Below, in pieces: positions 1 to 64,000 of a stretch of DNA of 64,000 nt (positions within the stretch are counted from its first letter, which is position 1; the number at the start of each line of letters is the position of its first letter). The position numbers and the translations under genes are program-made. Source of the stretch: a virus. The stretch lies in the IMG/VR virus record IMGVR_UViG_3300050026_000261, positions 1 to 64,000 of that record; one strand, written 5' to 3'. The notes beneath the pieces are model-generated. The model made no database searches. It saw only the letters and a list, made by a program, of their open reading frames with translations, and had not been told where the DNA came from.

Positions 1-20
1 AAATACGCGGAGTGATAAAA

Positions 21-332
21 ATGAACAATGTTATACGTTGCCCGAATTGCGGAAAACCAGTTGGGATAGTAATCTCAACACATGAACCATTTTATAGATG
101 TGAATGCGGATATGATAGTAGAAATTATAAAATCGAAATAGTACACAACTCAACTAATTTCATTGAACTCGGTCTCGGTTATGACGGCCTTGGTGTGACA
201 GCCCAATTTTGCCGTATGGAAGTCCCCGAAGGCATGAATGTATATTGCGCCAAAAAGGTGATCCTCGGTGATGGTTGGGATGCGAGATCGCTACCGTTGG
301 CGGTATGCCGGGCAGCAATAAAAAGTGCATAA
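21..332 (+). CDS. Small zinc-ribbon phage protein
   Basis: Unrecognised protein of about 103 residues. The N-terminus carries CPNCG and CECG, a treble-clef or zinc-ribbon pair, followed by a mostly beta region ending in a conserved-looking GDGWDARSLPLAVCR stretch. The ATG at 21 is preferred over the upstream GTG at 12 because a GGAGTG ribosome site sits 6-7 bases before it. It lies upstream of the primase and helicase genes in the same direction, so it is probably an early gene. The function is unknown; nucleic-acid binding is only suggested by the zinc motif. Confidence 0.7.
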   Translation: MNNVIRCPNCGKPVGIVISTHEPFYRCECGYDSRNYKIEIVHNSTNFIELGLGYDGLGVTAQFCRMEVPEGMNVYCAKKVILGDGWDARSLPLAVCRAAIKSA

Positions 333-372
333 ATATCCATGATCATCGTATAACTGTTGCAGGAGTAACCAA

Positions 373-951
373 GTGAACCTATTCGAACTCGCTAGAACCG
401 TACCCATCACCAGCATAATAGAGCATTTTGGCCTATCCACCCATAATCAGGCAGGTCAGACAGTGATGCCATGCCCATTTCACGAAGAGAAGACGGGCAG
501 TTTCACCATCCACAGATCAAAAAACTACTTTAACTGCTTCGGGTGCGGGGCTGCGGGTGACGGTACCAAGTTCGTAGAGAAATACTGCAACCTACAACCA
601 AAAGATGCCGCCATCTATGTATGTAAATTAGGCGGAATTCAAATTGATGAGAGACCGAATCAGGCAACCGTGAGACAGATAGAGGATAGGCAAGAACAGC
701 ACAAATTAGAGCAGGCGCTTACCAACTGGGCGAATGATACCTGTATCAAACTGTGCGCGCTCAGAAGGGGCTATTTTTGGGCACTAGATGAACCAGAGAA
801 CTATGATTCAACACACTGTACCAACTTCGAATACACAGATTACATTCTCGATCTACTGCAATATGGGTCACTAAAAGACAAGCTAAACGTAAATAGGGCA
901 GTAAGACAGGGAGAAGCAGGATTGGCAGGAGCGTGGGTCAATGTCCGATAA
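373..951 (+). CDS. CHC2-type primase zinc-finger protein
   Basis: Residues about 25-70 hold the DnaG-type CHC2 zinc-binding domain: CPFHEEKTGSF followed by a conserved FxCFGCGAAGD. The remainder lacks the Toprim catalytic core, so this is a stand-alone primase zinc domain of about 192 residues that probably works with the downstream DUF927 ATPase in primer synthesis. It starts at GTG 373 behind AGGAG. Its stop overlaps the start of the next gene by 11 bases, which indicates translational coupling and a joint replication role. Confidence 0.88.
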   Translation: MNLFELARTVPITSIIEHFGLSTHNQAGQTVMPCPFHEEKTGSFTIHRSKNYFNCFGCGAAGDGTKFVEKYCNLQPKDAAIYVCKLGGIQIDERPNQATVRQIEDRQEQHKLEQALTNWANDTCIKLCALRRGYFWALDEPENYDSTHCTNFEYTDYILDLLQYGSLKDKLNVNRAVRQGEAGLAGAWVNVR

Positions 952-3220
952 AGATACACCAGACTTCACAGAACGAGACAAAGAAGCTCTGATAGGCTGC
1001 ATAGATGCTGATCATACCCCAGACAAAAGCAATATGTCGGTGGATCTGATAATCCAGTTCTGCCGGGATAGCCCCGCAGGTGTCTTTGAGGAAAAGATCA
1101 TCGGAGCGCTGGCAGTGATGACTGAGGCTGATCGCTCCAAGGTTAAAACAGCGCTCAAGGGCAAGGTAGGCAGTCAAGATTTTGATCGGGCGGTCAAGGA
1201 TTACAGAAAAAGAAATGGCATGCTCCGCATGGCCCAGTCAAGCGATAGCCGCCCCAAATTCACTGACCGGATCGAAAACTGCCCCTTAGATGCCCATATT
1301 CCTAATGGCTGGAGCATCAGCGTTCAGGATGGCGTGATCGAGCTAGTAAACAAGGGTGATCCGCCAGTCACCTTCACCGAAAAGCGTTTTCCGGTGCCCA
1401 TTGTTTTAAGCGCTGTGTTGGAGCCGCTGGACAATCAGGATGATACCTATTCCTATGAGGTGGCCTGGCTCAGCAAGGGTAGGTGGTATAAGGCTGCGAA
1501 GGATGGCGCCATCTTGTTCGACCGGGCGAGGATCATAAACTTGGCTGACTCCGGGGCGCCAGTGGATTCAGAAAACAACAAAGGATTGGTCAGGTGGCTC
1601 GCTGCGCAGAGGGACACCAGGGAGATACCGAGCAAGCAGGTGGTGACCAGGTGCGGGTGGCACGGATGGAACAGATTTGTGTGGGGGCAGCAAATAGCGG
1701 AAGTACACAGGAATGATGAAACCCTTGTCCCAGTTGACTCGCAGACAGATAAAAGTAAATGCCAATATGAAAAAAATGGTAAACAAAACAGCGAAAGTAA
1801 ACAGTGTACTCAAGGTAATGAGTGCGCTTCTGGCGACAGTAGCGGCATGGAGCTCAACAGCATCAATGGATTCACAGAGTACACGGTGGACTGGTCTCAC
1901 AAAGTAAAGGGAGGGGAGCGGGACACGGTAGAAGGGCTGCGGGTTCATGGAAGTGTGGAGAAGCAAAAGGAATTCCTGCTCAAAGTTTGCAAGCGATTCC
2001 CTGTAGCTGCTTTCCTTGTGGGTGCCGGGTGCGCCGCTCCATTGCTCAGGCCACTCAGAGAACATGGCCGACTCGATGTTAATGGCTTTACGGTAGAGGT
2101 GGTCAGCGATCAGGCTGGAGTAGGCAAAACAACAGGCAACGAACTAGCAGCATCGATTTGGGGTCAGCCATCCAGGTTAGTGAGGTCTTGCAACCGAACG
2201 GTTAATGTTGGCTGGGAAGCATGGCGCCATGTATGCTGCGACCTGCCTATTTTCGCAGAAGAGGCCCAGTCGCTAAAGCCGGAAGACCGGGAACGGATTA
2301 TATACGAACAGAGCCAGGGCATAGGCAGGGAGCGCGGCAACCGGGATGGCACGCTTAGGGCAACGAAGCAATTCTTCAACGTGCTCCTGGTAGCCAGCGA
2401 GGAAAGCCTCAAGGGCCAGGATACCCGAGAAGGGGTATCCGCCCGGCTGATTTCCATGCCGCCTATGTTTGGCAGCAAAAACGCAGAGTATGCAGCCGAA
2501 GCCAAAAGAATCAAGAAGGAGTGCAACACCAATTACGGCCACGTTGGGCAGACATATCTTAGATATCTCTTAAACGAGACCAAAGGCAGCCAATGGAAAA
2601 CTGTTCTGCAGAAATTCGATGAGATTGAATCTGCACTGGAAGAAAAAATCGCAGACGATGTAAACGAAGAACTGCGCTCTATTGCGATCAGGATGGTATC
2701 TAGGGTGGCTGCCTGCGGAGTGGGGCTATGGGCACTGATGGAATCGCTGGGCGTCAGCGCAGAAGAAAACAGCATCATTCTTGATAAGACAATTCTGGTG
2801 GCAGAACATTTGGCTCTATTGGGTATGGACGCAGAACCACTATGGAAACGGGCATTGGGAGTAGTGCAGAGCTGGGCAGCGCAAAACAAGAACCGGATCG
2901 CCGGTATGGAGCCATTCAGCAACGGAATGTACAGCAGTAAACGAATTCCAGATGTTTATATTGGCAAGGTAGTTACTGTGAGAGAAGCTGGCAAGTGTAT
3001 CTGCTTCTATCTCACGGCCTTCGATAAGGCTATCATCGAGTACCTGAAAAAGGATCCCAAAGAGATACGGAAAGCCTTCCTGAGAGAAAAGATCAGTGTT
3101 CCAAATAAAGATGGTGAGGCAACCAGATACGAAAAATCCCGGGGTGAGCGCGGGGTATTTATCCCAATAGAAATGGTTTTCCCTGATGGAAACGACTGCG
3201 GAACGGTAGGGGATGTTTGA
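941..3220 (+). CDS. DUF927 helicase-like replication ATPase
   Basis: The protein has 759 residues. The C-terminal half matches the DUF927/COG5519 family of helicase-like ATPases found beside phage primases. A P-loop QAGVGKTTG lies at about 388-396, an acidic Walker-B-like DLPIFAEEAQ follows near 440, and an arginine-rich EGVSARLISMP segment comes after that. It starts at ATG 941, inside the end of the CHC2 gene. Together the two genes look like a split primase-helicase. The iteron-rich non-coding region begins at its stop, consistent with a replication origin beside its initiator. Replicative helicase is the most likely role; the exact activity is inferred. Confidence 0.85.
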   Translation: MSDKDTPDFTERDKEALIGCIDADHTPDKSNMSVDLIIQFCRDSPAGVFEEKIIGALAVMTEADRSKVKTALKGKVGSQDFDRAVKDYRKRNGMLRMAQSSDSRPKFTDRIENCPLDAHIPNGWSISVQDGVIELVNKGDPPVTFTEKRFPVPIVLSAVLEPLDNQDDTYSYEVAWLSKGRWYKAAKDGAILFDRARIINLADSGAPVDSENNKGLVRWLAAQRDTREIPSKQVVTRCGWHGWNRFVWGQQIAEVHRNDETLVPVDSQTDKSKCQYEKNGKQNSESKQCTQGNECASGDSSGMELNSINGFTEYTVDWSHKVKGGERDTVEGLRVHGSVEKQKEFLLKVCKRFPVAAFLVGAGCAAPLLRPLREHGRLDVNGFTVEVVSDQAGVGKTTGNELAASIWGQPSRLVRSCNRTVNVGWEAWRHVCCDLPIFAEEAQSLKPEDRERIIYEQSQGIGRERGNRDGTLRATKQFFNVLLVASEESLKGQDTREGVSARLISMPPMFGSKNAEYAAEAKRIKKECNTNYGHVGQTYLRYLLNETKGSQWKTVLQKFDEIESALEEKIADDVNEELRSIAIRMVSRVAACGVGLWALMESLGVSAEENSIILDKTILVAEHLALLGMDAEPLWKRALGVVQSWAAQNKNRIAGMEPFSNGMYSSKRIPDVYIGKVVTVREAGKCICFYLTAFDKAIIEYLKKDPKEIRKAFLREKISVPNKDGEATRYEKSRGERGVFIPIEMVFPDGNDCGTVGDV

Positions 3221-3230
3221 CAGTTGCGAG

Positions 3231-3263
3231 TCCGCAACCGTTCCGCAACTTTTCCGCAACCGC
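3231..3263 (+). repeat. Three tandem 11-bp iterons (TCCGCAAC core)
   Basis: TCCGCAAC begins at 3231, 3242 and 3253, an exact 11-base period that places each copy on the same DNA face. Further single copies, or their complements, lie at 3223, 3309, 3422, 3475, 3490, 3554 and 3586. This is the arrangement expected for initiator-protein binding. Confidence 0.75.
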
Positions 3264-3357
3264 TAGAAGAGAGAGTATATCTGATGATCAACATATATAT
3301 ATGTCTTAGTTGCGCAGTTGCAGATATACATACACATTACATGTATTTTCCATTGTG

Positions 3358-3385
3358 TATGTGATCTCCTAACCGCGATCACATA
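3358..3385. promoter_or_regulatory. Perfect 9-bp inverted repeat, operator-like
   Basis: TATGTGATC at 3358-3366 and GATCACATA at 3377-3385 form a perfect palindrome with a 10-base spacer. It resembles the two half-sites of a dimeric repressor, or an origin-associated recognition site. It lies midway in the non-coding region. Confidence 0.6.
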
Positions 3386-3474
3386 ACCCCCTGTATATAT
3401 ATGCTACATGAAATGAAAATCCCGCAACTTCTTAAAAAAAATGGCTGAATGTTTTGGGAGAGTAAGAATGTATC

Positions 3475-3495
3475 GGTTGCGGGGGCTTCGCAACC
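3475..3495. repeat. Hairpin formed by opposed iteron cores
   Basis: GGTTGCG (3475-3481) and CGCAACC (3489-3495) form a 7-bp stem with a 7-base loop. The arms are iteron cores in opposite orientation. Confidence 0.55.
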
Positions 3496-3552
3496 TCAGC
3501 AACCAGTAAATGACGAATCGCTTGCTGGAGTAAAGGGAAATGGTATTTTTTT

Positions 3553-3602
3553 AGTTGCGGAAAATAGGCGTTTTACCCCCTAAAAGTTGCGGAAAAGAGG
3601 CG
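3553..3602 (+). repeat. Two 18-bp direct repeats before gene at 3609
   Basis: AGTTGCGGAAAATAGGCG (3553-3570) recurs at 3585-3602 with one change (T to G), 32 bases apart. The second copy contains the ribosome-binding site of the gene at 3609. A protein binding these sites could link origin activity to expression of that gene. Confidence 0.7.
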
Positions 3603-3608
3603 TGCCCA

Positions 3609-3932
3609 ATGGTAAACATGGAAGAAGTGGTTTTTGATACAGAAAAAGGAAAGAAAATACCCTATGATACCCTGGTAGAAATATACAACAAAGCATTCGA
3701 TCTCCTGGATAAAGCGTATCAGTCTGGATGCACCGCCTGGATTTCCGCTAATCGTAAAGACATTGAGCAGCAGATCAACCAGGCGCAAGCTGTAGCAAAT
3801 AAAAAATGGCTTGACTGCGAGGCAGGCACCGGCACAGTAGAGCAGTTCAAGGTTGCCCTAACCGATTGGTACAAGGCTTATAGATTAGCAATAATCGCAT
3901 ACGCTCAATATCTAGTAGAGAGAGGATCCTGA
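3609..3932 (+). CDS. Hypothetical early protein
   Basis: Unrecognised protein of 107 residues that appears mostly helical, with a repeated Lys/Gln/Ala character and two tryptophan-containing helices. ATG 3609 is chosen because AAGAGG lies about 8 bases upstream; the frame stays open upstream to 3555 but that stretch is the repeat region. It is the first gene after the candidate origin and is followed closely by a deoxyribosyltransferase-like gene, so it is likely an early gene. Confidence 0.6.
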   Translation: MVNMEEVVFDTEKGKKIPYDTLVEIYNKAFDLLDKAYQSGCTAWISANRKDIEQQINQAQAVANKKWLDCEAGTGTVEQFKVALTDWYKAYRLAIIAYAQYLVERGS

Positions 3933-3934
3933 TC

Positions 3935-4417
3935 ATGGAAACTGCATTGAGATGCTTGACTAAGCCTGATTCACCGGCGCAAGAGCACTTTGACGGCTTT
4001 TTAAACGCAGCATCCAGACACACTGTCTTCCTGGCCGGCAGCATCGACGCCCACGCTTCCCTGGAGTTCCCCCGTAACTGGCGGGACGAGGCTACCGAAG
4101 TTTTAACCGCTGCCGGGTACCTGGTGCTGAATCCTCTGCGCCATGACGACTACAGCGACAGTGCCGAGATCATGCGGCGAAACACCGCGGATCTGTTGCA
4201 AGCGCACATCCTACTGGTGGAGATGAGCCACTCGGACATCAGCTATATCGGCACCAGCATCGAGATCTACAAGTCCTATCAGTATGGCAAGGAAATACTG
4301 CTGTGGGGTGGCGCCAACCGAAGGAGTCATGCTTTAAGGCACTATGCGCCCGTTAGGTTTGAGACTCTGAAGGATGCATTAAACGAGCTGGTGGAGAGGA
4401 TGGTTGCCCATGTTTGA
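3935..4417 (+). CDS. Nucleoside 2-deoxyribosyltransferase-like protein
   Basis: This protein of 160 residues has the Rossmann-like nucleoside deoxyribosyltransferase pattern: VFLAGSID near residue 28, VLNPLRHDDY in the substrate-binding loop, a DLLQAHILLVEMSHSDISYIG segment with the acidic residue region, then GTSIEIYKSYQYGKEI. Such enzymes cleave or exchange nucleobases on deoxyribonucleosides and are common in phage nucleotide-salvage sets. A related possibility is a nucleotide-sensing or nucleotide-depleting enzyme of the same fold. It starts at ATG 3935 behind AGAGGATCC, immediately after the preceding gene. Confidence 0.75.
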   Translation: METALRCLTKPDSPAQEHFDGFLNAASRHTVFLAGSIDAHASLEFPRNWRDEATEVLTAAGYLVLNPLRHDDYSDSAEIMRRNTADLLQAHILLVEMSHSDISYIGTSIEIYKSYQYGKEILLWGGANRRSHALRHYAPVRFETLKDALNELVERMVAHV

Positions 4418-4613
4418 GGTCTACACGCCACAACGCCGCGGTAGACGGTCGCCCCCTCCCAAGTCTAATTGGGAATCTCTGCCGTTACTCAAAGGTGTGT
4501 TCTGCCGGCAGAAACATAAGATGGTGACCCTGGGGATGTGCGTCGGTTGCCCGCACTATCAGGGCAGAACCGTAAATAGGGTACGATGCGAAAAAGAAAG
4601 CGAGGCGATTTAG
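4410..4613 (+). CDS. Small Cys-containing hypothetical protein
   Basis: Unrecognised protein of about 67 residues. It has an N-terminal Arg/Pro-rich segment and a C-terminal Cys cluster (FC, MCVGCPHY, RC) suggesting one metal site. It overlaps the end of the deoxyribosyltransferase-like gene by 8 bases and ends directly at the next start, so it sits in a tightly packed operon. A TTG six bases earlier is an alternative start. Confidence 0.6.
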   Translation: MFEVYTPQRRGRRSPPPKSNWESLPLLKGVFCRQKHKMVTLGMCVGCPHYQGRTVNRVRCEKESEAI

Positions 4614-4901
4614 GTGCCCCACATGATCTGCAAAGAAACAACCTGCAGGCATAACCAGAACGAGGGTTGTATGAAAAGTGTTGTTACGCTGGAGAAGTCG
4701 CTATTGCATAGGCATGGATTGTTTTGTCGGCAGTATGAGGCAAAGACGGAACCGAAGGCCAGAATTACAGAAGAGGAATGGGCCGATCTTTGTGGGCACA
4801 TTGACGACGTGGTAGGAGGCCGGGCACTAGGGATCAGGTCAACCCGGGGGAATATCAGGATTGAACAGCAGACCAAGGCAGCGCAAGCGAAGCAGCAATA
4901 G
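4614..4901 (+). CDS. Small Cys-rich hypothetical protein
   Basis: Unrecognised 95-residue protein. Cysteines cluster in the first 40 residues (ICKETTCRHNQNEGC and LFCRQYE), in the style of a small zinc protein, followed by a charged helical tail rich in Gln and Ala. The GTG at 4614 follows GCGAGGCGAT at good spacing and abuts the preceding stop. Function unknown. Confidence 0.6.
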   Translation: MPHMICKETTCRHNQNEGCMKSVVTLEKSLLHRHGLFCRQYEAKTEPKARITEEEWADLCGHIDDVVGGRALGIRSTRGNIRIEQQTKAAQAKQQ

Positions 4902-4918
4902 AGGGAGGCTGATACTCG

Positions 4919-5410
4919 TTGTCCCACATCCAGATGGGCCAGAGCAAAACTCCATACACAGACACCATCACTCCGCAGTTTATTGATTGGTTGCTCTATG
5001 ATCTGCCATTTCTGAAACAAATCTGTGATGAGATCATGCCGAACGACTTCGCGGACATCATCGAGTTTCACGCCCGGATGAAGACAATGGTCAGGAGTAA
5101 GATCGAATCAGTGGCGCTTCGCCGGGCACAGATGACGTCTGCGCTGGATGCTGTTGATCGGGCAATCAAGAAACTTCCTACTAGTGAGCACAAGAAGATT
5201 TATCGAATGAAATGGCGTGCCGGGATGACAGTCAGGGAGATCTCGAAACAGTTTTTCAAGGATAAAAAAATGAGGTTTTTTTCTGTGCCAAAAATTCAAG
5301 AAAAAACTGAACAAGTTCGCACCCACGTAGCCCTTTATTTGCAAGCGATTCCTGGTTTTGAATTTCGGATAAAACTTATACAAAAACTTATACAAGATCA
5401 GGCCGAATAA
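4919..5410 (+). CDS. ArpU/RinA-like late transcription regulator
   Basis: This protein of 163 residues has a helical N-terminus and a C-terminal sigma-region-4-like helix-turn-helix. The segment LPTSEHKKIYRMKWRAGMTVREISKQF has the spacing seen in ArpU, RinA and related late-gene activators. These regulators lie just upstream of the terminase genes and switch on packaging and structural genes, which fits the position here. TTG start at 4919 behind GGGAGGCTGAT. The lysine- and phenylalanine-rich C-terminus is longer than usual. The family call is by motif only. Confidence 0.65.
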   Translation: MSHIQMGQSKTPYTDTITPQFIDWLLYDLPFLKQICDEIMPNDFADIIEFHARMKTMVRSKIESVALRRAQMTSALDAVDRAIKKLPTSEHKKIYRMKWRAGMTVREISKQFFKDKKMRFFSVPKIQEKTEQVRTHVALYLQAIPGFEFRIKLIQKLIQDQAE

Positions 5411-5445
5411 CTTAAACAAAGTGCCAAAAACGTGCTATCCTTATT

Positions 5446-5495
5446 TTGGCGAAACGAGTCAGTAATTTAGATTAAAAACACTATGGGATGTGTTT
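5446..5495 (+). promoter_or_regulatory. Promoter-like region and RBS hairpin for HNH gene
   Basis: TTGGCG (5446-5451) and TAGATT (5468-5473) are spaced 16 bases. AAACAC (5476-5481) pairs with GTGTTT (5490-5495), presenting a TATGGGAT loop that contains the ribosome site. The same hairpin design precedes the cargo genes at 10357 and 34038. GCCAAAA at 5423 and TTTTGGC near 5444 also form an inverted repeat. Confidence 0.45.
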
Positions 5496-5972
5496 CGGAC
5501 GAAGAATAGTTATGAGATCAGCGGCTTAATGGTAGTTATTAGATTACGAAGGCATAACGGTGAGAGAGTAGAAACTTTTATAGATATTAGTGATCTGGAG
5601 CGAACTAATGAGTTCCCTGGCTGGTGGCGACTAGGTTCAAATGGATATGTTGTAGGTCAACTGTCGGTTGACGAACCTATCATACTATTACATCGTTGGA
5701 TTATGAACCCACCTGGCAACATGGAAATAGATCATATCAATCATTGTAGACTGGATAATCGGCGACAAACTAATTTGAGAACTGTTAATCGCAAGAAAAA
5801 TGCACAAAATAGCAAAAAAAGATGGAATCAAGTGCAATCAAGGCTTAAGCCATTAGTAGGTTCGCTATTCAAAGCATCTGTAGCTTTATCTAGTGAGAAT
5901 GAAAATGGAGTTTGGCCACCACCTAGCTTTAAAAGACAAGGAAAACGCAAAAGAGAAGGGCTTATAGCTTAA
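5490..5972 (+). CDS. HNH homing endonuclease-like protein
   Basis: Protein of about 160 residues with a clear phage HNH motif: LHRWIMNPPG then IDHINHCRLDNRRQTNLR at about 67-97, giving the His, Asn and DNR residues of the nuclease core. The usual C-terminal AP2 DNA-binding domain is missing and is replaced by a basic, low-complexity tail (KRQGKRKRE), so it may be a degraded or variant homing endonuclease. It is inserted between the late regulator and the terminase, with its own promoter-like sequence and a terminator. The start is uncertain: GTG 5490 or ATG 5529. Confidence 0.8.
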   Translation: MFRTKNSYEISGLMVVIRLRRHNGERVETFIDISDLERTNEFPGWWRLGSNGYVVGQLSVDEPIILLHRWIMNPPGNMEIDHINHCRLDNRRQTNLRTVNRKKNAQNSKKRWNQVQSRLKPLVGSLFKASVALSSENENGVWPPPSFKRQGKRKREGLIA

Positions 5973-5984
5973 GTTAAAAACAGG

Positions 5985-6010
5985 GTCGCTCGGTCTTCGA
6001 GCGGCTTTTT
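5985..6010 (+). terminator. Rho-independent terminator
   Basis: GTCGCTCG (5985-5992) pairs with CGAGCGGC (5998-6005) with one G-U pair, followed by TTTTT. It closes the HNH cassette. Confidence 0.75.
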
Positions 6011-6031
6011 CATTTGAGCGAGGCGATCTCT

Positions 6032-6193
6032 TTGTACGAGGTCTACGACTCCAAAAAGAAACAAAAGTTGACGGTGCTGCCGCCTCGCCGCGACAAGGAA
6101 ACGGGTCTGTGCCTAGGCGACTATATCAGGCAGCACAAAGAACATGATAAACGTTGTCAGAATCCGGGACAGGCTTTAGGCCGACTGTATTGA
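6032..6193 (+). CDS. Small basic hypothetical protein before terminase
   Basis: A TTG-initiated frame of 53 residues, rich in Lys/Arg, with one LPPRRDKETGLCLGDY segment. A GAGCGAGGCGAT ribosome site lies about 8 bases before TTG 6032. It fills the otherwise empty space between the HNH terminator and the terminase small subunit. Function unknown; an alternative is chance coding in the terminase leader. Confidence 0.5.
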   Translation: MYEVYDSKKKQKLTVLPPRRDKETGLCLGDYIRQHKEHDKRCQNPGQALGRLY

Positions 6194-6212
6194 CAAACTG
6201 GAGTGAGGGGCG

Positions 6213-7271
6213 ATGGGACGCCACGCAAAGCACAACTGGCCACGCATGTTTATGGAGTTCTGCGAGGGTGGCTTTGAAAGCATAGCGGAATTTGCTCGTA
6301 AATACAAAATGAACGAGACGCATGTCCGCAATGAGTTTCGCAAACTGAACGGGTCCCGGTCAAAGATTATGCGGGATGTCGAGGCCGCCAAGAAGAGCGG
6401 AAAGGATAGGAATTACAAAGTATCCAAGACTGACGATACCCCGGATATTGTATCGAATAATAGTGTATCGCCAACAGACACGATACAGAATTTAACACAG
6501 GGTACAATACAGAAAAAAACGCCGATAGAAAAAAATCCCAAAGCAAGCATTGGCGGTAAGCAGCGGGATGAGAACGGGCTGACTATTCGGGAGGAAACCT
6601 TTGTCCTGGAATATCTGATTGACTTCAACTCTGCGAGGGCGGCTATTGCCGCAGGGTATAGCCAGCACACAGCAGCATCCATAGGATGGGAGCTTCTCAG
6701 GAAGCCGCATATTCAGCAGCGATTGCGACAAGAAGCAGAGGCCGATGCAATTCGTCTGGGCATCAACAGGGATCGCATCCTGCTTGAATACGCCCGGATC
6801 GCCTTTGGCAACGTTGGAGATTATGTATCGTTTGGGCAACGGCAGATTCCGATTGAAGGTACATCTGCGCCTAGCAGTGAGGATGGCAACGATGGCGCCG
6901 CTCCTCTCACGCAGACAATTAATTACGTCGATCTCAATTCAAGCAACCAGGTTGACACGTCTCTGATCAGCGAGATTAGCCAGGGAAGAGATGGAGTAAA
7001 GGTTAAGCTGCACGACAAGATGAAGGCGCTGGATAAGCTGGAGCGCTACTTAGACGTGATGCCGGATACCTGGAAGCGCAAGGTCGAAGAGGAGCGCCTT
7101 GGTCTGGAGCGGGAACGGTTGGAGATTGATAGAAAGAAAGCCCTGGGCGGGGGCGATGAGGCTGAAACGGCGCACAATGAGCGGGTGACTACGCTGGCCG
7201 AACTGATCAACCATCCGGAGCCGGATCGGCACGTGGAAGATTTTGAAGAGGAAGATGAGAGCGGCGATTAA
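6213..7271 (+). CDS. terS: Terminase small subunit
   Basis: This protein has 352 residues. The N-terminus has a helix-turn-helix-like segment, then residues about 120-175 give the Terminase_2 signature: LTIREETFVLEYLIDFNSARA, AAGYSQHTAASIGWELLRKPHIQ. A coiled-coil and acidic C-terminus follow (DFEEEDESGD), probably the oligomerisation and large-subunit contact region. It recognises phage DNA for packaging and assists the adjacent large subunit, which starts 3 bases after its stop. ATG 6213 follows GGAGTGAGGGG. Confidence 0.92.
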   Translation: MGRHAKHNWPRMFMEFCEGGFESIAEFARKYKMNETHVRNEFRKLNGSRSKIMRDVEAAKKSGKDRNYKVSKTDDTPDIVSNNSVSPTDTIQNLTQGTIQKKTPIEKNPKASIGGKQRDENGLTIREETFVLEYLIDFNSARAAIAAGYSQHTAASIGWELLRKPHIQQRLRQEAEADAIRLGINRDRILLEYARIAFGNVGDYVSFGQRQIPIEGTSAPSSEDGNDGAAPLTQTINYVDLNSSNQVDTSLISEISQGRDGVKVKLHDKMKALDKLERYLDVMPDTWKRKVEEERLGLERERLEIDRKKALGGGDEAETAHNERVTTLAELINHPEPDRHVEDFEEEDESGD

Positions 7272-7273
7272 TT

Positions 7274-8581
7274 ATGGCAGAGTACGCTGCGTTCTGTCAG
7301 AAGCAAGTTGCATATTTGAAACAGTCATACCATAGTTGGCTTAATATAGCAGAAGGTGGAAAAAGAGCAGGCAAGAACGTGCTCAATATTATCTGCTGGT
7401 GTGAATGCATAGAAACTCATCGTGATAAGCTTCACCTTGCATCTGGGTTTTCAGTGGCATCGGCAAAACTGAACATCATTGATTGCAATGATTTTGGCGT
7501 TGCTAACTGGTTTAAAGGACGCTCACGCCCGGGTAAATATCAGAATCGAGACTGCCTTTATGTTGCCACAAAAACCGGAGAGAAAGTAATACTTATTTCC
7601 GGCGGTGGCAAGGATGGAGACGAAAAAGCTATTCATGGTAACACTTATGGGACTGTGTACGCAACAGAGGTTAATGATTGCGCCAAGCCTTTTGTCAAAG
7701 AAATATTTGACCGAACAATATCTAGCTCGGATCGAAAACTTTTTTTTGATCTCAATCCAAAGCCTCCGCAGCACTGGTTTTACGAAGAAATACTAAAGAT
7801 GCACCAAGAGAACGCTGATAAGTATCAAAATTATGGGTTGAACTACGAGCATTTTACGATATTTGATAATCTCTCGTTTACTGCTGAGAAGATTCGGGAA
7901 ACAGTACGCACCTATGCCCGGGATTCGGTCTGGTATATCCGTGACATCCTGGGTAGGCGTAGCGCAGCCGAGGGCATCGTCTATGATATGTTTGCGCCTA
8001 AAAACCAGTATCACGCTGGCCACGGTCCGAACTATGAGCTATGGTTTCAAAGATATTTTAGCATCGATTACGGCACGACAAACCCTTTTGCCTGCCTGGA
8101 GATCATTGAGCAGACCGACCTTCTGACAGGCATCAAATATATCTACATCGAGAACGAATATTACTACGACAGTAAGAAGCACAACCGACAGAAGGATGAT
8201 AGTGAGTACGTCGAAGATATGCAGAAATTCATGAAAGACGAGAATGGTGTTCCAAAAAGATATGCAGCTATTGTCATCGACCCTTCGGCAGCATCGTTTA
8301 AGGTGGCTTTACGCAAGAAGAGCCTGAGAGCCAGGGAGACTGACGATGTGATCAACGCCAAACACGAGGTTGTAGAAGGCATCCGCTTGGTTTCCTCTCT
8401 GCTTCGCATGGGGCGACTGAAGATAAACATTGACAACTGCCCAAATTTACTTGCTGAGTTTGCAGCCTATGTCTGGAACGACAAGGCATCGGAAAAAGGC
8501 AAAGAAGAAGTTGTGAAGGCATTTGATCATTGTTTGGATGTACTTCGCTATTACGCTTTTACAATTGTCAAACGGGCTTAG
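7274..8581 (+). CDS. terL: Terminase large subunit
   Basis: DNA-packaging motor and headful/cos nuclease of 435 residues. The ATPase domain has a variant Walker A EGGKRAGKN at about 27-35 and a Walker-B-like TVYATEVND near 130. The nuclease domain has FSIDYGTTNPFA near 262, IVIDPSA near 333 and the terminal acidic residue in FDHCLDVLRYYAF near 418. This is the PBSX/phage large-terminase type. It overlaps functionally with the small subunit immediately upstream and is followed by the portal. Confidence 0.95.
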   Translation: MAEYAAFCQKQVAYLKQSYHSWLNIAEGGKRAGKNVLNIICWCECIETHRDKLHLASGFSVASAKLNIIDCNDFGVANWFKGRSRPGKYQNRDCLYVATKTGEKVILISGGGKDGDEKAIHGNTYGTVYATEVNDCAKPFVKEIFDRTISSSDRKLFFDLNPKPPQHWFYEEILKMHQENADKYQNYGLNYEHFTIFDNLSFTAEKIRETVRTYARDSVWYIRDILGRRSAAEGIVYDMFAPKNQYHAGHGPNYELWFQRYFSIDYGTTNPFACLEIIEQTDLLTGIKYIYIENEYYYDSKKHNRQKDDSEYVEDMQKFMKDENGVPKRYAAIVIDPSAASFKVALRKKSLRARETDDVINAKHEVVEGIRLVSSLLRMGRLKINIDNCPNLLAEFAAYVWNDKASEKGKEEVVKAFDHCLDVLRYYAFTIVKRA

Positions 8582-8593
8582 GGGGACTGGCTA

Positions 8594-10249
8594 ATGTCAA
8601 AACACAAAAATAAGATTCAGCCTGTCTCCACAAAGCCCCCCCGTTCCACCGTTATGGATACATTCCAGAACCAGCTTGCCAGGCTGGGTAGCGCGTCAGA
8701 AAATATCATCTCTGCCGCTACCTACCCGCTAACTAGGCTATCGAGAAACTACCAACTGCTCAACTCCCTATACCGCAATTCCTGGATTTGCAATCATATC
8801 GTCAACATTGTCCCCGAGGACATGATCAAGAACGGCTGGGACATCACCGCCGAGCTCACACCCGAGGAGACAGACCGGATCAAGAAACTGGAACAAAAAA
8901 CACTGGTCAGGGAGAAACTTCTCGAAGGTCTGTACTGGGGTCGGCTCTACGGCGGCGCCGGGGCAATCATGATCATAGATGGCCACGAGGACAAGCTCGA
9001 TGAGCCGCTTGAATACGACGACATTCTCCCTGATTCATTTTGTGGCCTCATGGTCGTTGATAGATGGTCCGGTATCTACCCGGGGCTGGAACTGATTACC
9101 GACATCAGGGATCCTGAGATGGGGTTGCCCAAATACTACGAGGTCAGGGATACCATAACAGAGCGGCTGGTGTCAAAGGTGCATCACTCCCGGGTGATCA
9201 GGTTCACCGGCAAGAAACTGCCCTTCTGGGAAGAGATGGCCGAGATTTACTGGGGAAGCTCGATTATGGAGCATGTCTACGAGGAAATGCTGAAGAGGGA
9301 TAGTACATCTTGGAATATCGCTTCTCTTGTTTTTCAGTCTAACCTGCTAGTTGACAAAGTCGATGGCATGGATCAGATGTTGGCGGCCACCGATCCGGAG
9401 ACACAGCGCAATTTTTACAACGTCAAATCGGCGCAGAATCAGATGAGATCCAACAATGGCATGATGATCATAGGGCAGAACGAGGATATTTCAGCGATCA
9501 ATTACACCTTTGAAGGGCTCAAGGACATATCCGAATCCCAGATGATGGACATATCCGGTGCCTGCGATATCCCTATGACACGGCTGTTCGGGCGATCTCC
9601 GCAGGGCATGAACGCCACTGGGGAATCCGATTTGCAGATGTACTACGATGGTGTTGGTAGGCAGCAGGATTCAGATGTGAGGCCAAAACTTAATAAAATT
9701 TATCCAGTTATGTTTATGTCTGAGTTTGGTTATATACCAAAGGATTTAGGTTATAAGTTTAACCCTATTAGCACACCGACCGAAGATAAACTGGCCGAGA
9801 TTGTAGGGAAAAAAGTAGATTCCATTAGCAAGACTTGGAATGACGGAGCAATTACACATCGAATGTACCTTAGCGAGTTGCATGAACTCAGTTACACAAC
9901 CAACTTCTTTACATCAATTTCGGATAAAGATATTGCCCGGGCGAATGATGAATTTACTACTCCGGGGGAGGACATGCCGGATCTTGGGATGTTCGGGGAT
10001 AAGCAATTGCAGGAGCAACCAAAAAAGGAAAAGGGTAGCGTAGCAGACTCCAGCGATGTTTTTAAGGGGATGGACAGGATGGCTCTATTGCAAATGGCTT
10101 TGGATAGCGAAGTCGAAGCTATCAATCTTTATGATCAGATTATTCAATCCCACAGTATAACTGAGAAAGACAAAAAGAAGTTGCAGGAAATTCTCAATGA
10201 AGAGAAGCAGCATTTTGCAGAATTAACTTTGATGATCAAGCAAGGATAA
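8594..10249 (+). CDS. Portal protein with ferritin-like C-terminal domain
   Basis: Residues about 20-470 match the DUF1073-type portal family (NSLYRNSWICNHIV, WGRLYGGAGAIM, GQNEDISAINYTFEGL, RLFGRSPQGMNATGESD), the ring through which DNA enters the capsid. Residues about 490-551 form two helices with LDSEVEAINLYDQII and LNEEKQHFAELT. This is the E...Y and EExxH pattern of encapsulated-ferritin or rubrerythrin-like proteins. The domain follows an acidic linker and is not part of the portal fold as I know it. A dodecameric portal would display twelve such hairpins at the C-terminus. Iron binding is inferred. Confidence 0.9.
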   Translation: MSKHKNKIQPVSTKPPRSTVMDTFQNQLARLGSASENIISAATYPLTRLSRNYQLLNSLYRNSWICNHIVNIVPEDMIKNGWDITAELTPEETDRIKKLEQKTLVREKLLEGLYWGRLYGGAGAIMIIDGHEDKLDEPLEYDDILPDSFCGLMVVDRWSGIYPGLELITDIRDPEMGLPKYYEVRDTITERLVSKVHHSRVIRFTGKKLPFWEEMAEIYWGSSIMEHVYEEMLKRDSTSWNIASLVFQSNLLVDKVDGMDQMLAATDPETQRNFYNVKSAQNQMRSNNGMMIIGQNEDISAINYTFEGLKDISESQMMDISGACDIPMTRLFGRSPQGMNATGESDLQMYYDGVGRQQDSDVRPKLNKIYPVMFMSEFGYIPKDLGYKFNPISTPTEDKLAEIVGKKVDSISKTWNDGAITHRMYLSELHELSYTTNFFTSISDKDIARANDEFTTPGEDMPDLGMFGDKQLQEQPKKEKGSVADSSDVFKGMDRMALLQMALDSEVEAINLYDQIIQSHSITEKDKKKLQEILNEEKQHFAELTLMIKQG

Positions 10250-10251
10250 TA

Positions 10252-10350
10252 TGGTATAATTAACTTGTGGGATAGGGTAGCTCCTGAACGGGCGGTTTCC
10301 TGACCGCCCTTCCCGCAGTAATAATTCAGGACAACACTACAGGAGGTGTT
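10252..10350 (+). ncRNA. Structured leader RNA with promoter, copy A
   Basis: An extended -10 TGGTATAAT (10252-10260) is followed by a stem TGTGGGA/TCCCGCA (10266-10272 with 10311-10317). This encloses a TAGGG motif and an inner perfect stem GGGCGGT/ACCGCCC (10290-10296 with 10303-10309) with loop TTCCTG. A second hairpin AACAC/GTGTT (10333-10337 with 10346-10350) shows AGGAG in its loop. The same architecture and key words recur at 33935-34029 before an unrelated gene. I do not recognise a named RNA family. Confidence 0.7.
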
Positions 10351-10356
10351 ATTATT

Positions 10357-11040
10357 ATGGGTAAGATTATTGATTTAACAGGGCAGAAATTTGATAAGCT
10401 TTTGGTAAAACAATTTCATGGAATATCTTTGAGCAATCGGCAGGCGACATGGCTCTGCCAGTGTGCCTGTGGTAGAGAAGTAATTAGAAACTCTACTTGC
10501 CTAAGGAATAAAAGTATTACCAAAAACTGTGGGAAGCCCGGTTGTGGTAATACTTATTTTGAGGAAAACGGTCATCTTGTTGGGTTGACATTTAAAGGAG
10601 AAAGATATTTATTAGATAAAGAGGATTATTCTAAAATATGTAACCTTACTTGGATACGCGATCTTGCAAGAGGGTATATTTATGCCAGAAAAACGCACTC
10701 TAAAACGGCTATATATATGCATCATTTAATCATAGAAGCTCCTAATGGCTGCATAGATCATATAAATTTAGACAAGTCGGACAACAGGAAAGATAATCTT
10801 AGGATATGCACTATTCAACAAAATAGTTTTAATCGAGGAAAACACAAAGGGAAGCGTTTGAGTATTTATAAAGGAGTAACACAAAACGCAAAAAGGAATA
10901 AATATATTGCTCAAATTCGTAAGGAAGGTAAGATTTATAGATTAGGTTATTTTGAAACAGAAGAAGAGGCTGCTTTTGCATATAACAAAGCAGCGATAGA
11001 GATGTTTGGAGAGTTTGCGAAACTTAATGATATTGAATAA
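10357..11040 (+). CDS. Homing endonuclease: zinc ribbon, HNH and AP2 domains
   Basis: Protein of 227 residues. Residues 5-60 have the LTGQKFDKLLV lead followed by CQCACG and a CG..CG pair, a zinc-ribbon DNA-binding module. HNH core at about 125-155: MHHLIIEAPNGCIDHINLDKSDNRKDNLRI contains the catalytic His, Asn and DNR elements. Residues 170-227 form an AP2 domain (YKGVTQN, YFETEEEAAFAYNKAA, FGEFAKLN). Free-standing homing endonucleases of this build spread between phage genomes by cutting alleles that lack them. It sits as a cassette between the portal and Mu-F-like genes. ATG start behind AGGAGG in a hairpin loop. Confidence 0.92.
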   Translation: MGKIIDLTGQKFDKLLVKQFHGISLSNRQATWLCQCACGREVIRNSTCLRNKSITKNCGKPGCGNTYFEENGHLVGLTFKGERYLLDKEDYSKICNLTWIRDLARGYIYARKTHSKTAIYMHHLIIEAPNGCIDHINLDKSDNRKDNLRICTIQQNSFNRGKHKGKRLSIYKGVTQNAKRNKYIAQIRKEGKIYRLGYFETEEEAAFAYNKAAIEMFGEFAKLNDIE

Positions 11041-11062
11041 TTAATCAATACAGAGTGATAGG

Positions 11063-11090
11063 GCATCTCTTCGGAGGTGCTTTTATTTTT
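11063..11090 (+). terminator. Rho-independent terminator
   Basis: GCATCTC (11063-11069) pairs with GAGGTGC (11074-11080) around a UUCG tetraloop, then TTTTATTTTT. It closes the HNH-AP2 cassette, 18 bases before the next structural gene. Confidence 0.85.
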
Positions 11091-11107
11091 GAGCAGGTGA
11101 TCTCCCC

Positions 11108-11953
11108 ATGGTTGCACTCCGCAACGCAGACCTATTTCAGCCCCATCGTCGCCCAGAGTCCCTTTTCTTCCGCTCCATATTAGACATTACCGATTACCTG
11201 CGCCAGGCAATCCAAGGAGAGGGCGACCCTTTCGGTATCGTGCAGATACTCAAATCAGCATTGAATACTCCGGCCTTCGCTCTATACGCTGAAACGGTGG
11301 CAAAGAACATGGTGACGATGCTGCAGCGAGATAACGCACGCTCATGGCGGGAAGCGGCCAGGGAGTCCAGCCGGGGGCGGCTCATCTACGAAGCTTTGAG
11401 GCAGGAACTTAATGGGCCAGCCGGCGGCGAGTTCTATCACCAGATTGCCAGAAACGCCGAGCTGATCAAAACGTTACCCCAGGACATCGCGCAGCATGTG
11501 ACGGATTACATCGGCGAGGAGTCACTGAAAGGCCGCAGGGCTGAGGATATTGCCGCAGACATACAGAAGATGTTCCCCGCATCGTCAAGGGCGAAGGCGC
11601 AGTTGATTGCCCGGACGGAAGTAAGCAAGGTATCAACCGCTTTGACACAGGCCAGAGCACAGAACCTGGGGATGGACTGGTACGAATGGATCACAAGCGA
11701 AGACCAAAGGGTCCGGCCATCACATCACAAGATGCAGGGCGTATTGATTCGGTGGAGCGATCCGCCGGCACCAGAAGCCTTAATCGGAATCAGGTCAACC
11801 CTCGGACATTACAACAGCGGAGAATGCCCGAACTGCCGCTGCTTCCCGGCCCCATTGACGGACGTTGACCGGGTTTCCTGGCCACACAAATGCTACATTA
11901 ATGGCCAAATTTTGATGCTGGCAAAGAGCCGATTCTTACAAATTGCGGCCTAA
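11108..11953 (+). CDS. Mu F-like minor head protein
   Basis: Head morphogenesis protein of 281 residues. Residues about 155-255 carry the Phage_Mu_F/SPP1 gp7 domain: LIARTEVSKVSTALTQARA, then WITSEDQRVRPSHHKM and the terminal Cys cluster GECPNCRCFPAPL. These proteins bind the portal and are injected or remain in the head. An N-terminal helical region precedes the domain. ATG 11108 follows AGGTGAT. It normally lies directly after the portal gene; here the pair is split by the HNH cassette. Confidence 0.9.
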   Translation: MVALRNADLFQPHRRPESLFFRSILDITDYLRQAIQGEGDPFGIVQILKSALNTPAFALYAETVAKNMVTMLQRDNARSWREAARESSRGRLIYEALRQELNGPAGGEFYHQIARNAELIKTLPQDIAQHVTDYIGEESLKGRRAEDIAADIQKMFPASSRAKAQLIARTEVSKVSTALTQARAQNLGMDWYEWITSEDQRVRPSHHKMQGVLIRWSDPPAPEALIGIRSTLGHYNSGECPNCRCFPAPLTDVDRVSWPHKCYINGQILMLAKSRFLQIAA

Positions 11954-11968
11954 TTGAGGTGATGCCTC

Positions 11969-12874
11969 TTGACATTACCCCTGAACGATATTGTAAGCGT
12001 GACTATATATTTGGCTCAAAATCTCAGTATACAAGGAGTGATTATTCCGGTGGCAAACAATATTGCAAATCTTCCCCCGGTGACAGGCCGTATTTTGGAT
12101 GAAAATTCAATCCCCTTTAATATCGCCAATTTTTGGGAGTCAATCTGTTCGAGTGGCTACGAGACTGGTGCAACCGGCGGATCAACCAATATCTCCGCGG
12201 CGACCACTCCGACGTTTGAAATCGCCGTAGACCTGAACGTTGTTCAAAATGCTTTTCAGACCGTTACATTGAACCCTGCAGGCTTGACATCAGGACTATT
12301 GATCGCCAGCGCGATGCAGACGGCGATTCAGGCGTTAGGTGGGAATTATCAATGGGTGACTGTGGCCTTTACTGGCGGCGTCTATGTGATCACTTCAGGC
12401 ACCATCGGGCCGGGGTCAAAGGTAAGGATCGCGGCAGGGCCGACGAACGACGTAGCGGCTACTCTCAAGATTGGGGCAGCGAATGGCGCAGTGGACACCG
12501 ATGGCAAGATTACGGGGCTGCCTACTCAAGTCTCTGGGAGTATAGTTGCACAAGCAAACCTCGGTACTGGCACAACCGTAGCCCAATTACCGTCAGTATC
12601 ACCAGGGGTTTCCGGCAATGCCCGCCTTCATATCTTCGGCACTGGTGCTTTTGATGTACAGGTTGTTGGCCTCTTGAATTCAACTGATACTACTTGGATG
12701 GTTATTCCTGCAAGTCCTGCGGCAGTTCCTTCCGGCCTGCCAAGCCTGGCGCAGGTGACTGATGTAACGGCAGAAGGAGTTTATGACTTTGACGTTCAGG
12801 GGTTCTATGGAGTTGCTCTGAATGTTGTCGCTGTTGTAACAAGCGTCAGTGCGGTAGGGTGGTGGACAGTCTAA
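11969..12874 (+). CDS. Virion-associated beta-rich protein, capsid or spike decoration
   Basis: Structural-looking protein of 301 residues with no recognised catalytic motif. The first 12 residues (MTLPLNDIVSVTI) resemble the start of the tail sheath at 24211. Residues about 70-170 form a Gly/Thr/Ala-rich beta domain with YVITSGTIGPGSKVRI and VAATLKIG. The same pattern is found in the protein at 16489 (YVITSALLGSTSQVVV, IAATLKLT), so the two genes share a domain. The C-terminus reads as another beta sandwich. TTG start behind GAGGTGATG. Probably a decoration or fibre-like protein. Confidence 0.6.
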   Translation: MTLPLNDIVSVTIYLAQNLSIQGVIIPVANNIANLPPVTGRILDENSIPFNIANFWESICSSGYETGATGGSTNISAATTPTFEIAVDLNVVQNAFQTVTLNPAGLTSGLLIASAMQTAIQALGGNYQWVTVAFTGGVYVITSGTIGPGSKVRIAAGPTNDVAATLKIGAANGAVDTDGKITGLPTQVSGSIVAQANLGTGTTVAQLPSVSPGVSGNARLHIFGTGAFDVQVVGLLNSTDTTWMVIPASPAAVPSGLPSLAQVTDVTAEGVYDFDVQGFYGVALNVVAVVTSVSAVGWWTV

Positions 12875-14530
12875 ATGAAAGATAGATCAGCAGAAAGATT
12901 GGCGCGAGCAGCTTTGACCCCATCCTTCATTTCCCAGTTAGGCCGGCCTCCGCGAGTACTCATGGTGACGGATAGTATCAACGTATCGCCTAACATTACG
13001 CCTAACCTGCAAGCTATGATACCAGGATTGCAGGAGTTCGGTTATTATGCGACCACTTTCAGCGGATCTCAGGCACCTATGGGTATGCTCAACTTGGCAA
13101 CAGACATACAGTCGTACTGCCAACAAGGGAACCTGATACCGAATAGCAGCAACTGGGCAGCTACGTGGATTTTAGGTAATGTCACCCTAACAAGTGGAAC
13201 AAGCCCGACAACTGGGGCCAATGTTAAAGCGGTAACGGCAGCAGGGCAGAGTGGTCAGTATATGGAGTTATTCTTTACGGTTCCCAGTGGCCCGCCGACC
13301 TCATTTACCTTTAGCGTAGACGTTGAAGCCGGAACGATGCAATCTTTGAATATCACGATTTATAACGTCACCAAAAGTGGCTCTTTAAAGGGGAATGTTT
13401 TCAACCCAACCGATTTTCAGTCGATTATGACTGGGCTTCCAACTACGTTAACAATGACCGTGTTAAATTCAGATGGGGTTGGGTGGAGCGTTGGTGATTC
13501 CATCAGAGTTATGATGCTGCCCAACTCTGTGAGTTCTGCTGCTTGCACCTTCTACGCATCCAACATGAGGGTGAACGCTGGTGGTATCCCTGCTCCGTAC
13601 CATGCTACAACGGGGACTGCCGATCCGGTTTCTGCCTCTGCATGGTTGAATACCAATACGTCCATAGACAGAACGCTATTCGATTTATGCGTAATCGAGT
13701 TTTCCCGCAACGATATGGGCACTGTGGATGCCTTGAATTTTGAACAAGCGATCTCCGGTTTAATAAGCGCAGCGGCACAACTTTGTGGCAGGGTTATGGT
13801 AGAAACGCCTCCTCCTCTTGCTGCGGCAGGTTTAGCAAGTTGGAGTTCGACGGATACCTTTGTATCCAGTGGATTCTACCGGGCATTGAAAAGGGCAGCA
13901 GCGAGGCATGGGGCATATTTCTATGATGCCTACAACGCCTTTAAAAATCTTGTATCTAGTGGACAGTTCACGATTGCCCAACTCATGCAGTCAAACTTAG
14001 AGCACGCGACCGACTCAAGCAACTATCCGTTGCCTCCATCTCCTGGGATAGCTCAATATATTAATGCTCAGTACAGCGTTTTAACTCAGCCCTATGACCA
14101 GCCAGCCAGGGCATTAAGCAGGACACCTTGCCTGAGACTTGGGGGGCAACCTACAGGATCGTTCGCATGGACAAGATTTACTGGTGCTGGGACATGGATG
14201 ACGGAATTGGCTTATGGCTATGTCAGCGCATATAGCTCTCCAGAAATCACTTACGCAATGGCAAGTTCTACTCCAGGAGACACCCTGACGTTTCCGAATG
14301 TCTACGGTAAAAACATCGGTGTGATTCATCTTTGTGTCGAAAGTGCTGCGGGTAGTTATATGGTTACTATAGACGGTCAGTTAATTAACACATTCAGTAA
14401 CTTGAACTCTGGGTTGCAGGATCAACCCAGGGGCCAGTGGTTGGCAAACGGCCTCCCAGACGGTCCTCATACTGTTGTGCTAACGGTAGTGTCTGGGCAG
14501 TGCCCGATCATCGGCGTAGTTGGTTGCTAA
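12875..14530 (+). CDS. SGNH-hydrolase-like virion esterase with carbohydrate-binding insert
   Basis: Protein of 551 residues that fits the SGNH (GDSL) esterase fold. VLMVTDSIN at about 29-37 is the nucleophile block, CVIEFSRNDMG near 270 is the SRND oxyanion block, and a D..YP-type segment near 375 (ATDSSNYPLPP) stands where the DxxH block is expected. The His is not obvious, so activity is uncertain. The insert at about 88-240 (NSSNWAATW...) looks like a carbohydrate-binding beta sandwich similar to that in the baseplate protein at 34679. The C-terminus is another beta domain. SGNH virion enzymes remove O-acetyl groups from surface glycans. Confidence 0.68.
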   Translation: MKDRSAERLARAALTPSFISQLGRPPRVLMVTDSINVSPNITPNLQAMIPGLQEFGYYATTFSGSQAPMGMLNLATDIQSYCQQGNLIPNSSNWAATWILGNVTLTSGTSPTTGANVKAVTAAGQSGQYMELFFTVPSGPPTSFTFSVDVEAGTMQSLNITIYNVTKSGSLKGNVFNPTDFQSIMTGLPTTLTMTVLNSDGVGWSVGDSIRVMMLPNSVSSAACTFYASNMRVNAGGIPAPYHATTGTADPVSASAWLNTNTSIDRTLFDLCVIEFSRNDMGTVDALNFEQAISGLISAAAQLCGRVMVETPPPLAAAGLASWSSTDTFVSSGFYRALKRAAARHGAYFYDAYNAFKNLVSSGQFTIAQLMQSNLEHATDSSNYPLPPSPGIAQYINAQYSVLTQPYDQPARALSRTPCLRLGGQPTGSFAWTRFTGAGTWMTELAYGYVSAYSSPEITYAMASSTPGDTLTFPNVYGKNIGVIHLCVESAAGSYMVTIDGQLINTFSNLNSGLQDQPRGQWLANGLPDGPHTVVLTVVSGQCPIIGVVGC

Positions 14531-14535
14531 AACCC

Positions 14536-15063
14536 TTACGGGAGATTCGTTAACGGCATAGATTTAATGAATATGGCAGGGCTACCTGCAAAAATCGAGT
14601 GCGAGGGAACATCGGTTATCACTACATAATTTGCACCAATAGCGATATCATCGCCTATATTGACGGGGCCTAGAATAGCAACACCGCAAAATACCTTAAC
14701 CTTATCTCCAATTATTGGGACTCTGCGACCATTACGATTGCTGTAACTGTCTTTCATGCCGATAGTAGTATTTTGATATAGCGTAAAATTGTTACCTATT
14801 TCAACATTAGGGCCAATAACGATGCCGACAGGGTGAATAACACGAAAACCTGGACCAATTGTTGCGCTTGAATCTATTTCGGCACCAAAAAGAAAGCGTC
14901 CAAAATTTGTAAAAAAGTCAGAAAGAATGAGAAAATGGTTCCTGTAAAACCAGTTAGAAATACGATAATTTACAACTAGCCAAAAGGGAGAAAAGCAAAA
15001 AAAACCTCCAATCAATCGTAGCGGCGTTAATCTGCTGACACGATAATCGTCTTTAATTGACAT
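14536..15063 (-). CDS. Left-handed beta-helix O-acetyltransferase
   Basis: Serine-acetyltransferase-like hexapeptide-repeat enzyme of about 175 residues. Repeats run through IDSSATIGPGFRVIHPVGIVIG and VEIGNNFTLYQNTTIG, followed by VAILGPVNIGDDIAIGANYVV and the closing DVPSHSIFAGSPA. The His in the IHP segment is the usual catalytic base. Small CysE-like members either acetylate serine or O-acetylate capsule and wall sugars. It is one of only two minus-strand genes and converges with the esterase gene, 5 bases apart. The ATG ending at 15063 is better spaced from AAAGGAG than the ATG at 15069. Lysogenic conversion is the likely role. Confidence 0.87.
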   Translation of the reverse strand: MSIKDDYRVSRLTPLRLIGGFFCFSPFWLVVNYRISNWFYRNHFLILSDFFTNFGRFLFGAEIDSSATIGPGFRVIHPVGIVIGPNVEIGNNFTLYQNTTIGMKDSYSNRNGRRVPIIGDKVKVFCGVAILGPVNIGDDIAIGANYVVITDVPSHSIFAGSPAIFIKSMPLTNLP

Positions 15064-15121
15064 GATCATGCTCCTTTAAAAAGATGTATTTAGCATAATA
15101 TTCGGATAATGTTTAAGAATC

Positions 15122-15159
15122 CCTTCTCGCGCTTTCGGAAGGGCGCTGACGCGAGAAGG
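15122..15159. repeat. 10-bp inverted repeat in divergent intergenic region
   Basis: CCTTCTCGCG (15122-15131) and CGCGAGAAGG (15150-15159) are perfect complements separated by 18 bases. There is no T tract, so this is more likely an operator or recombinase site than a terminator. It lies between the divergent acetyltransferase and recombinase genes. Confidence 0.6.
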
Positions 15160-15206
15160 AATAGGACAAAAGAACGTATTTTCTGGTTAGATATTGTTGG
15201 ATAGGA

Positions 15207-15341
15207 CATGATATGATACCGTAGAAGCAGACATAAGGGATCGGCCTGATCAGCTGGTCCTGGTGCGCTCCCTGGGCACACCCCTTGTCTGCTTCATCTC
15301 TTCCAGGGGCCAAAAAACCACCAGGGAGGGGTCATATCATG
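15207..15341 (+). promoter_or_regulatory. Long nested inverted repeats in recombinase leader
   Basis: CATGATATGA (15207-15216) is complementary to TCATATCATG (15332-15341), which includes the recombinase start codon. Inside it GAAGCAGACA plus AGGG (15224-15239) pairs with CCCCTTGTCTGCTTC (15281-15295), and a smaller GGTG/CACC hairpin lies within. An extended -10 TGATATGAT overlaps the outer arm. The transcript could hide the start codon, or the DNA could be a recombination site. Confidence 0.55.
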
Positions 15342-16175
15342 CTTTTATCTCAGGCTTGGTCCGTCTATGAGGCGGACAAGTTCCTGGCCGGCTACTCGCC
15401 GGTCACACTCAAAAGTTACCGTCTACAGATCAACCTACTTATCAGGGGCATCGGGGATCTCGAGATCGGTGAGGTCACACTGGTGCAGCTCAAAAGCTAC
15501 CTTGCTGCCCAGACTCATTTAAAGCCGGCCTCGTTGGGGCACCGGGTCAGGTTCATCCGATCATTCTTCAACTGGGCGCATCAGGAGGGCTTCATCCCAC
15601 TTAACCCGGCATACAAGCTCTTTGAACCCAAGATAGGTCAACGGTTGCCCAAAGCATTGAATGAAGAGGATACTGAGATGCTCCGGGAAGGCTGCAAGTC
15701 AGCCCTCGAGCACGCCCTGATCGAATTTGCCTATACCACCGGCTGCCGGGTAGGGGAGATGTACCGCCTCGATCGGAATCAGATCAACTGGGAGCAGAGG
15801 TCGGCCATTGTTCTAGGGAAAGGCGACAAGGAGCGGGAAGTCTATTTTAGCATCAAATGCGGAATCTGGCTGAAGAAGTACCTACTTAATCGACACGACC
15901 AAGATCCGGCCCTGTTTGTGACGGAGCGAGCTCCGCATAGAATGAGCATCTCGGAGATCCGGTACATCGTCAAGCGAGTGGCCAAGAAGAGTGATGTCCA
16001 GGCCAACGTCTATCCGCACAAATTGAGACACAGCTATGCGACCCATTTATTAAATAATGGGGCGCCACTGGAAGCAATCCAGTCGTTTTTAGGGCATGCA
16101 AAGATCGAAACGACCCGTATATATGCGAATCTGAGCGGGCCGCGAAGAAGAGAACTGTATCAAAAGTATTTTTAG
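15339..16175 (+). CDS. Tyrosine recombinase (integrase, XerC/D size)
   Basis: Recombinase of about 278 residues with a SAM-like N-terminal DNA-binding domain and a complete catalytic set: Arg in [12 protein letters not shown] near 135, Lys in LGKGDKERE near 164, [10 protein letters not shown] near 226, His in LGHAKIETT near 252, and the nucleophile in RIYANLSG near 260. It would cut and rejoin DNA for integration, excision or local inversion. ATG 15339 follows GGGAGGGG; the frame is open upstream but lacks a ribosome site. It lies in the head-gene module beside the acetyltransferase, away from the regulatory genes where phage integrases usually sit. Confidence 0.92.
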
Positions 16176-16187
16176 GACATAACCAAG

Positions 16188-16209
16188 CCGCCTTTCGGGG
16201 CGGTTTTTT
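16188..16209 (+). terminator. Rho-independent terminator
   Basis: CCGCC (16188-16192) pairs with GGCGG (16199-16203), followed by TTTTTT. It closes the recombinase cassette. Confidence 0.75.
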
Positions 16210-16240
16210 CATTCCCCCCCTGGAAGGTGGTGATGAATAT

Positions 16241-16423
16241 ATGCCATTGGAAGAAGGCAGTTCAAAAGCTGTGATCGGGCACAACATAGGCGAACTTGAG
16301 AATGCCGGACATAAGCCTTCGCAGGCCATTGCCATAGCTTTCAAAGAGGCCGGCGAGTCAAAAGATACCGGCCACCTCTCCGGTATGGATGCGATTCTCA
16401 GCCATCCACTGTCCAACAAATAG
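16241..16423 (+). CDS. Small conserved phage protein (SKxVIxxNIxEL type)
   Basis: Protein of 60 residues with the pattern [33 protein letters not shown]. This matches a short conserved protein found in many phage structural modules and some bacteria: a helix-turn-helix-like pair with a Gln-Ala-Ile-Ala-Ile-Ala helix. Its biochemical role is not known to me. It starts at ATG 16241 behind GGAAGGTGGTGA and is isolated between two terminators (16188 and 16432). Confidence 0.75.
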
Positions 16424-16431
16424 GTTTCACA

Positions 16432-16459
16432 GCGCCTCCCTGTGAGGTGCTTTTTTATT
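16432..16459 (+). terminator. Rho-independent terminator
   Basis: GCGCCTC (16432-16438) pairs with GAGGTGC (16444-16450) with one G-U pair, then TTTTTTATT. Confidence 0.8.
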
Positions 16460-16488
16460 ACCAAAACTCAAAAAGGAGGCACAAAACA

Positions 16489-17226
16489 ATGCCATTTCCC
16501 AGCGCCAATTTCCAGATCACCAACCAGGTAGGTTTCTCAATCGCTAACGGTGTTTTCATCAACGGCACCGCTGGGGTCGGCACCGCCGGGACATTGACTT
16601 CCGCGGCTAGCCCTGCAACCACCCTGTCTGGTATCACTGGCCCAAACTTCAACATCCAGCTTGATGGCGACCCGACGCCCCGCAATATCGTATTAACCAA
16701 CACCGATGCGACAGGGGCAGCTATTGCCGGCGAGATTCAATCGGTGATGCAGGCGCTGACTGGCGTACCAGCGAGCTACAAGACAGCGACCTGCGCCTAC
16801 ACCAGTTCGAAGTATGTTATCACATCCGCTTTGTTGGGTAGCACATCGCAGGTTGTAGTGACTCCTGGCGCCACCGCAACCGGATCAACAACGGACATCG
16901 CCGCCACGCTGAAATTGACCACAGTTACAGGAGCGGTTGCCGTCCAGGGTACAGACACCGGTATATTCCAGACTGCCGCAGGAGCGCAGAATCCCTACGT
17001 AGCGCAGGAGAATACCCGCTCCCGGCTCTGGGTGACATCAGATACTGCAGGCTATCTGTACCTGATCAAGGATGGCATTGCCAGATTACTGAATGGCGGT
17101 ACGACTATGACCGTCCAAGTTCCAGTGATAGTGACGGATCTCCCGATCATGTTCGGGTCTACCTATAACATTGCCCATGCGGCAGCCGGAGCAAAGCTTA
17201 AAGTCGAATGGCTCGGCGGTATGTAG
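16489..17226 (+). CDS. Beta-rich virion protein sharing a domain with gene at 11969
   Basis: Protein of 245 residues, Ala/Thr/Gly-rich and almost free of charged residues, typical of phage decoration or fibre proteins. Residues about 60-150 (NIVLTNTDATGAAIAGEIQ, YVITSALLGSTSQVVV, IAATLKLT) repeat the domain seen at 11969. A C-terminal region (LWVTSDTAGYLYLIKDG) looks like a second beta domain. It starts at ATG 16489 behind AAAGGAGGC; the longer frame from 16447 runs through the terminator. Likely attached to the head, since it precedes the protease-scaffold gene. Confidence 0.6.
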   Translation: MPFPSANFQITNQVGFSIANGVFINGTAGVGTAGTLTSAASPATTLSGITGPNFNIQLDGDPTPRNIVLTNTDATGAAIAGEIQSVMQALTGVPASYKTATCAYTSSKYVITSALLGSTSQVVVTPGATATGSTTDIAATLKLTTVTGAVAVQGTDTGIFQTAAGAQNPYVAQENTRSRLWVTSDTAGYLYLIKDGIARLLNGGTTMTVQVPVIVTDLPIMFGSTYNIAHAAAGAKLKVEWLGGM

Positions 17227-17265
17227 ACCTTTGTCAATGCTGTTTTATATCGAGGTGGTGACGAT

Positions 17266-18534
17266 GTGAATTACTACGGCGACAAGATCAGCCCCAACAT
17301 GACCGTGACCCCCGAAGGTTATCTAATATGCCAAAATGTACCGATTGGGCGCACTGGCTGGATGGACTATCTGGGGCAGGAAATACCGGCATCCTTCGGG
17401 GAACCGACGGGGAAGGTGGTCAAGGTATACCGGAGCCCGGAGGAGCTGTTCTCCCAGGCTACAATTGCCAGTTTTGAGGGCAAACCAGCCACTAATACCC
17501 ACCCTACGGCCAACCTGGATGTTAACACGGCGCCCATGACCGAACGGGGGCACGCTCAGAATGTTCACCCTAGTGGTGAATTTTTAGTCTGTGATCTGCA
17601 TATCCGGGATGCTGGCCTCATTTCCGAGATCGTCAACGATCTCAAGCGTGAGGTATCAAGCGGGTACGACTGCTCGTGGCACAAGATCGGCGATGGCAAA
17701 TACGAACAACGTGAGATAGTGGGTAATCACGTGGCTATTGTGCAAAACGGCCGCGCTGGATCGAAAGTAGCGATCCATGATGCAAAACCAGAGGATGCAA
17801 AACCAGAAGACAAAGGAGGACGCAAGAAGATGAAAATCACCCAGAAGATGCTTGCAGCCATCGGGTTCAAGCATTTTGCCCAGGATGCCGAACCCGAGGA
17901 CATCGCTAAGGCCATGGATGCTTTGAAAGAAGACGAAGGAAAAGAGATCAAGGATTGCCACGTCAAAGACGAGGAGCCGAAGCCTGAACCAAAAGAAGAG
18001 AAGAAAGAGGAAGTCAAGGACGAGGCGCCCCCTAAATGGGCGAAGGGCATCATGGACGACATCGCCGAACTCAAAGCGGCGCAGGGCAAAAAGGAAGAAA
18101 CCAAGGAAACTGCTGATTCCGTCCTGGATGCTGTCGAAGAGGATCTGAGGAAAGAAGCCAAGGACGAGGAAGAGACCAAGGAAGAAGAAGAGAAGGAAGA
18201 GGCCAAAGACGCCTTGACCGCTGGCACTCCCGATGCTCCCAAGGCTGCCGCAGATGCCGCCATCCGTAAATTCGTCCAGGATATGAAGCCCGTGATCATG
18301 GCCATCCCGGACGAAGCGGCCAGGCTGGAAGCGGCTAAGAAGTTTCGCAAAGGCATCCAGGATGCCCGAGGGCGCGGCGGCAACGGTTACGCTGACATTC
18401 TGACCGTTGTGGCCGGTAACAAGAAGGCGGCCATGGATGCCCACGCCGTACAGGTGCAGACCGTCGAGCAACGTAACATAATGGCTTGCGACGCCTGGAC
18501 TAAGGCCGGCGAAAACATGAAGGGAGGCAAATAA
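17266..18534 (+). CDS. DUF2213 prohead protease fused to scaffold
   Basis: Protein of 422 residues. Residues 1-175 match the DUF2213 capsid-maturation protease family: GYLICQNVPIGRTG, GKPATNTHP with the conserved His, EVSSGYDCSW with the conserved Ser, and NHVAIVQNGRAG. Residues about 185-422 are a highly charged Glu/Lys coiled-coil, typical of capsid scaffolds. GTG 17266 follows GAGGTGGTGACG. It directly precedes the cement and capsid genes. Proteolysis of the scaffold after assembly is the expected role. The internal start at 17830 would yield scaffold alone. Confidence 0.85.
   Translation: MNYYGDKISPNMTVTPEGYLICQNVPIGRTGWMDYLGQEIPASFGEPTGKVVKVYRSPEELFSQATIASFEGKPATNTHPTANLDVNTAPMTERGHAQNVHPSGEFLVCDLHIRDAGLISEIVNDLKREVSSGYDCSWHKIGDGKYEQREIVGNHVAIVQNGRAGSKVAIHDAKPEDAKPEDKGGRKKMKITQKMLAAIGFKHFAQDAEPEDIAKAMDALKEDEGKEIKDCHVKDEEPKPEPKEEKKEEVKDEAPPKWAKGIMDDIAELKAAQGKKEETKETADSVLDAVEEDLRKEAKDEEETKEEEEKEEAKDALTAGTPDAPKAAADAAIRKFVQDMKPVIMAIPDEAARLEAAKKFRKGIQDARGRGGNGYADILTVVAGNKKAAMDAHAVQVQTVEQRNIMACDAWTKAGENMKGGK
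17830..18534 (+). CDS. Nested in-frame scaffold protein (internal start)
   Basis: An AAAGGAGGA ribosome site at 17812-17820, as strong as any in the window, precedes ATG 17830 by 10 bases, in frame with the DUF2213 gene at residue 189. Initiation here would give 234 residues of scaffold without protease, as with lambda Nu3 inside gene C. The position coincides with the end of the protease domain and a DAKPEDAKPED direct repeat. Expression of the short form is inferred. Confidence 0.6.
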   Translation: MKITQKMLAAIGFKHFAQDAEPEDIAKAMDALKEDEGKEIKDCHVKDEEPKPEPKEEKKEEVKDEAPPKWAKGIMDDIAELKAAQGKKEETKETADSVLDAVEEDLRKEAKDEEETKEEEEKEEAKDALTAGTPDAPKAAADAAIRKFVQDMKPVIMAIPDEAARLEAAKKFRKGIQDARGRGGNGYADILTVVAGNKKAAMDAHAVQVQTVEQRNIMACDAWTKAGENMKGGK

Positions 18535-18535
18535 C

Positions 18536-19099
18536 ATGCCCGGAACTGCGATTGGACAAGACCTCAATCTGGGTTACGCGGGCAAAGTATCCCGCAACCC
18601 GCTCAACAAGATCAACTCTCGCTACGTCAAGTCGATCCTTAACGGCAGTGGCGTTCAAACACAGCCCGTGATCCCCTTTGGCGCCACTGTGGTCACGAAT
18701 GCCGACAATAGCTATTCCCTATTCGGTGCTTCCGGTGTCGGAGTCTCTACCCCCGTTTTCGCCAACTTCGCCGGCATAGCTGTGTCTGAGGTCAAGCAGT
18801 CGATGACCTATGGATATGGCCCCAGCGTCAGCAACGGCCAGTTTGAGCCTGGCGTTCCCTGCGATGTGCTCCAGGCTGGTACCTGCACCGTATTCGTTAC
18901 CGAGGGTGTTCCGACAGCAAACGGCCTGGTATACATCGTCACCGTGGCCGGCACTACATCTCCTGTCGGCTCCATCGTTGCCACTGCCACCCCCGCTGGC
19001 GGCACTGCCGTGCAGTTGACCAACGCCCGTTTCACATCAGGCAAAGTGGATCCGAACGGCATTTCTGAAATCGTACTGCTCACCCAGGCCAACGCCTAA
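18536..19099 (+). CDS. Capsid cement/decoration protein
   Basis: Protein of 187 residues resembling the structural cement proteins (phage Gp24/DUF2190-like) placed just before the major capsid gene: IPFGATVVTN, FAGIAVSEVKQSM, FEPGVPCDVLQAGTCTVFV, ARFTSGKVDPNGISEIVLLT. Such proteins trimerise on the capsid surface and stabilise it. It begins at ATG 18536 behind GGGAGGC, one base after the scaffold stop. Low charge and high Gly/Val/Thr fit a virion beta protein. Confidence 0.8.
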   Translation: MPGTAIGQDLNLGYAGKVSRNPLNKINSRYVKSILNGSGVQTQPVIPFGATVVTNADNSYSLFGASGVGVSTPVFANFAGIAVSEVKQSMTYGYGPSVSNGQFEPGVPCDVLQAGTCTVFVTEGVPTANGLVYIVTVAGTTSPVGSIVATATPAGGTAVQLTNARFTSGKVDPNGISEIVLLTQANA

Positions 19100-19120
19100 C
19101 CGGCAGAAAGGAGAACCAAA

Positions 19121-20194
19121 TTGAACATCGAAGAACTGTTTGTTCCGACCAACCCGGGCTATAAAGCGGCAATGGATTCCCTGATGGCTTCTGGCAAGCT
19201 CGGCGCTGTGATACCGCATTCGCCCGGAGTAATCTACGGCCCTGGCATGGATGCCGGTGGACAATCTTCTGGCCTGGTATTCCTGGCCGGCCAACTTGAG
19301 AAACAGGACCCGAGGTTGTTGGAACCGTTGACTTCGCTCACTGCTCCCCGGGACATCGACATGATCCCCGGCGGTGGATGGACTTCGATCACATCTAATG
19401 TGTTCGTAGACTATACCACTACCGGCAACGAAGAGGACTCGATCATTGGTTCTGAGACTACCAACATTCCAGTGTCCCAGGCCAACGTATCGAAGGATGT
19501 CTTCGTTGTGCATACCTTCAGCGAGATTCTGCGGGCGCCCCTGTTTGACGACTTGAAGCTGCAGCAGATCGGCAAATCGCTGACCCAGATCCTCGATGAT
19601 GGGCTGAGACTCAACCATGGCAAGATGCTTGACCGTGATTGCTACCTCGGGATCACCAAGTCCGGGACGTATGGGTTGGTCAACAACCCGCTCGTCACTG
19701 CTGGATCAGCGGCGCAGGGTGCCTCTGGATCTACGCTGTGGGTCAACAAGACCCCGATGGAAATCCTGAACGACATTAACAGCCTGCTGATCGAGACATG
19801 GGGCGCTTCCCAGTACGATCTCTCGGGTATGGCGAACAGGGTACTGGTTGATCCGGCGAACTATGGCTATATCACCAGCGAGCCCGTCACCCTGGCCGGA
19901 GCAGAGTCGATCCTGACATATCTACTCAAGAACAATATCGCCGTCAATCAGGGACGCGAGCTCAACATCTTCCCGTCCCGCTGGTGCATCGGGGCAGGCA
20001 TTGGAGCGACGCAGAGACTGGTCGCCTACAATAAGGCACCCAACCGCCTCAACATCGATCTGACGGTACCGTTGAGCAGGGTGATGACCGCTCCGAACAC
20101 GACTTCGGCTTCATACGAGACCATATTCGCATCGCAGTTTAGTCAAGTAAAAATATTGTACTTTCAGCCAGTGGCTTATTCTGACGGTGTTTAA
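19121..20194 (+). CDS. Major capsid protein
   Basis: Protein of 357 residues in the DUF2184/HK97-like major capsid group: RDIDMIPGGGWTS, LNHGKMLDRDCYLGITKSG, RVLVDPANYGYI, LLKNNIAVNQGRELNIFP, and a C-terminal VYLQ-like beta strand. It follows the protease-scaffold and cement genes in the standard order. TTG start at 19121 behind AAAGGAGAACC. The N-terminal helix (residues 1-40) lacks the acidic delta domain because scaffolding is supplied separately. Confidence 0.9.
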   Translation: MNIEELFVPTNPGYKAAMDSLMASGKLGAVIPHSPGVIYGPGMDAGGQSSGLVFLAGQLEKQDPRLLEPLTSLTAPRDIDMIPGGGWTSITSNVFVDYTTTGNEEDSIIGSETTNIPVSQANVSKDVFVVHTFSEILRAPLFDDLKLQQIGKSLTQILDDGLRLNHGKMLDRDCYLGITKSGTYGLVNNPLVTAGSAAQGASGSTLWVNKTPMEILNDINSLLIETWGASQYDLSGMANRVLVDPANYGYITSEPVTLAGAESILTYLLKNNIAVNQGRELNIFPSRWCIGAGIGATQRLVAYNKAPNRLNIDLTVPLSRVMTAPNTTSASYETIFASQFSQVKILYFQPVAYSDGV

Positions 20195-20221
20195 GAAGCA
20201 TATCAGGATTTGAAACATTCC

Positions 20222-20266
20222 TAGACAAAGCCCTCTCTTATGGTTTATAATTAGCACAAGAGAGGG
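20222..20266 (+). promoter_or_regulatory. Promoter inside a 9-bp inverted repeat
   Basis: TAGACA (20222-20227) and TATAAT (20246-20251) are 18 bases apart. The -10 lies between CCCTCTCTT (20231-20239) and AAGAGAGGG (20258-20266), perfect 9-bp inverted arms. It would drive the HNH-like cargo gene and be an obvious operator. Confidence 0.6.
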
Positions 20267-20276
20267 CGTGAGTCGA

Positions 20277-20942
20277 ATGGGATTAATAACTAAGAGAGGG
20301 CAACACAACTTTGCTGATTTAACAGGGCAGAAGTTTGGCCGATTAACCGCGCTGGAGTACGATTTTTTTAGTAAGAAATGGCTTTGCCTCTGTGAATGCG
20401 GCAAGAAAAAATGGATAACTCCACCTGATCTAAAAAGAGGAATGACAAGAAGCTGCGGTTGTTTGCGGAGCCAACTTGCACGAGATGCCCATTTAAAGCA
20501 CGGAAAAACTGGGTCTAAAGTATTCAATGCTTGGGTTCATATACGAGGGCGTTGCTTCAATCCCAACGATAAGCACTATGCAGATTATGGCGGTCGTGGC
20601 ATTACTGTATGTGAACGCTGGATGGATTTCAATAACTTCTATGCCGACATGGGTGATCCGGCAGAAGGCAGCGAACGAATATCCCTTGATCGTATTGAAA
20701 ACAATGGCAACTATGAACCTGGAAACTGCCGATGGGCTACCCAGAAGATGCAATCAGACAACAAAAGAAACTCACGATTTCATGCGTATCAAGGCGAGTC
20801 GCATACTCTAGCCGACTGGGCGAAAATCAAAGGTGTGTCTTACGGCCAACTCCGGCAGCGGATCTATCAACGCGGCTGGGATTTCGAGGAAGCCATTACC
20901 GTACCGCCTAGAGGCGTGAAGCATCCTTCGAAACCCAAATAA
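20277..20942 (+). CDS. Zinc-ribbon homing-endonuclease-like cargo protein
   Basis: Protein of about 221 residues in a widespread phage family: LTGQKFGRLTALE, CLCECG and SCGCL (zinc ribbon), then WVHIRGRCFNPNDKHYADYGGRGI, SLDRIENNGNYEPGNCRWAT and QKMQSDNKRNS. The latter block is the nuclease-like core with conserved Asp, Asn and Trp. A C-terminal helix-turn-helix (TLADWAKIKGVSYGQLRQRI) provides DNA binding. The N-terminal module is the same type as in the HNH-AP2 protein at 10357. It is inserted between the capsid and connector genes. ATG 20277 is better spaced than GTG 20268. Confidence 0.82.
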   Translation: MGLITKRGQHNFADLTGQKFGRLTALEYDFFSKKWLCLCECGKKKWITPPDLKRGMTRSCGCLRSQLARDAHLKHGKTGSKVFNAWVHIRGRCFNPNDKHYADYGGRGITVCERWMDFNNFYADMGDPAEGSERISLDRIENNGNYEPGNCRWATQKMQSDNKRNSRFHAYQGESHTLADWAKIKGVSYGQLRQRIYQRGWDFEEAITVPPRGVKHPSKPK

Positions 20943-20964
20943 AACAATCCTGCAACTTCAACCC

Positions 20965-20993
20965 AGAGCCTCCACCAGAGGCTCTTTTCTGTT
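20965..20993 (+). terminator. Rho-independent terminator
   Basis: AGAGCCTC (20965-20972) and GAGGCTCT (20978-20985) form a perfect 8-bp stem with loop CACCA, then TTTTCTGTTT. It closes the HNH-like cassette. Confidence 0.88.
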
Positions 20994-21023
20994 TCACCAA
21001 CTTAGTTTAAAAGGAGCGTTTTT

Positions 21024-21392
21024 ATGCTTAAGATTATAGCAAACAAGACCCTAGCATTTGACCGCGGCGAGAAAGACCGCGAGGGACGCCTGCTTAGGGA
21101 GAAAACGAAAGTCGGCTATTGTGAACTCCCGGAATGGGTAGCAGATACCACGTATTTCAAGGCTGCCGTCAAGGATGGTTCGCTGAAATACTTTGCCTAT
21201 TCCTCTGAGGGCGATTCCGTGCAGAAGGAAATGGAAAAGCTAGCGAAGCTGAAAGAGGAGATCAGGGCGCTGGAGGAAAGAAAAGAAGCCCTGCTCGACG
21301 CCCCTGTGAGCATCAAAGCAATTGAGGCTGTCGAAGCAATAGACGCCGAACTCGCAGACCAGAAAGAAGAAGTCAAGGCCGCCAAGAAGTAG
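21024..21392 (+). CDS. Hypothetical head-tail module protein
   Basis: Unrecognised protein of 122 residues. A short globular N-terminus (LPEWVADTTYFKAAVKDGS) is followed by a coiled coil from about 65 to 122 (EMEKLAKLKEEIRALEERKEA). Genes at this position between capsid and connector often encode small head-completion or rho-N-like proteins. ATG 21024 behind AAAAGGAGCG. Function inferred from position only. Confidence 0.65.
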   Translation: MLKIIANKTLAFDRGEKDREGRLLREKTKVGYCELPEWVADTTYFKAAVKDGSLKYFAYSSEGDSVQKEMEKLAKLKEEIRALEERKEALLDAPVSIKAIEAVEAIDAELADQKEEVKAAKK

Positions 21393-21400
21393 GTGATCCC

Positions 21401-22129
21401 ATGTTTGATGATCCGATTGGCATCGGGGGAGCCATATCCCCATATGGGCAGAACGTGGACGCAATGGTCGAGCAAACAACGGCTGTTGCGTCTAATGTTT
21501 TATCCTGCGATAACCCGCCCTATCTGCTTTCTGATTTTCTGAATGCCTATCCGCAATTTGGGGGGACGCAGGCGACGATTGCAGGGACAGCCGCGTCCGG
21601 GAGTAATCTATTGACCGGTTTGTCCGGTACTGCAGGGATCGTCGTCGGGATGCTGGTCATCGGCGTTGGGCTTATTCCCGATGGAACCACTGTCACATTT
21701 GTTGGCAGTACCACAATTACTATGTCGGATCAGGCCACAGCAGGCGGCACCATGAACCTCATTTTCTATCCGCTCCTGACATCACTTTTCATTCTGCAGA
21801 TGTATCTCACTTTAGCCATGGCCATTGTCAACCAGGCTCGATATAAGAGCTTCTGGCAGCCGGCAATGGGTTTCTTCATTGCTCACTTTGTGACTTTGTA
21901 CATGATGAGCATGACGCCAGCGGGAGCAGTGGCGCAGCAGGTTGTGGCAGCAGGTGAAGCCCGGGGGCTGCAAACGTCGAAGGGTGTCGGGGATATCAGC
22001 AAGAGTACCGACTATGCTGTTGTGGCCAAGGGGATCGATTTGTGGGCCGCGTACCATTTGACAATCCACGGGCAGATGTTTGCCTCAATGGCTAAGATGG
22101 TCGGTATGGGTGGCATGTATGTTCGATGA
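21401..22129 (+). CDS. DUF4054 head-tail connector with inserted beta domain
   Basis: Protein of 242 residues. The DUF4054 connector signature is split: LSDFLNAYPQFGGT near residue 45, then LFILQMYLTLAMAIVNQARYKSFW and the helical tail after 135. Between them, residues about 58-115 form a Gly/Thr-rich segment (GIVVGMLVIGVGLIPDGTTV, ITMSDQATAGG) that looks like a small beta-sandwich insertion. Connectors of this family join portal and neck. ATG start behind AGGTGATCC. Confidence 0.8.
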   Translation: MFDDPIGIGGAISPYGQNVDAMVEQTTAVASNVLSCDNPPYLLSDFLNAYPQFGGTQATIAGTAASGSNLLTGLSGTAGIVVGMLVIGVGLIPDGTTVTFVGSTTITMSDQATAGGTMNLIFYPLLTSLFILQMYLTLAMAIVNQARYKSFWQPAMGFFIAHFVTLYMMSMTPAGAVAQQVVAAGEARGLQTSKGVGDISKSTDYAVVAKGIDLWAAYHLTIHGQMFASMAKMVGMGGMYVR

Positions 22130-22141
22130 AAGGAGCCTACA

Positions 22142-22291
22142 ATGGTTATCATTAATACCACTGAAAACCTTGAAAAGCAGTTCAAAAAACTCTCCACTGA
22201 AATTGAATGTCAGATTGGCAACATAACCGCAGATGAACTTCTGAAATTGATAGAGGCGCAGAAAACGCTTGTTGAAACCATGGCTATCTAG
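22142..22291 (+). CDS. Small helical hypothetical protein
   Basis: A 49-residue frame beginning ATG 22142 with AAAGGAGCC upstream and ending 2 bases before the next start. It has an amphipathic pattern (NLEKQFKKLSTEIECQI and ADELLKLIEAQKTLVE). Unrecognised; good ribosome site and packing support coding. Confidence 0.6.
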   Translation: MVIINTTENLEKQFKKLSTEIECQIGNITADELLKLIEAQKTLVETMAI

Positions 22292-22293
22292 CC

Positions 22294-22986
22294 GTGGTCA
22301 AAGCAGAAGTCAAAACGACTAAAGATCAAACCGCCCAAATGTTCAAGTCCTTGATGGATCTGGCCAAGGTTGAGGTGTTGGTTGGGATCCCACAGGAAAC
22401 ATCCAGCAGGGGCAGCAAGATCACCAACGCCGAGCTTGCCTTCATTCACACCCACGGGGTCCGGAGTAAATCAATGCAGCAGGAGATGGGGCAAAATATT
22501 CAGCTTGCCGCAAACGGTGCTCCGTTCACCGTTGATTACAACAAATTCCTCGATAACCTCGGCAAGATGACCTATGGCTCGGCCTTGAACCTGTATATTC
22601 ATGAGCACGGATCCCCCATGTGGCACATTCCACCTCGGCCAATAATCGAGCCAGCCATCAACGATCCGGAAAATAAGAAGGTCATCACTGATGATCTAAG
22701 AGAGGCCGCTCAAGCAGCTTTAGATGGTCATACAAGCACTGCGAAAACTGCTTTGAAAAAAGCCGGCATGGATGCTCAGAATCTGGTCAGGCAGTGGTTT
22801 GTGAATCCGAAGAACAAATGGGCGCAGAATGCACCCTCGACTATTGCGGCAAAAGGCAGTTCAAATTCGCTCATTGATCATGGCGAACTCCGACGAGCGA
22901 TTGTCTATGTGATCCGAGAAAAGGGAAATGCTGAAAACCTTGCTATGGGTCGCCGCATGTCGAAAGCGAAAGCAACTCAAGTCTAA
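22294..22986 (+). CDS. Neck/tail-completion protein, HK97 gp10-like
   Basis: Protein of 230 residues with VEVLVGIPQE, NAELAFIHTHGVRS, IPPRPIIEPAI and a C-terminal LIDHGELRRAIVYVI. These are the elements of phage neck proteins of the gp10/virion-morphogenesis group, here with an extra segment around residues 65-115. It would sit between connector and tail terminator. GTG start at 22294. Position between connector and closure genes agrees. Confidence 0.75.
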   Translation: MVKAEVKTTKDQTAQMFKSLMDLAKVEVLVGIPQETSSRGSKITNAELAFIHTHGVRSKSMQQEMGQNIQLAANGAPFTVDYNKFLDNLGKMTYGSALNLYIHEHGSPMWHIPPRPIIEPAINDPENKKVITDDLREAAQAALDGHTSTAKTALKKAGMDAQNLVRQWFVNPKNKWAQNAPSTIAAKGSSNSLIDHGELRRAIVYVIREKGNAENLAMGRRMSKAKATQV

Positions 22987-23014
22987 GGTGATCCGGAAGA
23001 AGGGCTGATGCGCT

Positions 23015-23392
23015 GTGTCTATCTACGATGTATCCGACGTTCTCTACGATCCCGATTTCTATCAGGATTTCACAGTCTATCGAAAAATCGGTTCCTGGAT
23101 TAATGGACGGTTCACGGAAATAGATCATCAGGTACTCCCTTTCGGCGGTCCGGTTTTGCCTGCTAGCAGCAGAGAAATTCAACAAGTTCCTGAAGGTGAC
23201 CGAGTTGTTGGTATGATGGCATTCCGCTCAGACCAAGAAATTTTCGTCACCCATACCAATGACGATCAAGGCAATGCTGGGACATCGGATGAGATTGTCT
23301 GGCGAAATGATCGCTACCGGGTAGTAAGCGTAAATCCATGGATTGATCAGGATGGTGTCGGTCACTATACAGCGTTCGCCGTGTATATGTAA
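23015..23392 (+). CDS. Head-tail closure/adaptor protein
   Basis: Protein of 125 residues, beta-rich, ending in DEIVWRNDRYRVVSVNPW...YTAFAVY. This ending is characteristic of phage head-closure or minor tail-joining proteins (gp16/FII-like). GTG start after GGAAGAAGGG. Lies between the gp10-like protein and the neck terminator, as expected. Confidence 0.72.
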   Translation: MSIYDVSDVLYDPDFYQDFTVYRKIGSWINGRFTEIDHQVLPFGGPVLPASSREIQQVPEGDRVVGMMAFRSDQEIFVTHTNDDQGNAGTSDEIVWRNDRYRVVSVNPWIDQDGVGHYTAFAVYM

Positions 23393-23413
23393 AGTGATTA
23401 AGGGGATGTTGCT

Positions 23414-24211
23414 ATGCCAGTATCCGTTACCGGGGTGACCCTGAACAAGACGAGCGATGTTCTCAATATAGGGGGAACCGATCAGCTAGTGGCTACGGTT
23501 GCTCCGTTAAATGCTACGAATAAGAGTGTGACATGGGCATCCAACAATGTATCTGTGGCCACAGTCAATTCCAGTGGAGTGATCACGGGGATTATGCCTG
23601 GTGTGACAACTATCACCGTAACGACTGCCGATGGCAGTTTTACTGCAAGTTGTAATGTCACAGTCAATCAGATCCTGACCCTGGCGCAGATCGAAAACTT
23701 GTTTCAATCCATCACGGTCGGTCTGACTGGCCTCGATTCCAATACCGGGGTCCGCATCTCATGGCCTACGGATGGAGCGCCTGGTTGGCCACTTGCGCAG
23801 GATGTGGTGTTTATCAGAGTATCCGCCGGAGCTGATCAGGTTATCCAGACCAGAGATACTTTATACCAGGCCAGCCCGGATAATATAAACGTACCAACCA
23901 CCATCTCCTATATCCGGGTGCATACAGTGTCCTGGGTAATATACGGGCCTAATGCCTACGAGAACGGCGACCTGATCAGAGACGGGCTGGGGAGCGAGAG
24001 CACAAAGGCTCTCCTGTCCGCTTGTAATCTGGCGCAGGTCTGGACACGTGGGCCTGTTTTCAGAGTGCCGGAGTTGTTCAACGGGCAGTGGTGGAACCGA
24101 TGTGATTACGAAAACGAGTTTAACGAACAAGTCAAGCGGTACAACACGGTATCTCTGATAGGCAGCGCGTCCGTGATTATCAATGCAAACGGAGACGAGG
24201 AGGTCATCTGA
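23414..24211 (+). CDS. Neck terminator protein with N-terminal Ig-like (Big_2) domain
   Basis: Residues 3-87 are a bacterial Ig-like Big_2 domain (VTLNKTSDVLNIGGTDQL, VTWASNNVSVATVNSSGVIT, GVTTITVTT). The remaining 175 residues match the phage LIC_12616/neck-terminator type (DVVFIRVS, DTLYQAS, YTRVHTVSW-like VHTVSWVIYGPNAYENGD, then WWNRCDYENEFNEQVKR). An Ig domain exposed at the neck could bind host surface sugars. It overlaps the sheath start by one base. Confidence 0.82.
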   Translation: MPVSVTGVTLNKTSDVLNIGGTDQLVATVAPLNATNKSVTWASNNVSVATVNSSGVITGIMPGVTTITVTTADGSFTASCNVTVNQILTLAQIENLFQSITVGLTGLDSNTGVRISWPTDGAPGWPLAQDVVFIRVSAGADQVIQTRDTLYQASPDNINVPTTISYIRVHTVSWVIYGPNAYENGDLIRDGLGSESTKALLSACNLAQVWTRGPVFRVPELFNGQWWNRCDYENEFNEQVKRYNTVSLIGSASVIINANGDEEVI

Positions 24212-25356
24212 TGGCTACACTTCCACTTTCGGACATTGTACAGATATCGGTGCAGGTCAATCCCTCTACGCCGATTCTAGCCGGGTTCAACAAGGGATTG
24301 ATTGTCGGGCCTAGTACGATCATCAGCACGGCTACCCGAACCAAGAGATATGCGAATCTGGCGGCGATGTATGCGGATGGGTTCAGGAACACAATGCCGG
24401 AGTACAATGCCGCCGCGCTATATTTCTCGCAGACCCCGACACCTCAGCAGGTAGTGATTGGGTGCTACTCCTCTGGAACAGATGCCAACCTGGCTGCAGC
24501 AGTTACCGCTTGCCGGGCTTCGGACTCCAGCTGGTACGCCTGCACGTGCTGCAACACAACCATAGCAGATTGTGCAGATGCAGACATCCTGGCGGTAGCG
24601 GCTGTTATTGAGGCCGCAGCGCCTCTGTCTTGTTATTTCGCCACCACAAACACTGCGGCGGTATTGGTAGGGACAGGAGGCAATCTTGGTCTCGCCCTTC
24701 AGGGATTGGGGTACCGAAGGACGTTTTTGCAGTATTCGGCTTATATCGACGCGGCTGCGGCAATCATGGGCTACGCAATGGGCGCAAATCTACAGGCTCC
24801 CGGTTCTGCGTTTACCCTATTCGGCAAATCAGAGATCGGGGTCACGCCGGACGCTCTGACAGAAGGCAATCTCGGTGTGCTCCAGGGACAGAACACAAAC
24901 TATTACATCAACCGCGCCAACACCTACAATCTGTTGGAGCAGGGAAAAATGGTTGGCGGACTATGGTTTGACCTTCTTCTCGGTTTGGACATTCTCGTGA
25001 CTAACATTCAGACCTCGATCATGTCGCTCCTGACCAGCTTGCCGAAGATTCCGTTGACGGATGGCGGGGTCGCCTTACTCGTCAACGCCTGTGCCAACGC
25101 CTGCCAACAGTTGGGGCCTAATGGCGGGACAAGCTTCCTAGGGCCGAAAGTATGGACGGCTACCGGCATCACAGTGGGATCGACGAGCGTCAACACAGGG
25201 GATATGCTTCCTGCGGGCTATAAGATTCTCGCAGCTCCCGTAAGTTCACTCACCTCTCTACAGACGGCAGCCCGGCAGGCACCGGCTATTGTCGTGGCCT
25301 GTACCCCGGCAGGAGCGGTACAGAACGTGTCAATCTCGATTGTAGCGAATAGTTAG
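24211..25356 (+). CDS. Contractile tail sheath protein (DUF3383)
   Basis: Protein of 381 residues matching the DUF3383 sheath family: ISVQVNPSTPILAGFNKGLIVG, AAALYFSQTPTPQQVVIG, GYRRTFLQYSA, NYYINRANTYNLLEQGKM and a C-terminal beta-strand domain. It establishes a contractile tail. It is followed by the tube gene. Seven cysteines around residues 93-145 (CRASDSSWYACTCCNTT) are unusual for a sheath and could bind metal or crosslink. Confidence 0.88.
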   Translation: MATLPLSDIVQISVQVNPSTPILAGFNKGLIVGPSTIISTATRTKRYANLAAMYADGFRNTMPEYNAAALYFSQTPTPQQVVIGCYSSGTDANLAAAVTACRASDSSWYACTCCNTTIADCADADILAVAAVIEAAAPLSCYFATTNTAAVLVGTGGNLGLALQGLGYRRTFLQYSAYIDAAAAIMGYAMGANLQAPGSAFTLFGKSEIGVTPDALTEGNLGVLQGQNTNYYINRANTYNLLEQGKMVGGLWFDLLLGLDILVTNIQTSIMSLLTSLPKIPLTDGGVALLVNACANACQQLGPNGGTSFLGPKVWTATGITVGSTSVNTGDMLPAGYKILAAPVSSLTSLQTAARQAPAIVVACTPAGAVQNVSISIVANS

Positions 25357-25367
25357 GGGGGCCGACA

Positions 25368-25796
25368 ATGCAAATCTATTCCTTTCAGGATTTAAACGTG
25401 GTCATTCAGCACCCGGCCTTGGGGCAACTCGTTCTCAATGGCCAGGGCATAGGGACCATTACTTTCACTCCGACAACGGATAGGACGGTTGTGGATACTG
25501 CTGCAGACGGCAATATTATGATGAGTGCAGTGGCCGGGAACAGCGCTACAGTATCAATTGCCATTCAGCAGACCAGTTCTCTACAGGCCTTCCTGTTGCA
25601 GTGGTGGAACTACCTCGTTGGAGCAACGAAGGATCAGTGGGGGCTCGCTTCCCTGACCGCTCATTCTAATGTGATGGGGACTCAGATTAACTGTACGGGT
25701 CTGGCGCCACAGAAACCAGCAGAGAGACCTTTCAGCGCCCAGGGGCAGAACGTGACATGGACGCTCGTCGCTGCTGACATGCAGCAAGTTTCATAG
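25368..25796 (+). CDS. Tail tube protein
   Basis: Protein of 142 residues with the DUF3277-type tube pattern: SFQDLNVVIQHPALGQLVLNG, RTVVDTAADGNIMMS, SGNSATVSIAIQQTS-like core and NVTWTLVAADMQQ. Tube hexamers stack inside the sheath. ATG 25368 behind GGGGGG. Gene order sheath, tube, chaperone is canonical. Confidence 0.85.
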   Translation: MQIYSFQDLNVVIQHPALGQLVLNGQGIGTITFTPTTDRTVVDTAADGNIMMSAVAGNSATVSIAIQQTSSLQAFLLQWWNYLVGATKDQWGLASLTAHSNVMGTQINCTGLAPQKPAERPFSAQGQNVTWTLVAADMQQVS

Positions 25797-25806
25797 GAGG
25801 TAAATT

Positions 25807-26262
25807 ATGAACGAGGTTAGGCCTAGGTTTAAGGATGTAGAAATAAGCGGCAGGAACTTTAGGCTTAGAAAGTTTCCTGCCCAGACTGGCGGCTATGTCG
25901 CAATCAAGGTAGCAGGGATTTTAGCCCCGATGTTTGACCTGATTGCTTCGAATCAGGGTATTGAAATCGGTCAGGTGATAGCGCCGATGCTTAGTGCCCT
26001 ATCGAAGCTGACGGAAGCAGACTTCATGGATATTCAATCGAAATCCTTGCGGATCTGTTTCGAGCTGTTACAAGGCGGCGAGACGCAGGTTTTAAACCAG
26101 GAGGGAACCTTCGGCGTGATCGGGCTGGATGATGATGCCACGATCTGCATGGCCTTGATGGTCCATGCCTTAATTTTTAACCTCTCATCTTTTTTTCAAG
26201 GAAACCCCCTGACATCACTGCTCGGGGGACTGAATATGAGCTTGCCAGGTGCTCAAACGTAG
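25807..26262 (+). CDS. Tail assembly chaperone, upstream (G-type) product
   Basis: Protein of 151 residues between tube and tape measure, the position of tail assembly chaperones. It has FRLRKFPAQTGGYVAIKV, helical acidic middle and an F-rich end LIFNLSSFF. Near its end it contains two slippery heptamers, after which a second open frame continues. It would bind the tape measure during tail assembly. ATG 25807 behind AGGAGG. Confidence 0.85.
   Translation: MNEVRPRFKDVEISGRNFRLRKFPAQTGGYVAIKVAGILAPMFDLIASNQGIEIGQVIAPMLSALSKLTEADFMDIQSKSLRICFELLQGGETQVLNQEGTFGVIGLDDDATICMALMVHALIFNLSSFFQGNPLTSLLGGLNMSLPGAQT
26190..26208 (+). promoter_or_regulatory. Programmed -1 frameshift site, two candidate heptamers
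   Basis: In the chaperone frame, T TTT TTT (26190-26196) and A AAC CCC (26202-26208) both fit X XXY YYZ. The -1 frame is open from 26181 to 26423 while the zero frame stops at 26262, so slippage at either site gives the long chaperone. Confidence 0.75.
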
Positions 26263-26423
26263 ATGAGACATTGTTCGCTCCCGTGATGGCAGGGCACTGG
26301 AAACAGTGTCAACTCTGGAATGGTGATTATGACCTCGATGATTTGCTGGACATCCTGGAGGCAATGAGTGTTAAAGCGGAAAACGAATGGCGCAGCTATC
26401 TGTCGTCGAAAGGGGGAGCCTGA
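26190..26423 (+). CDS. Tail assembly chaperone, frameshift (T) extension
   Basis: Open -1 frame encoding about 75 residues after the slip: APVMAGHWKQCQLWNGDYDL, then DLLDILEAMSVKAENEWR. The compact W...LW.G.Y pattern and the position are those of the downstream half of phage tail chaperone pairs. There is no ribosome site before its internal GTG 26283 or ATG 26286, supporting expression only as a fusion. It ends TGATG, overlapping the tape measure start. Confidence 0.78.
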   Translation, partial: FFSRKPPDITARGTEYELARCSNVDETLFAPVMAGHWKQCQLWNGDYDLDDLLDILEAMSVKAENEWRSYLSSKGGA

Positions 26424-27913
26424 TGCCGGGGATCGATGTAATACGGGAATATCTCGTTTCGCTCGGTTTTGACACTGACCAGGCATCCCTCGGCAAAGCC
26501 CAAGGCGCTCTCACCCAGATGGCGAAGTCTGTTAATAGTTTCAGTAGTTCGCTTGAGGGCTTGGCGATAGTCGGGGGAGTCATTGCAGCTATTGGTGGGC
26601 TGGCGGCAGTATTTGAGCAACTGACACTTGGCGTTGCTGGTGCTACAATTAAAAATCAAGAATTTAGCCGGCAGATGTGGATGGACTACGATACAGCAGT
26701 GGCTTTCAAATCTTCATTAGATAGTTTAGGCGTTTCTATCCAAGATTTATATCTATCTCCTACTTTGATGAACGCATTTATCCAGTTTCGTCAGTTAGCA
26801 CAACAAATGAAAACTCCCGCTGATTTCCAAAGCACCATGGATAATCTTCAACAGATCACATTTCAGTTTGATGAGTTCAAATTAGAGGCAAGTTATGCGA
26901 TCCAGTGGATTGGGTATGCTTTGGCGAAAGACTTATCCGGACCTTTGGGAGATTTCCAAGACGGGTTAAAAAAGCTAAATACTTGGATTATCACAACGAT
27001 GCCTGTGTGGGCAAAAAAAATAGCTGACTTCATAGTAAATATAATAAAAGTGTTCAAAGATATCTACACCGCAGGCAAGGATTTCGTTGACTGGTGGGAC
27101 AATCTCGGATCGAAGTGGCAGCATGCCATCGAAATATCTACCGGCCTCGTAATCGGGATCATGGCGATTGGCAAGGCTATCACAATCGTCATGGGGATCA
27201 TGGCCGCCATGGCGGATGCTAATTTACCCCTGTTGGCAATATCTGCCGCTATCCTTGCGATTATCCTTCTGATACAGGATTTTATGACTTACCAGAACGG
27301 CGGTCAGAGTGCGCTGGGTGGACTTTGGGCATGGATTGACAAGATGGCAAGCAGCCCAGAGATCGCGCAATTGAAACAGAGTTTCGATGATTTTAAGCAG
27401 TCTTTAGAAAGCGTCTTCGGCGCATTCGGCGATGTTATAACAGCGATAGCAAATCTCCTGGGAACAGGATCGGGGATGGTCAGTTGGGGACAGTTATTTA
27501 AGGGTATCATAGATGCCCTTACAAGCTCCTTGAAGGCTCTAGCCGGTGAGCTTAATACTGTCTCTGGTTTGATACAGGGTATTACTGGTGTTGCAACCGG
27601 GAATCAGGCAGATATAAACGCTGGGCAAACAGCCGTCCAGAAAGGGATCGGTCAGGTGTTGCCCGGTTCGACCACAGGTGCTCCATTGTGGCAAACGATG
27701 TTGGAATATGCTTTCGGCGGTCCCAGCCTTGGATCATCGGGATTGATCAATCAATTATTCAGTTCTCCGCCAAGTGGTGCGAAGACGACAACAATAACCC
27801 TGCAACCCACTTACAACATAAATGGTGCGCAGGCACCTAAAAGCGTGGCAGACGAGATCCAGGGAAATAACATAAGTTTGATCATGCGGGGGACGCAGGG
27901 GATGGTGTTCTAA
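26423..27913 (+). CDS. Tape measure protein
   Basis: Protein of 496 residues. The N-terminus VIREYLVSLGFDTDQASLGKA is typical of tape measures. Hydrophobic helices follow at about 45-75 (VGGVIAAIGGLAAV), 240-265 (LVIGIMAIGKAITIVMGIM) and 270-295, then amphipathic helices and a Gly/Thr C-terminus. The length sets tail length; 496 residues implies a fairly short tail. ATG 26423 overlaps the frameshift stop (TGATG) and follows AAGGGGGAG. Confidence 0.85.
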   Translation: MPGIDVIREYLVSLGFDTDQASLGKAQGALTQMAKSVNSFSSSLEGLAIVGGVIAAIGGLAAVFEQLTLGVAGATIKNQEFSRQMWMDYDTAVAFKSSLDSLGVSIQDLYLSPTLMNAFIQFRQLAQQMKTPADFQSTMDNLQQITFQFDEFKLEASYAIQWIGYALAKDLSGPLGDFQDGLKKLNTWIITTMPVWAKKIADFIVNIIKVFKDIYTAGKDFVDWWDNLGSKWQHAIEISTGLVIGIMAIGKAITIVMGIMAAMADANLPLLAISAAILAIILLIQDFMTYQNGGQSALGGLWAWIDKMASSPEIAQLKQSFDDFKQSLESVFGAFGDVITAIANLLGTGSGMVSWGQLFKGIIDALTSSLKALAGELNTVSGLIQGITGVATGNQADINAGQTAVQKGIGQVLPGSTTGAPLWQTMLEYAFGGPSLGSSGLINQLFSSPPSGAKTTTITLQPTYNINGAQAPKSVADEIQGNNISLIMRGTQGMVF

Positions 27914-28557
27914 TGTCCATCGTTTACTATAACGGCACATCGGTTCCATCCACTACTCCCCCGCTAAGCGAGATCGGGCAACAATTATTATATGTGAAAA
28001 ATAACATCGGCGGCCTCTTTTTCGACGCATTCCTGAAATTAACCCATACCTCTTCATTAACGATCACACAGCACCCGGTCGAAACGGGCGCCGCTATTTC
28101 AGATCACAGTTATATCATGCCAACCACTCTGGTCTGTGATATCGGGGTTTCAGATGTTGGAACGTCGATTGTCCCGGGACAGTTCGGGGGGCAGACAACT
28201 CTTGCTGGTCTGGCTGGGCCAATTGGGGAACCCCAATCCCGATCCGTCAACGCATTCCAGGCATTACTGGCGTTACAACAGAGTCGCGTCCCTGTCCAGG
28301 TCACTACTCGGCTGAACTTGTATAACAATATGCTCATTCAAAGCATCGTGACTTCAGAGGACAACACCACGGCGCATGCCTGGAAAGCGACGGTCACTAT
28401 GCAGGAGATTTTCGTTGCTGTGGTACAGACGGTGAAGGTCTCTTCGCAGCCGCAGGTTACGGATTCAACGGTAAAAGGGGTAGTACAACCAGCGGCATTG
28501 ACACCTGCGAACGCAGGCGCAAAAAGTTTGATTATGGCAATCTATAATGCGCTGTAG
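27913..28557 (+). CDS. Dit-like baseplate/tail adaptor protein
   Basis: Protein of 214 residues with LTITQHPVETGAAISDHSYI and NAFQALLALQQSRVPVQVTT. This is the pattern of the Dit-like N-terminal domain in contractile phages that links the tube to the baseplate hub. It overlaps the tape measure by one base (TAATG). Next structural gene is the plug at 29660, interrupted by a cargo gene. Confidence 0.8.
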   Translation: MSIVYYNGTSVPSTTPPLSEIGQQLLYVKNNIGGLFFDAFLKLTHTSSLTITQHPVETGAAISDHSYIMPTTLVCDIGVSDVGTSIVPGQFGGQTTLAGLAGPIGEPQSRSVNAFQALLALQQSRVPVQVTTRLNLYNNMLIQSIVTSEDNTTAHAWKATVTMQEIFVAVVQTVKVSSQPQVTDSTVKGVVQPAALTPANAGAKSLIMAIYNAL

Positions 28558-28585
28558 AATAAGTGCCAAATTTGCAGGAAAATAG

Positions 28586-28622
28586 ATCCCTCCGTGGAGT
28601 ATAATACTCTCCAAGGGGGGAT
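28586..28622 (+). promoter_or_regulatory. Promoter inside near-perfect 37-bp palindrome
   Basis: TATAAT (28600-28605) is centred in GAGTAT-A-ATACTC (28597-28609), itself flanked by ATCCCTCC (28586-28593) and GGGGGGAT (28615-28622), which pair with one G-T. The -10 is therefore buried in an operator-like palindrome just before the cargo gene at 28627. Confidence 0.6.
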
Positions 28623-28626
28623 TGGG

Positions 28627-29592
28627 ATGGATAAGGAGCAAAAACCTAAACGAAAAGGTCTTCCGATATGGCTTTGGATTATTATTGGTTTTTTTGTGCT
28701 GGCTATTATTGGCAGCATAAGCAACAGGAATGCTCCTTCGACACCTACAACAGAACCAAGCTCGGTTAGCCCTCAACAATCAAGTGCTCCAATACCACCA
28801 CCAACAATACCACCACCAACAATACCACCTGTTCAAGTATCAGCCACAACTTTGACAGCCGATTATGTAAATAATCAATTTGCGGCGGATGAAGAATATA
28901 AAGGTAAGATTTTAGATGTATCGGGTACTGTATCTGATATAGATAGAGATATATTTGGGAATCCATTTATAGAATTTTACACTGGCCAGGGTATGGAAAA
29001 TGCTCTTTTTACTTTTTCTAATAATAATGCTGCTTCTTTAGCTAAAATTAGTGTTGGTGAGCCATTAACTATTCAGGCCACATGCAAAGGTAAATCGGGC
29101 ACTGCAGTGGATATGGAAGATTGTAGCATTATCCCAAACGGGCAAGAATCAACACAAGCATCTGCTACTCCAACTGTTCAGCCTCCAACTCCAATAGTGC
29201 AAAGTCAAGCGATTCAGAGTAATAATGATGTAGTTGCTGCCGGAGAGACTGCTAATACGATTACAGGATTGACACTTAATCAGCAGTATTCTGAGCTTTA
29301 TAATTATCTTGATCCAGATGATCAAGCTACGACTTCTCAGCAAGAGTTTATTACTTCTCAGCAAACCCCAGGGTATGTGTCTGGGAGTTATACTTACAGT
29401 ATAGATTATGCAGATATTGTAATGGTGCCTACATGGGCTGATAAAGGAACTGGGAATACATATAATAATGTTGCGAAAGTGCCGGTTACATGGGCTGGAA
29501 AGACTAGCGGTAAGTCAGTAACATTAATAATGCATTTGATTAAAGCTTCTGATGGAACATGGAGAACGTTTTTGGATTGGCCAGCGCAATAA
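28627..29592 (+). CDS. Membrane-anchored OB-fold cargo protein
   Basis: Protein of 321 residues. A basic head then one transmembrane helix at about 12-32 (LPIWLWIIIGFFVLAIIG) anchors it with the bulk outside. A Pro/Ser/Thr linker with PPPTIPPPTIPP follows. Residues about 85-160 fit the tRNA_anti-like OB fold (YKGKILDVSGTVSDI, ALFTFSN, LTIQATCKGKSG). A second linker and a C-terminal alpha-beta domain (YSELYNYLDPDDQATTSQQ, WRTFLDW) complete it. More AT-rich than its neighbours, with own promoter and terminator, so a moron. Superinfection exclusion or host modification is a guess. Confidence 0.8.
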   Translation: MDKEQKPKRKGLPIWLWIIIGFFVLAIIGSISNRNAPSTPTTEPSSVSPQQSSAPIPPPTIPPPTIPPVQVSATTLTADYVNNQFAADEEYKGKILDVSGTVSDIDRDIFGNPFIEFYTGQGMENALFTFSNNNAASLAKISVGEPLTIQATCKGKSGTAVDMEDCSIIPNGQESTQASATPTVQPPTPIVQSQAIQSNNDVVAAGETANTITGLTLNQQYSELYNYLDPDDQATTSQQEFITSQQTPGYVSGSYTYSIDYADIVMVPTWADKGTGNTYNNVAKVPVTWAGKTSGKSVTLIMHLIKASDGTWRTFLDWPAQ

Positions 29593-29619
29593 AACGATTG
29601 ATGTGATGCCTAATGGAAG

Positions 29620-29645
29620 AAGCTCCTTTCGGGGCTTTTTTTTAT
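29620..29645 (+). terminator. Rho-independent terminator
   Basis: AGCTCC (29621-29626) pairs with GGGGCT (29631-29636) around TTTC, then a run of eight T. It closes the OB-fold cassette. Confidence 0.8.
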
Positions 29646-29659
29646 TTGGAGGTGGCTTC

Positions 29660-30001
29660 GTGGCAGTTTACAGTGTCATACCGCTTGACAATAGTCCAAA
29701 CCAGCAATTAACAGTTACAATTCCTATAAATAATCAAAATATCACTTTGAACCTGGCTATATCCTGGAATGCCCAAGCGCAATATTGGGTGATGACGATA
29801 AAAGATAGGAATAATAACATAATTCTTGATGGTGTTCCCCTTCTCTGCGGGCAACCTCCCGCCCAGGATCTTCTAGGACAGTACGCGTACCTCAATCTTG
29901 GATCGGTCTTTATCGTCAACACTGGTAATGCAGTGCTTGACAGCCCAAACGACCAGACTCTCGGATCGGATTTCATCATGATTTGGGGCGACTCATTATA
30001 G
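29660..30001 (+). CDS. Baseplate plug protein
   Basis: Protein of 113 residues with SVIPLDNSPNQQLTVTIP, WVMTIKD and LDGVPLLCGQ, the phage baseplate plug family found before the hub gene. It closes the baseplate centre. GTG 29660 follows TGGAGGTGGC; the frame is open upstream to 29552 but through a terminator. Confidence 0.85.
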   Translation: MAVYSVIPLDNSPNQQLTVTIPINNQNITLNLAISWNAQAQYWVMTIKDRNNNIILDGVPLLCGQPPAQDLLGQYAYLNLGSVFIVNTGNAVLDSPNDQTLGSDFIMIWGDSL

Positions 30002-30014
30002 AGGGTGATCAACC

Positions 30015-31520
30015 ATGTCCATCCAAGACTGTGCCACAGCAGCAGCAAACACTTTTCCTTCATCCATCCAGGAAATAATGGTCGAGATTGCCGGCGCTGA
30101 ATCGTCCTGGGTCAATAACTGCCCCGGGGATTTCGGGCTAACAGATGGGCCGCAAGCATCAGATGGATCGACATCCTGGGGTTTGTGGCAAATCAACTCG
30201 ATCAATAGTGACATTCTACAGAACTTTACAGGATCATCAGATCCTGATACATGGCAACAGTGGTGCTACGATCCCAACAACAACGCCCAGGCCGCCCTGC
30301 AAATTTATAACAATCCGCAAGGCCTGGGCAACTGGAGCACCTATACATCAGGGGCATACCTCAACTTCACAACTGATGCCCAGAATGCCCTGAGCGGTTG
30401 CCCTACGACAAACCTAACCTCTAACAATGCTTTCACCGGCACCGGCACAGAGAATATCACACTGCCGACCACCAACTACAACATAGTCGCCGGGACTCAG
30501 GCTCAGGGCGATGTTCTGTACGGGCGGAAATACAGAGTATTAATCCTGAACCCCAATGGTCCTGCCATTACAGGCACCGCGGGAGGATCAGCTATTACTC
30601 AGGCAGCGGGAGCAGACACAGCAACCGCTGGGCAGTCTCTCACATCACAGATAACGCCCACCACGGCCCTGGATGTTTCGCAACTCCATTGCGTTTTTAG
30701 TTGCGTTTCGACGATGATGATTCAGCCATTATGGAGCATCTGCACTATCTATAATCTTAGCCCGGAAACAGAAAATACGATCATCATGGAAGGCTTTCAG
30801 ATCATCATTGAGGCTGGCTATGAAGGTTCGCAGTACGGTCAGATATACCAGGGGAATATCGTCCAATGTATCCGGGACAAGCCCGATGGGGCGACTTATA
30901 CTCTTACTTTAGTTTCAATGGATGCCCAGGAATTTCAGACTTATGGCACGGTGATCGGGACTCTGACCAGGGGTGCAAACAGCAGGGCGCAGATTGGCTA
31001 TGTGGCCTCGGCTTGCTCTGTACCTACGCCTATTGGAAAATTGACGCCCGATCTATCAACAACCGGATTGACCCGGGGCAAGGTATTTTTCGGAATGGCT
31101 AGCGATTATTTGAGGCAGATCGCTCAGTCGGAAAATGCAACCTATTATTTGGAAGACGGGAATGTGAATATTGTCAAGGTAACGGATCTGCCGACTGATG
31201 AAGTTATCGATCTCACACCAAATACCGGGCTTATTGGGGTACCGGCGCAATCTGAATACGGGGCGACCATTAAGATGTTGATGAATCCAAAGGTGAAGAT
31301 AGGTACAATGGTGCATGTGAATAATAGTTTGATCAGGAACGAGCAGTATGCGCAGGGTCAGGCGATCTATGCTTTGGATAACGATGGCCTATATCGTGCA
31401 ATCAAGAAAACTTTTACAGGTGATACACGCGGTACTGATTGGTACACGGAGATAGAAACTGTAACCCAAACAGGAATCGCACCTTCGATGATTACGAGTG
31501 GTGGTCAAAGTCCCTACTAG
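30015..31520 (+). CDS. Baseplate hub protein with N-terminal lysozyme-like domain
   Basis: Protein of 501 residues. Residues 10-125 form a transglycosylase/lysozyme-like domain: VEIAGAESSW with the catalytic Glu, SWGLWQINS, then NAQAALQIY. It would cut peptidoglycan during injection. Residues about 165-500 form the hub (gp27-like): YGRKYRVLI, QLHCVFSC, GFQIIIEAGYEGSQYGQIYQG, DYLRQIAQSENATYYLEDG, MLMNPKVKIGTMVHV. The fusion places a wall hydrolase at the spike base, in a different arrangement from T4 gp5-gp27. Confidence 0.85.
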   Translation: MSIQDCATAAANTFPSSIQEIMVEIAGAESSWVNNCPGDFGLTDGPQASDGSTSWGLWQINSINSDILQNFTGSSDPDTWQQWCYDPNNNAQAALQIYNNPQGLGNWSTYTSGAYLNFTTDAQNALSGCPTTNLTSNNAFTGTGTENITLPTTNYNIVAGTQAQGDVLYGRKYRVLILNPNGPAITGTAGGSAITQAAGADTATAGQSLTSQITPTTALDVSQLHCVFSCVSTMMIQPLWSICTIYNLSPETENTIIMEGFQIIIEAGYEGSQYGQIYQGNIVQCIRDKPDGATYTLTLVSMDAQEFQTYGTVIGTLTRGANSRAQIGYVASACSVPTPIGKLTPDLSTTGLTRGKVFFGMASDYLRQIAQSENATYYLEDGNVNIVKVTDLPTDEVIDLTPNTGLIGVPAQSEYGATIKMLMNPKVKIGTMVHVNNSLIRNEQYAQGQAIYALDNDGLYRAIKKTFTGDTRGTDWYTEIETVTQTGIAPSMITSGGQSPY

Positions 31521-31529
31521 GAGGTCCCC

Positions 31530-32135
31530 ATGCTAACTATAGGCGAACGCATCACGAATGATAAGACCCCCAGCGAATTCTACCTCCGGCAGCAGGATAA
31601 AACAAAAGTTGACATCAAAGTTGCCACTCCTGGTATCATTCAATCCTTTGATCCGGTGGAGCAGACAGTCACGGTGCAACCGGCCATCAGGGAGAGGGTC
31701 CGTGATCAATACGGTAACCTCTCATATGTGAATCTGCCTTTACTGGTGGATGTGCCAGTTCACTGGCCCAGGGCGGGTGGTCTAGTTCTCACTTTCCCTA
31801 TTGTCCAAGGCGATGAATGCCTTGTTATTTTTGGTGATAACTGCATGGATGCATGGTGGAGTTATGGGGACATCCAGAACCCCATTGAAAAAAGAAGGCA
31901 TGACCTGTCGGACGGTTACGCCATTGTGGGGTTGACATCGCAGCATAATCCCATTTTGAACTACAGCACTACATCTGCACAATTAAGAACCGAGGATGGT
32001 CTGACGAGCATCTCAATAGCACCAGGCGTGATCAACCTGAATGCCACAACGGTCAACATAAACGGGATTAGCATGGCGGCTCATTACCATGATGCGCCTG
32101 CAGGCGGTGGCAATACGTCAGGACCGGAGGGCTAA
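31530..32135 (+). CDS. Baseplate spike, Gp138-like, with HxH tip
   Basis: Protein of 201 residues. The OB-fold spike domain has VATPGIIQSFDPVEQTVTVQP, LPLLVDVPVHWPRAGG and VQGDECLVIFGD. The C-terminus has VINLNATTVNINGIS beta-helix repeats then AHYHDAP. The His-x-His pair is the iron-binding tip motif of phage membrane-piercing spikes. It follows the hub directly. ATG start behind AGGAGG. Confidence 0.9.
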   Translation: MLTIGERITNDKTPSEFYLRQQDKTKVDIKVATPGIIQSFDPVEQTVTVQPAIRERVRDQYGNLSYVNLPLLVDVPVHWPRAGGLVLTFPIVQGDECLVIFGDNCMDAWWSYGDIQNPIEKRRHDLSDGYAIVGLTSQHNPILNYSTTSAQLRTEDGLTSISIAPGVINLNATTVNINGISMAAHYHDAPAGGGNTSGPEG

Positions 32136-32137
32136 AT

Positions 32138-32494
32138 ATGAAATACCGCAAACTCGACCCGCAAGGGGATTTTTCATTTGGCTCCGGCCTTCAAGATTTC
32201 TACCAGGGGACAGATGCCATCGGGCAAGCAATATATACCGGACTCAAATTATTGCAAAATGAGTGGTGGGAAAATACTGCATTAGGTCTGCCGCTTTTCC
32301 AGATTATCTTACAGCCCGGCATCTCACAGGCCGCCAAGGACAGCGTTATTCGCAACCAGATTCTAAGTACTCAGGGAGTTACCTCGATGCAAAGTTTTGC
32401 CAGTGTCTACAACTCCGCGACCAGGAGCTACGCAGTATCCGCTGTTGCTAATACTGAGACGGGCAATACAGTGACCATTCAGGAAAGTTGGTGA
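32138..32494 (+). CDS. Baseplate wedge protein, gp25/DUF2634-like
   Basis: Protein of 118 residues with FSFGSGLQDFYQGTDAIGQAIYTGLKLLQNEWW and IRNQILSTQGVTSMQSF, the small gpW/gp25-type wedge protein that starts sheath assembly. It lies between spike and J-like protein, its standard place. Confidence 0.85.
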   Translation: MKYRKLDPQGDFSFGSGLQDFYQGTDAIGQAIYTGLKLLQNEWWENTALGLPLFQIILQPGISQAAKDSVIRNQILSTQGVTSMQSFASVYNSATRSYAVSAVANTETGNTVTIQESW

Positions 32495-32498
32495 TCTC

Positions 32499-33929
32499 GT
32501 GAGCTACTTCGCACCGTACATCGATGCCCTTGGTATCCACATCCCATTATTTTCGGATATCATTGCTGATTTAGTTAGTGATATGCAAAGCATCTACGGA
32601 GCAGATGTGTATTTGGGAGTTGATAGCCAGGATTACCAGATGCTTTCAACCTTCGCCTCAAAGACCAATGACACCAATCAGCTTCTAGTCCAAGTCTACA
32701 ATTCCCGCGGCCCAGCTACAGCAACAGGCGCAGGTCTGGACTCCATTGTCAAGCTTAACGGGATCGCCAGGGAGGCATCCACATATTCTTCAACTCCGGT
32801 AGTCTGTTCCGGTTCTTCAGGGACACCGCTTACTAACTGCCTCGCTCAGGATATATCCGGCTACCAGTGGAGCATCCCAAATACGGTCATCGGTGCTGGC
32901 GGTTCGGTTACGGTCACAGTGACATGCACCACCGTAGGCCCTATTGCGGCTAATCCTGGAGCAATCAACATTATTGCCACCCCGACATATGGTTGGACTT
33001 CGGTGACAAATCCTAACGCTGTCTCAGCGAACGACATAGGCCAGAACCAGGAAGCTGATTCAGCATTGAAGGCTAGGCAGGCAATCTCCACGGCAGAGAG
33101 CAACACTACGCTGCTAGACCAGACCAAGGCAGCCATCGCCTCAGTGGTTGGGGTAACAAGGTTCAGGGTCTATGAAAACTTCGGCAGCGGCTCTGATGGC
33201 AATGGGGCACCGTCCCACTGCATTTACGCAGTTGTTGACGGTTCCGCGACACTCGCCGCTATTGCCCAGGCCATATTCGACAACAAAGGACCAGGTTGCG
33301 GAACGTGGGGAACTTCCAGCTATGGCATCGTAGATCAGTGGGGGCAGACGACAACGATTTATTTCTTCCTGCCGACTTATGAACCCATTGATGCGGTGAT
33401 CCCTATAACACCACTGGCCGGCTACACGACGCAAACTTTAGCGAATATCCGATTAGCGGTTTACAATTATTTGAACGCTCTCGCCATAGGAGCGAGTTTG
33501 CAGAATGCCGCGATATGGGCCACTGCAATGGGCCAATGCGGATCGATAACCAGCCCGCTATTCGCTGTAAATACGGTTACAGACGCCCTCCACGGCGGAT
33601 CGCAGGGAACCTCGACAGTGGCCATGGCTTTTAATCAGGTTACACAGGGAAATCTTTCGTACATTGTGATCACGCCGATGGTAACGGCGATGTCCCCCGC
33701 GACCGGGTCGAACACCGGGGGTACGGCGGTGACGATTACCGGGGCCGGATTCACCAGAGCTACATCAGTTAAATTCGGGACGGCTTCCGCAACTTCGGTG
33801 GTTGTGGTTTCGGATACGGAGATTACCTGTGTTTCCCCAGCGGTCTCAGCGGGAACTGTCGATGTGACCGTTATTAATGCGGCTGGGACATCGCCGACGA
33901 ATACCGCGGACCAGTTTATTTACTCATAA
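32499..33929 (+). CDS. Baseplate J/gp47-like wedge with C-terminal IPT/TIG domain
   Basis: Protein of 476 residues. Residues 1-385 match Baseplate_J: ADVYLGVDSQDYQMLSTFA, GAGLDSIVKLNGIAREAST, ADSALKARQAIST, VVGVTRFRVYENFG. Residues about 392-476 are an IPT/TIG immunoglobulin-like domain (AMSPATGSNTGGTAVTITGAGF, VKFGTASATSVVVVSDTEITCVSP). The added Ig domain is probably exposed at the baseplate rim. A similar IPT domain occurs in the cysteine-protease-like protein at 40580. Confidence 0.9.
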   Translation: MSYFAPYIDALGIHIPLFSDIIADLVSDMQSIYGADVYLGVDSQDYQMLSTFASKTNDTNQLLVQVYNSRGPATATGAGLDSIVKLNGIAREASTYSSTPVVCSGSSGTPLTNCLAQDISGYQWSIPNTVIGAGGSVTVTVTCTTVGPIAANPGAINIIATPTYGWTSVTNPNAVSANDIGQNQEADSALKARQAISTAESNTTLLDQTKAAIASVVGVTRFRVYENFGSGSDGNGAPSHCIYAVVDGSATLAAIAQAIFDNKGPGCGTWGTSSYGIVDQWGQTTTIYFFLPTYEPIDAVIPITPLAGYTTQTLANIRLAVYNYLNALAIGASLQNAAIWATAMGQCGSITSPLFAVNTVTDALHGGSQGTSTVAMAFNQVTQGNLSYIVITPMVTAMSPATGSNTGGTAVTITGAGFTRATSVKFGTASATSVVVVSDTEITCVSPAVSAGTVDVTVINAAGTSPTNTADQFIYS

Positions 33930-33934
33930 AAAAG

Positions 33935-34029
33935 TGGTATAATATCCTTGTGGGCTAGGGATGTACACCCGATGGCGGTTTCCCAGCCGCCTTGCCCACA
34001 ATTCGATGGGATACTACGAGGGAGGTAGT
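33935..34029 (+). ncRNA. Structured leader RNA with promoter, copy B
   Basis: TGGTATAAT (33935-33943) precedes TTGTGGGC (33948-33955), which pairs perfectly with GCCCACAA (33994-34001). This encloses TAGGG and an inner GGCGG/CCGCC stem (33974-33978 with 33987-33991) with loop starting TTTCCC. A second hairpin ACTAC/GTAGT (34013-34017 with 34025-34029) shows GAGGGAG in the loop. Copy A at 10252 has the same order, motifs and spacing before a different gene type. Confidence 0.7.
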
Positions 34030-34037
34030 TTTTTGTT

Positions 34038-34610
34038 ATGAATTTAGTGCCAAAGTGTAAGTGTGGGGAAGACATGGTTCAAGTCTTGCATAAAGCTGCA
34101 TGGAAATGTCTAATGTGTGGAGCAGAATTTTCATGGAAGGATGCAGACATTCAGGGTTATAATGTGCCAATTTGGAAAGTATGGAATGCAGTAGCACTAG
34201 AAATGGCTAAGGAACCTCATGGAAAGTACGTTATTCCAGATGCCAAGGTCTTTGAATCTATGGTGAAAACTGGTTTGGCGTACTGGCGCAATGTACCTGG
34301 TTCACAGATAGTAAAAGAAATAGCAGACTCTATATCGCCAGAAACAGAAGCATTACTGCGAGAACGGTACGAAGAGGCTACGAAAGAGATAGATCGGCAG
34401 GTTTACGAAGCCTTCTGCACAGGTCAAGCTCCAAAATTATATGATTCAGCCGAGCAGACAGGAGTTACAATAGAGCAGATGCGGGAGGATATACTGAGTT
34501 CTTGTGAAGCCGCAGGAATACCAAGAAGATATTTAGAAGGTAGACCAGAAGGACCGAGTTTGGCTGCTCCAATGGCAAATATAGATATTAAAGTTGAACT
34601 TCCAAAATAA
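34038..34610 (+). CDS. Zinc-ribbon cargo protein of unknown function
   Basis: Unrecognised protein of 190 residues. CKCG and CLMCG at about 7-26 form a zinc ribbon. The rest is helical and acidic, with LRERYEEATKEIDRQVYEAF and a helix-turn-helix-like TGVTIEQMREDILSSCEAAGIPRRYL. It lies between baseplate genes with its own leader RNA and terminator and is AT-richer than them, so it is inserted cargo. It is not an evident nuclease. Confidence 0.75.
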   Translation: MNLVPKCKCGEDMVQVLHKAAWKCLMCGAEFSWKDADIQGYNVPIWKVWNAVALEMAKEPHGKYVIPDAKVFESMVKTGLAYWRNVPGSQIVKEIADSISPETEALLRERYEEATKEIDRQVYEAFCTGQAPKLYDSAEQTGVTIEQMREDILSSCEAAGIPRRYLEGRPEGPSLAAPMANIDIKVELPK

Positions 34611-34636
34611 AAATTGCTAACTCGTTAATTATCAAG

Positions 34637-34664
34637 GCACTCCAAACGGGGTGCTTTTTTATTT
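34637..34664 (+). terminator. Rho-independent terminator
   Basis: GCACTCC (34637-34643) pairs with GGGGTGC (34648-34654) around AAAC, then TTTTTTATTT. It closes the zinc-ribbon cassette. Confidence 0.85.
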
Positions 34665-34678
34665 GGGGGTGATTTCTA

Positions 34679-36382
34679 TTGCCAGACATACAACGATACC
34701 TCTCACTTATAACTAGTCAGCATCGCGATAAGCCCAACTTCATAGCCATGGTCACATCATTCCTATCTCACGCCGATGACACCACAACCTGCGCCGCATC
34801 CCTTAATGATGCCTTCGACATCGACCAGGCCGTAGGAGCACAGCAAGATGTTCTGGGCACCATTCTGGGCGTTTCCCGGGTAGTCACGTTTCAACCCACG
34901 GATGCATTCGGCCCCGTTTCGGGCACCTTTGCCCGCGCTTCCGTTGCCTACGACTACCTTACAGGGGCAGAAGTGGCCTCTGGCATTCCCCGCTATGACA
35001 CAACTCTGTTCAACCAGGGGATCATGATCGAGGAAGGCACGACCAACCTTGCATTATACTCCAGTGATCTGACTAATGCCGCGTGGGTTAAAAGCGGCAG
35101 TCCGACAGTGACGTATAGCGCGCCCTATTCCAAGGTAGTAAACGGTGCTGGTGCAAGTAGCATAGACCAAACTGGCTTTACGGCCAATGGCGGTGCTTAC
35201 AGTTTCGAGGTAGTTGCTAAAGCCGTTTCCGGCTCTCCTCAGATATGGATGGGGATATACGATGCCACCGCTAGCACGTTTTTGGCACAAAGTAATGTAA
35301 AAACGCTTTCCACGTCTAGCGAGACATCGTTTTCTGTCACCATTGCTTCAACCATAAGCGGTCACACTCTGGAAATTTATCTCCAATTCAACACTGCCTC
35401 GGGGCAGTATTATGTCCGTTCTTGCCAGCTTGAGCAAAAGGGATATTCGACCAGTTGCATGGAAACCACTTCGACAACTTTAGCCCGCGCCGCCGAAACC
35501 CTCACCATCCCCAACGCGGGAATATTCACACAGGGGAATTGGGCAGTAGAGTTAGTTTATATCCCAACGGATACTGCTATTCCTACGGGAGGTTTTGAGT
35601 TATTTTCCTATTTAATTGATTCAAACGATAGACTCTACACCAATGTTAATAATACTGGAGCACTTGCCTTAAATGTTGAGTCTAGTGGTACTCTCTATTC
35701 TATTAGTACGTCAGCAAGTTTTTTAACGCTGGGCAATGCATATGCGATTATGATAGCTGGCAATGGGTCTGTTATACGTTTTTGCATCAATGGAGTGCAA
35801 ATCGGATCTGATACTGCCTATGTTGAGCCTGTAGGGTCACTCCCGACTAATATGTACGTCGGAAGCTATCCAACTGGTGTTTATCAGGCCAACGGCATCA
35901 TAGACGACCTCCGTATCTCATCCAGGGCGAGGACGCTGGCCGAGCACCAGGCGTATGTGAGCAGTGGATTGCCACAGGTAGTAGACACTGCTACAACCTT
36001 TCTACTTCCGTTCGATGGCAGCCTTACTTATTATGTTTCAACTTCACCTATTCTTGATGATGCGACCTATCAGCTTGTCCTGCAGGCTCGAATAGCGCAG
36101 AACATGTGGGATGGCACTACGCCGGGTATCTATTCCCTATTCGCTTCATTGTTCCCTGGATCTGTGTATCTGATCATCACGGACAACCAGAATATGACCT
36201 GCAACGTCCTGGTAATCGGGTTGCCATCTATTTTGCAACAGAATCTGATCTCAAATGGGTACATTATACCGAGGCCGGAGGGTGTTCAGTTCATTTATTC
36301 TTATCCTGCAAATCCTGTTTTCAGTTATGGCATGGATAATACGGTATTTAAAGGATATGACGGTGGCTACTGGACGTCGTAA
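34679..36382 (+). CDS. DUF2612 baseplate protein interrupted by lectin-like domains
   Basis: Protein of 567 residues. Residues 1-75 (LSLITSQHRDKPNFIAMV, AVGAQQDVLGTILGVSR) and about 445-567 (ILDDATYQLVLQARIAQNMWDGT, LYSLFPG-like, MDNTVFKGYDGGYW) are the two halves of DUF2612, a baseplate-fibre connector. Between them lie about 370 residues: a carbohydrate-binding beta sandwich (NLALYSSDLTNAAWVKSG) and a LamG/concanavalin domain ending DDLRISSRARTLAEHQAY. The baseplate fold is therefore split by a sugar-binding insertion. TTG start at 34679 behind GGGGGTGA. Confidence 0.85.
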   Translation: MPDIQRYLSLITSQHRDKPNFIAMVTSFLSHADDTTTCAASLNDAFDIDQAVGAQQDVLGTILGVSRVVTFQPTDAFGPVSGTFARASVAYDYLTGAEVASGIPRYDTTLFNQGIMIEEGTTNLALYSSDLTNAAWVKSGSPTVTYSAPYSKVVNGAGASSIDQTGFTANGGAYSFEVVAKAVSGSPQIWMGIYDATASTFLAQSNVKTLSTSSETSFSVTIASTISGHTLEIYLQFNTASGQYYVRSCQLEQKGYSTSCMETTSTTLARAAETLTIPNAGIFTQGNWAVELVYIPTDTAIPTGGFELFSYLIDSNDRLYTNVNNTGALALNVESSGTLYSISTSASFLTLGNAYAIMIAGNGSVIRFCINGVQIGSDTAYVEPVGSLPTNMYVGSYPTGVYQANGIIDDLRISSRARTLAEHQAYVSSGLPQVVDTATTFLLPFDGSLTYYVSTSPILDDATYQLVLQARIAQNMWDGTTPGIYSLFASLFPGSVYLIITDNQNMTCNVLVIGLPSILQQNLISNGYIIPRPEGVQFIYSYPANPVFSYGMDNTVFKGYDGGYWTS

Positions 36383-36395
36383 GGAGGAATGAAAT

Positions 36396-37001
36396 TTGTC
36401 AGCAACGACCAATTTTGTCACATTTAACTCCGCATTAAATAATAGTGAATCAGATTCAACCTATCAGGCAGATAGCACCGTAACAGGTGGCCTCGCTAGC
36501 GCAATAGCGAACCCGCAAATGCATAATAAGTTATTCCATCAAGTCAGCATTATGGTCAAGGCCATTGCCAACGTCCTGGTCGCCCAAGGGCAGTCGGCAC
36601 TGGACACATCGGAGTCTGCTTTGACGGCAGCCTTGACCGCGGCATTGTTACCGGCGGCAGTGGCCACGGCTACGATAGCGGCATCGACGAAAGAGCAGAA
36701 ACTTACCACGACCGGCCAGACAACCGTAGCGACATTCACGCCTGCAGCCAATCAGAATTTACTGATCGGGGTGTCAGTCAGGGTAATAAACGCCATAACA
36801 GTGGTATCCGCCGAAGTCGACTACACCGATGCCGGGGGGAATGCCGCTACGCAGACTTTTTACACTAACGTCTCGCTGCCTGTTGGATCCAATCCCACGC
36901 TGATGATTCTGATCAACGCCAATGCCGCGCCGGTATCGGTTAAGGTGACAGCGGGGACCGCGAACAACGCATACTGCTCTGCCAGTATTGTGGGGGTGTA
37001 G
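36396..37001 (+). CDS. Tail fibre-type protein
   Basis: Unrecognised protein of 201 residues, placed right after the DUF2612 gene where fibre genes lie. N-terminal helical Ala-rich region (residues 1-95), C-terminal beta domain (TVATFTPAANQNLLIGVSV, VKVTAGTANNAYCSASIVGV) resembling phage fibre tips. TTG start behind AAGGAGGAATG. Receptor binding is plausible. Confidence 0.65.
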   Translation: MSATTNFVTFNSALNNSESDSTYQADSTVTGGLASAIANPQMHNKLFHQVSIMVKAIANVLVAQGQSALDTSESALTAALTAALLPAAVATATIAASTKEQKLTTTGQTTVATFTPAANQNLLIGVSVRVINAITVVSAEVDYTDAGGNAATQTFYTNVSLPVGSNPTLMILINANAAPVSVKVTAGTANNAYCSASIVGV

Positions 37002-37003
37002 GA

Positions 37004-37837
37004 ATGCCAATCATCACACCAGGTAATGCCCAACCCAGCAACGTCGACGCGGGAATAATCTTCAACGCAGGAGCTAACTGGCAAGCGGTCGGTACTATTC
37101 CCTATGAAGGTGCGGTCGTGCTCACGCCCAGCGGGAATAACACAGTCGCTATTCCTGCCGGCCATCACAACGGCGCGGGGTACGTTGCTGAGGTGAGCGT
37201 ACCGGCGGTCAAGGTGCAATCTGATACCACCATCGCAGGAGTACAAGGTACTATGCCCGAGAAGGGCTCCCCCACGCTGCAACCAGGAGCGAGTATCACA
37301 CCGGGACACTATAGTGGGGGGTCGGTAGCAAGTTCGATACTCAGTGTTCAGTATGGAACAATTACAATTGCAGCAAACACAGGCAGTGCCACTGCGACCA
37401 TAAGTTCTGTTAATATGGCTGAATCAGTAGTGATTCCTCTTGGATTCGCTAGTGTTGGGGGAGGCTACCCCTGCGATGCTGTAAATTTAACGCTTACAAA
37501 TTCAACTACTGTTACTGCAGCACGGAATGGGATAGGTACAGCTACAAGTGTTGTTGTGAACTTTGTCGTTGTCCAGTTTAACAACCTGAAATCTCGTCAA
37601 TCAGGATCAATAAATTTAATTGGTGTATCTTCTGCAACAACGACAATAACATCGGTAAACCCGGCAAAGGCAATTTGTTTTTTAACCGGCTGGACAAATA
37701 GCAGTAATAATGGTGGATCCTACGAGTATGGTATCGACCCCTTGATAACTCTCACTAATTCGACAACAGTAACCGGATTGTTGTACTATTCAAATACTGG
37801 AGTGACAGCTTATTTTACAGTTTGCGAGTTTTATTAA
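37004..37837 (+). CDS. Tail fibre/receptor-binding protein
   Basis: Protein of 277 residues. The middle has the TTIAGVQGTMPEKGS repeat motif common in tail fibres of Firmicute phages. The C-terminus is two similar beta segments, each with a Ser-Gly/Ala-Thr strand and a VPLGF or FLTGW core (AESVVIPLGFAS, AKAICFLTGWTN), ending with NSTTVT repeats. ATG 37004 two bases after the previous stop. Likely contacts the host cell. Confidence 0.7.
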   Translation: MPIITPGNAQPSNVDAGIIFNAGANWQAVGTIPYEGAVVLTPSGNNTVAIPAGHHNGAGYVAEVSVPAVKVQSDTTIAGVQGTMPEKGSPTLQPGASITPGHYSGGSVASSILSVQYGTITIAANTGSATATISSVNMAESVVIPLGFASVGGGYPCDAVNLTLTNSTTVTAARNGIGTATSVVVNFVVVQFNNLKSRQSGSINLIGVSSATTTITSVNPAKAICFLTGWTNSSNNGGSYEYGIDPLITLTNSTTVTGLLYYSNTGVTAYFTVCEFY

Positions 37838-37849
37838 ATAGAGGTGGAT

Positions 37850-38599
37850 ATGACTCAATCAGATATCACAGATGCCTGCGTCTCCATCGGTGAGGCCAGA
37901 ACCCAAACAGGCGTCCTCAAAACATTAATGCTCTCGTTCGCAGCGGGGGCATTTATCGCGTTCGGCGGCCTATTGATGGCCGTCGTGGTGTCCGGCCTTC
38001 CTTCGATGGGTACGCTGAGCAAATTGATTGGCGGTCTGCTGTTCCCGGTGGGGCTGGTGTTGGTCGTGGTGACAGGCGCGGATCTGTTCACCGGGGATTG
38101 TTTATACGCCACTGTCTCATCTAGGTGGGCTGCTGGCAGGTTAGGCATGATCAGCATCAGCAGGGTCATGTCTCTCTCCTACCTAGGCAACCTTATCGGT
38201 GCTCTATTCGTCGCCTACCTGGCGATAGCATCAGGGATTCTCACGCCAGAGGCTCAGAATTGGCTCAGGGCGGCAGCAGTGGCAAAAGTCCACCTATCCT
38301 TCGTCCAGGCATTTACCAGGGGGATCGGGTGCAACATCCTCGTTTGCCTGGCGCTATGGTTGGCGCTCTCTGCGGATAGCCTGACGGGCAAAATCCTGGG
38401 CATATGGATTTGCGTTGCGGCTTTCGTGGCTATGGGGATGGAGCACTCGATTGCGAATATGTTTTTCGTTCCGCTGGGAATTCTCTGCGGGGCGCATGTG
38501 AGTTGGAGTCAGTTCTGTCTGGCCAACGAGCTGCCGGTGACGCTGGGGAACATTGCCGGCGGCGCATTGGTGGGGTTGCTGATGCTGCTCCAGAAATAA
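37850..38599 (+). CDS. Formate/nitrite (FNT) family channel
   Basis: A multi-pass membrane protein of 249 residues with FNT hallmarks in order: FAAGAFIAFGGLL, VTGADLFTGDCLY with the pore Thr, LSYLGNLIGALFVAYL, FTRGIGCNILVCLALWLA, AMGMEHSIANMFFVPLGI containing the central pore His, and LPVTLGNIAGGALVG near the C-terminus. Pentamers of this family pass formate, nitrite, hydrosulfide or lactate. It lies between the fibre gene and the holin-like genes, in the same direction and tightly packed. ATG 37850 behind GAGGTGG. All conserved pore residues are present, so it is likely functional. A holin-like role is an alternative. Confidence 0.92.
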   Translation: MTQSDITDACVSIGEARTQTGVLKTLMLSFAAGAFIAFGGLLMAVVVSGLPSMGTLSKLIGGLLFPVGLVLVVVTGADLFTGDCLYATVSSRWAAGRLGMISISRVMSLSYLGNLIGALFVAYLAIASGILTPEAQNWLRAAAVAKVHLSFVQAFTRGIGCNILVCLALWLALSADSLTGKILGIWICVAAFVAMGMEHSIANMFFVPLGILCGAHVSWSQFCLANELPVTLGNIAGGALVGLLMLLQK

Positions 38600-38635
38600 A
38601 TCCGCCCGGTGAGGCGCATTTCGGAGGTGGGGTTT

Positions 38636-38902
38636 TTGAGTGATGGAGAAGCTCTAACGCTGATCGTCGCCCGTCTGGGGGAAATACACAAAGACATCGG
38701 AGACCTGTATAAGCGCGTGGATGGGTTGCTCTCCAAAGAGGACTGCGAGAAATGTAAGTCAGATCGTGAGAAGTCCGAAGAGAAACGGCATAGCGTATCG
38801 CCCAGGGTGGCCCTGGCTGCAACAATAGGCGGTGGTATTGTCGGCAGCATCCTTTATCGCATCCCCTGGGGCACAATCTGGCGTTTCTTTAGGGGAGGAT
38901 AG
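38636..38902 (+). CDS. XhlA-like holin accessory protein
   Basis: Protein of about 88 residues. A soluble amphipathic helix (LIVARLGEIHKDIGDLYKRVDGLL) and a Cys pair CEKC are followed by one transmembrane helix (VALAATIGGGIVGSILY) near the C-terminus, the layout of XhlA/hemolysin-type lysis proteins. TTG 38636 is chosen for its GGAGGTGGGG site; GTG 38609 is the longer alternative. Next to other lysis-region membrane proteins. Confidence 0.65.
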   Translation: MSDGEALTLIVARLGEIHKDIGDLYKRVDGLLSKEDCEKCKSDREKSEEKRHSVSPRVALAATIGGGIVGSILYRIPWGTIWRFFRGG

Positions 38903-38904
38903 CC

Positions 38905-39270
38905 GTGCCCAAACTCAACAACCTGATCGCCAACATCCTGGCTGACGTTCTTTCGACCATGGCCTGCTTCTGGATCGTCACCGCCATGGTGGTTGTCGTT
39001 CTCTTCTGGCAGCGACCTACATCCCTTGTTGGTTGGATAACCTACATCAGTACGGCAATATTCCAGGCAAGCGCGTTGCCGGTATTGGCGTTTGTGGCCA
39101 AGAAAGAAGGGGTAGCGCAGCAGGCTTTGCTCCAAGACACCCATGATCAGGTTATGAGCGAGCTAAGGCTGATCAGCGAGTCACACGACGATTTGAGGGA
39201 GCTGGTCAGTCAGGTACACATCAAGGTTAATGCTGGCGAGGTCGATGTGATAGTAACAGAAGAGGGGTGA
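38905..39270 (+). CDS. Two-helix membrane protein, holin-like
   Basis: Protein of 121 residues with two membrane helices (about 15-37 TMACFWIVTAMVVVVLFW and 43-65 ITYISTAIFQASALPVLAF), then a soluble helical tail KKEGVAQQALLQDTHDQVMSE. The design is like DUF1003 or iron-permease-like small membrane proteins, and holin would fit the location. GTG 38905 two bases after the previous stop. Confidence 0.6.
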   Translation: MPKLNNLIANILADVLSTMACFWIVTAMVVVVLFWQRPTSLVGWITYISTAIFQASALPVLAFVAKKEGVAQQALLQDTHDQVMSELRLISESHDDLRELVSQVHIKVNAGEVDVIVTEEG

Positions 39271-39306
39271 TCCCGCCATGCGGGTAAAACCTGGTTAGGC
39301 AAGCCA

Positions 39307-39492
39307 ATGACCACTGATCAATTGCTTGATGCCGCTCATTTCGGAGCGGAAGCACAATCTAATCCCTGCGAGATATGCGGGGAAATCACTTTTCTGACCG
39401 CCCGGGTCCGAGGGGCGTTTTTTTATTTGTGCAAGAGAAATGGGCATTGGAGCCGGGAGGGGTTGAGAACTGTGCTGGAAAGGTTTGATTAA
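39307..39492 (+). CDS. Small Cys-pair hypothetical protein
   Basis: Possible 61-residue protein with CEICGE and a later LCKRNGHW, so a potential small zinc site. The ribosome site is weak. The frame contains a terminator-like hairpin at 39399-39424, so coding is not certain. It fills the space between the membrane protein and the next gene. Confidence 0.45.
   Translation: MTTDQLLDAAHFGAEAQSNPCEICGEITFLTARVRGAFFYLCKRNGHWSREGLRTVLERFD
39399..39424 (+). terminator. Terminator-like hairpin inside a small frame
   Basis: CGCCC (39399-39403) pairs with GGGCG (39413-39417), then seven T. It resembles the terminators elsewhere in this late operon but overlaps the frame at 39307. Confidence 0.5.
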
Positions 39493-39495
39493 CCA

Positions 39496-39750
39496 ATGGA
39501 ATTCCCCTTTATTGCAACAATCAGTTGTGGAATCCGCGATGCCATTGCCACGCTCGATGAGGGCGTGAAGTATCTGACATGGGATAAACCCGAAACCGAT
39601 CCATCAGGGACGCTTATAAAGGAAACCGCAGAGATGCGGGATGCCCTGGAGAGGCTGGCGAAACTGGCCGATAAGTGGGGCACTATCGACAACAACGGAA
39701 TGACGCCGTTCCGTATCCGGCTGGAGATTGAGGGCGGCGAATTGCTATGA
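39496..39750 (+). CDS. Hypothetical protein
   Basis: Unrecognised protein of 84 residues with a helical middle (EMRDALERLAKLADKWG) and a short beta ending. It overlaps the next gene (ATGA). Ribosome site is weak. Nothing indicates function beyond its place in the lysis region. Confidence 0.55.
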   Translation: MEFPFIATISCGIRDAIATLDEGVKYLTWDKPETDPSGTLIKETAEMRDALERLAKLADKWGTIDNNGMTPFRIRLEIEGGELL

Positions 39751-40262
39751 GCGACCCGTGTAAAGGATGCCAAATCAAAACGGCAACCTGCCAGGGCTGG
39801 TGCCTTGTATACCGGAAATGGAAGGAGGTAACCAAATTGGCAACAACTCTTGATCAATCAATCCATGAAGCGGCGGCTGCGATCTGCCTCGAACTCGGCG
39901 TCGCTCCAATAGCAGTGAATGGCGGCTTGCTCAAAGCCTGGATATTGCAAGAGAAAGGCAACACCTCGGGGGCGGCATGGGACAACAACAACCCGCTAAA
40001 TACCACGGAGCCGGTCTATCCTGATGCAAATATCAACAGCGATGGCGTCAAACGATACGATAGCCAACAAGAGGGCGTTTTCGCCTGCTGTAAAACACTG
40101 AGAGACGGCAACTATCCGCACCTGCTAGCTGGACTCCAAGATGCCAACGCAGAGGAGTTCTTTGCGCAGCCGACAGAGCTTAACTCGCCGGGTGGCTGGG
40201 GTACAGGATGGCAGCCGGTCTATGATTTGTACCAGGAGATTTTGAGCGGCGAGCTGGTCTAG
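39747..40262 (+). CDS. Lysozyme-like cell-wall hydrolase
   Basis: Protein of 171 residues, or 141 if it starts at TTG 39837 behind AAGGAGGTAACC, the better ribosome site. The globular part has LLKAWILQEKGNTSG, NNNPLNTTEP, GVKRYDSQQEGVFACCKTL and LAGLQDANAEEFFAQ, as in glucosaminidase/lysozyme-like phage endolysin domains; the Glu in LQEKG is the likely catalytic residue. The first 30 residues carry four cysteines and could be a separate metal-binding lead. Probably the endolysin. Confidence 0.7.
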   Translation: MSDPCKGCQIKTATCQGWCLVYRKWKEVTKLATTLDQSIHEAAAAICLELGVAPIAVNGGLLKAWILQEKGNTSGAAWDNNNPLNTTEPVYPDANINSDGVKRYDSQQEGVFACCKTLRDGNYPHLLAGLQDANAEEFFAQPTELNSPGGWGTGWQPVYDLYQEILSGELV

Positions 40263-40277
40263 GAAAGGAGAATTACC

Positions 40278-40499
40278 ATGAAGCGTACTACCGTTGAAGA
40301 GTACGACAACGAAGGAAGATTGATTAAACGCACTGTCACCGAGGAAGGCATTCAGGTTCAACCCTATGTATCACCGATCATCGTACAACCATATGCCCCT
40401 ACGACAGTAATTCCGCCAACCGCATGGGGTGGCCTGTATCCGCCAACAGGCTCTGAAATGATTTCCACCACCTGCGGGAGCGCGTCGATTCCAATGTAG
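40278..40499 (+). CDS. Hypothetical Pro-rich small protein
   Basis: Unrecognised protein of 73 residues. The N-terminus is a charged beta-type motif (EEYDNEGRLIKRTVTEE) reminiscent of short RHS-like tags, followed by a Pro/Tyr-rich segment (QPYVSPIIVQPYAPTTVIPP). ATG 40278 follows AAAGGAG. Expressed with the lysis genes. Confidence 0.55.
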   Translation: MKRTTVEEYDNEGRLIKRTVTEEGIQVQPYVSPIIVQPYAPTTVIPPTAWGGLYPPTGSEMISTTCGSASIPM

Positions 40500-40527
40500 C
40501 AGGCTAAAGTAAACAACGCCAATCAAA

Positions 40528-40546
40528 CCGCCAAGAGCGGCTTTTT
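40528..40546 (+). terminator. Weak terminator-like hairpin
   Basis: CCGC (40528-40531) pairs with GCGG (40537-40540), then CTTTTT. The stem is short, so it may only pause transcription. Confidence 0.4.
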
Positions 40547-40579
40547 ATTGGCCCTAAGGCCAGAAAGCGAGGCTAAGAC

Positions 40580-41986
40580 ATGCAACTTTCAAACGGGATG
40601 CACATCGGAAAACTTCCCCCGAGGATCGATCCACGCACACTGCAATTCAATAGATACCGCACCGGACTCCCGACGCCCCCGGATCAGATCGGCCACGAGA
40701 ACCTAATTGCCGCGGCAAATTGGGGGATGCTGGGCAACGGTCCCGACAACACTGTACAGCCCGGTTTTCAGGGCGCAGGCGATTGCGTTTTCGCCGGTGG
40801 CGATCACGAGACACTGCTTTGGACAACCGAGGGCGGCAACCCGGCTGAGTTCAACGGCAAAACAGCCATATCCGATTACTCCGCTGTGACCGGGTACGTG
40901 ATCGGCGACCCCAATACGGATGTGGGCACGGACGTTATAACTGCGCTCAACTACCGACGCAAGACCGGGCTGATCGACATATTAGGCAACCGGCATAAGA
41001 TCGGCGCTTACGTTGCTCTCGACGTGTCCAAGATCAATGCGGGCGATTTCTCCGAGTTCGACGAAGCTCTCTTTTTATTCGGCGCTGTGGCGATCGGTAT
41101 CCGGTTCCCGGCTTCGGCCATGACTCAGTTCGATAATGGTCAGCCGTGGGATGTGGTAGCGGATGATGGCGGGATCGAAGGCGGCCACTATATCCCTGCG
41201 GTCGAGAAATACCCCGACGGTACAAGCGATTGTGTTACCTGGGCGAAACCTCAGCGAGTAACGGCGGCATTCTGGAGCAAGTATGTCGACGAGGCGTATG
41301 CCATATTATCTCCGGAGATGCTGAGGCAAGACAAATCTCCAGAAGGCTTTGACCTGGCGCAGTTGCAGACGGATCTGGCCGAGATCGACAGCGCGAATAC
41401 GGCAGGCCCCGCGGTGACCGGCATAGATCCCAGCAGCGGCCAGGCAGGTAGCAGCGTGACCATTACCGGATCAGGGTTCACCGGGGCGACGCAGGTTCTG
41501 TTCGGCGGCGTGGCGGCTAATTTCAGCGTTGGCGACGACACAGCTATTACCGCTATTGTCCCGGCAGGAACCGGAACCGTTGATATTGCGGTATACGTTT
41601 CGAGCATCCAGAGCGCTACAGGCACAGCCGATCAGTTTACCTATGCGGTTACTCCTGATCCCAGCAAGCAGATCATCGGACAGGTAGGCAATCCTGTTCT
41701 CCAGGCCTTCGGCAAATCAATCACCATGGACGTGGCGCCCGTTCTTCTCGATATAGGGGGTGGGGGCCGGGTGATGGTTCCGGTCAGGTTCGATGCTGAG
41801 TCTCGCGGTGACCAGGTTGACTGGGATGAGGCGACCAAGACGTTCACGATCACACCCGCGGTCGATCCTGCTACCGCGGCAGAGTTGGAAACTACCAAGG
41901 CCACCCTTGCCACCACCCAGGCCAAGCTGGCCGATGTATTATCGCTGCTGGCGAAGGTGAAAACAGACTTGGGTTTTCCCGGATAG
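40580..41986 (+). CDS. Papain-like cysteine peptidase with IPT domain
   Basis: Protein of 468 residues. Residues about 45-260 look like a papain-fold peptidase: GAGDCVFAGGDHE with the candidate nucleophile Cys at about 68, GGHYIPAVEKYPDG with the His near 205, then TWAKPQRVTAAFWSKYVDEAYAI. Residues about 275-355 are an IPT/TIG domain (GIDPSSGQAGSSVTITGSGF). Residues about 365-430 resemble a copper-amine-oxidase N-terminal-like wall domain (GRVMVPVRFDAESRGDQVDWD), and a coiled coil ends it. It may cut peptide bridges or surface proteins at lysis. Confidence 0.7.
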   Translation: MQLSNGMHIGKLPPRIDPRTLQFNRYRTGLPTPPDQIGHENLIAAANWGMLGNGPDNTVQPGFQGAGDCVFAGGDHETLLWTTEGGNPAEFNGKTAISDYSAVTGYVIGDPNTDVGTDVITALNYRRKTGLIDILGNRHKIGAYVALDVSKINAGDFSEFDEALFLFGAVAIGIRFPASAMTQFDNGQPWDVVADDGGIEGGHYIPAVEKYPDGTSDCVTWAKPQRVTAAFWSKYVDEAYAILSPEMLRQDKSPEGFDLAQLQTDLAEIDSANTAGPAVTGIDPSSGQAGSSVTITGSGFTGATQVLFGGVAANFSVGDDTAITAIVPAGTGTVDIAVYVSSIQSATGTADQFTYAVTPDPSKQIIGQVGNPVLQAFGKSITMDVAPVLLDIGGGGRVMVPVRFDAESRGDQVDWDEATKTFTITPAVDPATAAELETTKATLATTQAKLADVLSLLAKVKTDLGFPG

Positions 41987-42003
41987 GGGGAAAGGAGAAT
42001 ATC

Positions 42004-42369
42004 ATGCAATTTAACAACCCTGTTTTTTGGCTAAGCGTCCTGGGCTATCTATACGGCATTGGAAAGCTGCTATACCCCGGGCTGGTCATTCCGAACTATG
42101 ACCTGAACGTGGTGGCAAACATCCTGGCCGGGGTCTTTGTTCTGGCTGGCTTGTGGACTGCGCACAAGCTGACCTGGGCGCAGGTCTGGGCATGGCTGGG
42201 TATCACCACGACACAGCCCAGCGCACAACCTGTAGGTGTACAGTACGCAAAGTACGCTGAGCCGATAAAACAGTTCACCACTGGCAAGAATGTCCTACCG
42301 GCGGCGAAGAAAACCTGCGACGAGCCGATTGTAGAATTGAACGATGCTCCGGACAAACCGGCAAAGTAA
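42004..42369 (+). CDS. Holin
   Basis: Protein of 121 residues. NPVFWLSVLGYLYGIGKLLYPG and ANILAGVFVLAGLWTAH give two membrane helices with the N-terminal NPxFW start seen in phi-LC3-like holins, followed by a soluble, charged tail. It lies last in the lysis cassette, just before the strong terminator. ATG 42004 behind AAAGGAG. Confidence 0.78.
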   Translation: MQFNNPVFWLSVLGYLYGIGKLLYPGLVIPNYDLNVVANILAGVFVLAGLWTAHKLTWAQVWAWLGITTTQPSAQPVGVQYAKYAEPIKQFTTGKNVLPAAKKTCDEPIVELNDAPDKPAK

Positions 42370-42426
42370 ATAACTCCGTAAAACATAAGAGGTCCCGGCG
42401 TGAGTCTCCGGGATCATTCCTCCTGC

Positions 42427-42462
42427 GCCCCCTGTCCCTAATCGGGATGGGGGGCTTTTTTT
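42427..42462 (+). terminator. Strong terminator ending the late operon
   Basis: GCCCCCTGTCCC (42427-42438) pairs with GGGATGGGGGGC (42444-42455), a 12-bp stem with two G-U pairs and loop TAATC, followed by seven T. It also separates the late operon from the convergent minus-strand gene. Confidence 0.92.
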
Positions 42463-42475
42463 ATTTTGTGGGCAA

Positions 42476-43057
42476 TTAATCATCGCTGCGATGGTATCGG
42501 CGCACCTGCGCCATAGCCGTCTTGCGGTTGCGGGAGAGATGAAAATCGCAGGTGCCGATCAACTGCTTACGGTTGGTTGGCTCTACCCAAAAGAGTCCCT
42601 CGAACTGCTTATTAGTGGCGTAGTAGGTGCCCTTGTCCTGCCCAACACACGTCCAGAACCATCCGCCTTCAGGGTAGGACTCAAAAGTCTCGAAGAATTT
42701 CGGTCGACCACCCAGCTTGCCGTTGCTGCGGCTGGCAGCAGCCTTCTTGGCGGTGCGGATGGAACCGAGGGCGGCGGCAGCGGTATGAATCTCCTCTTCG
42801 TGTGTTTTCACCTTGGCTGCACAAATGTCGATCAGCTGGTTCGCAGCCTCTGTCGGAGATACGTCGAGCTTGTATTCGTCGATGATTTCCTGGATGTGGT
42901 CAATGTCCTCGACCGCCAAGCCATGGATGTCGGTCTGCTCGATACAGTCATAGGAGTCCCAAGATTGCATGATGGCATCAACCACCGCATCCAACTGCTG
43001 CTCATCGGTTGCACCGACATTACAGCAACGTAGCTGAAAGCCCACCGCTTTAGCCAT
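42476..43057 (-). CDS. Minus-strand hypothetical protein with IS-derived start
   Basis: Unrecognised protein of up to 193 residues. The first third is acidic and helical (DIDHIQEIIDEYKLDVSPTE). The middle has AAASRSNGKLGGRPK, a basic motif common in small phage and mobile-element regulators, and the C-terminus is mixed (WFWTCVGQDKGTYYATNKQF). The apparent ATG at 43057 and the first 11 codons lie inside the IS200/IS605 left end, whose border is at 43023/43024. The gene's original start was displaced or truncated by the insertion; no clear alternative start is seen. Confidence 0.6.
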   Translation of the reverse strand: MAKAVGFQLRCCNVGATDEQQLDAVVDAIMQSWDSYDCIEQTDIHGLAVEDIDHIQEIIDEYKLDVSPTEAANQLIDICAAKVKTHEEEIHTAAAALGSIRTAKKAAASRSNGKLGGRPKFFETFESYPEGGWFWTCVGQDKGTYYATNKQFEGLFWVEPTNRKQLIGTCDFHLSRNRKTAMAQVRRYHRSDD

Positions 43058-43134
43058 GGGATGAAAGCGGCTTTAGTCATTTTTATCTTTCGAACCCCAT
43101 TGCAGTTAGAGTTAATAACTGATACTATATTCTT

Positions 43135-43533
43135 ATGGGACAAGAATATAGAAGAACGCAAACTACAGTATCATTAATCAAATATCATTTTGTTTTCTGC
43201 CCCCGATACAGGCGCAAAGCATTAGTGGGAGAGGCCGAGAAGCGATTTAGGGAAATCCTGAAAAATGTTTGCGAGGAGAATGCATTCATCATCGTAGCCC
43301 AAGAAGTAATGCCTGACCACGTCCACTTATTTCTCAATACCTTGCCGTCGATCAGCCCCTCGGACATTATGGCAAAAGTGAAGGGAGTGACATCAAGAGA
43401 GTTACGGCGGGAATTCAAGCACCTGCAGCACTTGCCAAGCCTATGGACACGTTCATTCTTCTGCTCTACGGCAGGAAACGTATCCAGCGAAACCGTAGCC
43501 CGGTACATTGCTGAACAAAAGAAAAGGGGGTGA
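43135..43533 (+). CDS. tnpA: IS200-type Y1 transposase TnpA
   Basis: Protein of 132 residues with the HUH motif in VMPDHVHLFLNTLP near 60 and a C-terminal SSETVARYIAEQ helix bearing the catalytic Tyr. It cuts and joins single-stranded DNA at the TTAC and TCAA borders guided by end hairpins. Full length with no visible damage. Confidence 0.95.
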   Translation: MGQEYRRTQTTVSLIKYHFVFCPRYRRKALVGEAEKRFREILKNVCEENAFIIVAQEVMPDHVHLFLNTLPSISPSDIMAKVKGVTSRELRREFKHLQHLPSLWTRSFFCSTAGNVSSETVARYIAEQKKRG

Positions 43534-43537
43534 TAAG

Positions 43538-44635
43538 GTGCAAATCACAGTACAAGCTAAAATCACTCCAAACCAAGAGCAGCGTTATTTGCTAGATTCA
43601 ACCATGAAAGAATACATCAGTCTCGTCAATCGGATCGTTTCAGAATACATAATCGCTGAAAAGGACATGAAGTATACAACAAGAGACCTGGTTGCCACAC
43701 TACCAAGCGCAGTCAAAAACCAGGCCATTCAGGACGCTAAAAGTGTTTTCAAGAAATACACCAAGAACCTCAAGGCAAATACCAAAAGGCCGCCCGACCA
43801 ACAGAAAAAGATTAAAATACCCATTCTCAAAAAGCCCGTTGCGATTTGGAACAACCAGAACTATAACGTCAAAGGTGATATAGTCTCATTCCCGGTTATC
43901 ATCGAAGAAAAGTCAAAGCGCATCGAACTCAAGGTGATCATGACCGAATATCAAAAACAGCTTTTAGGTAACAGATTGGGCAGCCTCAGAATCACCCAAA
44001 AGTCCGGCAAATACATGGCGCAAATCGCTGTACAGGCGAAAGAGATTCCGGCAGCAGCCGGGCAGCCAATGGGCGTGGACCTTGGACTCAAAATCCCGGC
44101 TGTAGCCGTTGTAGATGGTGGTAAAACCAGATTTTTCGGCAATGGCCGTCAAAACAAATTCGTTAAACGTAAACACCGGTCAGCTAGACGCAAGCTAGGC
44201 AAACTCAAAAAATTAACGGCCATCCGAAGGCGTGACAACAAGGAACAGCGCTGGATGAAAGATACTGACCACAAAATCAGTCGCCAAATCATCAATTATG
44301 CCAAAGACAACCATGTGGCGACCATTCGCCTGGAAAAACTTTCTGGCATCCGCCAGACGGCAAGAAAAAGCCGTAAAAACGAAAAGAACCTGCATAGCTG
44401 GTCGTTCTATCGGTTGGCCCAGTACATCGAATACAAAGCAATTCTGGCAGGAATGAAGATAGAATATGTTGACCCGAAATATACCAGCCAGAAATGCCCT
44501 GTTTGCGGCGAACGGAATAAGGCCAACGATAGAATGTACAAATGTAGTTGCGGATTTAAAGGCCACCGGGATATTGTGGGAGCCTTGAATATCATATCTG
44601 CAACTGTGATAGATGGTAACAGTCTATCAGCCTAG
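43538..44635 (+). CDS. tnpB: RNA-guided nuclease TnpB
   Basis: Protein of 365 residues. The RuvC-like core is complete: GVDLGLKIPAVAV with the first Asp, TIRLEKLSGI with the Glu and GHRDIVGALN with the last Asp. The zinc finger has CPVCG then CSCG. GTG 43538 follows AGGGGGTGAT and gives the standard MQITVQAKITP start; the frame is open upstream but inside tnpA. It uses the omega RNA to cut donor joints next to the TTAC motif and so promotes retention. Confidence 0.93.
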   Translation: MQITVQAKITPNQEQRYLLDSTMKEYISLVNRIVSEYIIAEKDMKYTTRDLVATLPSAVKNQAIQDAKSVFKKYTKNLKANTKRPPDQQKKIKIPILKKPVAIWNNQNYNVKGDIVSFPVIIEEKSKRIELKVIMTEYQKQLLGNRLGSLRITQKSGKYMAQIAVQAKEIPAAAGQPMGVDLGLKIPAVAVVDGGKTRFFGNGRQNKFVKRKHRSARRKLGKLKKLTAIRRRDNKEQRWMKDTDHKISRQIINYAKDNHVATIRLEKLSGIRQTARKSRKNEKNLHSWSFYRLAQYIEYKAILAGMKIEYVDPKYTSQKCPVCGERNKANDRMYKCSCGFKGHRDIVGALNIISATVIDGNSLSA

Positions 44636-44781
44636 AGTGCCAGAGGCACTGCTCTAGGACGGGCTGATGGCACAGCCCTTAACTTGGGGTCATACTCCGA
44701 TAGTAGAAATGCGCTTCGGTTTAATCACCCAAGAATCCCATGGCTTTAGCCGTGTGGAGTGTCAATGCTTTGGTGAGACCT
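44636..44781 (+). ncRNA. TnpB omega RNA with guide
   Basis: The right end after tnpB folds into AGTGCC/GGCACT (44636-44650), GGGCTG/CAGCCC (44661-44678) and a terminal hairpin, the usual reRNA scaffold. About 16 bases after TCAA 44765 (TGCTTTGGTGAGACCT) would be the guide, matching the right flank of the insertion site. Ends are estimated; transcription is inferred. Confidence 0.65.
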
Positions 44782-44869
44782 ATTTATTCAAGGACACAGG
44801 ACTTCGGACAGATCAAGCATCCAGCGTTTAAGCCAGGTTGCGGTGGCCGGAAGAGAGGAGCGATAGCAC

Positions 44870-45523
44870 GTGAATCAGATCCAACCGCTCGATGAACTCG
44901 GCGTGACAGAAAAGAGTGGTATCCCGGTTGTGAGCAGCCGGAGCGTGGCAGAAACATTTAATAAGCGACATGCCCACGTACTCAGAGCAATTGATAACTG
45001 CGAATGTAGCAATGAATTTAGAGAATCCAATTTTGGGGTTTCTTATTACCGAGAAGGCAAGGGCAAATATAAAGAATATCTGCTGACCAAAGATGGTTTT
45101 GCTTTTACCGTCATGGGTTTTACTGGCAAAAAGGCTGCTCGGTTCAAAGAAGACTACATCAACAGCTTTAACCAAATGGAAACCTTCATCAAAAACCTTT
45201 ACGAAGCTAAAGCAGATTTCCCCGAATTCACTCAGGCGATCATGATGACTCACGAAGAACCTAAGCATTACCACTTCTCAAACGAACTCGACATGATCAA
45301 CAGAATCGTGCTAGGGATGTCAACAAAGCAGTTCAAAGAAGTCCACCAAATAGATAGCAAGGTTCATTCTATCCGCCCTTACCTGTCAGCGAAGCAAATT
45401 GATGCAATAAGGGCGCTTCAGAGAACGGACATCGGGTTAATTATGGCCATCCCTGATTTTCAGGGGCGAAAGCATGCCCTGACAGATTATCACCGCCGCC
45501 GATCAGCAATAGCCATCGCATGA
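44870..45523 (+). CDS. Rha-family phage antirepressor
   Basis: Protein of 217 residues. Residues 15-105 match the pRha regulatory domain: VVSSRSVAETFNKRHAHVLRAIDN, YYREGKGKYKEYLLTKDGFAFTVMGFTGKKAARFKEDYI, FNQME. The C-terminal 80 residues are a helical domain of the type attached to antirepressors. Rha proteins interfere with phage and host regulation. GTG 44870 follows AGAGAGGAG. It begins the early operon downstream of the IS, and the stop overlaps the next small start (TGATG). Confidence 0.9.
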   Translation: MNQIQPLDELGVTEKSGIPVVSSRSVAETFNKRHAHVLRAIDNCECSNEFRESNFGVSYYREGKGKYKEYLLTKDGFAFTVMGFTGKKAARFKEDYINSFNQMETFIKNLYEAKADFPEFTQAIMMTHEEPKHYHFSNELDMINRIVLGMSTKQFKEVHQIDSKVHSIRPYLSAKQIDAIRALQRTDIGLIMAIPDFQGRKHALTDYHRRRSAIAIA

Positions 45524-45603
45524 TGCTTGAGAAGCTGATCGTCTTCCTCTGCTGCATCTACGGTATGACCGAGTCTGTATACTGCAAAGTCTTCGAAAGG
45601 TAG
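45523..45603 (+). CDS. Tiny hydrophobic peptide coupled to Rha gene
   Basis: 26-residue frame starting at ATG 45523 that overlaps the Rha stop (TGATG). Hydrophobic core LIVFLCCIYG could be membrane-seeking. Coupling to the antirepressor is the main support. Confidence 0.4.
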   Translation: MLEKLIVFLCCIYGMTESVYCKVFER

Positions 45604-45611
45604 GTGATTCG

Positions 45612-45701
45612 ATGCTCCGTTGGCTCCTGTCCATATTTCATAAAGACTCCAAATTGTCAAAGACCGCACGTTTTATCCTGGCAAATAAAACGATCCGCTA
45701 A
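45612..45701 (+). CDS. Tiny basic peptide
   Basis: 29-residue frame (LRWLLSIFHKDSKLS then basic) beginning ATG 45612 behind AAGGTAGGTGATT, 8 bases after the preceding stop. Amphipathic. Coding supported only by ribosome site and packing. Confidence 0.4.
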   Translation: MLRWLLSIFHKDSKLSKTARFILANKTIR

Positions 45702-45749
45702 ATCTATCCCCTGCCGCCACAAATATAACAGAAAGGAGTTGCGCAAAAC

Positions 45750-45995
45750 ATGCAAAGAAAAGCGAGTTTTCCAATCAAGAACCTGCAACAGTTTATGCGG
45801 CTTGCCCGGTTGGCGGCAGGGTACAGCACACAGACAGCAGCAGCAATGCAGATTCCAGTTAGCGTGAGGGCGCTACAGTATTACGAATCAGGCCAAATTA
45901 GACCAGGCGAGGGCATAGTTGAGGCAATGGCACGAGCTTATCGGGTGCCTGATCTCCTGGATTACTACTTCGAAGAAAGGGGGAGGGCGGCTTGA
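45750..45995 (+). CDS. Cro/C1-type HTH regulator
   Basis: Protein of 81 residues with one XRE helix-turn-helix: LQQFMRLARLAAGYSTQTAAAMQIPVSVRALQYYESGQIRPGEGIVEAMARAYRV. This is the standard five-helix repressor fold without an oligomerisation domain. It could act as a Cro-like or early regulator. ATG 45750 behind AAAGGAG. Its stop overlaps the next start (TTGA). Confidence 0.85.
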   Translation: MQRKASFPIKNLQQFMRLARLAAGYSTQTAAAMQIPVSVRALQYYESGQIRPGEGIVEAMARAYRVPDLLDYYFEERGRAA

Positions 45996-46165
45996 GTTTG
46001 GTTGGCTACGTAGGCACGAATTATGGTTTTGGGCTGGCCTGCCGGGAGATCAGGAAGCAGAGGATGGCCGGGCAGCTAATGACGGTCAAAGAGATGCGGC
46101 GGATATATCGCAAGGCAAAGATGATGGACATCCGGCATCAATACAATCCGCAGCCAGCGGCATAA
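45992..46165 (+). CDS. Small basic protein coupled to HTH regulator
   Basis: 57-residue frame starting TTG 45992, overlapping the HTH stop, behind AAGGGGGAGGG. It is rich in Arg/Lys/Met (REIRKQRMAGQLMTVKEMRRIYRKAK), so it may bind nucleic acid. Not recognised. A longer frame in another phase covers the same bases but lacks a ribosome site. Confidence 0.55.
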   Translation: MSLVGYVGTNYGFGLACREIRKQRMAGQLMTVKEMRRIYRKAKMMDIRHQYNPQPAA

Positions 46166-46206
46166 AAATAGACGCCTTTGCTGAGGCGCCCAGGGGGTAA
46201 ACCACT

Positions 46207-46602
46207 ATGGCTAGTATGCTATCACAAAATGATACACAAGTCAATTCCATCCCCATCCAGGAGCACCACCTGCGCCTCGATACCATCGAGGCCGCGGCCA
46301 AAGCTTATTTCCGAGCACCAACACCGCAGATCAAACAGGAATTCCTTGATGTCATCGGCTTCGTGCTGCCGGAGGGCTATACAAAATACGCCACCATGAC
46401 CGGGTTGATTGTTGAGCGATTTTGCACAGTTGTCACCATCAGGGTCGAAAAATCCAGCGAATCAGGGCTATGCCCATATTGTGGTAGCGACATCCTGAAA
46501 GCGCGGTTGTGCAACCAGATGAAGGGGCAGCGATGGGTTGAATCCGTGGTGTATTGCGAGTGTGGGAAGTTCAGCCGGATATTGGAGCGGAGGGCGATCT
46601 AA
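46207..46602 (+). CDS. Zinc-ribbon hypothetical protein
   Basis: Unrecognised protein of 131 residues with a helical N-terminus (LDTIEAAAKAYFRAPTPQIKQEF) and a C-terminal ribbon CPYCG ... CECG. The stop overlaps the next ATG (TAATG). Located in the early operon; function unknown. Confidence 0.65.
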   Translation: MASMLSQNDTQVNSIPIQEHHLRLDTIEAAAKAYFRAPTPQIKQEFLDVIGFVLPEGYTKYATMTGLIVERFCTVVTIRVEKSSESGLCPYCGSDILKARLCNQMKGQRWVESVVYCECGKFSRILERRAI

Positions 46603-46907
46603 TGTCGGCGCTGTGGGATTACGTTGACTACATGGGATCGATAGGGACCGCTTCGCCCCCCAAGCCGATCAAAGGCCTCTGCTCATCCTGTCCTAGCTGT
46701 AATTACAAAGGGGAACCGTGTAATCACCCGGATTACGCAATATCAGCAGTGACGATTCAAATGAATGACAGGTGTTGGTTACGGAAAGGAGCGAAACCTA
46801 ATTGGCAAAATCTCAGCCCGTACCCGAATCCCTTTATCAATTGGCGACTAAATACAGAAATCTCAGGGATACCAAATCCCTATTCGAAACAAAACTCAAG
46901 CAACTAA
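46602..46907 (+). CDS. Cys-rich small early protein
   Basis: 101-residue protein with LCSSCPSCNYKGEPCNHPDY and DRCW, a metal-binding cluster. It overlaps the next gene by 106 bases in another frame, and its last 30 residues (NPYSKQNSSN end) lie wholly in that overlap and look non-conserved. ATG start overlapping the preceding stop. Confidence 0.6.
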   Translation: MSALWDYVDYMGSIGTASPPKPIKGLCSSCPSCNYKGEPCNHPDYAISAVTIQMNDRCWLRKGAKPNWQNLSPYPNPFINWRLNTEISGIPNPYSKQNSSN

Positions 46908-47263
46908 ATCTGCAGCTTGAAATAGCAGAAATGGAACTGTCCGACATGATGATCTCCACGGAGATCGGCAAATTTACGCATACCAGCATGGAAGGCCCGG
47001 CAACGATATACCTTTCTACCAAGCTACACGCCAGTTGCCTGGCGGCCAAACGGCACGATTTACGGCTCTACCTGATGAGCGAGGGGAAGATCGAACTACT
47101 GGTGGACACAGTGGACGACAAGGCGCTCACCAAGTACGTCAAAGAACTGTTGGATCAGGCCGATGAGTTGGATCCAGGTTTGAGTGAATGCATCACAGTG
47201 TTCGAGCGACCATCAGTGAATATCAGAAAACAAAATTCTAAGGAGGCAAAATCAGATGAATAA
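46802..47263 (+). CDS. Coiled-coil hypothetical phage protein
   Basis: Protein of 153 residues. Residues 10-50 form a coiled coil (LATKYRNLRDTKSLFETKLKQ), followed by an alpha-beta region with IGKFTHTSMEGPATIYLST and LVDTVDDKALTKYVKELL. It lies upstream of the Cys-rich protein at 47256 and may be part of a recombination set. TTG 46802 behind GGAAAGGAGCG. Family not recognised. Confidence 0.65.
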   Translation: MAKSQPVPESLYQLATKYRNLRDTKSLFETKLKQLNLQLEIAEMELSDMMISTEIGKFTHTSMEGPATIYLSTKLHASCLAAKRHDLRLYLMSEGKIELLVDTVDDKALTKYVKELLDQADELDPGLSECITVFERPSVNIRKQNSKEAKSDE

Positions 47264-48164
47264 GGCAGAACAGACGGCAGTGGCAAAGGTTGAGGAAGCC
47301 AACACTCAGGTAGTAGTAGTGGAGAAGAAGATCGGCGGGTATCCGGTGGCAATATTCACTGTTCCGGAAGTCCCAGAACTGTCCGAGGAGCAGAAAGCCG
47401 ATATGGTCGAGGATATGGACGGGCTGACCATTCAGTTTGACAGGGTGAAGATTCCTTCCGGGGGCGGTATTGCCTGGGAACTGCCTGCCGAAGAGGGCAA
47501 GGATTCTGAGGTCTCCAAGGAGATCGTCGGCGTGATCGTCGACCACCACAAGTGCAACGCCTACTACGCCGGCACATATGGTGATGGCGGCACGAACAAA
47601 CCGCCGGACTGCAGTTCGATGGACGCCGTTACCGGCTACGACCAGCACGGAGAGGCCCGCTCTTGCGCCACCTGCCCCTTCAACCAGTTCGGCAGCGATC
47701 CCCGTGGTGGCAACGGCAAGGCATGCAAGAACATGCACCGTGTCTACCTGCTCAAAGATGGCGACGATGCAGCATTTCCCTGGCTGATCACCATCCCGCC
47801 CACTTCAGTCCGCAACTTCGCAAACTGGATGGGCAAGCGGGTTGTCTCCCATGCGCTACGCTCGTTCGACGTGATCACCAAATTGACCCTGAGCAAGGCG
47901 GAGAGCGTCGACAAGATCACCTATTCGCAGGTCAATTTCTCGGTAGCGGGGGCGCTGAATCCCTCTTTGCGGAATGGCATGCGGGCATACTCCCAGTCTA
48001 TCAAGGGAATCACCCGGCAGTTGAGGCTCAGTACCGCCGACTACAACGCCACCGGGGAGTCGGATGACAACGTGAGCTACCCGGAGCCGGGCGCAGAGGA
48101 TAAGCCCACGGTTGAGGTGTACAAGGGACCTGTTGCAAATCTGCCCGACGAACCCAATTTCTAG
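47256..48164 (+). CDS. Conserved phage protein, possible ssDNA-binding role
   Basis: Protein of 302 residues with a conserved Cys motif: PPDCSSMDAVTGY, SCATCPFNQFGSD and NGKACKNMHRVYLL, then IPPTSVRNFANWMGK and an acidic C-terminal tail. This C..C-CP..QFGS..GKACKN layout recurs in Firmicute and actinobacterial phages, and similar proteins lie in replication or recombination modules. An acidic tail and central beta domain would suit a single-strand-binding function, but I cannot confirm it. ATG 47256 overlaps the previous stop. Confidence 0.65.
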   Translation: MNKAEQTAVAKVEEANTQVVVVEKKIGGYPVAIFTVPEVPELSEEQKADMVEDMDGLTIQFDRVKIPSGGGIAWELPAEEGKDSEVSKEIVGVIVDHHKCNAYYAGTYGDGGTNKPPDCSSMDAVTGYDQHGEARSCATCPFNQFGSDPRGGNGKACKNMHRVYLLKDGDDAAFPWLITIPPTSVRNFANWMGKRVVSHALRSFDVITKLTLSKAESVDKITYSQVNFSVAGALNPSLRNGMRAYSQSIKGITRQLRLSTADYNATGESDDNVSYPEPGAEDKPTVEVYKGPVANLPDEPNF

Positions 48165-48177
48165 CAAAATCAAAATT

Positions 48178-48262
48178 GCCAGGGGGCGCTCAGCGGGATG
48201 GTAGCGGGCACGAACCAGGCCTGCGAGGACAGGGTAGCGGGAACCCTGGGGCGCCCCTAGGC
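48178..48262 (+). ncRNA. Structured non-coding element with twin AGCGGG hairpins
   Basis: GCC-A-GGGGGCGC (48178-48189) pairs with GCGCCCC-TA-GGC (48251-48262). Inside are two hairpins: TGGT/ACCA (48199-48217) and CAGGGT/ACCCTG (48230-48248), both with loops beginning AGCGGG. The duplicated loop suggests a bound protein or metabolite. No known RNA family recognised. Confidence 0.55.
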
Positions 48263-48280
48263 AAATATTTACTGATAAGA

Positions 48281-48411
48281 GGGGGTGATTGCTCTCACGA
48301 AGGCGCTAGATCCTCACCTTCTCAATTAGACAAACACCGAAAGGGGTGAGTACCATGCGGCGGATCGTCGGCTGGTACCCGGCTAAAACCGCCTGAGAGC
48401 ACAGTAACCCC
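48281..48411 (+). ncRNA. Second structured element with 13-codon frame
   Basis: GGGGGTGATTGCTCTCA (48281-48297) pairs with TGAGAGCACAGTAACCCC (48394-48411), perfect over TGCTCTCA. Inside, CTCACC/GGTGAG (48313-48350) and GTACCA/TGGTAC (48350-48378) form two further hairpins. A 13-codon frame (48355-48396, MRRIVGWYPAKTA) starts behind AAAGGGGTGAG, so a leader peptide is possible. An isolated GGGGCCT/AGGCCCC hairpin follows at 48470-48496. The 388-base gap 48165-48552 holds nothing else clear. Confidence 0.5.
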
Positions 48412-48552
48412 TAATATGACAATGAAGTGTGTACATTGATTCACAAGTATGTCGCAGTGTCCATTGACCGGGGCCTTGTCAAGGGGGCGAGGCCCCACAA
48501 ATAAAAATTCCAGAGATTTTCTGATGAGATAGATGAAGGAGAGTGAAGCAAA

Positions 48553-48870
48553 ATGTTGACTCGCACCGGAATCAACGAACTGACAAGTGACCGCTCCTGG
48601 ATCGAGATATGGGGCGAAAATGATGGCGGAAAACAGCTTCTTGCTGATGTTTTTGTAGATAGCGAAGAATCCGTGAGACTGGCTGATCTGTTTGTGGCAG
48701 CACCTAGTCTGCTGAGCGCCTGCAAATCTGCGTTGAACTATATCGTGTGTTGCGATGAGCCGCCATTAGAAGGAATGCTGCGGGCGGCTATCAACGTGGC
48801 CGAGGGCAGCGTTGAGAAAAGTGAAGATGGAGATTGCCAGGAGCAAGAAAGCGAGCAGGTGCAACTATGA
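48553..48870 (+). CDS. Hypothetical early protein
   Basis: Protein of 105 residues. The middle LADLFVAAPSLLSACKSALNYIVCCDEPPLE resembles a short helical phage family with the AAP.LL.A pattern; the N-terminus is beta (WIEIWGENDGGKQLLADVFV). It overlaps the DinG start (ATGA). Function unknown. Confidence 0.65.
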   Translation: MLTRTGINELTSDRSWIEIWGENDGGKQLLADVFVDSEESVRLADLFVAAPSLLSACKSALNYIVCCDEPPLEGMLRAAINVAEGSVEKSEDGDCQEQESEQVQL

Positions 48871-50867
48871 GCATCCCTGCCAGCAACCTGATCGACCTAT
48901 CCGCAAAATTACAAGCCCGGGGGATTGAACTGGCTCCCCCGGTACAGTCCCCGACGCTCTCCCCGGTAGAAACAATATTACGGGAAACTTTACCCAAAAA
49001 TATCCAGGGCTACGAGGTCAGGGAACCGCAAATAAGCATGTCCACCATGATCGAATCAGCCCTTGCTAACAATGAGCATGTCCTCGCCGAGGCCGGCACT
49101 GGCACCGGCAAAAGTGTAGCTTATCTGCTCCCTCTACATCTACACCTCAAACAAAATGGGGGCCGCGCAGTCGTCTCCACCGGCACCATCGCCTTACAGG
49201 AGCAGTTAATCCAAAAGGATATTCCCCTATTAGAAGCAACCTTACATAAAAATTTCAGAGCACGATTAGCGAAAGGCAAAGCAAATTACCTCTGCAAACT
49301 GCGCCTAGCAACAGAATTAAACCAGTTGGCCGGGATGTTCCTCGACTCAGAGGCAAACCAGTTGCTCCAAATAGAGGAGTGGGCTGCTAATTCGCAGACT
49401 GGCGACAAAGCCGAACTCCTCACAGAGCAGAACGAAATATGGAGCAAAGTCTGCGCTGACGACAACTGCACCGGCAGACGATGCGTTTATTATGCTGAGT
49501 GCTTCGTAACCAGGGCCAAACAATTGCTGAGTGATGCGCAGATCATCATTACCAATCACAACTTGTTTTGCCTCGACCTTGCCGTGAAGGATAAATCGGA
49601 CGGCAATGCCTACATCCTGCCGGACTATGAAATTGTGTGCGTTGATGAGGCCCACAAGATCGAGGAGATTGCCCGCGCCGCGCTCAGTAAACAATGCTCC
49701 ATTTTCAGGCTTCCACTGCTGCTCAAACAGGTCCAGAAGATCCCCGGGGCTGACTGGAACCTGATCGAAGGCGCCAAATTGCAGAATGACCATTTTTTCA
49801 ACATGGCTGCCACCCTTGATAAATCCGATAAGTTCCGCTTCCGGCCAAATAATGCGCTGATCGAGCAGGGCAATAAACTGCTGCAAATAGTAGAAGGTAT
49901 TGCCAAGACGGAATCAGATGGCATGTCTGACCATGATGCTTCTGTGTTAGGCAATGTAGGCAAGTTGTTCTGGGATCTGGTCTACATCCTATCTGCCGAT
50001 CAGGGCAGAAACGTCTATTGGGTAGAAAAAACACGGAGTGCCAGAGGTGGCCAAAAAGTTACTTTAAACGGGACGCCCATTGATGTTGCACCACTTTTAC
50101 GAGATATGCTGTTCGAGAACGACGAGATTAATTCGGTGATCATGACTTCGGCCACTCTTTCAACTGGCGGGAAGTTCGACTATCTCAAAAAGTCTGTTGG
50201 TTGCTCATTATCCAGGGAATTGATCGTGGAATCTCCCTTCGACTATTCGCAGCAGTGCTTATTATACCTGCCTTCAAATTTGCCTGAACCCAATTCCCCA
50301 AACTTCCACCAAGGGATCACTACTATCATCCATGACATCCTGCAAGCCACCAACGGGCGCGCACTGGTGCTGTTCACATCCTATAAGGGGATGAACGAGG
50401 TCTACTCTTCGCTACAGGATAGGCTGCCCTGGCGCGTGCTGAAACAGGGCGATATGCCCAAAAGGGCGCTGCTGGATGCATTTAGGGATGATGTGCACTC
50501 CGTTTTGATGGCAACTGCAACGTTTTGGGAAGGCGTGGATATTATCGGTGAATCACTTTCCTGTGTGATCATCGACAGGCTCCCCTTCTCCGTGCCGGAT
50601 GACCCTATTAGTCAGGCCAAGGCAGATGCGCTCAAAAGGAATGGGGGCAACGTGTTCGCCCATTTGAATATGCCCGAGGCCATTTTGAAACTGAAGCAGG
50701 GGTTCGGGCGGCTGATCAGGACGGGGACGGATCGGGGAGTGGTGGCGATATTGGATTCACGTATTACGGGGAAGGGGTACGGCAAGGTATTCTTGCGGTC
50801 ACTGCCGGGGGCGAGGGTGGTACGAGAGTTAGCAGACGTGGAATGGTTTATGGGGGAGGTGGAATAG
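48867..50867 (+). CDS. DinG-family ATP-dependent DNA helicase
   Basis: SF2 (XPD/DinG-type) helicase of about 666 residues. Walker A EAGTGTGKSVAYLLPL near 77, four candidate iron-sulfur cysteines in the loop around NYLC, VCADDNC, RRC and AEC (about 140-215), DEAH box IVCVDEAHKIEEIA near 265, and motif VI GFGRLIRTGTDRG near 615. Unwinds DNA 5' to 3' and resolves structures. ATG 48867 overlaps the previous stop. It leads the recombination operon that also holds SbcC/D-like genes. Confidence 0.93.
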   Translation: MSIPASNLIDLSAKLQARGIELAPPVQSPTLSPVETILRETLPKNIQGYEVREPQISMSTMIESALANNEHVLAEAGTGTGKSVAYLLPLHLHLKQNGGRAVVSTGTIALQEQLIQKDIPLLEATLHKNFRARLAKGKANYLCKLRLATELNQLAGMFLDSEANQLLQIEEWAANSQTGDKAELLTEQNEIWSKVCADDNCTGRRCVYYAECFVTRAKQLLSDAQIIITNHNLFCLDLAVKDKSDGNAYILPDYEIVCVDEAHKIEEIARAALSKQCSIFRLPLLLKQVQKIPGADWNLIEGAKLQNDHFFNMAATLDKSDKFRFRPNNALIEQGNKLLQIVEGIAKTESDGMSDHDASVLGNVGKLFWDLVYILSADQGRNVYWVEKTRSARGGQKVTLNGTPIDVAPLLRDMLFENDEINSVIMTSATLSTGGKFDYLKKSVGCSLSRELIVESPFDYSQQCLLYLPSNLPEPNSPNFHQGITTIIHDILQATNGRALVLFTSYKGMNEVYSSLQDRLPWRVLKQGDMPKRALLDAFRDDVHSVLMATATFWEGVDIIGESLSCVIIDRLPFSVPDDPISQAKADALKRNGGNVFAHLNMPEAILKLKQGFGRLIRTGTDRGVVAILDSRITGKGYGKVFLRSLPGARVVRELADVEWFMGEVE

Positions 50868-50868
50868 G

Positions 50869-51126
50869 GTGGCTGAGATACCGGATAGCGTCAAAATTAT
50901 GGTTGCAGATTTACTGTTAGAGCGCAACGAAGCCAGAAAGCAAGTCAAGCAGATCCAGGATGCTAAAGGTGACCTCGAAAATGTGCAGTGTGATCTGCAA
51001 AATGCGCTGAACGATATCAAAAAAATAGCACAGAGAAACAAGTTAGGCGTGGCCGGTCTTAGCAACATTGAAACCTTAGACAAAATCATTGATACCTGTG
51101 AACGCCTTATCGGAGAGGGCTGGTAG
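50869..51126 (+). CDS. Small coiled-coil protein in SbcCD-like operon
   Basis: Protein of 85 residues, coiled coil over its first 60 residues (LLLERNEARKQVKQIQDAKGDLENVQCDLQ). GTG 50869 directly after the DinG stop; ends as the SbcC-like gene begins. May assist the split ATPase. Confidence 0.6.
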   Translation: MAEIPDSVKIMVADLLLERNEARKQVKQIQDAKGDLENVQCDLQNALNDIKKIAQRNKLGVAGLSNIETLDKIIDTCERLIGEGW

Positions 51127-51128
51127 TG

Positions 51129-52724
51129 ATGGCTGAGATCAAGCAGATCTACATACGGGACTTTCAGAGCCACGAAACAACCATCTTGGAGCCGGCACCG
51201 GCAGGCCAGCTCACGTGCATAATCGGTCCATCCGATAGCGGAAAAACGGCGATTCTCAGGGCGCTGCGCTGGCTGTTCTATAACACGCCCCAGGGTACTG
51301 ACTTCATCCGGGTAGGCCGGAATGCAGCCAATGTGACCGTCTGCTATACCGATGGGCAAGTGGTGACCCGGGCACGTAGCCACAAAGGATTTAACCGCTA
51401 TGTCATCGGAGCAGAACCGGCAACGGATGCAAATAAGTTCGAGGGATTCGGCACTACCGTCCCGCTCGAGGTCCAGCAGATCACTGGTATCAGGCCGGTT
51501 GAGATTGGCGATATGACACTGCTGATTAACCTAGCTGATCAACTCAGTGGGCCCTTCCTTGGCTCCTCAGTATCTGCCCCGGCCCGCGCCAAAGTCCTGG
51601 GCAAGCTGGCCGGGACAGAGGAAGTAGACGCTGCCGCCAAATCAACCGGCACTGACCTGTATCGCAGAAGGCAGGATGAGAAGCGGCTGGGCGAGGATGT
51701 TGCGAGATTGCAGGAAGCGATTGGCAAGTATGCCTATTTGGTGGAACTGGGCGAAAAGATTGAGCAGGCAGAGGCTTTGCTGGCCGGGATCAAACAAAAC
51801 AGTGAGCGGGTAGAAAAGCTGAAAAAGCTACGGGATGAGCGGGCGCAAATCGAGTACCAATGGAACAAAATGATCCAGTTAATCCTGCGTCTGACCAGTG
51901 TTATCACTATATCTGAGCCTTTCATCACCAATTCTGCCCGGATGATTGACCTGCGCACCAAACTGCAAAAGGCCGGCAATGAACTTGCCCTGATTGATGG
52001 TCAGATCAAAGACGTGCAGCACGTTCTCGCCATCACATGCCAGATTGAAGAGGCTGGGGTCATACATGCTCAGATAGCCGCAAATGCTGCTCGGCTTACC
52101 CATCTAAAAGGCATTAATGACCGCTGGAGTGCCGTTTGTGACAAGTTGGGTAAGGCCACCTACATTCTGGCCTTTGGCACCGGTTGGGTTCCCGAGGCCG
52201 AAATCCTGCTCACCAGTACAGTTAAGCAGGATACCCGGTACACCTATCTGCATGGCCGCAGGGAAGCCCTGAGCATGGTTGACTTCTACCTGAATAGTGC
52301 TCAGAGAACGCTGGATGCAACGCAGGGTGTCGACCAGGCATACCTGTTGGCCACAGCAGTACAGGGTAACATGGACAAACTAAAGACGCTCAGCGGGGCA
52401 ATTGAGAGGTATGACAACTGCATACGAGAGATCATCCTGCAAGATATGAGCCTCAGCAGGCTGGCCGGGATTGACGAGGCGACCATTGTCCTGGACCACA
52501 TCAAAGAACAGGTTTTCACATCTCGGCAACTGCGCTACCTGAGTCTGCAAATAGGCAAAGAGGGATTGCAAGGCAAGCTCGATGAGTGTGGGCGGATGAT
52601 CGTTTACTTCGCTGCCAGCGAGAAAACCCTGTCCAAGGATTACAGAGAAACTCTGCTGGATGCCGGGGTTTGCCCGGTGTGCGGATCACAAATCACCAAA
52701 GAAAACTTAGAGGAGGCTGTCTGA
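51129..52724 (+). CDS. SbcC/Rad50-like ATPase, N-terminal half with zinc hook
   Basis: Protein of 531 residues. IRDFQSHETTILEPAPAG and IIGPSDSGKTAILRAL (Walker A near 30) form the N-terminal nucleotide-binding half, QQITGIRPVEIGDMTLLINLADQ is the Q-loop region, and long coiled coils follow. It ends 15 residues after CPVCG, the zinc-hook motif (codons near 52675). The C-terminal half is a separate gene at 53326. Rad50-like proteins tether DNA ends for the Mre11-type nuclease at 53964. ATG 51129 is preferred over the GTG at 51126. Confidence 0.9.
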   Translation: MAEIKQIYIRDFQSHETTILEPAPAGQLTCIIGPSDSGKTAILRALRWLFYNTPQGTDFIRVGRNAANVTVCYTDGQVVTRARSHKGFNRYVIGAEPATDANKFEGFGTTVPLEVQQITGIRPVEIGDMTLLINLADQLSGPFLGSSVSAPARAKVLGKLAGTEEVDAAAKSTGTDLYRRRQDEKRLGEDVARLQEAIGKYAYLVELGEKIEQAEALLAGIKQNSERVEKLKKLRDERAQIEYQWNKMIQLILRLTSVITISEPFITNSARMIDLRTKLQKAGNELALIDGQIKDVQHVLAITCQIEEAGVIHAQIAANAARLTHLKGINDRWSAVCDKLGKATYILAFGTGWVPEAEILLTSTVKQDTRYTYLHGRREALSMVDFYLNSAQRTLDATQGVDQAYLLATAVQGNMDKLKTLSGAIERYDNCIREIILQDMSLSRLAGIDEATIVLDHIKEQVFTSRQLRYLSLQIGKEGLQGKLDECGRMIVYFAASEKTLSKDYRETLLDAGVCPVCGSQITKENLEEAV

Positions 52725-52725
52725 T

Positions 52726-52986
52726 ATGCCAGAGACCAACAATTACGCCGCAAGGTTGGAGAGCCTGAAAGGTTCCATCGACCGCGCAAGAACCGACCGG
52801 GCAAAGGCCGAGGCCACCAAGGAGCAACTGGAAAAGCAGCAGGAAGCAATTTTGAGCGAAATACGGGCGCTGGGCGTGGAGCCGGATCAGTTGGATACGG
52901 TGATCACGGAACTGGAGACGGGGATTGAGGCGGATCTTGGGAAACTCGATGAATTAATTCCCCAGGAATATCGGGTCAGGGGGTAA
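52726..52986 (+). CDS. Coiled-coil protein between SbcC halves
   Basis: Protein of 86 residues, nearly all coiled coil (DRARTDRAKAEATKEQLEKQ). It begins 1 base after the SbcC N-half stop and may supply part of the arm normally in one polypeptide. Unrecognised as a family. Confidence 0.65.
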   Translation: MPETNNYAARLESLKGSIDRARTDRAKAEATKEQLEKQQEAILSEIRALGVEPDQLDTVITELETGIEADLGKLDELIPQEYRVRG

Positions 52987-52991
52987 TGGCC

Positions 52992-53333
52992 ATGACACCA
53001 ACACGCGAACAAGTAATTAAACGACTGCTAGAACTACCCATAGAGATTCAGAGCGCAGAGTCAGATCTAATCCGGGTACGGCAAAAATATGATGATGCTC
53101 AGTTTATAGCGGAGGCCAAAGCAGCAGAGTTGATATCAAATGGAACCGTAACACCAGAACCGGGTGGTATGCGAGATGCTCAGCTTAACCAGCTATTAAA
53201 AGCTGAGCAAAATGAGCTTCGCCTGCTTAATGCGGCTATTCCGTCCCATGAATCGGCAGCCGGCCGAAAGCGTAATGAGTTCAGGGCTTACCAGGCAATA
53301 ACGAGGATTGTGGAGCGTGATCCCGATGCTTGA
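52992..53333 (+). CDS. Second coiled-coil protein between SbcC halves
   Basis: Protein of about 113 residues with coiled-coil character (LLKAEQNELRLLNAAIPSHESA). ATG 52992 has better spacing from AGGGGG than ATG 52986. It overlaps the C-terminal SbcC half by 8 bases. Probably an arm component. Confidence 0.6.
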   Translation: MTPTREQVIKRLLELPIEIQSAESDLIRVRQKYDDAQFIAEAKAAELISNGTVTPEPGGMRDAQLNQLLKAEQNELRLLNAAIPSHESAAGRKRNEFRAYQAITRIVERDPDA

Positions 53334-53967
53334 CACCTATGATTCCGCCCTCACCGCAATGCGCACCCGCTACAACACCGGCATAGGCCAGCGTGACCTG
53401 CTGCAGCAGCAGCTAAACGATGTCCAGGCTGAGTTGCTCCAGGCAAAGCAGGACATCGTAACCTGGGAGCAGACACAGCTATTGTTGGGCAAGGTTTCAG
53501 ATTATGCCCGTACTCAAATTCTCGAAAGAATCCAAAACACCGTTTCTGCCGCCCTGTATGCCGTATTTGGCGAGGGGTACGAGTTCAGAATCAACATGCG
53601 CACGGTGGGCAACCAGGCGGCGGCGGAGTGGCAGGTAGTGAGCCAGTATGGGGATACGGAAGTGGTATGCAGCCCGGAGGATTCCAGGGGTGGCGGAATC
53701 GTCGATGTCGTCTCCTTGGCGCTCAGATTAGCAATGCTGGAACTTTTAAGACCGCGAGTAGACGGGCCACTTATCTTGGATGAACCTGCGAAAATGGTCA
53801 GCCAAACTTATCTGCCGAATGTAGCCTACTTTCTAAAACAATACGCTCGGCAAACGGGTCGTCAAATTCTATTAGTGACACATGCCGACTCCCTGGCTGA
53901 AGTGGCCGACAGAAGCTACCTGGTCACTCAGAAGGACGGCATCTCGGAGGTGAAGCAGCTATCATGA
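53326..53967 (+). CDS. SbcC/Rad50-like ATPase, C-terminal half
   Basis: Protein of 213 residues. A short coiled coil is followed by the ABC signature region SRGGGIVDVVSLALRLAML, Walker B GPLILDEPAKMVS and H-loop LLVTHADSLAEVADRSYLV. It lacks a Walker A, so it must pair with the product of 51129 to make a working ATPase. ATG 53326, not the TTG at 53308, fits the ribosome site. Overlaps the SbcD-like gene by 4 bases. Confidence 0.9.
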   Translation: MLDTYDSALTAMRTRYNTGIGQRDLLQQQLNDVQAELLQAKQDIVTWEQTQLLLGKVSDYARTQILERIQNTVSAALYAVFGEGYEFRINMRTVGNQAAAEWQVVSQYGDTEVVCSPEDSRGGGIVDVVSLALRLAMLELLRPRVDGPLILDEPAKMVSQTYLPNVAYFLKQYARQTGRQILLVTHADSLAEVADRSYLVTQKDGISEVKQLS

Positions 53968-54950
53968 TCCGTCTACTGTACATAGGAGATGTTCACTACA
54001 GGGGCAATTCTCCTCGTGCCCGGCTCGATAGCTACCCCGACGCTATCAAGGCTAAGCTCAGGGAATGCTGGAGCCTCGCTGCCCAAAACAACTGCCAGGC
54101 CGTGATCTGCCCCGGGGATCTGCTGGATTCTCCGGACCCTGATTATTCCGTAACCGGGGAACTGGCGGCAGTGTTAAGGGAATGTCCGGTGCCGTTCTAT
54201 ACCTGCATCGGCAACCACGAAATTTACGGTTATAGCCAGTCGACGGTACCCCGGACAGCCCTGGGGCTGCTGGCGAGGATCGGGGCAGTGAAGCTACTTA
54301 CAAGAGTACCAGTGGTGATCGATGATGCGGCCAACTCGGTGTATTTAACCGGTCAGGGCTACCACGCAGACATGGACCGCAGCCAGGCCGACTACCAAAC
54401 AGGGCTAAGTACAGAATTATGCGGCTGGAGAGTGCATGTCGTCCACGGAATGCTGGTGGAGAAACCGTTGCCCTATGAAGCGCCGCACACCCTTGTCAAA
54501 GACCTCAAGAGCGATGCAGATGTGGTTTTAGCAGGGCATGAGCATATTGGATTTGGCTATCTCAGATCTAAAAACAACGCTGCCTGCATCAACCCTGGGG
54601 CACTGGGGAGGGTCAATGCCAAGATCGAGGAGATGTACCGCCCGATCCAAGTGGCATTGCTTACATTCACTTCGGATTGTCAGCCAATAACTGTTGATCT
54701 CATCCCCCTCTCCTGCGCCCGCCCAGGCTCAGAAGTGCTATCCCGTGAGCACATAGAGCAGCAGATTCAAAGGGAGGACCGCACATCAAGATTCCTTTCC
54801 CTATTAGCATCAGAGGGCGAATCCCGCTTCCTCGAAGTCGCTGATATAGTCGACGACATTGCCCGGCGGGATGCGTTGCCGGTTGCTGTGACCCAGGATG
54901 CTTTAAGGCGGATTGGGTTGGCTCGGGAGCTCCTGGGGAGGAGCGCATAG
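53964..54950 (+). CDS. SbcD/Mre11-like metallophosphoesterase
   Basis: Nuclease of 328 residues with all five metal motifs: YIGDVHYRG, ICPGDLLDS, CIGNHEIYGYS, VHVVHGML and LAGHEHIGFGYL, and a C-terminal capping region. With the split ATPase it would process DNA ends, probably to feed phage recombination-dependent replication. It overlaps the SbcC C-half and ends 2 bases before the Spo0E-like gene. Confidence 0.93.
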   Translation: MIRLLYIGDVHYRGNSPRARLDSYPDAIKAKLRECWSLAAQNNCQAVICPGDLLDSPDPDYSVTGELAAVLRECPVPFYTCIGNHEIYGYSQSTVPRTALGLLARIGAVKLLTRVPVVIDDAANSVYLTGQGYHADMDRSQADYQTGLSTELCGWRVHVVHGMLVEKPLPYEAPHTLVKDLKSDADVVLAGHEHIGFGYLRSKNNAACINPGALGRVNAKIEEMYRPIQVALLTFTSDCQPITVDLIPLSCARPGSEVLSREHIEQQIQREDRTSRFLSLLASEGESRFLEVADIVDDIARRDALPVAVTQDALRRIGLARELLGRSA

Positions 54951-54952
54951 AG

Positions 54953-55123
54953 ATGCCTGGCTCAAATATCCTAAAACTTCGGATGCGGATGGAGTCATTG
55001 CGGATTTTGTTACTGCGGACGGGGGAGCAACTAGGGCTGGATCACCCGGACACTTTGAGGATAAGTCAACGATTTGACAGGGCGCATAGTCAGTTTGAAA
55101 TAGCGAAGAGGGAAGCGGGGTAG
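54953..55123 (+). CDS. Spo0E-like aspartyl-phosphate phosphatase
   Basis: Protein of 56 residues: two helices, LRMRMESLRILLLRTG then TLRISQRFDRAHSQFEIAK. The SQxxD motif after a short loop is the Spo0E signature (usually SQELD). Family members dephosphorylate Spo0A~P and block entry into sporulation. Length matches the 45-85 residue family. ATG 54953 follows GGGGAGGAGCG, and it is packed between the SbcD-like and helicase genes. Read by motif only, so function is inferred. Confidence 0.7.
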   Translation: MPGSNILKLRMRMESLRILLLRTGEQLGLDHPDTLRISQRFDRAHSQFEIAKREAG

Positions 55124-55129
55124 GGGAAA

Positions 55130-57631
55130 ATGGAGAAACTGAATATTTATACATCGAACCGCATAATTATGCATATGCCCAAGGGCGCTCTCTCACAAAG
55201 CACCAACGATTTCCTATCCGTGGTCAAAAGTGAGAACACGATCCCCAACCCCGCCTACCAGGAGGCGCAGAAACGGGGCCGGTGGCTAGGCAGAATCTCA
55301 TCTGTGATCCCATTGGTGCAGATCGAGCCGCACGGCATATCGTTGCCCAGGGGCTATGCTTATAGGCTGCTGCAGTTGGCAAAGCATTTCGGGGTGGAGT
55401 ATTGCTTTGAGGATGTGCGCAGGGAATTGCCCATGGTGCTGTACCGGTCAAAAATTCAGCTCAGACCATATCAGAAAATAGCGGTCGAGGGGATGCTAAA
55501 GGGCACCCAGGGCGTTTTGGTCAGCCCCGCCGGCAGCGGAAAAACCGAATCCATGCTTGAGGTAATCGCCCGGGTGGGGCAACCTGCTATCTGGCTCACC
55601 CATACCAAGGAACTGGCAGAACAGGCGGCGGCCAGGGCAGAGTCTCGCTTAGGTATCCTCCGGAGCGAGATCGGCATGATCGGTGATGGAACTTACCGTG
55701 TAGGGGAAATGCTGACCATTGGCATCTTGCAGACACTCTGCCGGATGGATCTGAAAAAACTGGCCGGGTTGTTTGGTTTATTGATGCTAGATGAATGCTT
55801 CCCAGCAGGAACGCTGATTGATGGAAAACCCATTGAATCTATCAAACTAGGAAATGTTGTTACTGCTTGGGATGAGCGCAATCAGCAAGTAACTCAAGGC
55901 ATTGTTGCTGAAACGCTTAAAAGAAGAGCCCCATCTTTGTTGGTTCGCGTTCATGCTAGCGGCAAAAATGTAGTCTGCACCCCAAACCATCCATTCTTAA
56001 CGAAAGATGGCTGGAGAGAAGCAATTGGCCTAAATCTAGGAGAGGAGTTGCTTTATGAAGCCTGTTCTGAAGGCATGCCCGAAGTGTGGCAAAGTAAGGA
56101 TGACAAGCCCGGAATCAGAATTATGCAAAAAATGCAGGGGAGAAACAACTCGATACAACAACAGAGTGTTTGCTCTTTGCAGTTGTTGCAAAAGAATTGT
56201 TGTAATTTCGGAAAAAGTGAAAAGAGATCAGTTTCGGGATACGGGGCTAATTTATTGTTCGGAACAATGCAAGAAAGCATACCTGCACGAAGTCAATTCC
56301 AGGACCATGACCAAAACCAACAAGAAGTACGGTTCGGCCATGATGGCCAACAGAGATCCACATTTGACACCGGAAACGAGGGCCAAACTGAGTGCTTCCC
56401 TCAAAGCCAGGGGATGGAAGCCACCAATTCAGGGCGGCAATGGTCGAGGGCTAACAGTGCCGCAAGCCAGTCTTGCCAGCGTCTTGAACTGGCCAACAGA
56501 ACTAATAGTTCCAACGAAGATAAAGAGACCCAGCAGATATCCGACCTGTTACAAGATCGACATTGCCAATTCAGGGTTGAGGATCGGAATAGAGATCGAT
56601 GGCCACTCTCATTCTGCCCGCAAACTCCTCGATCAGAAGAAGGATACCTTCCTGTCTGGCTTAGGGTGGACAATATTGAGATTCTCCAACCAGGTAGTGA
56701 CGGAACATTTGGAGGATTGTGTCCAGATGGTCATGTCTACAATTTCGAAGTTGCAGACTACCACACCTACACAGCAAACGGGTTCATAGTTCACAACTGT
56801 GCGCATTGCCCAGCCGAAACCTATGCAGCAGTGGTTGACCAGTTCCCCGCCCGGTGGCGCTATGGATGCTCCGCGCAAATTGTCCGGTCAGATGGTTTAG
56901 AAGTGCTTACTGAGCGTTTCATCGGCCCCATTCTGCACACTGTACCAAGGACAGCAGTTGAACTGTCGGGTGGCGTCATAGTACCCCGGCTAAGAACCAT
57001 AAAAACTGAAACAGTTTCAGAAAGTTTCAGCCAGCATGTGAAAAGAACAGAAGAATGGGAACGCCTTTGCGGGGAAGCCCGGTTAAACAATACCAGAGAG
57101 CCAAGGAAGCCGCAAATGAACTACAACGCAATTATGAGCGACGTAATCAACGACTCTGAACGCAATCACCTGATCATCCAGACATTGATCCAAGAGTGCC
57201 CGGGACATTTTTCACTAGTTTTAAGCGAAAGAGTCGATCATTGCCAAGGGTTGAACGCTATTTTACAACAGACATTTCCTGAATTAAGATCGGACATTGT
57301 TCATGGCAAACTAGCGGCCAAGAAGCGGGAAACAGTAATTGAAAGTATGAAAAGTGGAAATCTGGATGTACTGTTCGCCGTTGACCTGGCAAAAGAGGGG
57401 CTGGACATCCCCCGGCTGGACAGGCTGTTCTTGGTGGCCGGGGGGAACAACGAAGCCGAGACTGAGCAGAAGGTTGGACGGATACAAAGAGGATTTAGCG
57501 GAAAGAGAGATGCGTTTGTGTTTGATTTTGTGGATGAATGTATCCCGGTGCTGGCAGCGCAGTTTTGGACGCGGAAGAAGGTGTACCAGAGGTTAGGGAT
57601 GATCGGGAATAGGGAAAGGCAGGTGGGGTAG
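55130..57631 (+). CDS. SF2 DExH helicase interrupted by an intein
   Basis: Precursor of 833 residues. Extein parts: RPYQKIAVEGMLKG (Q motif) and SPAGSGKTESMLEVI (motif I) near 130-140, IWLTHTKELAEQAAA, the DECAH box split after DE, GCSAQIV, and motif VI EQKVGRIQRGFSGK near 800. Cys 223 starts an intein of 334 residues (55796-56797); removal joins LMLDE to CAHCPAET and gives 499 residues. Likely phage replication or recombination helicase. ATG 55130 behind GGGGAAAATGG, after the Spo0E-like gene. Confidence 0.93.
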   Translation: MEKLNIYTSNRIIMHMPKGALSQSTNDFLSVVKSENTIPNPAYQEAQKRGRWLGRISSVIPLVQIEPHGISLPRGYAYRLLQLAKHFGVEYCFEDVRRELPMVLYRSKIQLRPYQKIAVEGMLKGTQGVLVSPAGSGKTESMLEVIARVGQPAIWLTHTKELAEQAAARAESRLGILRSEIGMIGDGTYRVGEMLTIGILQTLCRMDLKKLAGLFGLLMLDECFPAGTLIDGKPIESIKLGNVVTAWDERNQQVTQGIVAETLKRRAPSLLVRVHASGKNVVCTPNHPFLTKDGWREAIGLNLGEELLYEACSEGMPEVWQSKDDKPGIRIMQKMQGRNNSIQQQSVCSLQLLQKNCCNFGKSEKRSVSGYGANLLFGTMQESIPARSQFQDHDQNQQEVRFGHDGQQRSTFDTGNEGQTECFPQSQGMEATNSGRQWSRANSAASQSCQRLELANRTNSSNEDKETQQISDLLQDRHCQFRVEDRNRDRWPLSFCPQTPRSEEGYLPVWLRVDNIEILQPGSDGTFGGLCPDGHVYNFEVADYHTYTANGFIVHNCAHCPAETYAAVVDQFPARWRYGCSAQIVRSDGLEVLTERFIGPILHTVPRTAVELSGGVIVPRLRTIKTETVSESFSQHVKRTEEWERLCGEARLNNTREPRKPQMNYNAIMSDVINDSERNHLIIQTLIQECPGHFSLVLSERVDHCQGLNAILQQTFPELRSDIVHGKLAAKKRETVIESMKSGNLDVLFAVDLAKEGLDIPRLDRLFLVAGGNNEAETEQKVGRIQRGFSGKRDAFVFDFVDECIPVLAAQFWTRKKVYQRLGMIGNRERQVG
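55796..56797 (+). other. In-frame intein in the DExH motif
   Basis: Splicing blocks: CFPAGTLIDGKPIESIKLG (N-terminal Cys), VVCTPNHPFLTKDGW (TxxH), VYNFEVADYHTYTANGFIVHN followed by Cys (C-terminal His-Asn/Cys). The central 245 residues in this frame are Gln/Ser/Arg-rich without any domain, because another gene (56055-56789) is encoded there in a different frame. The frame has no stop codon. Confidence 0.92.
56055..56789 (+). CDS. EDxHD/Vsr-like homing endonuclease overlapping the intein
   Basis: Protein of 244 residues in the +1 frame relative to the helicase, starting ATG 56055 behind AGGAGAGGAG. N-terminus: CPKCGKVRM, LCKKC, CSCCK and YCSEQCKKAY zinc motifs; LTPETRAKLSASLKARGW is NUMOD3-like. 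Residues about 160-225 hold the nuclease core: YKIDIANSGLRIGIEIDGHSHSA, DQKKDTFLSGLGWTILRFSNQ (the EDxHD family of phage homing endonucleases). Its stop lies in the codons of the intein's C-terminal splicing block. This is a complete gene nested in another coding frame. Confidence 0.9.
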   Translation: MKPVLKACPKCGKVRMTSPESELCKKCRGETTRYNNRVFALCSCCKRIVVISEKVKRDQFRDTGLIYCSEQCKKAYLHEVNSRTMTKTNKKYGSAMMANRDPHLTPETRAKLSASLKARGWKPPIQGGNGRGLTVPQASLASVLNWPTELIVPTKIKRPSRYPTCYKIDIANSGLRIGIEIDGHSHSARKLLDQKKDTFLSGLGWTILRFSNQVVTEHLEDCVQMVMSTISKLQTTTPTQQTGS

Positions 57632-57632
57632 G

Positions 57633-57851
57633 GTGGCTCTGTGTGCCTGTGGCTGCGGCCAGGAAACAAAGCCAGGCAATCATTATATCAATCACCATTC
57701 ATGGCGAGACAAAGGTTTCCTGTTCGTAAAATCACCACTAGAGGATGCGGATATAGTGTCAATTCGCAGACGTCAACAGAGTTACAGGAATCGCAGTTAT
57801 GACACCCGTAACAGATGCGGGACGGGGACACGGTTGTTTGGGCAGGTTTGA
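57633..57851 (+). CDS. Small Cys-His-rich phage protein
   Basis: Protein of 72 residues. The start CACGCGQETKPGNHYINHH is a metal-binding lead also seen at the N-terminus of phage HNH and NUMOD proteins; the rest is basic and short. Could be a remnant of such a nuclease or a small DNA-binding protein. GTG 57633 immediately after the helicase stop. Confidence 0.5.
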   Translation: MALCACGCGQETKPGNHYINHHSWRDKGFLFVKSPLEDADIVSIRRRQQSYRNRSYDTRNRCGTGTRLFGQV

Positions 57852-57867
57852 AAGATGGTGAATTAAA

Positions 57868-58299
57868 TTGACCGAATCTCAGATCAAAGACTTCGCAACC
57901 AAAAACCTATTTCATGGCTATGACTTCGTTACAGCCGAGATGGGGCCGTACCACTCACAAATTAGATTTGATCTAATTGGGATCCGGCGAAGCAAAAGGA
58001 TAGTCCGAATTTTCGAGGTCAAAACATCCAGATCGGATTTCTTAGCGGATAAGAAATGGAGTAAATATCTGCAATTCGCGACACATTTTTATTTCATTGC
58101 CCCTGTTGGGGTAATCAAACCGGAGGAACTGGATCAAAGGGTTGGGCTGATCGAACTAGCAGAGGTTGGAAAGGGGTATTTCAGGTATAACTTTGTAAAA
58201 CGGTGCAAGAAGCTGCCGGATTTATCTATGGAGTGCTATATCCAACTAATCGAAGCAATCGCTTGGCGGCAATGGCAAACAAATAGGCAGGTGGTCTAG
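57868..58299 (+). CDS. MmcB-like PD-(D/E)XK nuclease
   Basis: Protein of 143 residues with FDLIGIRRSKRIVRIFEVKTSRSDFLADKKWSKYL, containing the Asp and ExK pair of the restriction-nuclease fold, then FYFIAPVGVIKPEEL and VGLIELA. This is the MmcB/DNA-repair family pattern. TTG 57868. It follows the helicase in the recombination operon. Confidence 0.82.
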   Translation: MTESQIKDFATKNLFHGYDFVTAEMGPYHSQIRFDLIGIRRSKRIVRIFEVKTSRSDFLADKKWSKYLQFATHFYFIAPVGVIKPEELDQRVGLIELAEVGKGYFRYNFVKRCKKLPDLSMECYIQLIEAIAWRQWQTNRQVV

Positions 58300-58300
58300 C

Positions 58301-58696
58301 ATTGGTCACGTAAAACGCACCTGCGACTCTTGCATGGCGGTTACATTCTCATCCTATGACCACCGCAACGAGGATCGCGTCAGATGCACCCGGTGCGGTC
58401 AATGGATAGACAATATTCATTGGCGACCGGTTCAGCAGATAGAACAAGTAGAGACACCGATTATTGAGGCGCAAAGCCTCTATAAAAAAACCATTGAAGC
58501 CCAAAATGTGGAGAATGTCCCATCCTATCTTACTCAGAGGAAACAAATTCTATGCACGGAGGCGAAACAAAATGCCGGACAACCAGACGGACAACCAATT
58601 AAACGAGGATCAGGAAAACATCCAAGAAGAAAACACCATGATCGAGCCGGAAAGCGGCCCAACAGAGGATACAGCAGGCGACATCCCATTCAGTAA
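58301..58696 (+). CDS. Zinc-ribbon protein with probable ATT start
   Basis: The frame from ATG 58334 begins with CTRCGQW, only half a zinc ribbon. In frame upstream, RTCDSCM at 58316-58334 supplies the partner CxxC, reached from ATT 58301 behind AGGTGGT at 7 bases. About 131 residues; the last 40 overlap the metallopeptidase start in another phase and are basic. ATT start is inferred. Confidence 0.5.
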   Translation: MGHVKRTCDSCMAVTFSSYDHRNEDRVRCTRCGQWIDNIHWRPVQQIEQVETPIIEAQSLYKKTIEAQNVENVPSYLTQRKQILCTEAKQNAGQPDGQPIKRGSGKHPRRKHHDRAGKRPNRGYSRRHPIQ

Positions 58697-59345
58697 TACT
58701 CCGACCCCGGTCACCAAGATTCTGGTGATCCCAGACTGGTACGGTCAATACGTGATCAGAGATCAGTTCCGGCCCATTGCTGACGCCCTGGTCAAGAAGT
58801 ATGAAGAATTGAAGCACATCCAAACCAATTCAATATTGTTTGTCTCGAACACGACAGGCAAAGGCGCTGACAAGGACCGGCACAAACTGGCGCAAATCGC
58901 CACAATTCCAGCCAAGTGGACGGAGATCCTGTATCAGTTCACAGGCGGAAACTTTACCTATCTGATGGAGTTCTTTGCCGCTAATATTCACCACTTGAAA
59001 AGGGAGCAATACATCGCCCTGATCTACCACGAACTCAGGCATATAGGGCATGATGGGAAACTGGTGCATCACGACATCGAGGATTGGAGCAGGATGATCA
59101 GCGCCTTGGGGATCGATTGGAGCGGCTGTAAAGACGAGGGCGATTTCCCAGACCTGCTGGACGAAGATTTGGACTGGGACAGATTGATCGGGCAACAAAA
59201 AAGGCAAATGAACCTCGAAGATGCCCGGTCGACATATGCCCGGCTGCATGATCAGATAGAGGGGCTTCTGCCGGATGGCGTTGACAGTATGACGATCAGT
59301 ACTGGAGATGGGGTGCCTGGGCAACGGTTAACGCTGGTGAGGTAA
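58572..59345 (+). CDS. Putative phage metallopeptidase
   Basis: Protein of 257 residues. An acidic, disordered first 45 residues precede a domain with ALIYHELRHIGHDG, a HExxH-type zinc motif in the form HELRH, and LVHHDIEDW further on, matching the phage metallopeptidase family (PF18894-type). FVSNTTGKGADKDRHKLAQI is the conserved N-terminal part. ATG 58572 follows GGAGG; the longer frame from 58464 lacks a ribosome site. Substrate unknown. Confidence 0.85.
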   Translation: MPDNQTDNQLNEDQENIQEENTMIEPESGPTEDTAGDIPFSNTPTPVTKILVIPDWYGQYVIRDQFRPIADALVKKYEELKHIQTNSILFVSNTTGKGADKDRHKLAQIATIPAKWTEILYQFTGGNFTYLMEFFAANIHHLKREQYIALIYHELRHIGHDGKLVHHDIEDWSRMISALGIDWSGCKDEGDFPDLLDEDLDWDRLIGQQKRQMNLEDARSTYARLHDQIEGLLPDGVDSMTISTGDGVPGQRLTLVR

Positions 59346-59414
59346 GGAAAATCCCAGTTAAAAAGAGACTCCCGCGGAAGAAGATGCCGTTTTAGGTCAA
59401 GGTAAATAAACCGT

Positions 59415-59502
59415 TGCGGGGCGGCTCAGACAGGCAAGCCTGGCCAGCCTGCCGATTGTGGTGATCTGTTAAGCAGGGTTCGATTCCCTGCCCGCCCCCG
59501 CA
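59415..59502 (+). ncRNA. tRNA-like element (non-canonical)
   Basis: GCAGGG-TTCGATT-CCCTGC (59473-59491) is a perfect T-arm with consensus loop. TGC-GGGGCGG (59415-59424) pairs with CCGCCCC-C-GCA (59492-59502) as an acceptor-like stem. I cannot fit a D-arm and anticodon arm with U33, so no amino acid is assigned. It may be a tRNA-like structure, a decayed tRNA or a tRNA 3'-end attachment site. It fills most of the gap 59346-59527. Confidence 0.55.
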
Positions 59503-59527
59503 CAATTTTGAAGGGAGATGCGAGAAG

Positions 59528-60286
59528 ATGGCAGTTGCAATGATTAAGGCGTCATCGGATGTTTTGGAAGTTTTGGATCATGCAGAGGTGCAGGGCAATG
59601 TCCTATATCTCAGAAGTGCCCAACTTGATCGCAAGCTCTATACCGATACCAACAAAGTCCTAGAAGCAATGGGCGGCAAGTGGAACCGCAAACAGGGCGG
59701 CCATGTCTTTGAATCTGACCCATCAGAACTGCTCTGCATGGTCAGGGAGACCGGCGAGATCATCGACATTAAGAAATCCTACCAGGCATTTTACACACCG
59801 CCAGAGCGGGCTGCTCATTTGGTCGAACTGGCAGATATCGGTCCCGGCATCGACGTGCTGGAACCATCTGCTGGCGTAGGGAACATAGCCGACGAACTGA
59901 TCAAAACGGAGTGCGATCTATCCGTGATCGAGATCCGGCCAGATAGCCAACTGACTCTTCAAAAGAAAGGATACAACCTGATCGGCGGCGATTTCTTGGT
60001 ATACAACGAAAGGCAGTTCTCCCGCATAGTGATGAACCCGCCATTCACCCGGCAGCAGGACATCGACCACGTAACCCATGCCTGGAGCCTGCTAAAGCCT
60101 GGCGGTCGTCTGGTGGCAATCATGAGCAGCAGCACAGTGCACAGAGAGAATCGCAAGGCTCAACAATTCCGAGGTCTTCTCGACTATGGCTGGTACGAAG
60201 AGAACGAGGACGATGCTTTCAAAGCAAGCGGCACAACGGCCAAAACGATAACGGTTGTTCTGGACAAGCCGGGGGACAGTGCTTAA
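59528..60286 (+). CDS. N6-adenine-type DNA methyltransferase
   Basis: Protein of 252 residues. The AdoMet site is DVLEPSAGVGNIADELI near 110, and catalytic NPPFTRQQDIDHV is near 170, the N6-adenine (gamma-type) order. VMNPPF and LLKPGGRLVAIM are characteristic. No target-recognition domain is obvious, so it is a small orphan enzyme probably protecting phage DNA. ATG 59528 behind GAAGGGAG. Confidence 0.88.
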   Translation: MAVAMIKASSDVLEVLDHAEVQGNVLYLRSAQLDRKLYTDTNKVLEAMGGKWNRKQGGHVFESDPSELLCMVRETGEIIDIKKSYQAFYTPPERAAHLVELADIGPGIDVLEPSAGVGNIADELIKTECDLSVIEIRPDSQLTLQKKGYNLIGGDFLVYNERQFSRIVMNPPFTRQQDIDHVTHAWSLLKPGGRLVAIMSSSTVHRENRKAQQFRGLLDYGWYEENEDDAFKASGTTAKTITVVLDKPGDSA

Positions 60287-60606
60287 TGCGTCCGCTCCTG
60301 ATCGCCCTGCTCCTGGTACTGATCCCGCACCCGCTCGCAATCGAGAGAGGGCCGGCTCAAGTAGCCAGCCGCCACGAATCAGCCCAAATCTTTCTCGCCA
60401 CTGCCTACGTAGCGACAGGCCACAGGTGCAAGGATGGCAGTTGGCCGGTGGTAGGCAAGACGATAGCCGTTGACCCAAGTATCATCCCCCTGGGGTCAAA
60501 GGTGCAGGTAAACGGGGTGGAGATGGTGGCAAGGGATACCGGGGCCTTGATACGGGGGAGACATGTGGATTTGTTCGTGGGAAGCAGGGGCGAGGCCGTG
60601 AGTTAG
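60286..60606 (+). CDS. Secreted 3D-domain protein
   Basis: Protein of 106 residues with a signal-peptide-like start (RPLLIALLLVLIPHP) and a 3D (DDD) domain: ATAYVATGHRC, GKTIAVDPSIIPLGSKVQVNG, ARDTGALIRGRHVDLFVG, the three Asp of MltA/YocH-like wall enzymes. It may cleave glycan strands outside the cell. Its ATG overlaps the methyltransferase stop. Finding a wall enzyme in the replication region is unexpected. Confidence 0.85.
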   Translation: MRPLLIALLLVLIPHPLAIERGPAQVASRHESAQIFLATAYVATGHRCKDGSWPVVGKTIAVDPSIIPLGSKVQVNGVEMVARDTGALIRGRHVDLFVGSRGEAVS

Positions 60607-60641
60607 GGCAGAAGATTGGTTGAGGTAGAAATCGAGAAGTG

Positions 60642-60664
60642 AGATTTGGCGGCCAGAGCAGAAA
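60642..60664 (+). repeat. Dispersed repeat AGATTTGGCGGCCAGAGC, copy 1
   Basis: AGATTTGGCGGCCAGAGC plus AGAAA at 60642-60664. An identical 23-mer lies at 62221-62243 and a diverged copy at 61087-61106, each just upstream of a small gene. Confidence 0.8.
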
Positions 60665-60680
60665 GGCAAGGCAAAGCACA

Positions 60681-60917
60681 ATGGCGATCCAGCGAAGCGA
60701 AGAGGAAATCGAAAGGCTCTGTAGTGAACTGCAAACAAGCACCTACAACTACGGAACAGCAAAAGGATCAAACATTATGGAAGCGATCATAACCAATCCT
60801 GACCAGCTTAACGCAGCAAAGAGGCTTTTGCATGATGTAATGAACGATCTAGGAAAAAATGCGTATGAAGCCGTGCATTTCTACCTGATCGAGCATCCTG
60901 AACTACCAATAAAATAA
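60681..60917 (+). CDS. Small helical early protein
   Basis: Protein of 78 residues: EEEIERLCSELQTS lead, then NPDQLNAAKRLLHDVMNDLGKNAYEAVHFYLIEHPELP, a compact helical segment. ATG 60777 with AAGGATC upstream is an alternative giving 46 residues. Unrecognised. Confidence 0.6.
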   Translation: MAIQRSEEEIERLCSELQTSTYNYGTAKGSNIMEAIITNPDQLNAAKRLLHDVMNDLGKNAYEAVHFYLIEHPELPIK

Positions 60918-60962
60918 ACAACTGGCCTGGCCGCCAGTTAATTTTGAAGTGAGGGTGATCGA

Positions 60963-61085
60963 ATGAGCGATATCTGCGAAGCAATGAACATCCCCACATG
61001 GGAAGCATCATTAATCTGTGGCTATGGCCACTGTTACTACTGCAAGCATTGCCCTAATGGAAAATATCGGGAAGTTCCGGAGTGA
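60963..61085 (+). CDS. Small Cys/His peptide
   Basis: 40-residue frame starting ATG 60963 behind GAGGGTGATC, with ICGYGHCYYCKHCP, a dense metal-binding sequence. Not recognised. The repeat at 61087 begins right after its stop. Confidence 0.55.
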   Translation: MSDICEAMNIPTWEASLICGYGHCYYCKHCPNGKYREVPE

Positions 61086-61086
61086 A

Positions 61087-61106
61087 AGATTTGGCGGCTG
61101 GAGCCA
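61087..61106 (+). repeat. Dispersed repeat, diverged copy 2
   Basis: AGATTTGGCGGCTGGAGCCA at 61087-61106 shares the first 12 bases exactly with the copies at 60642 and 62221, and most of the rest. Confidence 0.65.
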
Positions 61107-61125
61107 AGAAAGTGAAGGTGAAGAT

Positions 61126-61617
61126 GTGAAAGCCATATCGATAATGCAACCACACGCATCATTAGTGGCAATCAGAGCGAAACACAACGAAACGCGTAGT
61201 TGGGCGACAAAGTACCGCGGGCCCCTGGTGATCCATGCAAGTGCCAAGATGGGCCGTAAACAGAAGGAATTGTGCCTTCAAGAGCCATTTGCGACAGCTA
61301 TATACGATTTGGTTATAGATGGAGGCGGGTTAAATCCTGTCATTGAATTTGATCTTGGCGCTATTATCGCTACCTGCAATTTAGTGGACATTTACGCCAT
61401 AGCAGGCTACAAGGACATGATCAACGTCAATCCGAACGCCGAAAAGTTGCTCAGGCCATTCCCAGGCGAACCGGAGCGTTCCTTCGGTGACTACACCCCT
61501 GGTCGCTACGCCTGGATCCTTGCCGATATGCGCCAGATTGAGCCGATTCCCTGCAAAGGAAAACTGGGATTGTGGAACGTACCGACGGAGATTGAGGAGA
61601 TGATTAAACATGGATGA
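61126..61617 (+). CDS. ASCH-domain protein
   Basis: Protein of 163 residues with the ASCH fold: AISIMQPHASLVAIRAKHNETRSW, YRGPLVIHASAKMG, GAIIATCNLVDIY, YTPGRYAWILADMRQIEPIP. These domains bind RNA or modified nucleosides and sometimes hydrolyse acetylcytidine. GTG 61126 is preferred because MKAISIMQP is the family start and GAAGGTG precedes it; the frame is open upstream to 61018. Confidence 0.88.
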   Translation: MKAISIMQPHASLVAIRAKHNETRSWATKYRGPLVIHASAKMGRKQKELCLQEPFATAIYDLVIDGGGLNPVIEFDLGAIIATCNLVDIYAIAGYKDMINVNPNAEKLLRPFPGEPERSFGDYTPGRYAWILADMRQIEPIPCKGKLGLWNVPTEIEEMIKHG

Positions 61618-61951
61618 TTGGCTGAAATCACTGAAAGTTGGCGATGAGGTCTGCTACACCTACACAGCGATAAGCAAACGGATCGTCATGACCACCGTTG
61701 CTAAAATCACGCCAACAGGAAAAATACGCACGGCAGACGGGAAACTGTTCGACGAAACAGGATTTCTCAAAGAAGGCCACGGATGGAACTGCACGTATTA
61801 TCATCTGTCGCCCATAACCGACGAGATCCGGTATGAGATCAGGTGCCGGGATCTGCTCAACCAAACAAGACGGATCAAATTTCCAGAGCTCACCAATGAG
61901 CAGCTTGAGGAAATAGTCAAGATAGCAGAGTTGGCACCGCAAGGCCGATGA
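61610..61951 (+). CDS. Hypothetical protein
   Basis: Unrecognised protein of 113 residues, beta-rich first part (VGDEVCYTYTAISKRIVMTTVAKITPTGKI), helical end (TNEQLEEIVKIAELA). The pattern of a small SH3-like or DUF-type phage protein. It overlaps the ASCH gene by 8 bases. Confidence 0.6.
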   Translation: MDDWLKSLKVGDEVCYTYTAISKRIVMTTVAKITPTGKIRTADGKLFDETGFLKEGHGWNCTYYHLSPITDEIRYEIRCRDLLNQTRRIKFPELTNEQLEEIVKIAELAPQGR

Positions 61952-62024
61952 TATGCCGTGGGTGATGAAATGATCTTATATGACATCAACTTTCTAATAC
62001 CAATCTACACTGACGGATTCGAAG

Positions 62025-62219
62025 ATGGGCGAAAAAGTGAAGTATCTGCAAGATTACGAAACTTACCAAGTAAAAGCGCATTTTCTTCCTAAGGTCGGTG
62101 AGGAAGTAATGATTGATGAAGATGAATCGGAAAACGAATACACAGTAAAGCGCATTGTTCACCATTATGACAAGCATGGTGGTACATACCAATATACTGA
62201 AATCTTTTTAACTGATTAA
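62025..62219 (+). CDS. Small beta-rich hypothetical protein
   Basis: 64-residue protein with VKAHFLPKVGEEVMIDEDES and YTVKRIVHHYDKHG. ATG 62025. A 40-residue frame from ATG 61970 overlaps it in another phase and is less convincing. The space 61952-62024 otherwise holds nothing clear. Confidence 0.55.
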   Translation: MGEKVKYLQDYETYQVKAHFLPKVGEEVMIDEDESENEYTVKRIVHHYDKHGGTYQYTEIFLTD

Positions 62220-62220
62220 T

Positions 62221-62243
62221 AGATTTGGCGGCCAGAGCAGAAA
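62221..62243 (+). repeat. Dispersed repeat, copy 3
   Basis: Identical to 60642-60664 over 23 bases. It lies just before the ribosome site CGGAGG of the gene at 62256. Confidence 0.8.
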
Positions 62244-62255
62244 CGGAGGAACGAC

Positions 62256-62375
62256 ATGGCAACTAGGGCAAAGTTCAAGTGTTACAGTAAGTCAGCATAC
62301 GAGCAAGGGTGCGGTGGTGTAGTCCTCAACCCAGTGTCAAGTCGTAGATATGCCTTGGCAAAATGCTCACGATGA
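62256..62375 (+). CDS. Truncated small phage protein
   Basis: 39 residues starting ATG 62256 behind CGGAGGAACG: ATRAKFKCYSKSAYEQGCGG then VVLNPVSS. This resembles the beginning of a longer phage family (about 100 residues, RAKFKC...V.L.PV.S), so the gene is probably truncated or frameshifted after codon 30. Confidence 0.5.
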   Translation: MATRAKFKCYSKSAYEQGCGGVVLNPVSSRRYALAKCSR

Positions 62376-62466
62376 ATGGCTAATGAATATACGGCGGTAT
62401 AAAAACAGGAGATACGATACTTTCCACTTGGCCGACATCGTCTCCTGCAAGGTGGGGTGGAAATGA
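62350..62466 (+). CDS. Small overlapping hypothetical protein
   Basis: 38-residue frame from ATG 62350, basic and Trp-containing (MPWQNAHDEWLMNIRRYKNRR), ending in TGA that overlaps the next ATG. Coupling supports it; no ribosome site is clear. Confidence 0.35.
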   Translation: MPWQNAHDEWLMNIRRYKNRRYDTFHLADIVSCKVGWK

Positions 62467-62663
62467 CCGACACCATCACTCGCAGATTCTCAACCGTTTC
62501 CGATGTACGCAATTTCTTCCGAGATAGATATTACGGCCTGCCGATCAACGAAAAATTGGTTGAGCAGACATGCAGTAATTGCGGGATCGAGTATATTCCT
62601 GACGTGATCAGGTACAGCGAGAATATGAGCGCAATTTGGGCGATGTGGGAGGACGCGATATGA
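62463..62663 (+). CDS. Small CxxC hypothetical protein
   Basis: 66-residue protein with TITRRFSTVSDVRNFFRDRYYGLP and TCSNCGIEYIP. ATG 62463 is well spaced from AGGTGGGG. Overlaps the helicase start (ATGA). Likely an early small protein of unknown role. Confidence 0.55.
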   Translation: MTDTITRRFSTVSDVRNFFRDRYYGLPINEKLVEQTCSNCGIEYIPDVIRYSENMSAIWAMWEDAI

Positions 62664-64000
62664 ACTATCAATCTTTCCTTGAATCCAAACGAATTATGAC
62701 CGCCAGCGAGGGGATAACGGTCTCCAACGACGATATAAACCCGATCCTCTATCCCTTCCAGAGAGATGTAACCCGGTGGGCGCTGCGGAAAGGGAGAGCG
62801 GCACTGTTCGAGGATTGTGGCCTCGGTAAGACATTCCAGCAGTTGGAGTGGGGGCGGCTGATCCACCTTCGTACTGGTGGGGACGTTCTGATCCTTGCTC
62901 CACTGGCCGTGTCGAAGCAGACGAAGCGCGAGGCCTTGAAACTGGGCATGGATATTACCATTTGCCGCACTCAAGCCGATGTGAGACCGGGCATCAATAT
63001 CACCAACTATGAGATGCTGCAACACTTCATCCCCGAGGCCTTCGCCGGGATCGTGCTGGATGAGAGTTCAATCCTCAAGGCCTTCTCCGGGAAGTATCGC
63101 CAGGAGATTACCAAATTCGGCAGTAAGATTCCTTATCGGCTGGCTTGCACGGCCACGCCTGCGCCTAACGACCTGATCGAAATCACAAACCATGCAGAGT
63201 TTTTGGGCACCATGCGAGGCAAAGAGATCATTGCCCTGTTCTTCACCCAGGACGGTAACACAACCCACGCCTGGAGGCTCAAGGGCCACGCTAAAAAGGA
63301 CTTCTGGACGTGGGTAGCCTCTTGGTGCGTGGCTATCAGGAAGCCCTCTGATTTGGGTTATGACGACGATAAATTCATACTCCCGAAATTAAATCTGATA
63401 GAGCACGTTCTTGAAGTGGAAAACTTCTCTGACCGGCTTTTCGTGGTGGAGGCTGAAACCCTGGAAGAACGCAGAAGAGCGCGGCAACTATCAACCAAGG
63501 ATAGGGTTGCAGAAGCGGCCCAGCTGGTAGCAGAAAAACCGGATGAACCGTGGCTGATCTGGTGTGACTTGAACCGTGAAAGCGAGGCCTTGAAGAAAGC
63601 CATTCCGGGAGCGGTCGAGGTCAAAGGATCGGATTCCCCGGAGTACAAAGAAAACTCCCTTGTCGGCTTCACAAATGGAGATTTTAACGTCCTGGTGACA
63701 AAGCCCTCTATAGCCGGGTTCGGGATGAACTGGCAACATTGCAGCAACGTGATTTTCGTCGGACTATCTGATTCCTACGAGCAGTTCTATCAGGCCGTAA
63801 GACGGTGCTGGCGGTTTGGGCAAGAGAAGGAAGTCAATGCCCATATTGTGATCGCCGAGACTGAAGGCAAAGTCAAAGAGAATATCCAGCGCAAGGAAAG
63901 GGATGCTTCTGCCATGTTTGACAACATCATTGAGAATATGCAAGGCCTGCAGATGGACGGAGCTTTGCAGAGATCGGAGATGGAATACCTCGAGGACGTG
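62660..64000 (+). CDS. SNF2/DEAD-type SF2 helicase, partial
   Basis: The reading frame starts ATG 62660 and runs off the window without a stop (447 codons so far). Motif I EDCGLGKTFQQLEW near 52, ILAPLAVSKQ near 80, motif II IVLDESSILKAF near 130, CTATPAPNDL (motif III), and late motifs QAVRRCWRFGQEKEV near 375, as in phage SNF2-like helicases. It belongs with the replication or recombination genes at the left edge of the window. C-terminus not seen. Confidence 0.93.
   Translation, partial: MNYQSFLESKRIMTASEGITVSNDDINPILYPFQRDVTRWALRKGRAALFEDCGLGKTFQQLEWGRLIHLRTGGDVLILAPLAVSKQTKREALKLGMDITICRTQADVRPGINITNYEMLQHFIPEAFAGIVLDESSILKAFSGKYRQEITKFGSKIPYRLACTATPAPNDLIEITNHAEFLGTMRGKEIIALFFTQDGNTTHAWRLKGHAKKDFWTWVASWCVAIRKPSDLGYDDDKFILPKLNLIEHVLEVENFSDRLFVVEAETLEERRRARQLSTKDRVAEAAQLVAEKPDEPWLIWCDLNRESEALKKAIPGAVEVKGSDSPEYKENSLVGFTNGDFNVLVTKPSIAGFGMNWQHCSNVIFVGLSDSYEQFYQAVRRCWRFGQEKEVNAHIVIAETEGKVKENIQRKERDASAMFDNIIENMQGLQMDGALQRSEMEYLEDV

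Follow-up and report, generated by a model that had tools for sequence, protein, structure and literature searches.

A probable formate-type FNT channel gene of bacterial origin at the tail-fibre/lysis junction of an integrase-bearing phage

Channel genes of the formate/nitrite transporter (FNT) family are known from cyanophages: focA accompanies nirA on a cyanomyophage scaffold from an oxygen-minimum zone (Gazitua 2020, PMC8115048), as restated in a review (PMC9083009), and nirC is described in a 2023 PeerJ study (PMC9983427). Like the gene reported here, these are host-acquired FNT genes used as metabolic genes by a myophage; whereas they are cyanobacterial, linked to nirA and associated with nitrite, the present gene is of Bacillota type, belongs to a late operon, has formate-type kin and adjoins no nitrite reductase gene. 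FocA, the best-described cellular member, transports formate in both directions, and nine of its conserved pore residues, including the pore histidine and the omega-loop threonine, have been named (PMC9380403). A search of mainly open-access journal papers yielded no description of a phage FNT of the formate type. The earlier note's view that such a channel is not a normal phage gene holds in so far as phage FNTs are rare, but it overstates the case, given the published cyanophage FNTs and the FNT genes in other phage records. Phage-borne FNTs as such are already published, in the form of cyanophage nitrite cassettes; the apparent novelty here is that an anaerobe's phage bears an FNT of a formate-type lineage.

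The window, the whole stretch of 64,000 nucleotides that was analysed, comprises bases 1-64000 of a 68,702-base IMG/VR virus record, which has no terminal direct repeat and may therefore be incomplete. Genes for terminase, portal, head protease, major head protein, tail sheath, tape measure, baseplate hub and baseplate wedge form a run on one strand, accompanied by an integrase gene and, later, by helicase, nuclease and methyltransferase genes; this gene content indicates a contractile-tailed phage (myophage), which may be temperate. The head module holds more than 4 kb of extra DNA (11969-17226) with the integrase gene (15285-16175) and a reverse-strand hexapeptide-type gene, an insert that four related phage fragments lack, their corresponding gap measuring 0.4-0.9 kb. 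Behind the portal gene lies an HNH and AP2 domain gene, probably for a homing endonuclease (10357-11040), and the best PHROG match of a tail-module gene (28594-29592) is 'superinfection exclusion Sie-like' (E 1.6e-19). Features around the FNT gene, as far as the end of the late operon, are these:

34679-36382, plus strand: tail protein whose terminal parts are DUF2612 and whose central part is laminin-G-like (PF11041, E 6.9e-35; PF13385, E 7.5e-12; phrog_587)
36396-37001, plus strand: tail-fibre-like gene, its N-terminal part common to L139 and L145 (tblastn)
37004-37837, plus strand: fibre-like gene directly 5' of the FNT gene (phrog_38337, E 7.5e-8; relatives L016 and L017)
37840-37847, plus strand: ribosome-binding site AGAGGTGG, read from the sequence
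37850-38599, plus strand: FNT-family channel gene, 249 amino acids
38636-38902, plus strand: small protein with a coiled region preceding a single membrane segment, XhlA-like on visual inspection only; starts at TTG, preceded by GGAGGTG; no family match in Pfam or PHROGs
38905-39270, plus strand: small membrane protein, holin-like by topology only; no family match over the cut-off
39747-40262, plus strand: possible muralytic enzyme, by eye only; no family match
40580-41986, plus strand: phage protein with TIG and copper-amine-oxidase-N-like domains (phrog_19005, E 1.5e-28; PF01833, PF07833)
42004-42369, plus strand: small membrane protein, read from the sequence; last gene of the late operon
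42427-42455, plus strand: strong terminator at which the late operon ends, a 12-pair stem (9 G-C) followed by seven T (terminator scan)

The coordinates that the earlier note gave for the FNT gene are correct. A longer frame with a GTG start (37844-38599) is available, and the ATG at 37850, with AGAGG 5 bases upstream, is the better start. Only 12 bases separate the stop of the upstream gene from this ATG, which leaves no room there for a promoter private to the gene. The gene upstream contains two weak promoter-like matches; overall the promoter scan gave 8 matches against 5.2 (sd 2.7) expected, which is not above chance, while the terminator scan gave 12 sites against a shuffle mean of 4.9. 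Placement in a phage late operon, as originally proposed, is supported; phage genes lie on both sides and a terminator ends the run. The proposed position between tail fibre and holin-like genes stands for the fibre-like genes upstream and the small membrane-protein genes downstream, but the label 'holin-like' reflects membrane topology read by eye, and the genes at 38609, 38905, 39747 and 42004 had no match in PHROGs at E 0.1. No nitrite reductase gene was present among the nine neighbours of the FNT gene scanned in the window. Shortly past the late operon lies a TnpB-type IS605 gene (43508-44635).

The FNT fold is a helix bundle in which two helices are broken at the omega and S loops. The identification of the phage protein as an FNT-family channel is borne out by profile, pore and predicted fold. 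Its match to PF01226 (E 7.4e-71; 238.8 bits against a gathering score of 34.6; residues 8-246 of the longer, GTG-started frame) excludes a chance resemblance, and the three motifs first quoted for it (VTGADLFTGDC, GMEHSIANM and LPVTLGNIAGG) are all found. All nine FocA pore residues are identical in the phage protein (D78, T81, K146, N162, E198, H199, S200, N203 and N234), as are five further FocA positions (F75, L79, L89, F90 and F202) that we take to be pore-lining. An AlphaFold2 model from a 12-row alignment (pLDDT 87.5, pTM 0.85) predicts helix breaks at 76-79 and 195-199. With this model, Foldseek returned 65 PDB matches at E <=0.001, led by LCIA (TM 0.94) and then FocA (0.92); in BFVD the single match at E <=0.001 was a metagenomic phage 'Formate/nitrite transporter' of 19% identity. 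NCBIfam assignments fall short: the score for TIGR00790 (fnt) is 216.7 bits against a curated cut-off of 232.3, about 16 bits too low in a protein placed in the family by Pfam, pore residues and fold, and the equivalog cut-offs are reached neither for FocA (TIGR04060, 169.9 against 290.1 bits) nor for NirC (NF008595, 103.8 against 293 bits). The FocA proteins of E. coli and Vibrio (3kcu, 3kly) share the fold and the nine pore residues with the phage protein, but at about 35% identity and with a Y-L-R end that it lacks. LCIA of Chlamydomonas (9v2a) is the best solved match in both sequence and fold, but it is an algal bicarbonate transporter of 37% identity.

At its C-terminus the phage chain stops at the position of FocA Y278, without the equivalents of L279-R280 and without the 33-residue tail of its sister protein. 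An I/L-Y-L-R/K end of the last helix is a feature of FocA-like channels, and E. coli FocA cut at the matching point is unstable and inactive (PMC5572259). In the phage protein this motif is absent and the chain ends LLQK, whose positive anchor residue may stand in for the lost FocA end. Four tryptophans that are invariant among its kin are also substituted. The terminal branch is long (0.75 against 0.21 in its sister), so constraint may be relaxed. None of 8 pore columns has changed, against 23 of 124 columns overall, a difference that is not significant alone (P 0.18).

Protein searches found FNTs in four phyla (48 of 251, 50 of 297, 106 of 299 and 37 of 198 genomes), in one class (33 of 113) and in one family (9 of 20, with a class-level search giving these 20 genomes again). 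The phylogeny has 79 rows; of 122 loci with an FNT hit, 26 were removed as duplicates or as shorter than 180 amino acids, and 20 more near-redundant rows were removed by hand before the tree was built. Several long branches elsewhere in this tree were flagged as unsure, and members of the clade of interest are absent from the long rows listed. The phage protein is sister to that of a bacterial genome, G684 (locus L062), with support of 100/98, within a seven-row clade at 100/100. In identity, too, G684 is nearest (64-66%), with five genomes from G828's class next (56-57%), other full-length matches lying at about 49% or less. By its place in the tree, the phage gene is host-derived and of bacterial origin. 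Its relatives' clade appears to be of Bacillota type, judging from the phylum to which an Acholeplasmataceae-titled MAG (L003, G022) belongs and from clostridial-type neighbours such as fdxn_Clost.

The neighbours of the sister genes suggest, through guilt by association, that formate is the substrate of this clade. Formate dehydrogenase alpha genes lie in the fetched flanks of five of the six bacterial members (L082, L083, L126, L127 and L128); the sixth, L125, has no formate dehydrogenase gene within 16 kb, and none was present at any of four FNT loci lying further away in the family (L129-L132). In five of the six the FNT gene adjoins a sensor-regulator, always from a single family, the exception being L126, where the contig ends. 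The downstream parts of FdhA match TIGR01591 at E 1.9e-189 (L082) and 7.8e-206 (L083); in L082 two FdhA parts join through an in-frame TGA in a selenocysteine context (CARTUHAPT), and MoeA is encoded near the formate dehydrogenase. NuoF-type subunits are encoded between FNT and formate dehydrogenase in L083 and L127; tblastn detects them in L126 and L128 as well. The formate dehydrogenase region of G684 also contains a molybdenum-cofactor riboswitch, immediately downstream of the FNT gene (L082, 6755-6884, minus strand). No nitrite reductase gene was seen among the sister-gene neighbours read. These bacterial FNTs beside Sec-type formate dehydrogenases (L062/L082, L063/L083 and L126-L128) belong to the same clade as the phage protein at 54-66% identity and have the same pore residues, with S210 varying in one; the link to a formate-using anaerobe made in the earlier note is supported. 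They differ from the phage gene in being chromosomal, in adjoining a sensor-regulator and formate dehydrogenase and in having a longer C-terminal tail. Absence of formate dehydrogenase beside the phage gene (tblastn of the window and L015) is expected for a single captured gene.

Comparison with related phages indicates where the gene was added. The gene order from head to fibre is common to the window, the cultured Agathobaculum phage AB434P2 (L137), a prophage in genome G1210 (L139) and an IMG/VR contig (L145). In AB434P2 and the prophage, fibre genes are followed by holin-like and endolysin-like genes (by eye from translations) with no FNT gene between them; L145 stops short of this junction. 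The collinear arrangement without the channel identifies the FNT gene as cargo at the fibre-lysis junction, and such junctions often accept unrelated cargo. PF01226 was not detected in any of seven related phage fragments (five found by portal, two by fibre), most of which are too short to reach the site, and the baseplate hub and the protein encoded at 40580 found no relative as viral queries. In a prophage-based search for the host, the major head protein was present in 3 of 398 genomes, at 31-49% identity, and in none of the 10 genomes from which ten of the loci L002-L013 derive. A CRISPR array of 41 repeats (L128, about 1400-5900) lies close to G1140's FNT gene; its 40 spacers gave only chance matches of 11-13 bases to the phage record.

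FNT genes also occur in other phage records. Three IMG/VR scans for close viral relatives of the channel, one with a single protein and two with alignments, returned none twice and three enterobacterial FocA genes once; these scans depend on conserved peptides and may omit records very near the window. In the 'phages' collection 20 records match the window protein, all at less than 60% identity, and many are mere fragments, or contigs of bacteria classified as phage. When IMG/VR was screened for the pore motif with a DNA pattern, 13 contigs emerged, all 13 matching PF01226; three are enterobacterial FocA genes, probably in host flank, and the remaining ten carry seven different FNTs, one of them common to L027, L031, L033 and L035 and the others in L023, L025, L028, L029, L030 and L034. 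Anaerobic ribonucleotide reductase genes adjoin or lie near a short FNT gene in three of these seven: nrdD, nrdG and FNT are consecutive in L023 (6786-10132, plus strand); FNT then nrdD occur in L030 (2232-3780, minus strand); and nrdD, nrdG, three small genes (one a dUTPase by eye) and FNT occur in L027 (7131-11739, plus strand) and likewise in L031 and L033, while L035, with the same FNT, is too short to show these neighbours. NrdD was not found in the available stretches of the other four census lineages, and it is absent within the stretches covered of L028/G013 (220 of 238 kb), L029/G014 (180 of 182 kb), L142, L143/L144, L146, L147, L148 and L149. In the phage contig L142, the FNT gene adjoins a chaperonin-like gene (PF00118; 7781-10582, minus strand).

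The short phage FNTs (L023, L027, L028, L029 and L030) resemble the window gene in occurring in phage records, but they are only 25-32% identical to it, the four placed in the tree form a separate deep branch, and some lie beside nrdD/nrdG. In the best-studied class III ribonucleotide reductases, that of phage T4 included, formate is the electron donor (PMC4390871); some class III enzymes use thioredoxin instead (PMC4493059), and the enzymes of the short-FNT phages are recognized here only as NrdD/NrdG, of any subtype. A short FNT near nrdD/nrdG could supply formate for viral dNTP synthesis, a combination for which the accessible part of a survey of phage ribonucleotide reductases (PMC3653736) contains no mention of FNT. 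The combination suggests that phages put formate channels to more than one use. Neither NrdD and NrdG nor FdhA is encoded in the 68.7 kb of the window phage (tblastn), and the NrdD link therefore does not explain its FNT gene.

The balance of this evidence leans towards an intact, host-derived, formate-type channel that serves as a metabolic helper gene at the tail-fibre/lysis junction of a contractile-tailed, integrase-bearing phage. As a host-derived gene with phage genes on both flanks, it would be classed as an auxiliary metabolic gene. It would be transcribed late, together with the fibre and lysis genes, and its product would form a pentamer in the host membrane that passes formate, together with a proton, down its gradient. 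In a formate-metabolizing anaerobic host, the channel would vent formate from formate dehydrogenase or admit formate, and relief of a formate/electron bottleneck would sustain electron flow and energy supply during virion production; the benefit to the phage is inferred, and flow in either direction is possible. A wider proposal is offered more tentatively: on several independent occasions phages of anaerobes may have acquired formate channels as a module for handling formate, the window channel from a formate dehydrogenase operon to act late on the host formate pool, and short FNTs elsewhere with phage NrdD/NrdG, where formate brought into the cell would donate the electrons for making viral DNA precursors.

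Transport of another anion, such as nitrite, hydrosulfide, bicarbonate or lactate, would fit the variety of FNT substrates, the bicarbonate transporter LCIA as best solved match in sequence and fold, and the unreached NCBIfam FocA cut-off, but formate dehydrogenase near five of six sister genes and the lack of nitrite reductase among their neighbours make it rather unlikely. That the gene was captured from a host and is now under little or no selection, hitchhiking or decaying, is suggested by its long branch, lost tail and four replaced tryptophans and by the failure to find a viral relative of the subfamily in IMG/VR; an open frame with a good ribosome-binding site and tight spacing, and pore residues intact at 64% identity to the nearest relative, render this doubtful. 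Immediately downstream in the same operon are small membrane-protein genes, and a channel made with holin-like proteins might leak formate and protons, lower the proton motive force and so set or speed lysis. This role, raised in the earlier note, is unsupported beyond that position, and we regard it as decidedly improbable: every pore residue is retained, as expected of selective transport rather than a leak, FNT is missing from collinear relatives that do possess holin-like and endolysin-like genes, and the junction is of a kind that often takes unrelated cargo.

An assembly chimera of phage and host DNA, finally, would account for a gene that is bacterial by tree and richer in G+C (0.565) than the window mean (0.501). 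The earlier note would have recognized one by placement of the FNT within one host genus with host genes in the flanks; the protein does fall inside a bacterial clade, but the flanks are phage genes, on the same strand and 12 bases away on the upstream side, and codon use is that of phage late genes, whose fit (-1.187) is at least as good as that of the host genes of L082 (-1.223). With phage flanks on both sides and phage-like codons, a chimera is very unlikely indeed, and a host-derived helper gene remains the favoured account.

Formate is a main currency among anaerobic bacteria. A phage with its own formate channel could alter its host's electron disposal, and perhaps that of the host's partners, during infection, and the short phage FNTs that accompany anaerobic ribonucleotide reductase offer a direct way to test whether a channel, formate and viral DNA synthesis are linked.

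What the first reader, a model, noticed from the sequence alone, without database searches (positions are those of the whole stretch)
55796..56797. Complete homing endonuclease gene overprinted out of frame inside an intact intein
The intein (blocks at CFPAGTLIDG, CTPNHPFLT, ANGFIVHN then Cys) is open from end to end. The only nuclease is encoded in another frame from ATG 56055 to 56789, with its own ribosome site and an EDxHD core (IEIDGHSH, GLGWTILRFSN). Vsr-like EDxHD nucleases are known between halves of split inteins in fractured phage genes. Here the two halves are still joined and the helicase frame is kept open through 245 codons of Gln/Ser-rich filler. With equal bases the chance of no stop is about (61/64)^245, or 8e-6, so both frames appear selected. 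This may be an intermediate between a normal intein and a fractured split intein.
Basis: partly seen in the sequence, partly recalled or inferred. Interest (0 to 1): 0.92.

Follow-up and report, generated by a model that had tools for sequence, protein, structure and literature searches.

The report
Homing nuclease hidden inside an intein
In this phage a self-splicing insert in a DNA helicase gene carries a complete DNA-cutting mobility gene in a second, overlapping reading frame, and about a hundred related phage sequences keep exactly the same two-in-one arrangement, which standard annotation does not see.

Summary
An SF2 helicase ORF (55130-57631) holds a 334-residue intein (55796-56797). 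A DUF559/EDxHD nuclease gene (56055-56789) lies wholly inside it, one base out of frame, with a strong Shine-Dalgarno sequence. A first survey found 105 nested loci, window included (84 clusters at 90% nuclease identity); later scans added more. All use the same relative frame and 78 of 80 tested the same base-exact register. Most sit at Walker-B DE^C of diverse phage helicases. In the filler, selection acts on the nuclease (omega about 0.23), not on the intein frame (about 1.4), which is only kept free of stops; in the last ~130 bases both frames are constrained. Phage pairs phi673/phi674 and CP-T1/vB_VchM-138 are filled and empty alleles differing by exactly the intein, so the unit appears mobile. 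Relatives include split (fractured) forms with the same overlap, free-standing nucleases beside intein-less helicases, HEG-less mini-inteins, and in-frame bifunctional inteins. This is a stable mobile-intein architecture rather than a fleeting intermediate. I found no description of it in the papers I could search; splicing, cutting and homing remain untested.

The parts
55130..55795 (+). N-extein of SF2 helicase (Walker A ...GSGKT, ends LLMLDE of Walker B)
   Evidence: PF04851/PF00270; sequence
55796..56797 (+). Intein, 334 aa, CFPAGT...FIVHN
   Evidence: PF07591, PF14890, TIGR01443; Hint fold by AlphaFold and Foldseek
55796..56062 (+). N-terminal half of the splicing domain (residues 1-89), C1 and T62-x-x-H65
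   Evidence: pLDDT 94-98; invariant residues
56038..56047 (+). Shine-Dalgarno sequence AGGAGAGGAG of the nested nuclease
   Evidence: duplex energy -8.6 kcal/mol; family-wide enrichment p=1.5e-12
56055..56789 (+). Nested nuclease gene, 244 aa, DUF559/EDxHD type, frame +1 relative to the intein
   Evidence: pLDDT 88.5; 3hrl and 3r3p nearest folds
56592..56633 (+). Nuclease catalytic residues E180, D182, H186, D193
   Evidence: invariant or nearly invariant in 69 relatives
56066..56645 (+). Filler: intein-frame reading of the nuclease gene, disordered, selected only to lack stops
   Evidence: pLDDT 41-56; intein-frame omega 1.42, nuclease-frame omega 0.23
56648..56789 (+). Two-frame overlap: C-intein strand RVDNIEI, VYNFEV and part of the last block over nuclease GWTILRF...STI and tail
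   Evidence: omega 0.38 and 0.45; register kept in 78 of 80 clusters; dual reading
56774..56797 (+). C-terminal intein block ANGFIVHN; the nuclease stop TAG (56787-56789) lies within its Ile-Val codons
56798..57631 (+). C-extein of the helicase, starting with the +1 Cys
   Evidence: PF00271

Best explanation
This is a mobile intein whose homing nuclease is coded in an overlapping frame instead of being fused to it. The long frame is translated as a helicase precursor; the Hint domain, whose two ends are joined by a disordered loop, excises itself at DE^C and restores the helicase. The nuclease is made separately by internal initiation at ATG 56055 from a Shine-Dalgarno sequence lying within N-intein codons. 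It cuts the intein-less Walker-B site in a relative's helicase gene, and repair copies the whole intein in. Shown by sequence analysis: both frames, the conserved register, the selection on each, the ribosome-site enrichment, precise filled and empty alleles. Inferred: protein splicing, cutting at that site, gene conversion.
For: 105 nested loci in 84 clusters, always the same relative frame, register identical in 78 of 80. Stops avoided by synonymous T to C: 0:1132 against 107:30 in free-standing relatives. Filler: nuclease omega 0.23 (0.15-0.38), intein-frame omega 1.42; overlap: 0.38 and 0.45. Shine-Dalgarno enrichment at nuclease starts. Hint and nuclease folds. Filled/empty allele pairs with the insert exactly the intein and the +1 codon changed to Cys. 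Same site empty, filled, or with a HEG-less mini-intein in Vibrio phages.
Against: No experiment: splicing, cutting and homing are not shown. About a third of clusters lack a strong Shine-Dalgarno match. The window's own phage has no close empty-allele relative among phage records. PDB matches of the nuclease are partial (catalytic domain only).
Confidence: 0.88

Rival explanations
1. Sequencing or assembly frameshifts split an ordinary in-frame intein-nuclease fusion into two apparent frames.
For: Two compensating errors could in principle look like this in one record; in-frame relatives exist (L339-L355).
Against: The same arrangement and register occur in 84 clusters, including separately sequenced phage isolates; the codon pattern and omegas require a real two-frame history.
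Confidence: 0.002
2. The nuclease is made by programmed ribosomal frameshifting from the helicase frame (an N-extein/N-intein/nuclease fusion) rather than by internal initiation.
For: Nuclease frame is +1 to the intein frame at the junction, so one shift would reach it; not tested for slippery sites.
Against: Start codons with Shine-Dalgarno sequences are strongly enriched in the nuclease frame (median -7.0 against -3.15 kcal/mol); the split relatives keep a separate nuclease ORF.
Confidence: 0.06
3. The intein no longer splices and the open frame is a retained linker, as proposed for the ShiLan insertion.
For: ShiLan shows that an open frame with a hidden nuclease can exist without splicing (PMC11855218).
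Against: C1, T-x-x-H, HN and +1 Cys/Ser are conserved in the 80 clusters with both halves; splicing-domain fold is confident; the insert sits in Walker B, where a retained insert should kill the ATPase.
Confidence: 0.03
4. The overprinted form is a transient step on the way to a fractured gene.
For: Split forms with the same overlap (L242, L267, L280) and a one-stop form (L323) exist.
Against: The joined form dominates and is spread over deeply diverged nucleases; split forms form one clade; stop avoidance is actively maintained.
Confidence: 0.1

Closest known systems
Canonical bifunctional intein with in-frame homing endonuclease
   Same: Hint splicing domain, nuclease coded between its two halves, insertion at a catalytic motif, filled and empty alleles.
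   Different: Here the nuclease is in another frame, is a separate protein, and overlaps C-intein codons. In-frame relatives of this nuclease do exist (L339-L355).
Fractured genes with split inteins and EDxHD nucleases (Dassa et al. 2009, PMC2677866; paper not held; from own knowledge)
   Same: EDxHD-type nuclease gene between the intein halves; three split relatives found here are of this layout.
   Different: In the window and most relatives the host gene and intein are unbroken. gp41-1 fractured genes fetched for comparison carry a GIY-YIG nuclease with no such overprint.
ShiLan domain (Arsenault, Gosselin, Gogarten 2025, PMC11855218)
   Same: Out-of-frame nuclease in an insertion that leaves the host frame open; mobile between phages.
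   Different: ShiLan has no splicing domain, an HNH nuclease, and no detectable ribosome site; here there is a Hint domain, a DUF559/EDxHD nuclease and a ribosome site.
I-Bth0305I (PDB 3r3p) and DUF559 protein 3hrl
   Same: Catalytic-domain fold (Foldseek probability 0.97 and 1.00) and E-D-x-H-D residues.
   Different: The 3r3p chain is named a mobile-intron protein; sequence similarity is weak (E=0.07).

Membership tests
Intein (Hint splicing element) | N-terminal nucleophile, T-x-x-H block, terminal HN, +1 Cys/Ser/Thr | tested here: met
   Window and the 80 clusters with both halves
Intein (Hint splicing element) | Hint fold | tested here: met
   AlphaFold pLDDT 93-98 at both ends; inteins and intein-like domains best PDB matches
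Intein (Hint splicing element) | Protein splicing | not testable with these tools
   Needs expression
Canonical bifunctional intein | Nuclease in the same frame and polypeptide as the intein | tested here: not met
   Nuclease in frame +1
EDxHD/DUF559 nuclease | E-D-x-H-D catalytic residues and Vsr-like/DUF559 fold | tested here: met
   DUF559 2e-10; conserved residues; folds
Homing endonuclease | Precise filled and empty alleles in close relatives | tested here: met
   phi673/phi674, CP-T1/vB_VchM-138; not available for the window's own phage
Homing endonuclease | Cuts the empty allele and drives conversion | not testable with these tools
   Needs biochemistry and mixed infection
Fractured gene with split intein | Host gene and intein in two separate ORFs | tested here: not met
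   One ORF in the window; met only in L242, L267, L280 relatives
ShiLan-type insertion | HNH nuclease out of frame, no splicing domain | tested here: not met
   Splicing domain present; nuclease is DUF559
Group I intron | Intron RNA structure | tested here: not met
   No Rfam match in the window

The most novel reading that the evidence does not exclude
Overprinted inteins are a distinct and common configuration of mobile inteins beside full-length, mini and split ones. They arose once, lock the nuclease's catalytic tail and the C-intein strand into one base-exact overlap, have spread among phages of many bacteria while hidden from annotation, and are the source (or product) of fractured split inteins and of free-standing nucleases.
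Probability: 0.6. Interest if true: 0.9.

Novelty: new variant of a known kind. Interest (0 to 1): 0.85.

Why it matters
It shows that splicing and homing, usually one polypeptide, can be carried as two overlapping genes and stay together over deep divergence. It is a clean natural case of overprinting in which the cost of the second frame is mostly stop avoidance: in this frame every stop can be removed by a synonymous T to C change. It gives a concrete link between ordinary inteins and fractured split inteins, which are valued protein-engineering tools, and says where to look for more. It also warns that 'helicase' annotations in many phages hide a nuclease gene: the phi673 genome paper reports the intein, and I found no mention there of a nuclease inside it (PMC6132909). 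Ready-made filled/empty phage pairs make the mechanism directly testable.

Tried and rejected
Sequencing error, group I intron and chance openness were rejected. A scan with the whole 833-aa precursor found nothing; the precursor has no close relative in that collection. gp41-1 fractured genes, fetched for comparison, carry a different, GIY-YIG nuclease. Plasmid hits cover only part of the nuclease, mostly its short DUF559 domain. Mantel tests of intein, nuclease and extein distances gave modest correlations and did not settle how often the parts recombine. Nuclease trees are poorly resolved, so the monophyly of nested forms and the number of free-standing escapes are unsettled. Dassa 2009 and Gorbalenya 1998 are not held, so a passing mention of such an overlap there cannot be excluded. 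Ten literature searches found only ShiLan-type insertions as out-of-frame precedents.

Full report
What is there. The window is part of a 68.7-kb virus record. ORF 55130-57631 is an 833-aa helicase precursor (PF04851, PF00271, PHROG 16 DNA helicase). It is interrupted after Walker B 'LLMLDE' by an intein beginning CFPAGT at 55796 and ending ANGFIVHN at 56797, followed by Cys. The intein C-terminal model TIGR01443 scores 28.5 against a cut-off of 15.6. AlphaFold gives residues 1-90 pLDDT 94-98 and most of 285-334 above 90, and these parts match inteins and bacterial intein-like domains in the PDB; residues 91-280 are disordered at 41-56. ORF 56055-56789 lies wholly inside, in the frame that starts one base later. 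It encodes a 244-aa protein with DUF559 (2e-10) that folds with mean pLDDT 88.5. Its nearest solved structures are 3hrl (DUF559) and 3r3p, the catalytic domain of the homing nuclease I-Bth0305I, which PMC3943268 describes as an EDxHD enzyme.

It is a family. Scans of IMG/VR and of bacterial genomes and a search of phage records gave 105 nested loci, the window included, in 84 clusters at 90% nuclease identity; 80 clusters show both intein halves. Two further scans with more diverse alignments were almost all nested too (68 of 74 and 52 of 77 loci, overlapping earlier contigs); after the first of these the clusters, other configurations included, numbered 125. All 80 begin with Cys and end HN plus Cys or Ser. 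The nuclease is always in the same relative frame, with no stop in the intein frame and 2-33 stops in the third frame. The register is the same to the base in 78 of 80: the codon of the intein Val of the RV strand starts one base before the codon of the nuclease's invariant Trp. That argues for one origin of the overlap. In 75 of 80 the insertion is at DE^C of Walker B; the others lie about two residues further on. Hosts are mostly diverse helicases; L323 is a clamp loader (PF13177) and L013 looks like one by eye.

Selection. The frame matters. An intein-frame stop arises only where a nuclease codon ending in T precedes AAN, AGN or GAN, and T to C there is always synonymous. At such places the family uses T:C 0:1132; elsewhere 2772:1914; five free-standing relatives use 107:30. 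For the window, with this phage's codon usage, 13 stops are expected and P(none) is 10^-6.5. Four-class counts on nine independent pairs give, in the filler, nuclease omega 0.23 (95% 0.15-0.38) and intein-frame omega 1.42 (1.08-1.76). In the C-terminal overlap the values are 0.38 (0.15-0.72) and 0.45 (0.26-0.58). So the filler is a passenger that must only stay open, while the last stretch really serves two proteins. The value above 1 is probably an effect of unequal constraint on nuclease codon positions 1 and 2, not positive selection (inference).

Expression. The window nuclease ATG follows AGGAGAGGAG at a suitable distance. Over 79 clusters the best Shine-Dalgarno energy at nuclease-frame starts has median -7.0 kcal/mol against -3.15 for the other frames (p=1.5e-12). 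Internal initiation is the likely route. The nuclease stop is mostly TAG (66 of 80) and falls 8-65 bases before the intein end in 79 of 80.

Mobility. Corynebacterium phages phi673 and phi674 are 99.1% identical in the helicase apart from the insert, which is exactly the 302-aa intein. Vibrio phages CP-T1 and vB_VchM-138 are a second such pair (353 aa). In both, the empty allele has Val or Ala where the filled one has the +1 Cys, with all three bases of the codon changed. In phi673, 7 of 16 downstream SNPs lie within 78 bases of the insert, as expected of a co-conversion tract. In Vibrio phages the same site occurs empty, with the full overprinted intein, and with an intein of about 150 aa without nuclease.

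Relatives in other configurations. Split: L242, L267 and L280/L296 have N-intein, nuclease and C-intein in three ORFs, with 15-26 stops in the filler frame. The C-intein ORF still overlaps the nuclease in the same frame relation and in L242 can start at an ATG just before the RV strand. One stop: L323. Free-standing: L009, L010, L045 and L101 lie directly upstream of an intein-less helicase gene. In-frame: L339-L355 have the nuclease in the same frame as the intein halves; L339 is a Mu F-like head protein with DUF559/Vsr. Rooted on the in-frame group, split forms are one clade, free-standing forms are scattered, and support is too weak to order the changes.

Known and new. Inteins with in-frame nucleases, fractured genes with EDxHD nucleases (own knowledge), and an out-of-frame HNH in a non-splicing insertion (ShiLan, PMC11855218) are known. 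I found no description of a nuclease overprinted inside an intact intein in the papers I could search. The phi673 paper reports a putative intein in its helicase, and a search of its text for intein, helicase and gp43 showed no mention of a nuclease inside it (PMC6132909). I file it as a new variant of a known kind, with high interest because it is widespread, quantitatively clean and testable in a laboratory phage pair.

Noticed in passing
window 37844-38599 (+): Formate/nitrite transporter gene (PF01226, 7e-71) in a phage genome, perhaps an auxiliary metabolic gene.
   Followed up: partly
window 43135-44635 (+): IS200/IS605-type pair: Y1 transposase (PF01797) and TnpB (PF07282, PF01385), overlapping, inside the phage.
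   Followed up: partly
window 5490-5972 and 10357-11040 (+): Two further HNH nuclease ORFs (PF13392, the second with AP2), possible free-standing homing nucleases.
   Followed up: partly
L151 (Vibrio phage PS65A.1), helicase ORF 601-3732: The same helicase carries a second, larger insert at Walker A that looks like another intein, besides the HEG-less mini-intein at Walker B.
   Followed up: no
L323, 3289-5430: Clamp-loader gene with an overprinted intein interrupted by exactly one TAG in the filler; a possible first step to a split form, a pseudogene or an error.
   Followed up: partly
L009, L010, L045, L101: Free-standing relatives of the nuclease lie directly upstream of, and in some cases overlap the start of, an intein-less helicase gene, which suggests intein-independent homing at the same gene.
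   Followed up: partly
L339-L355: Related nucleases fused in frame inside inteins; L339 is in a Mu F-like phage head protein gene.
   Followed up: partly
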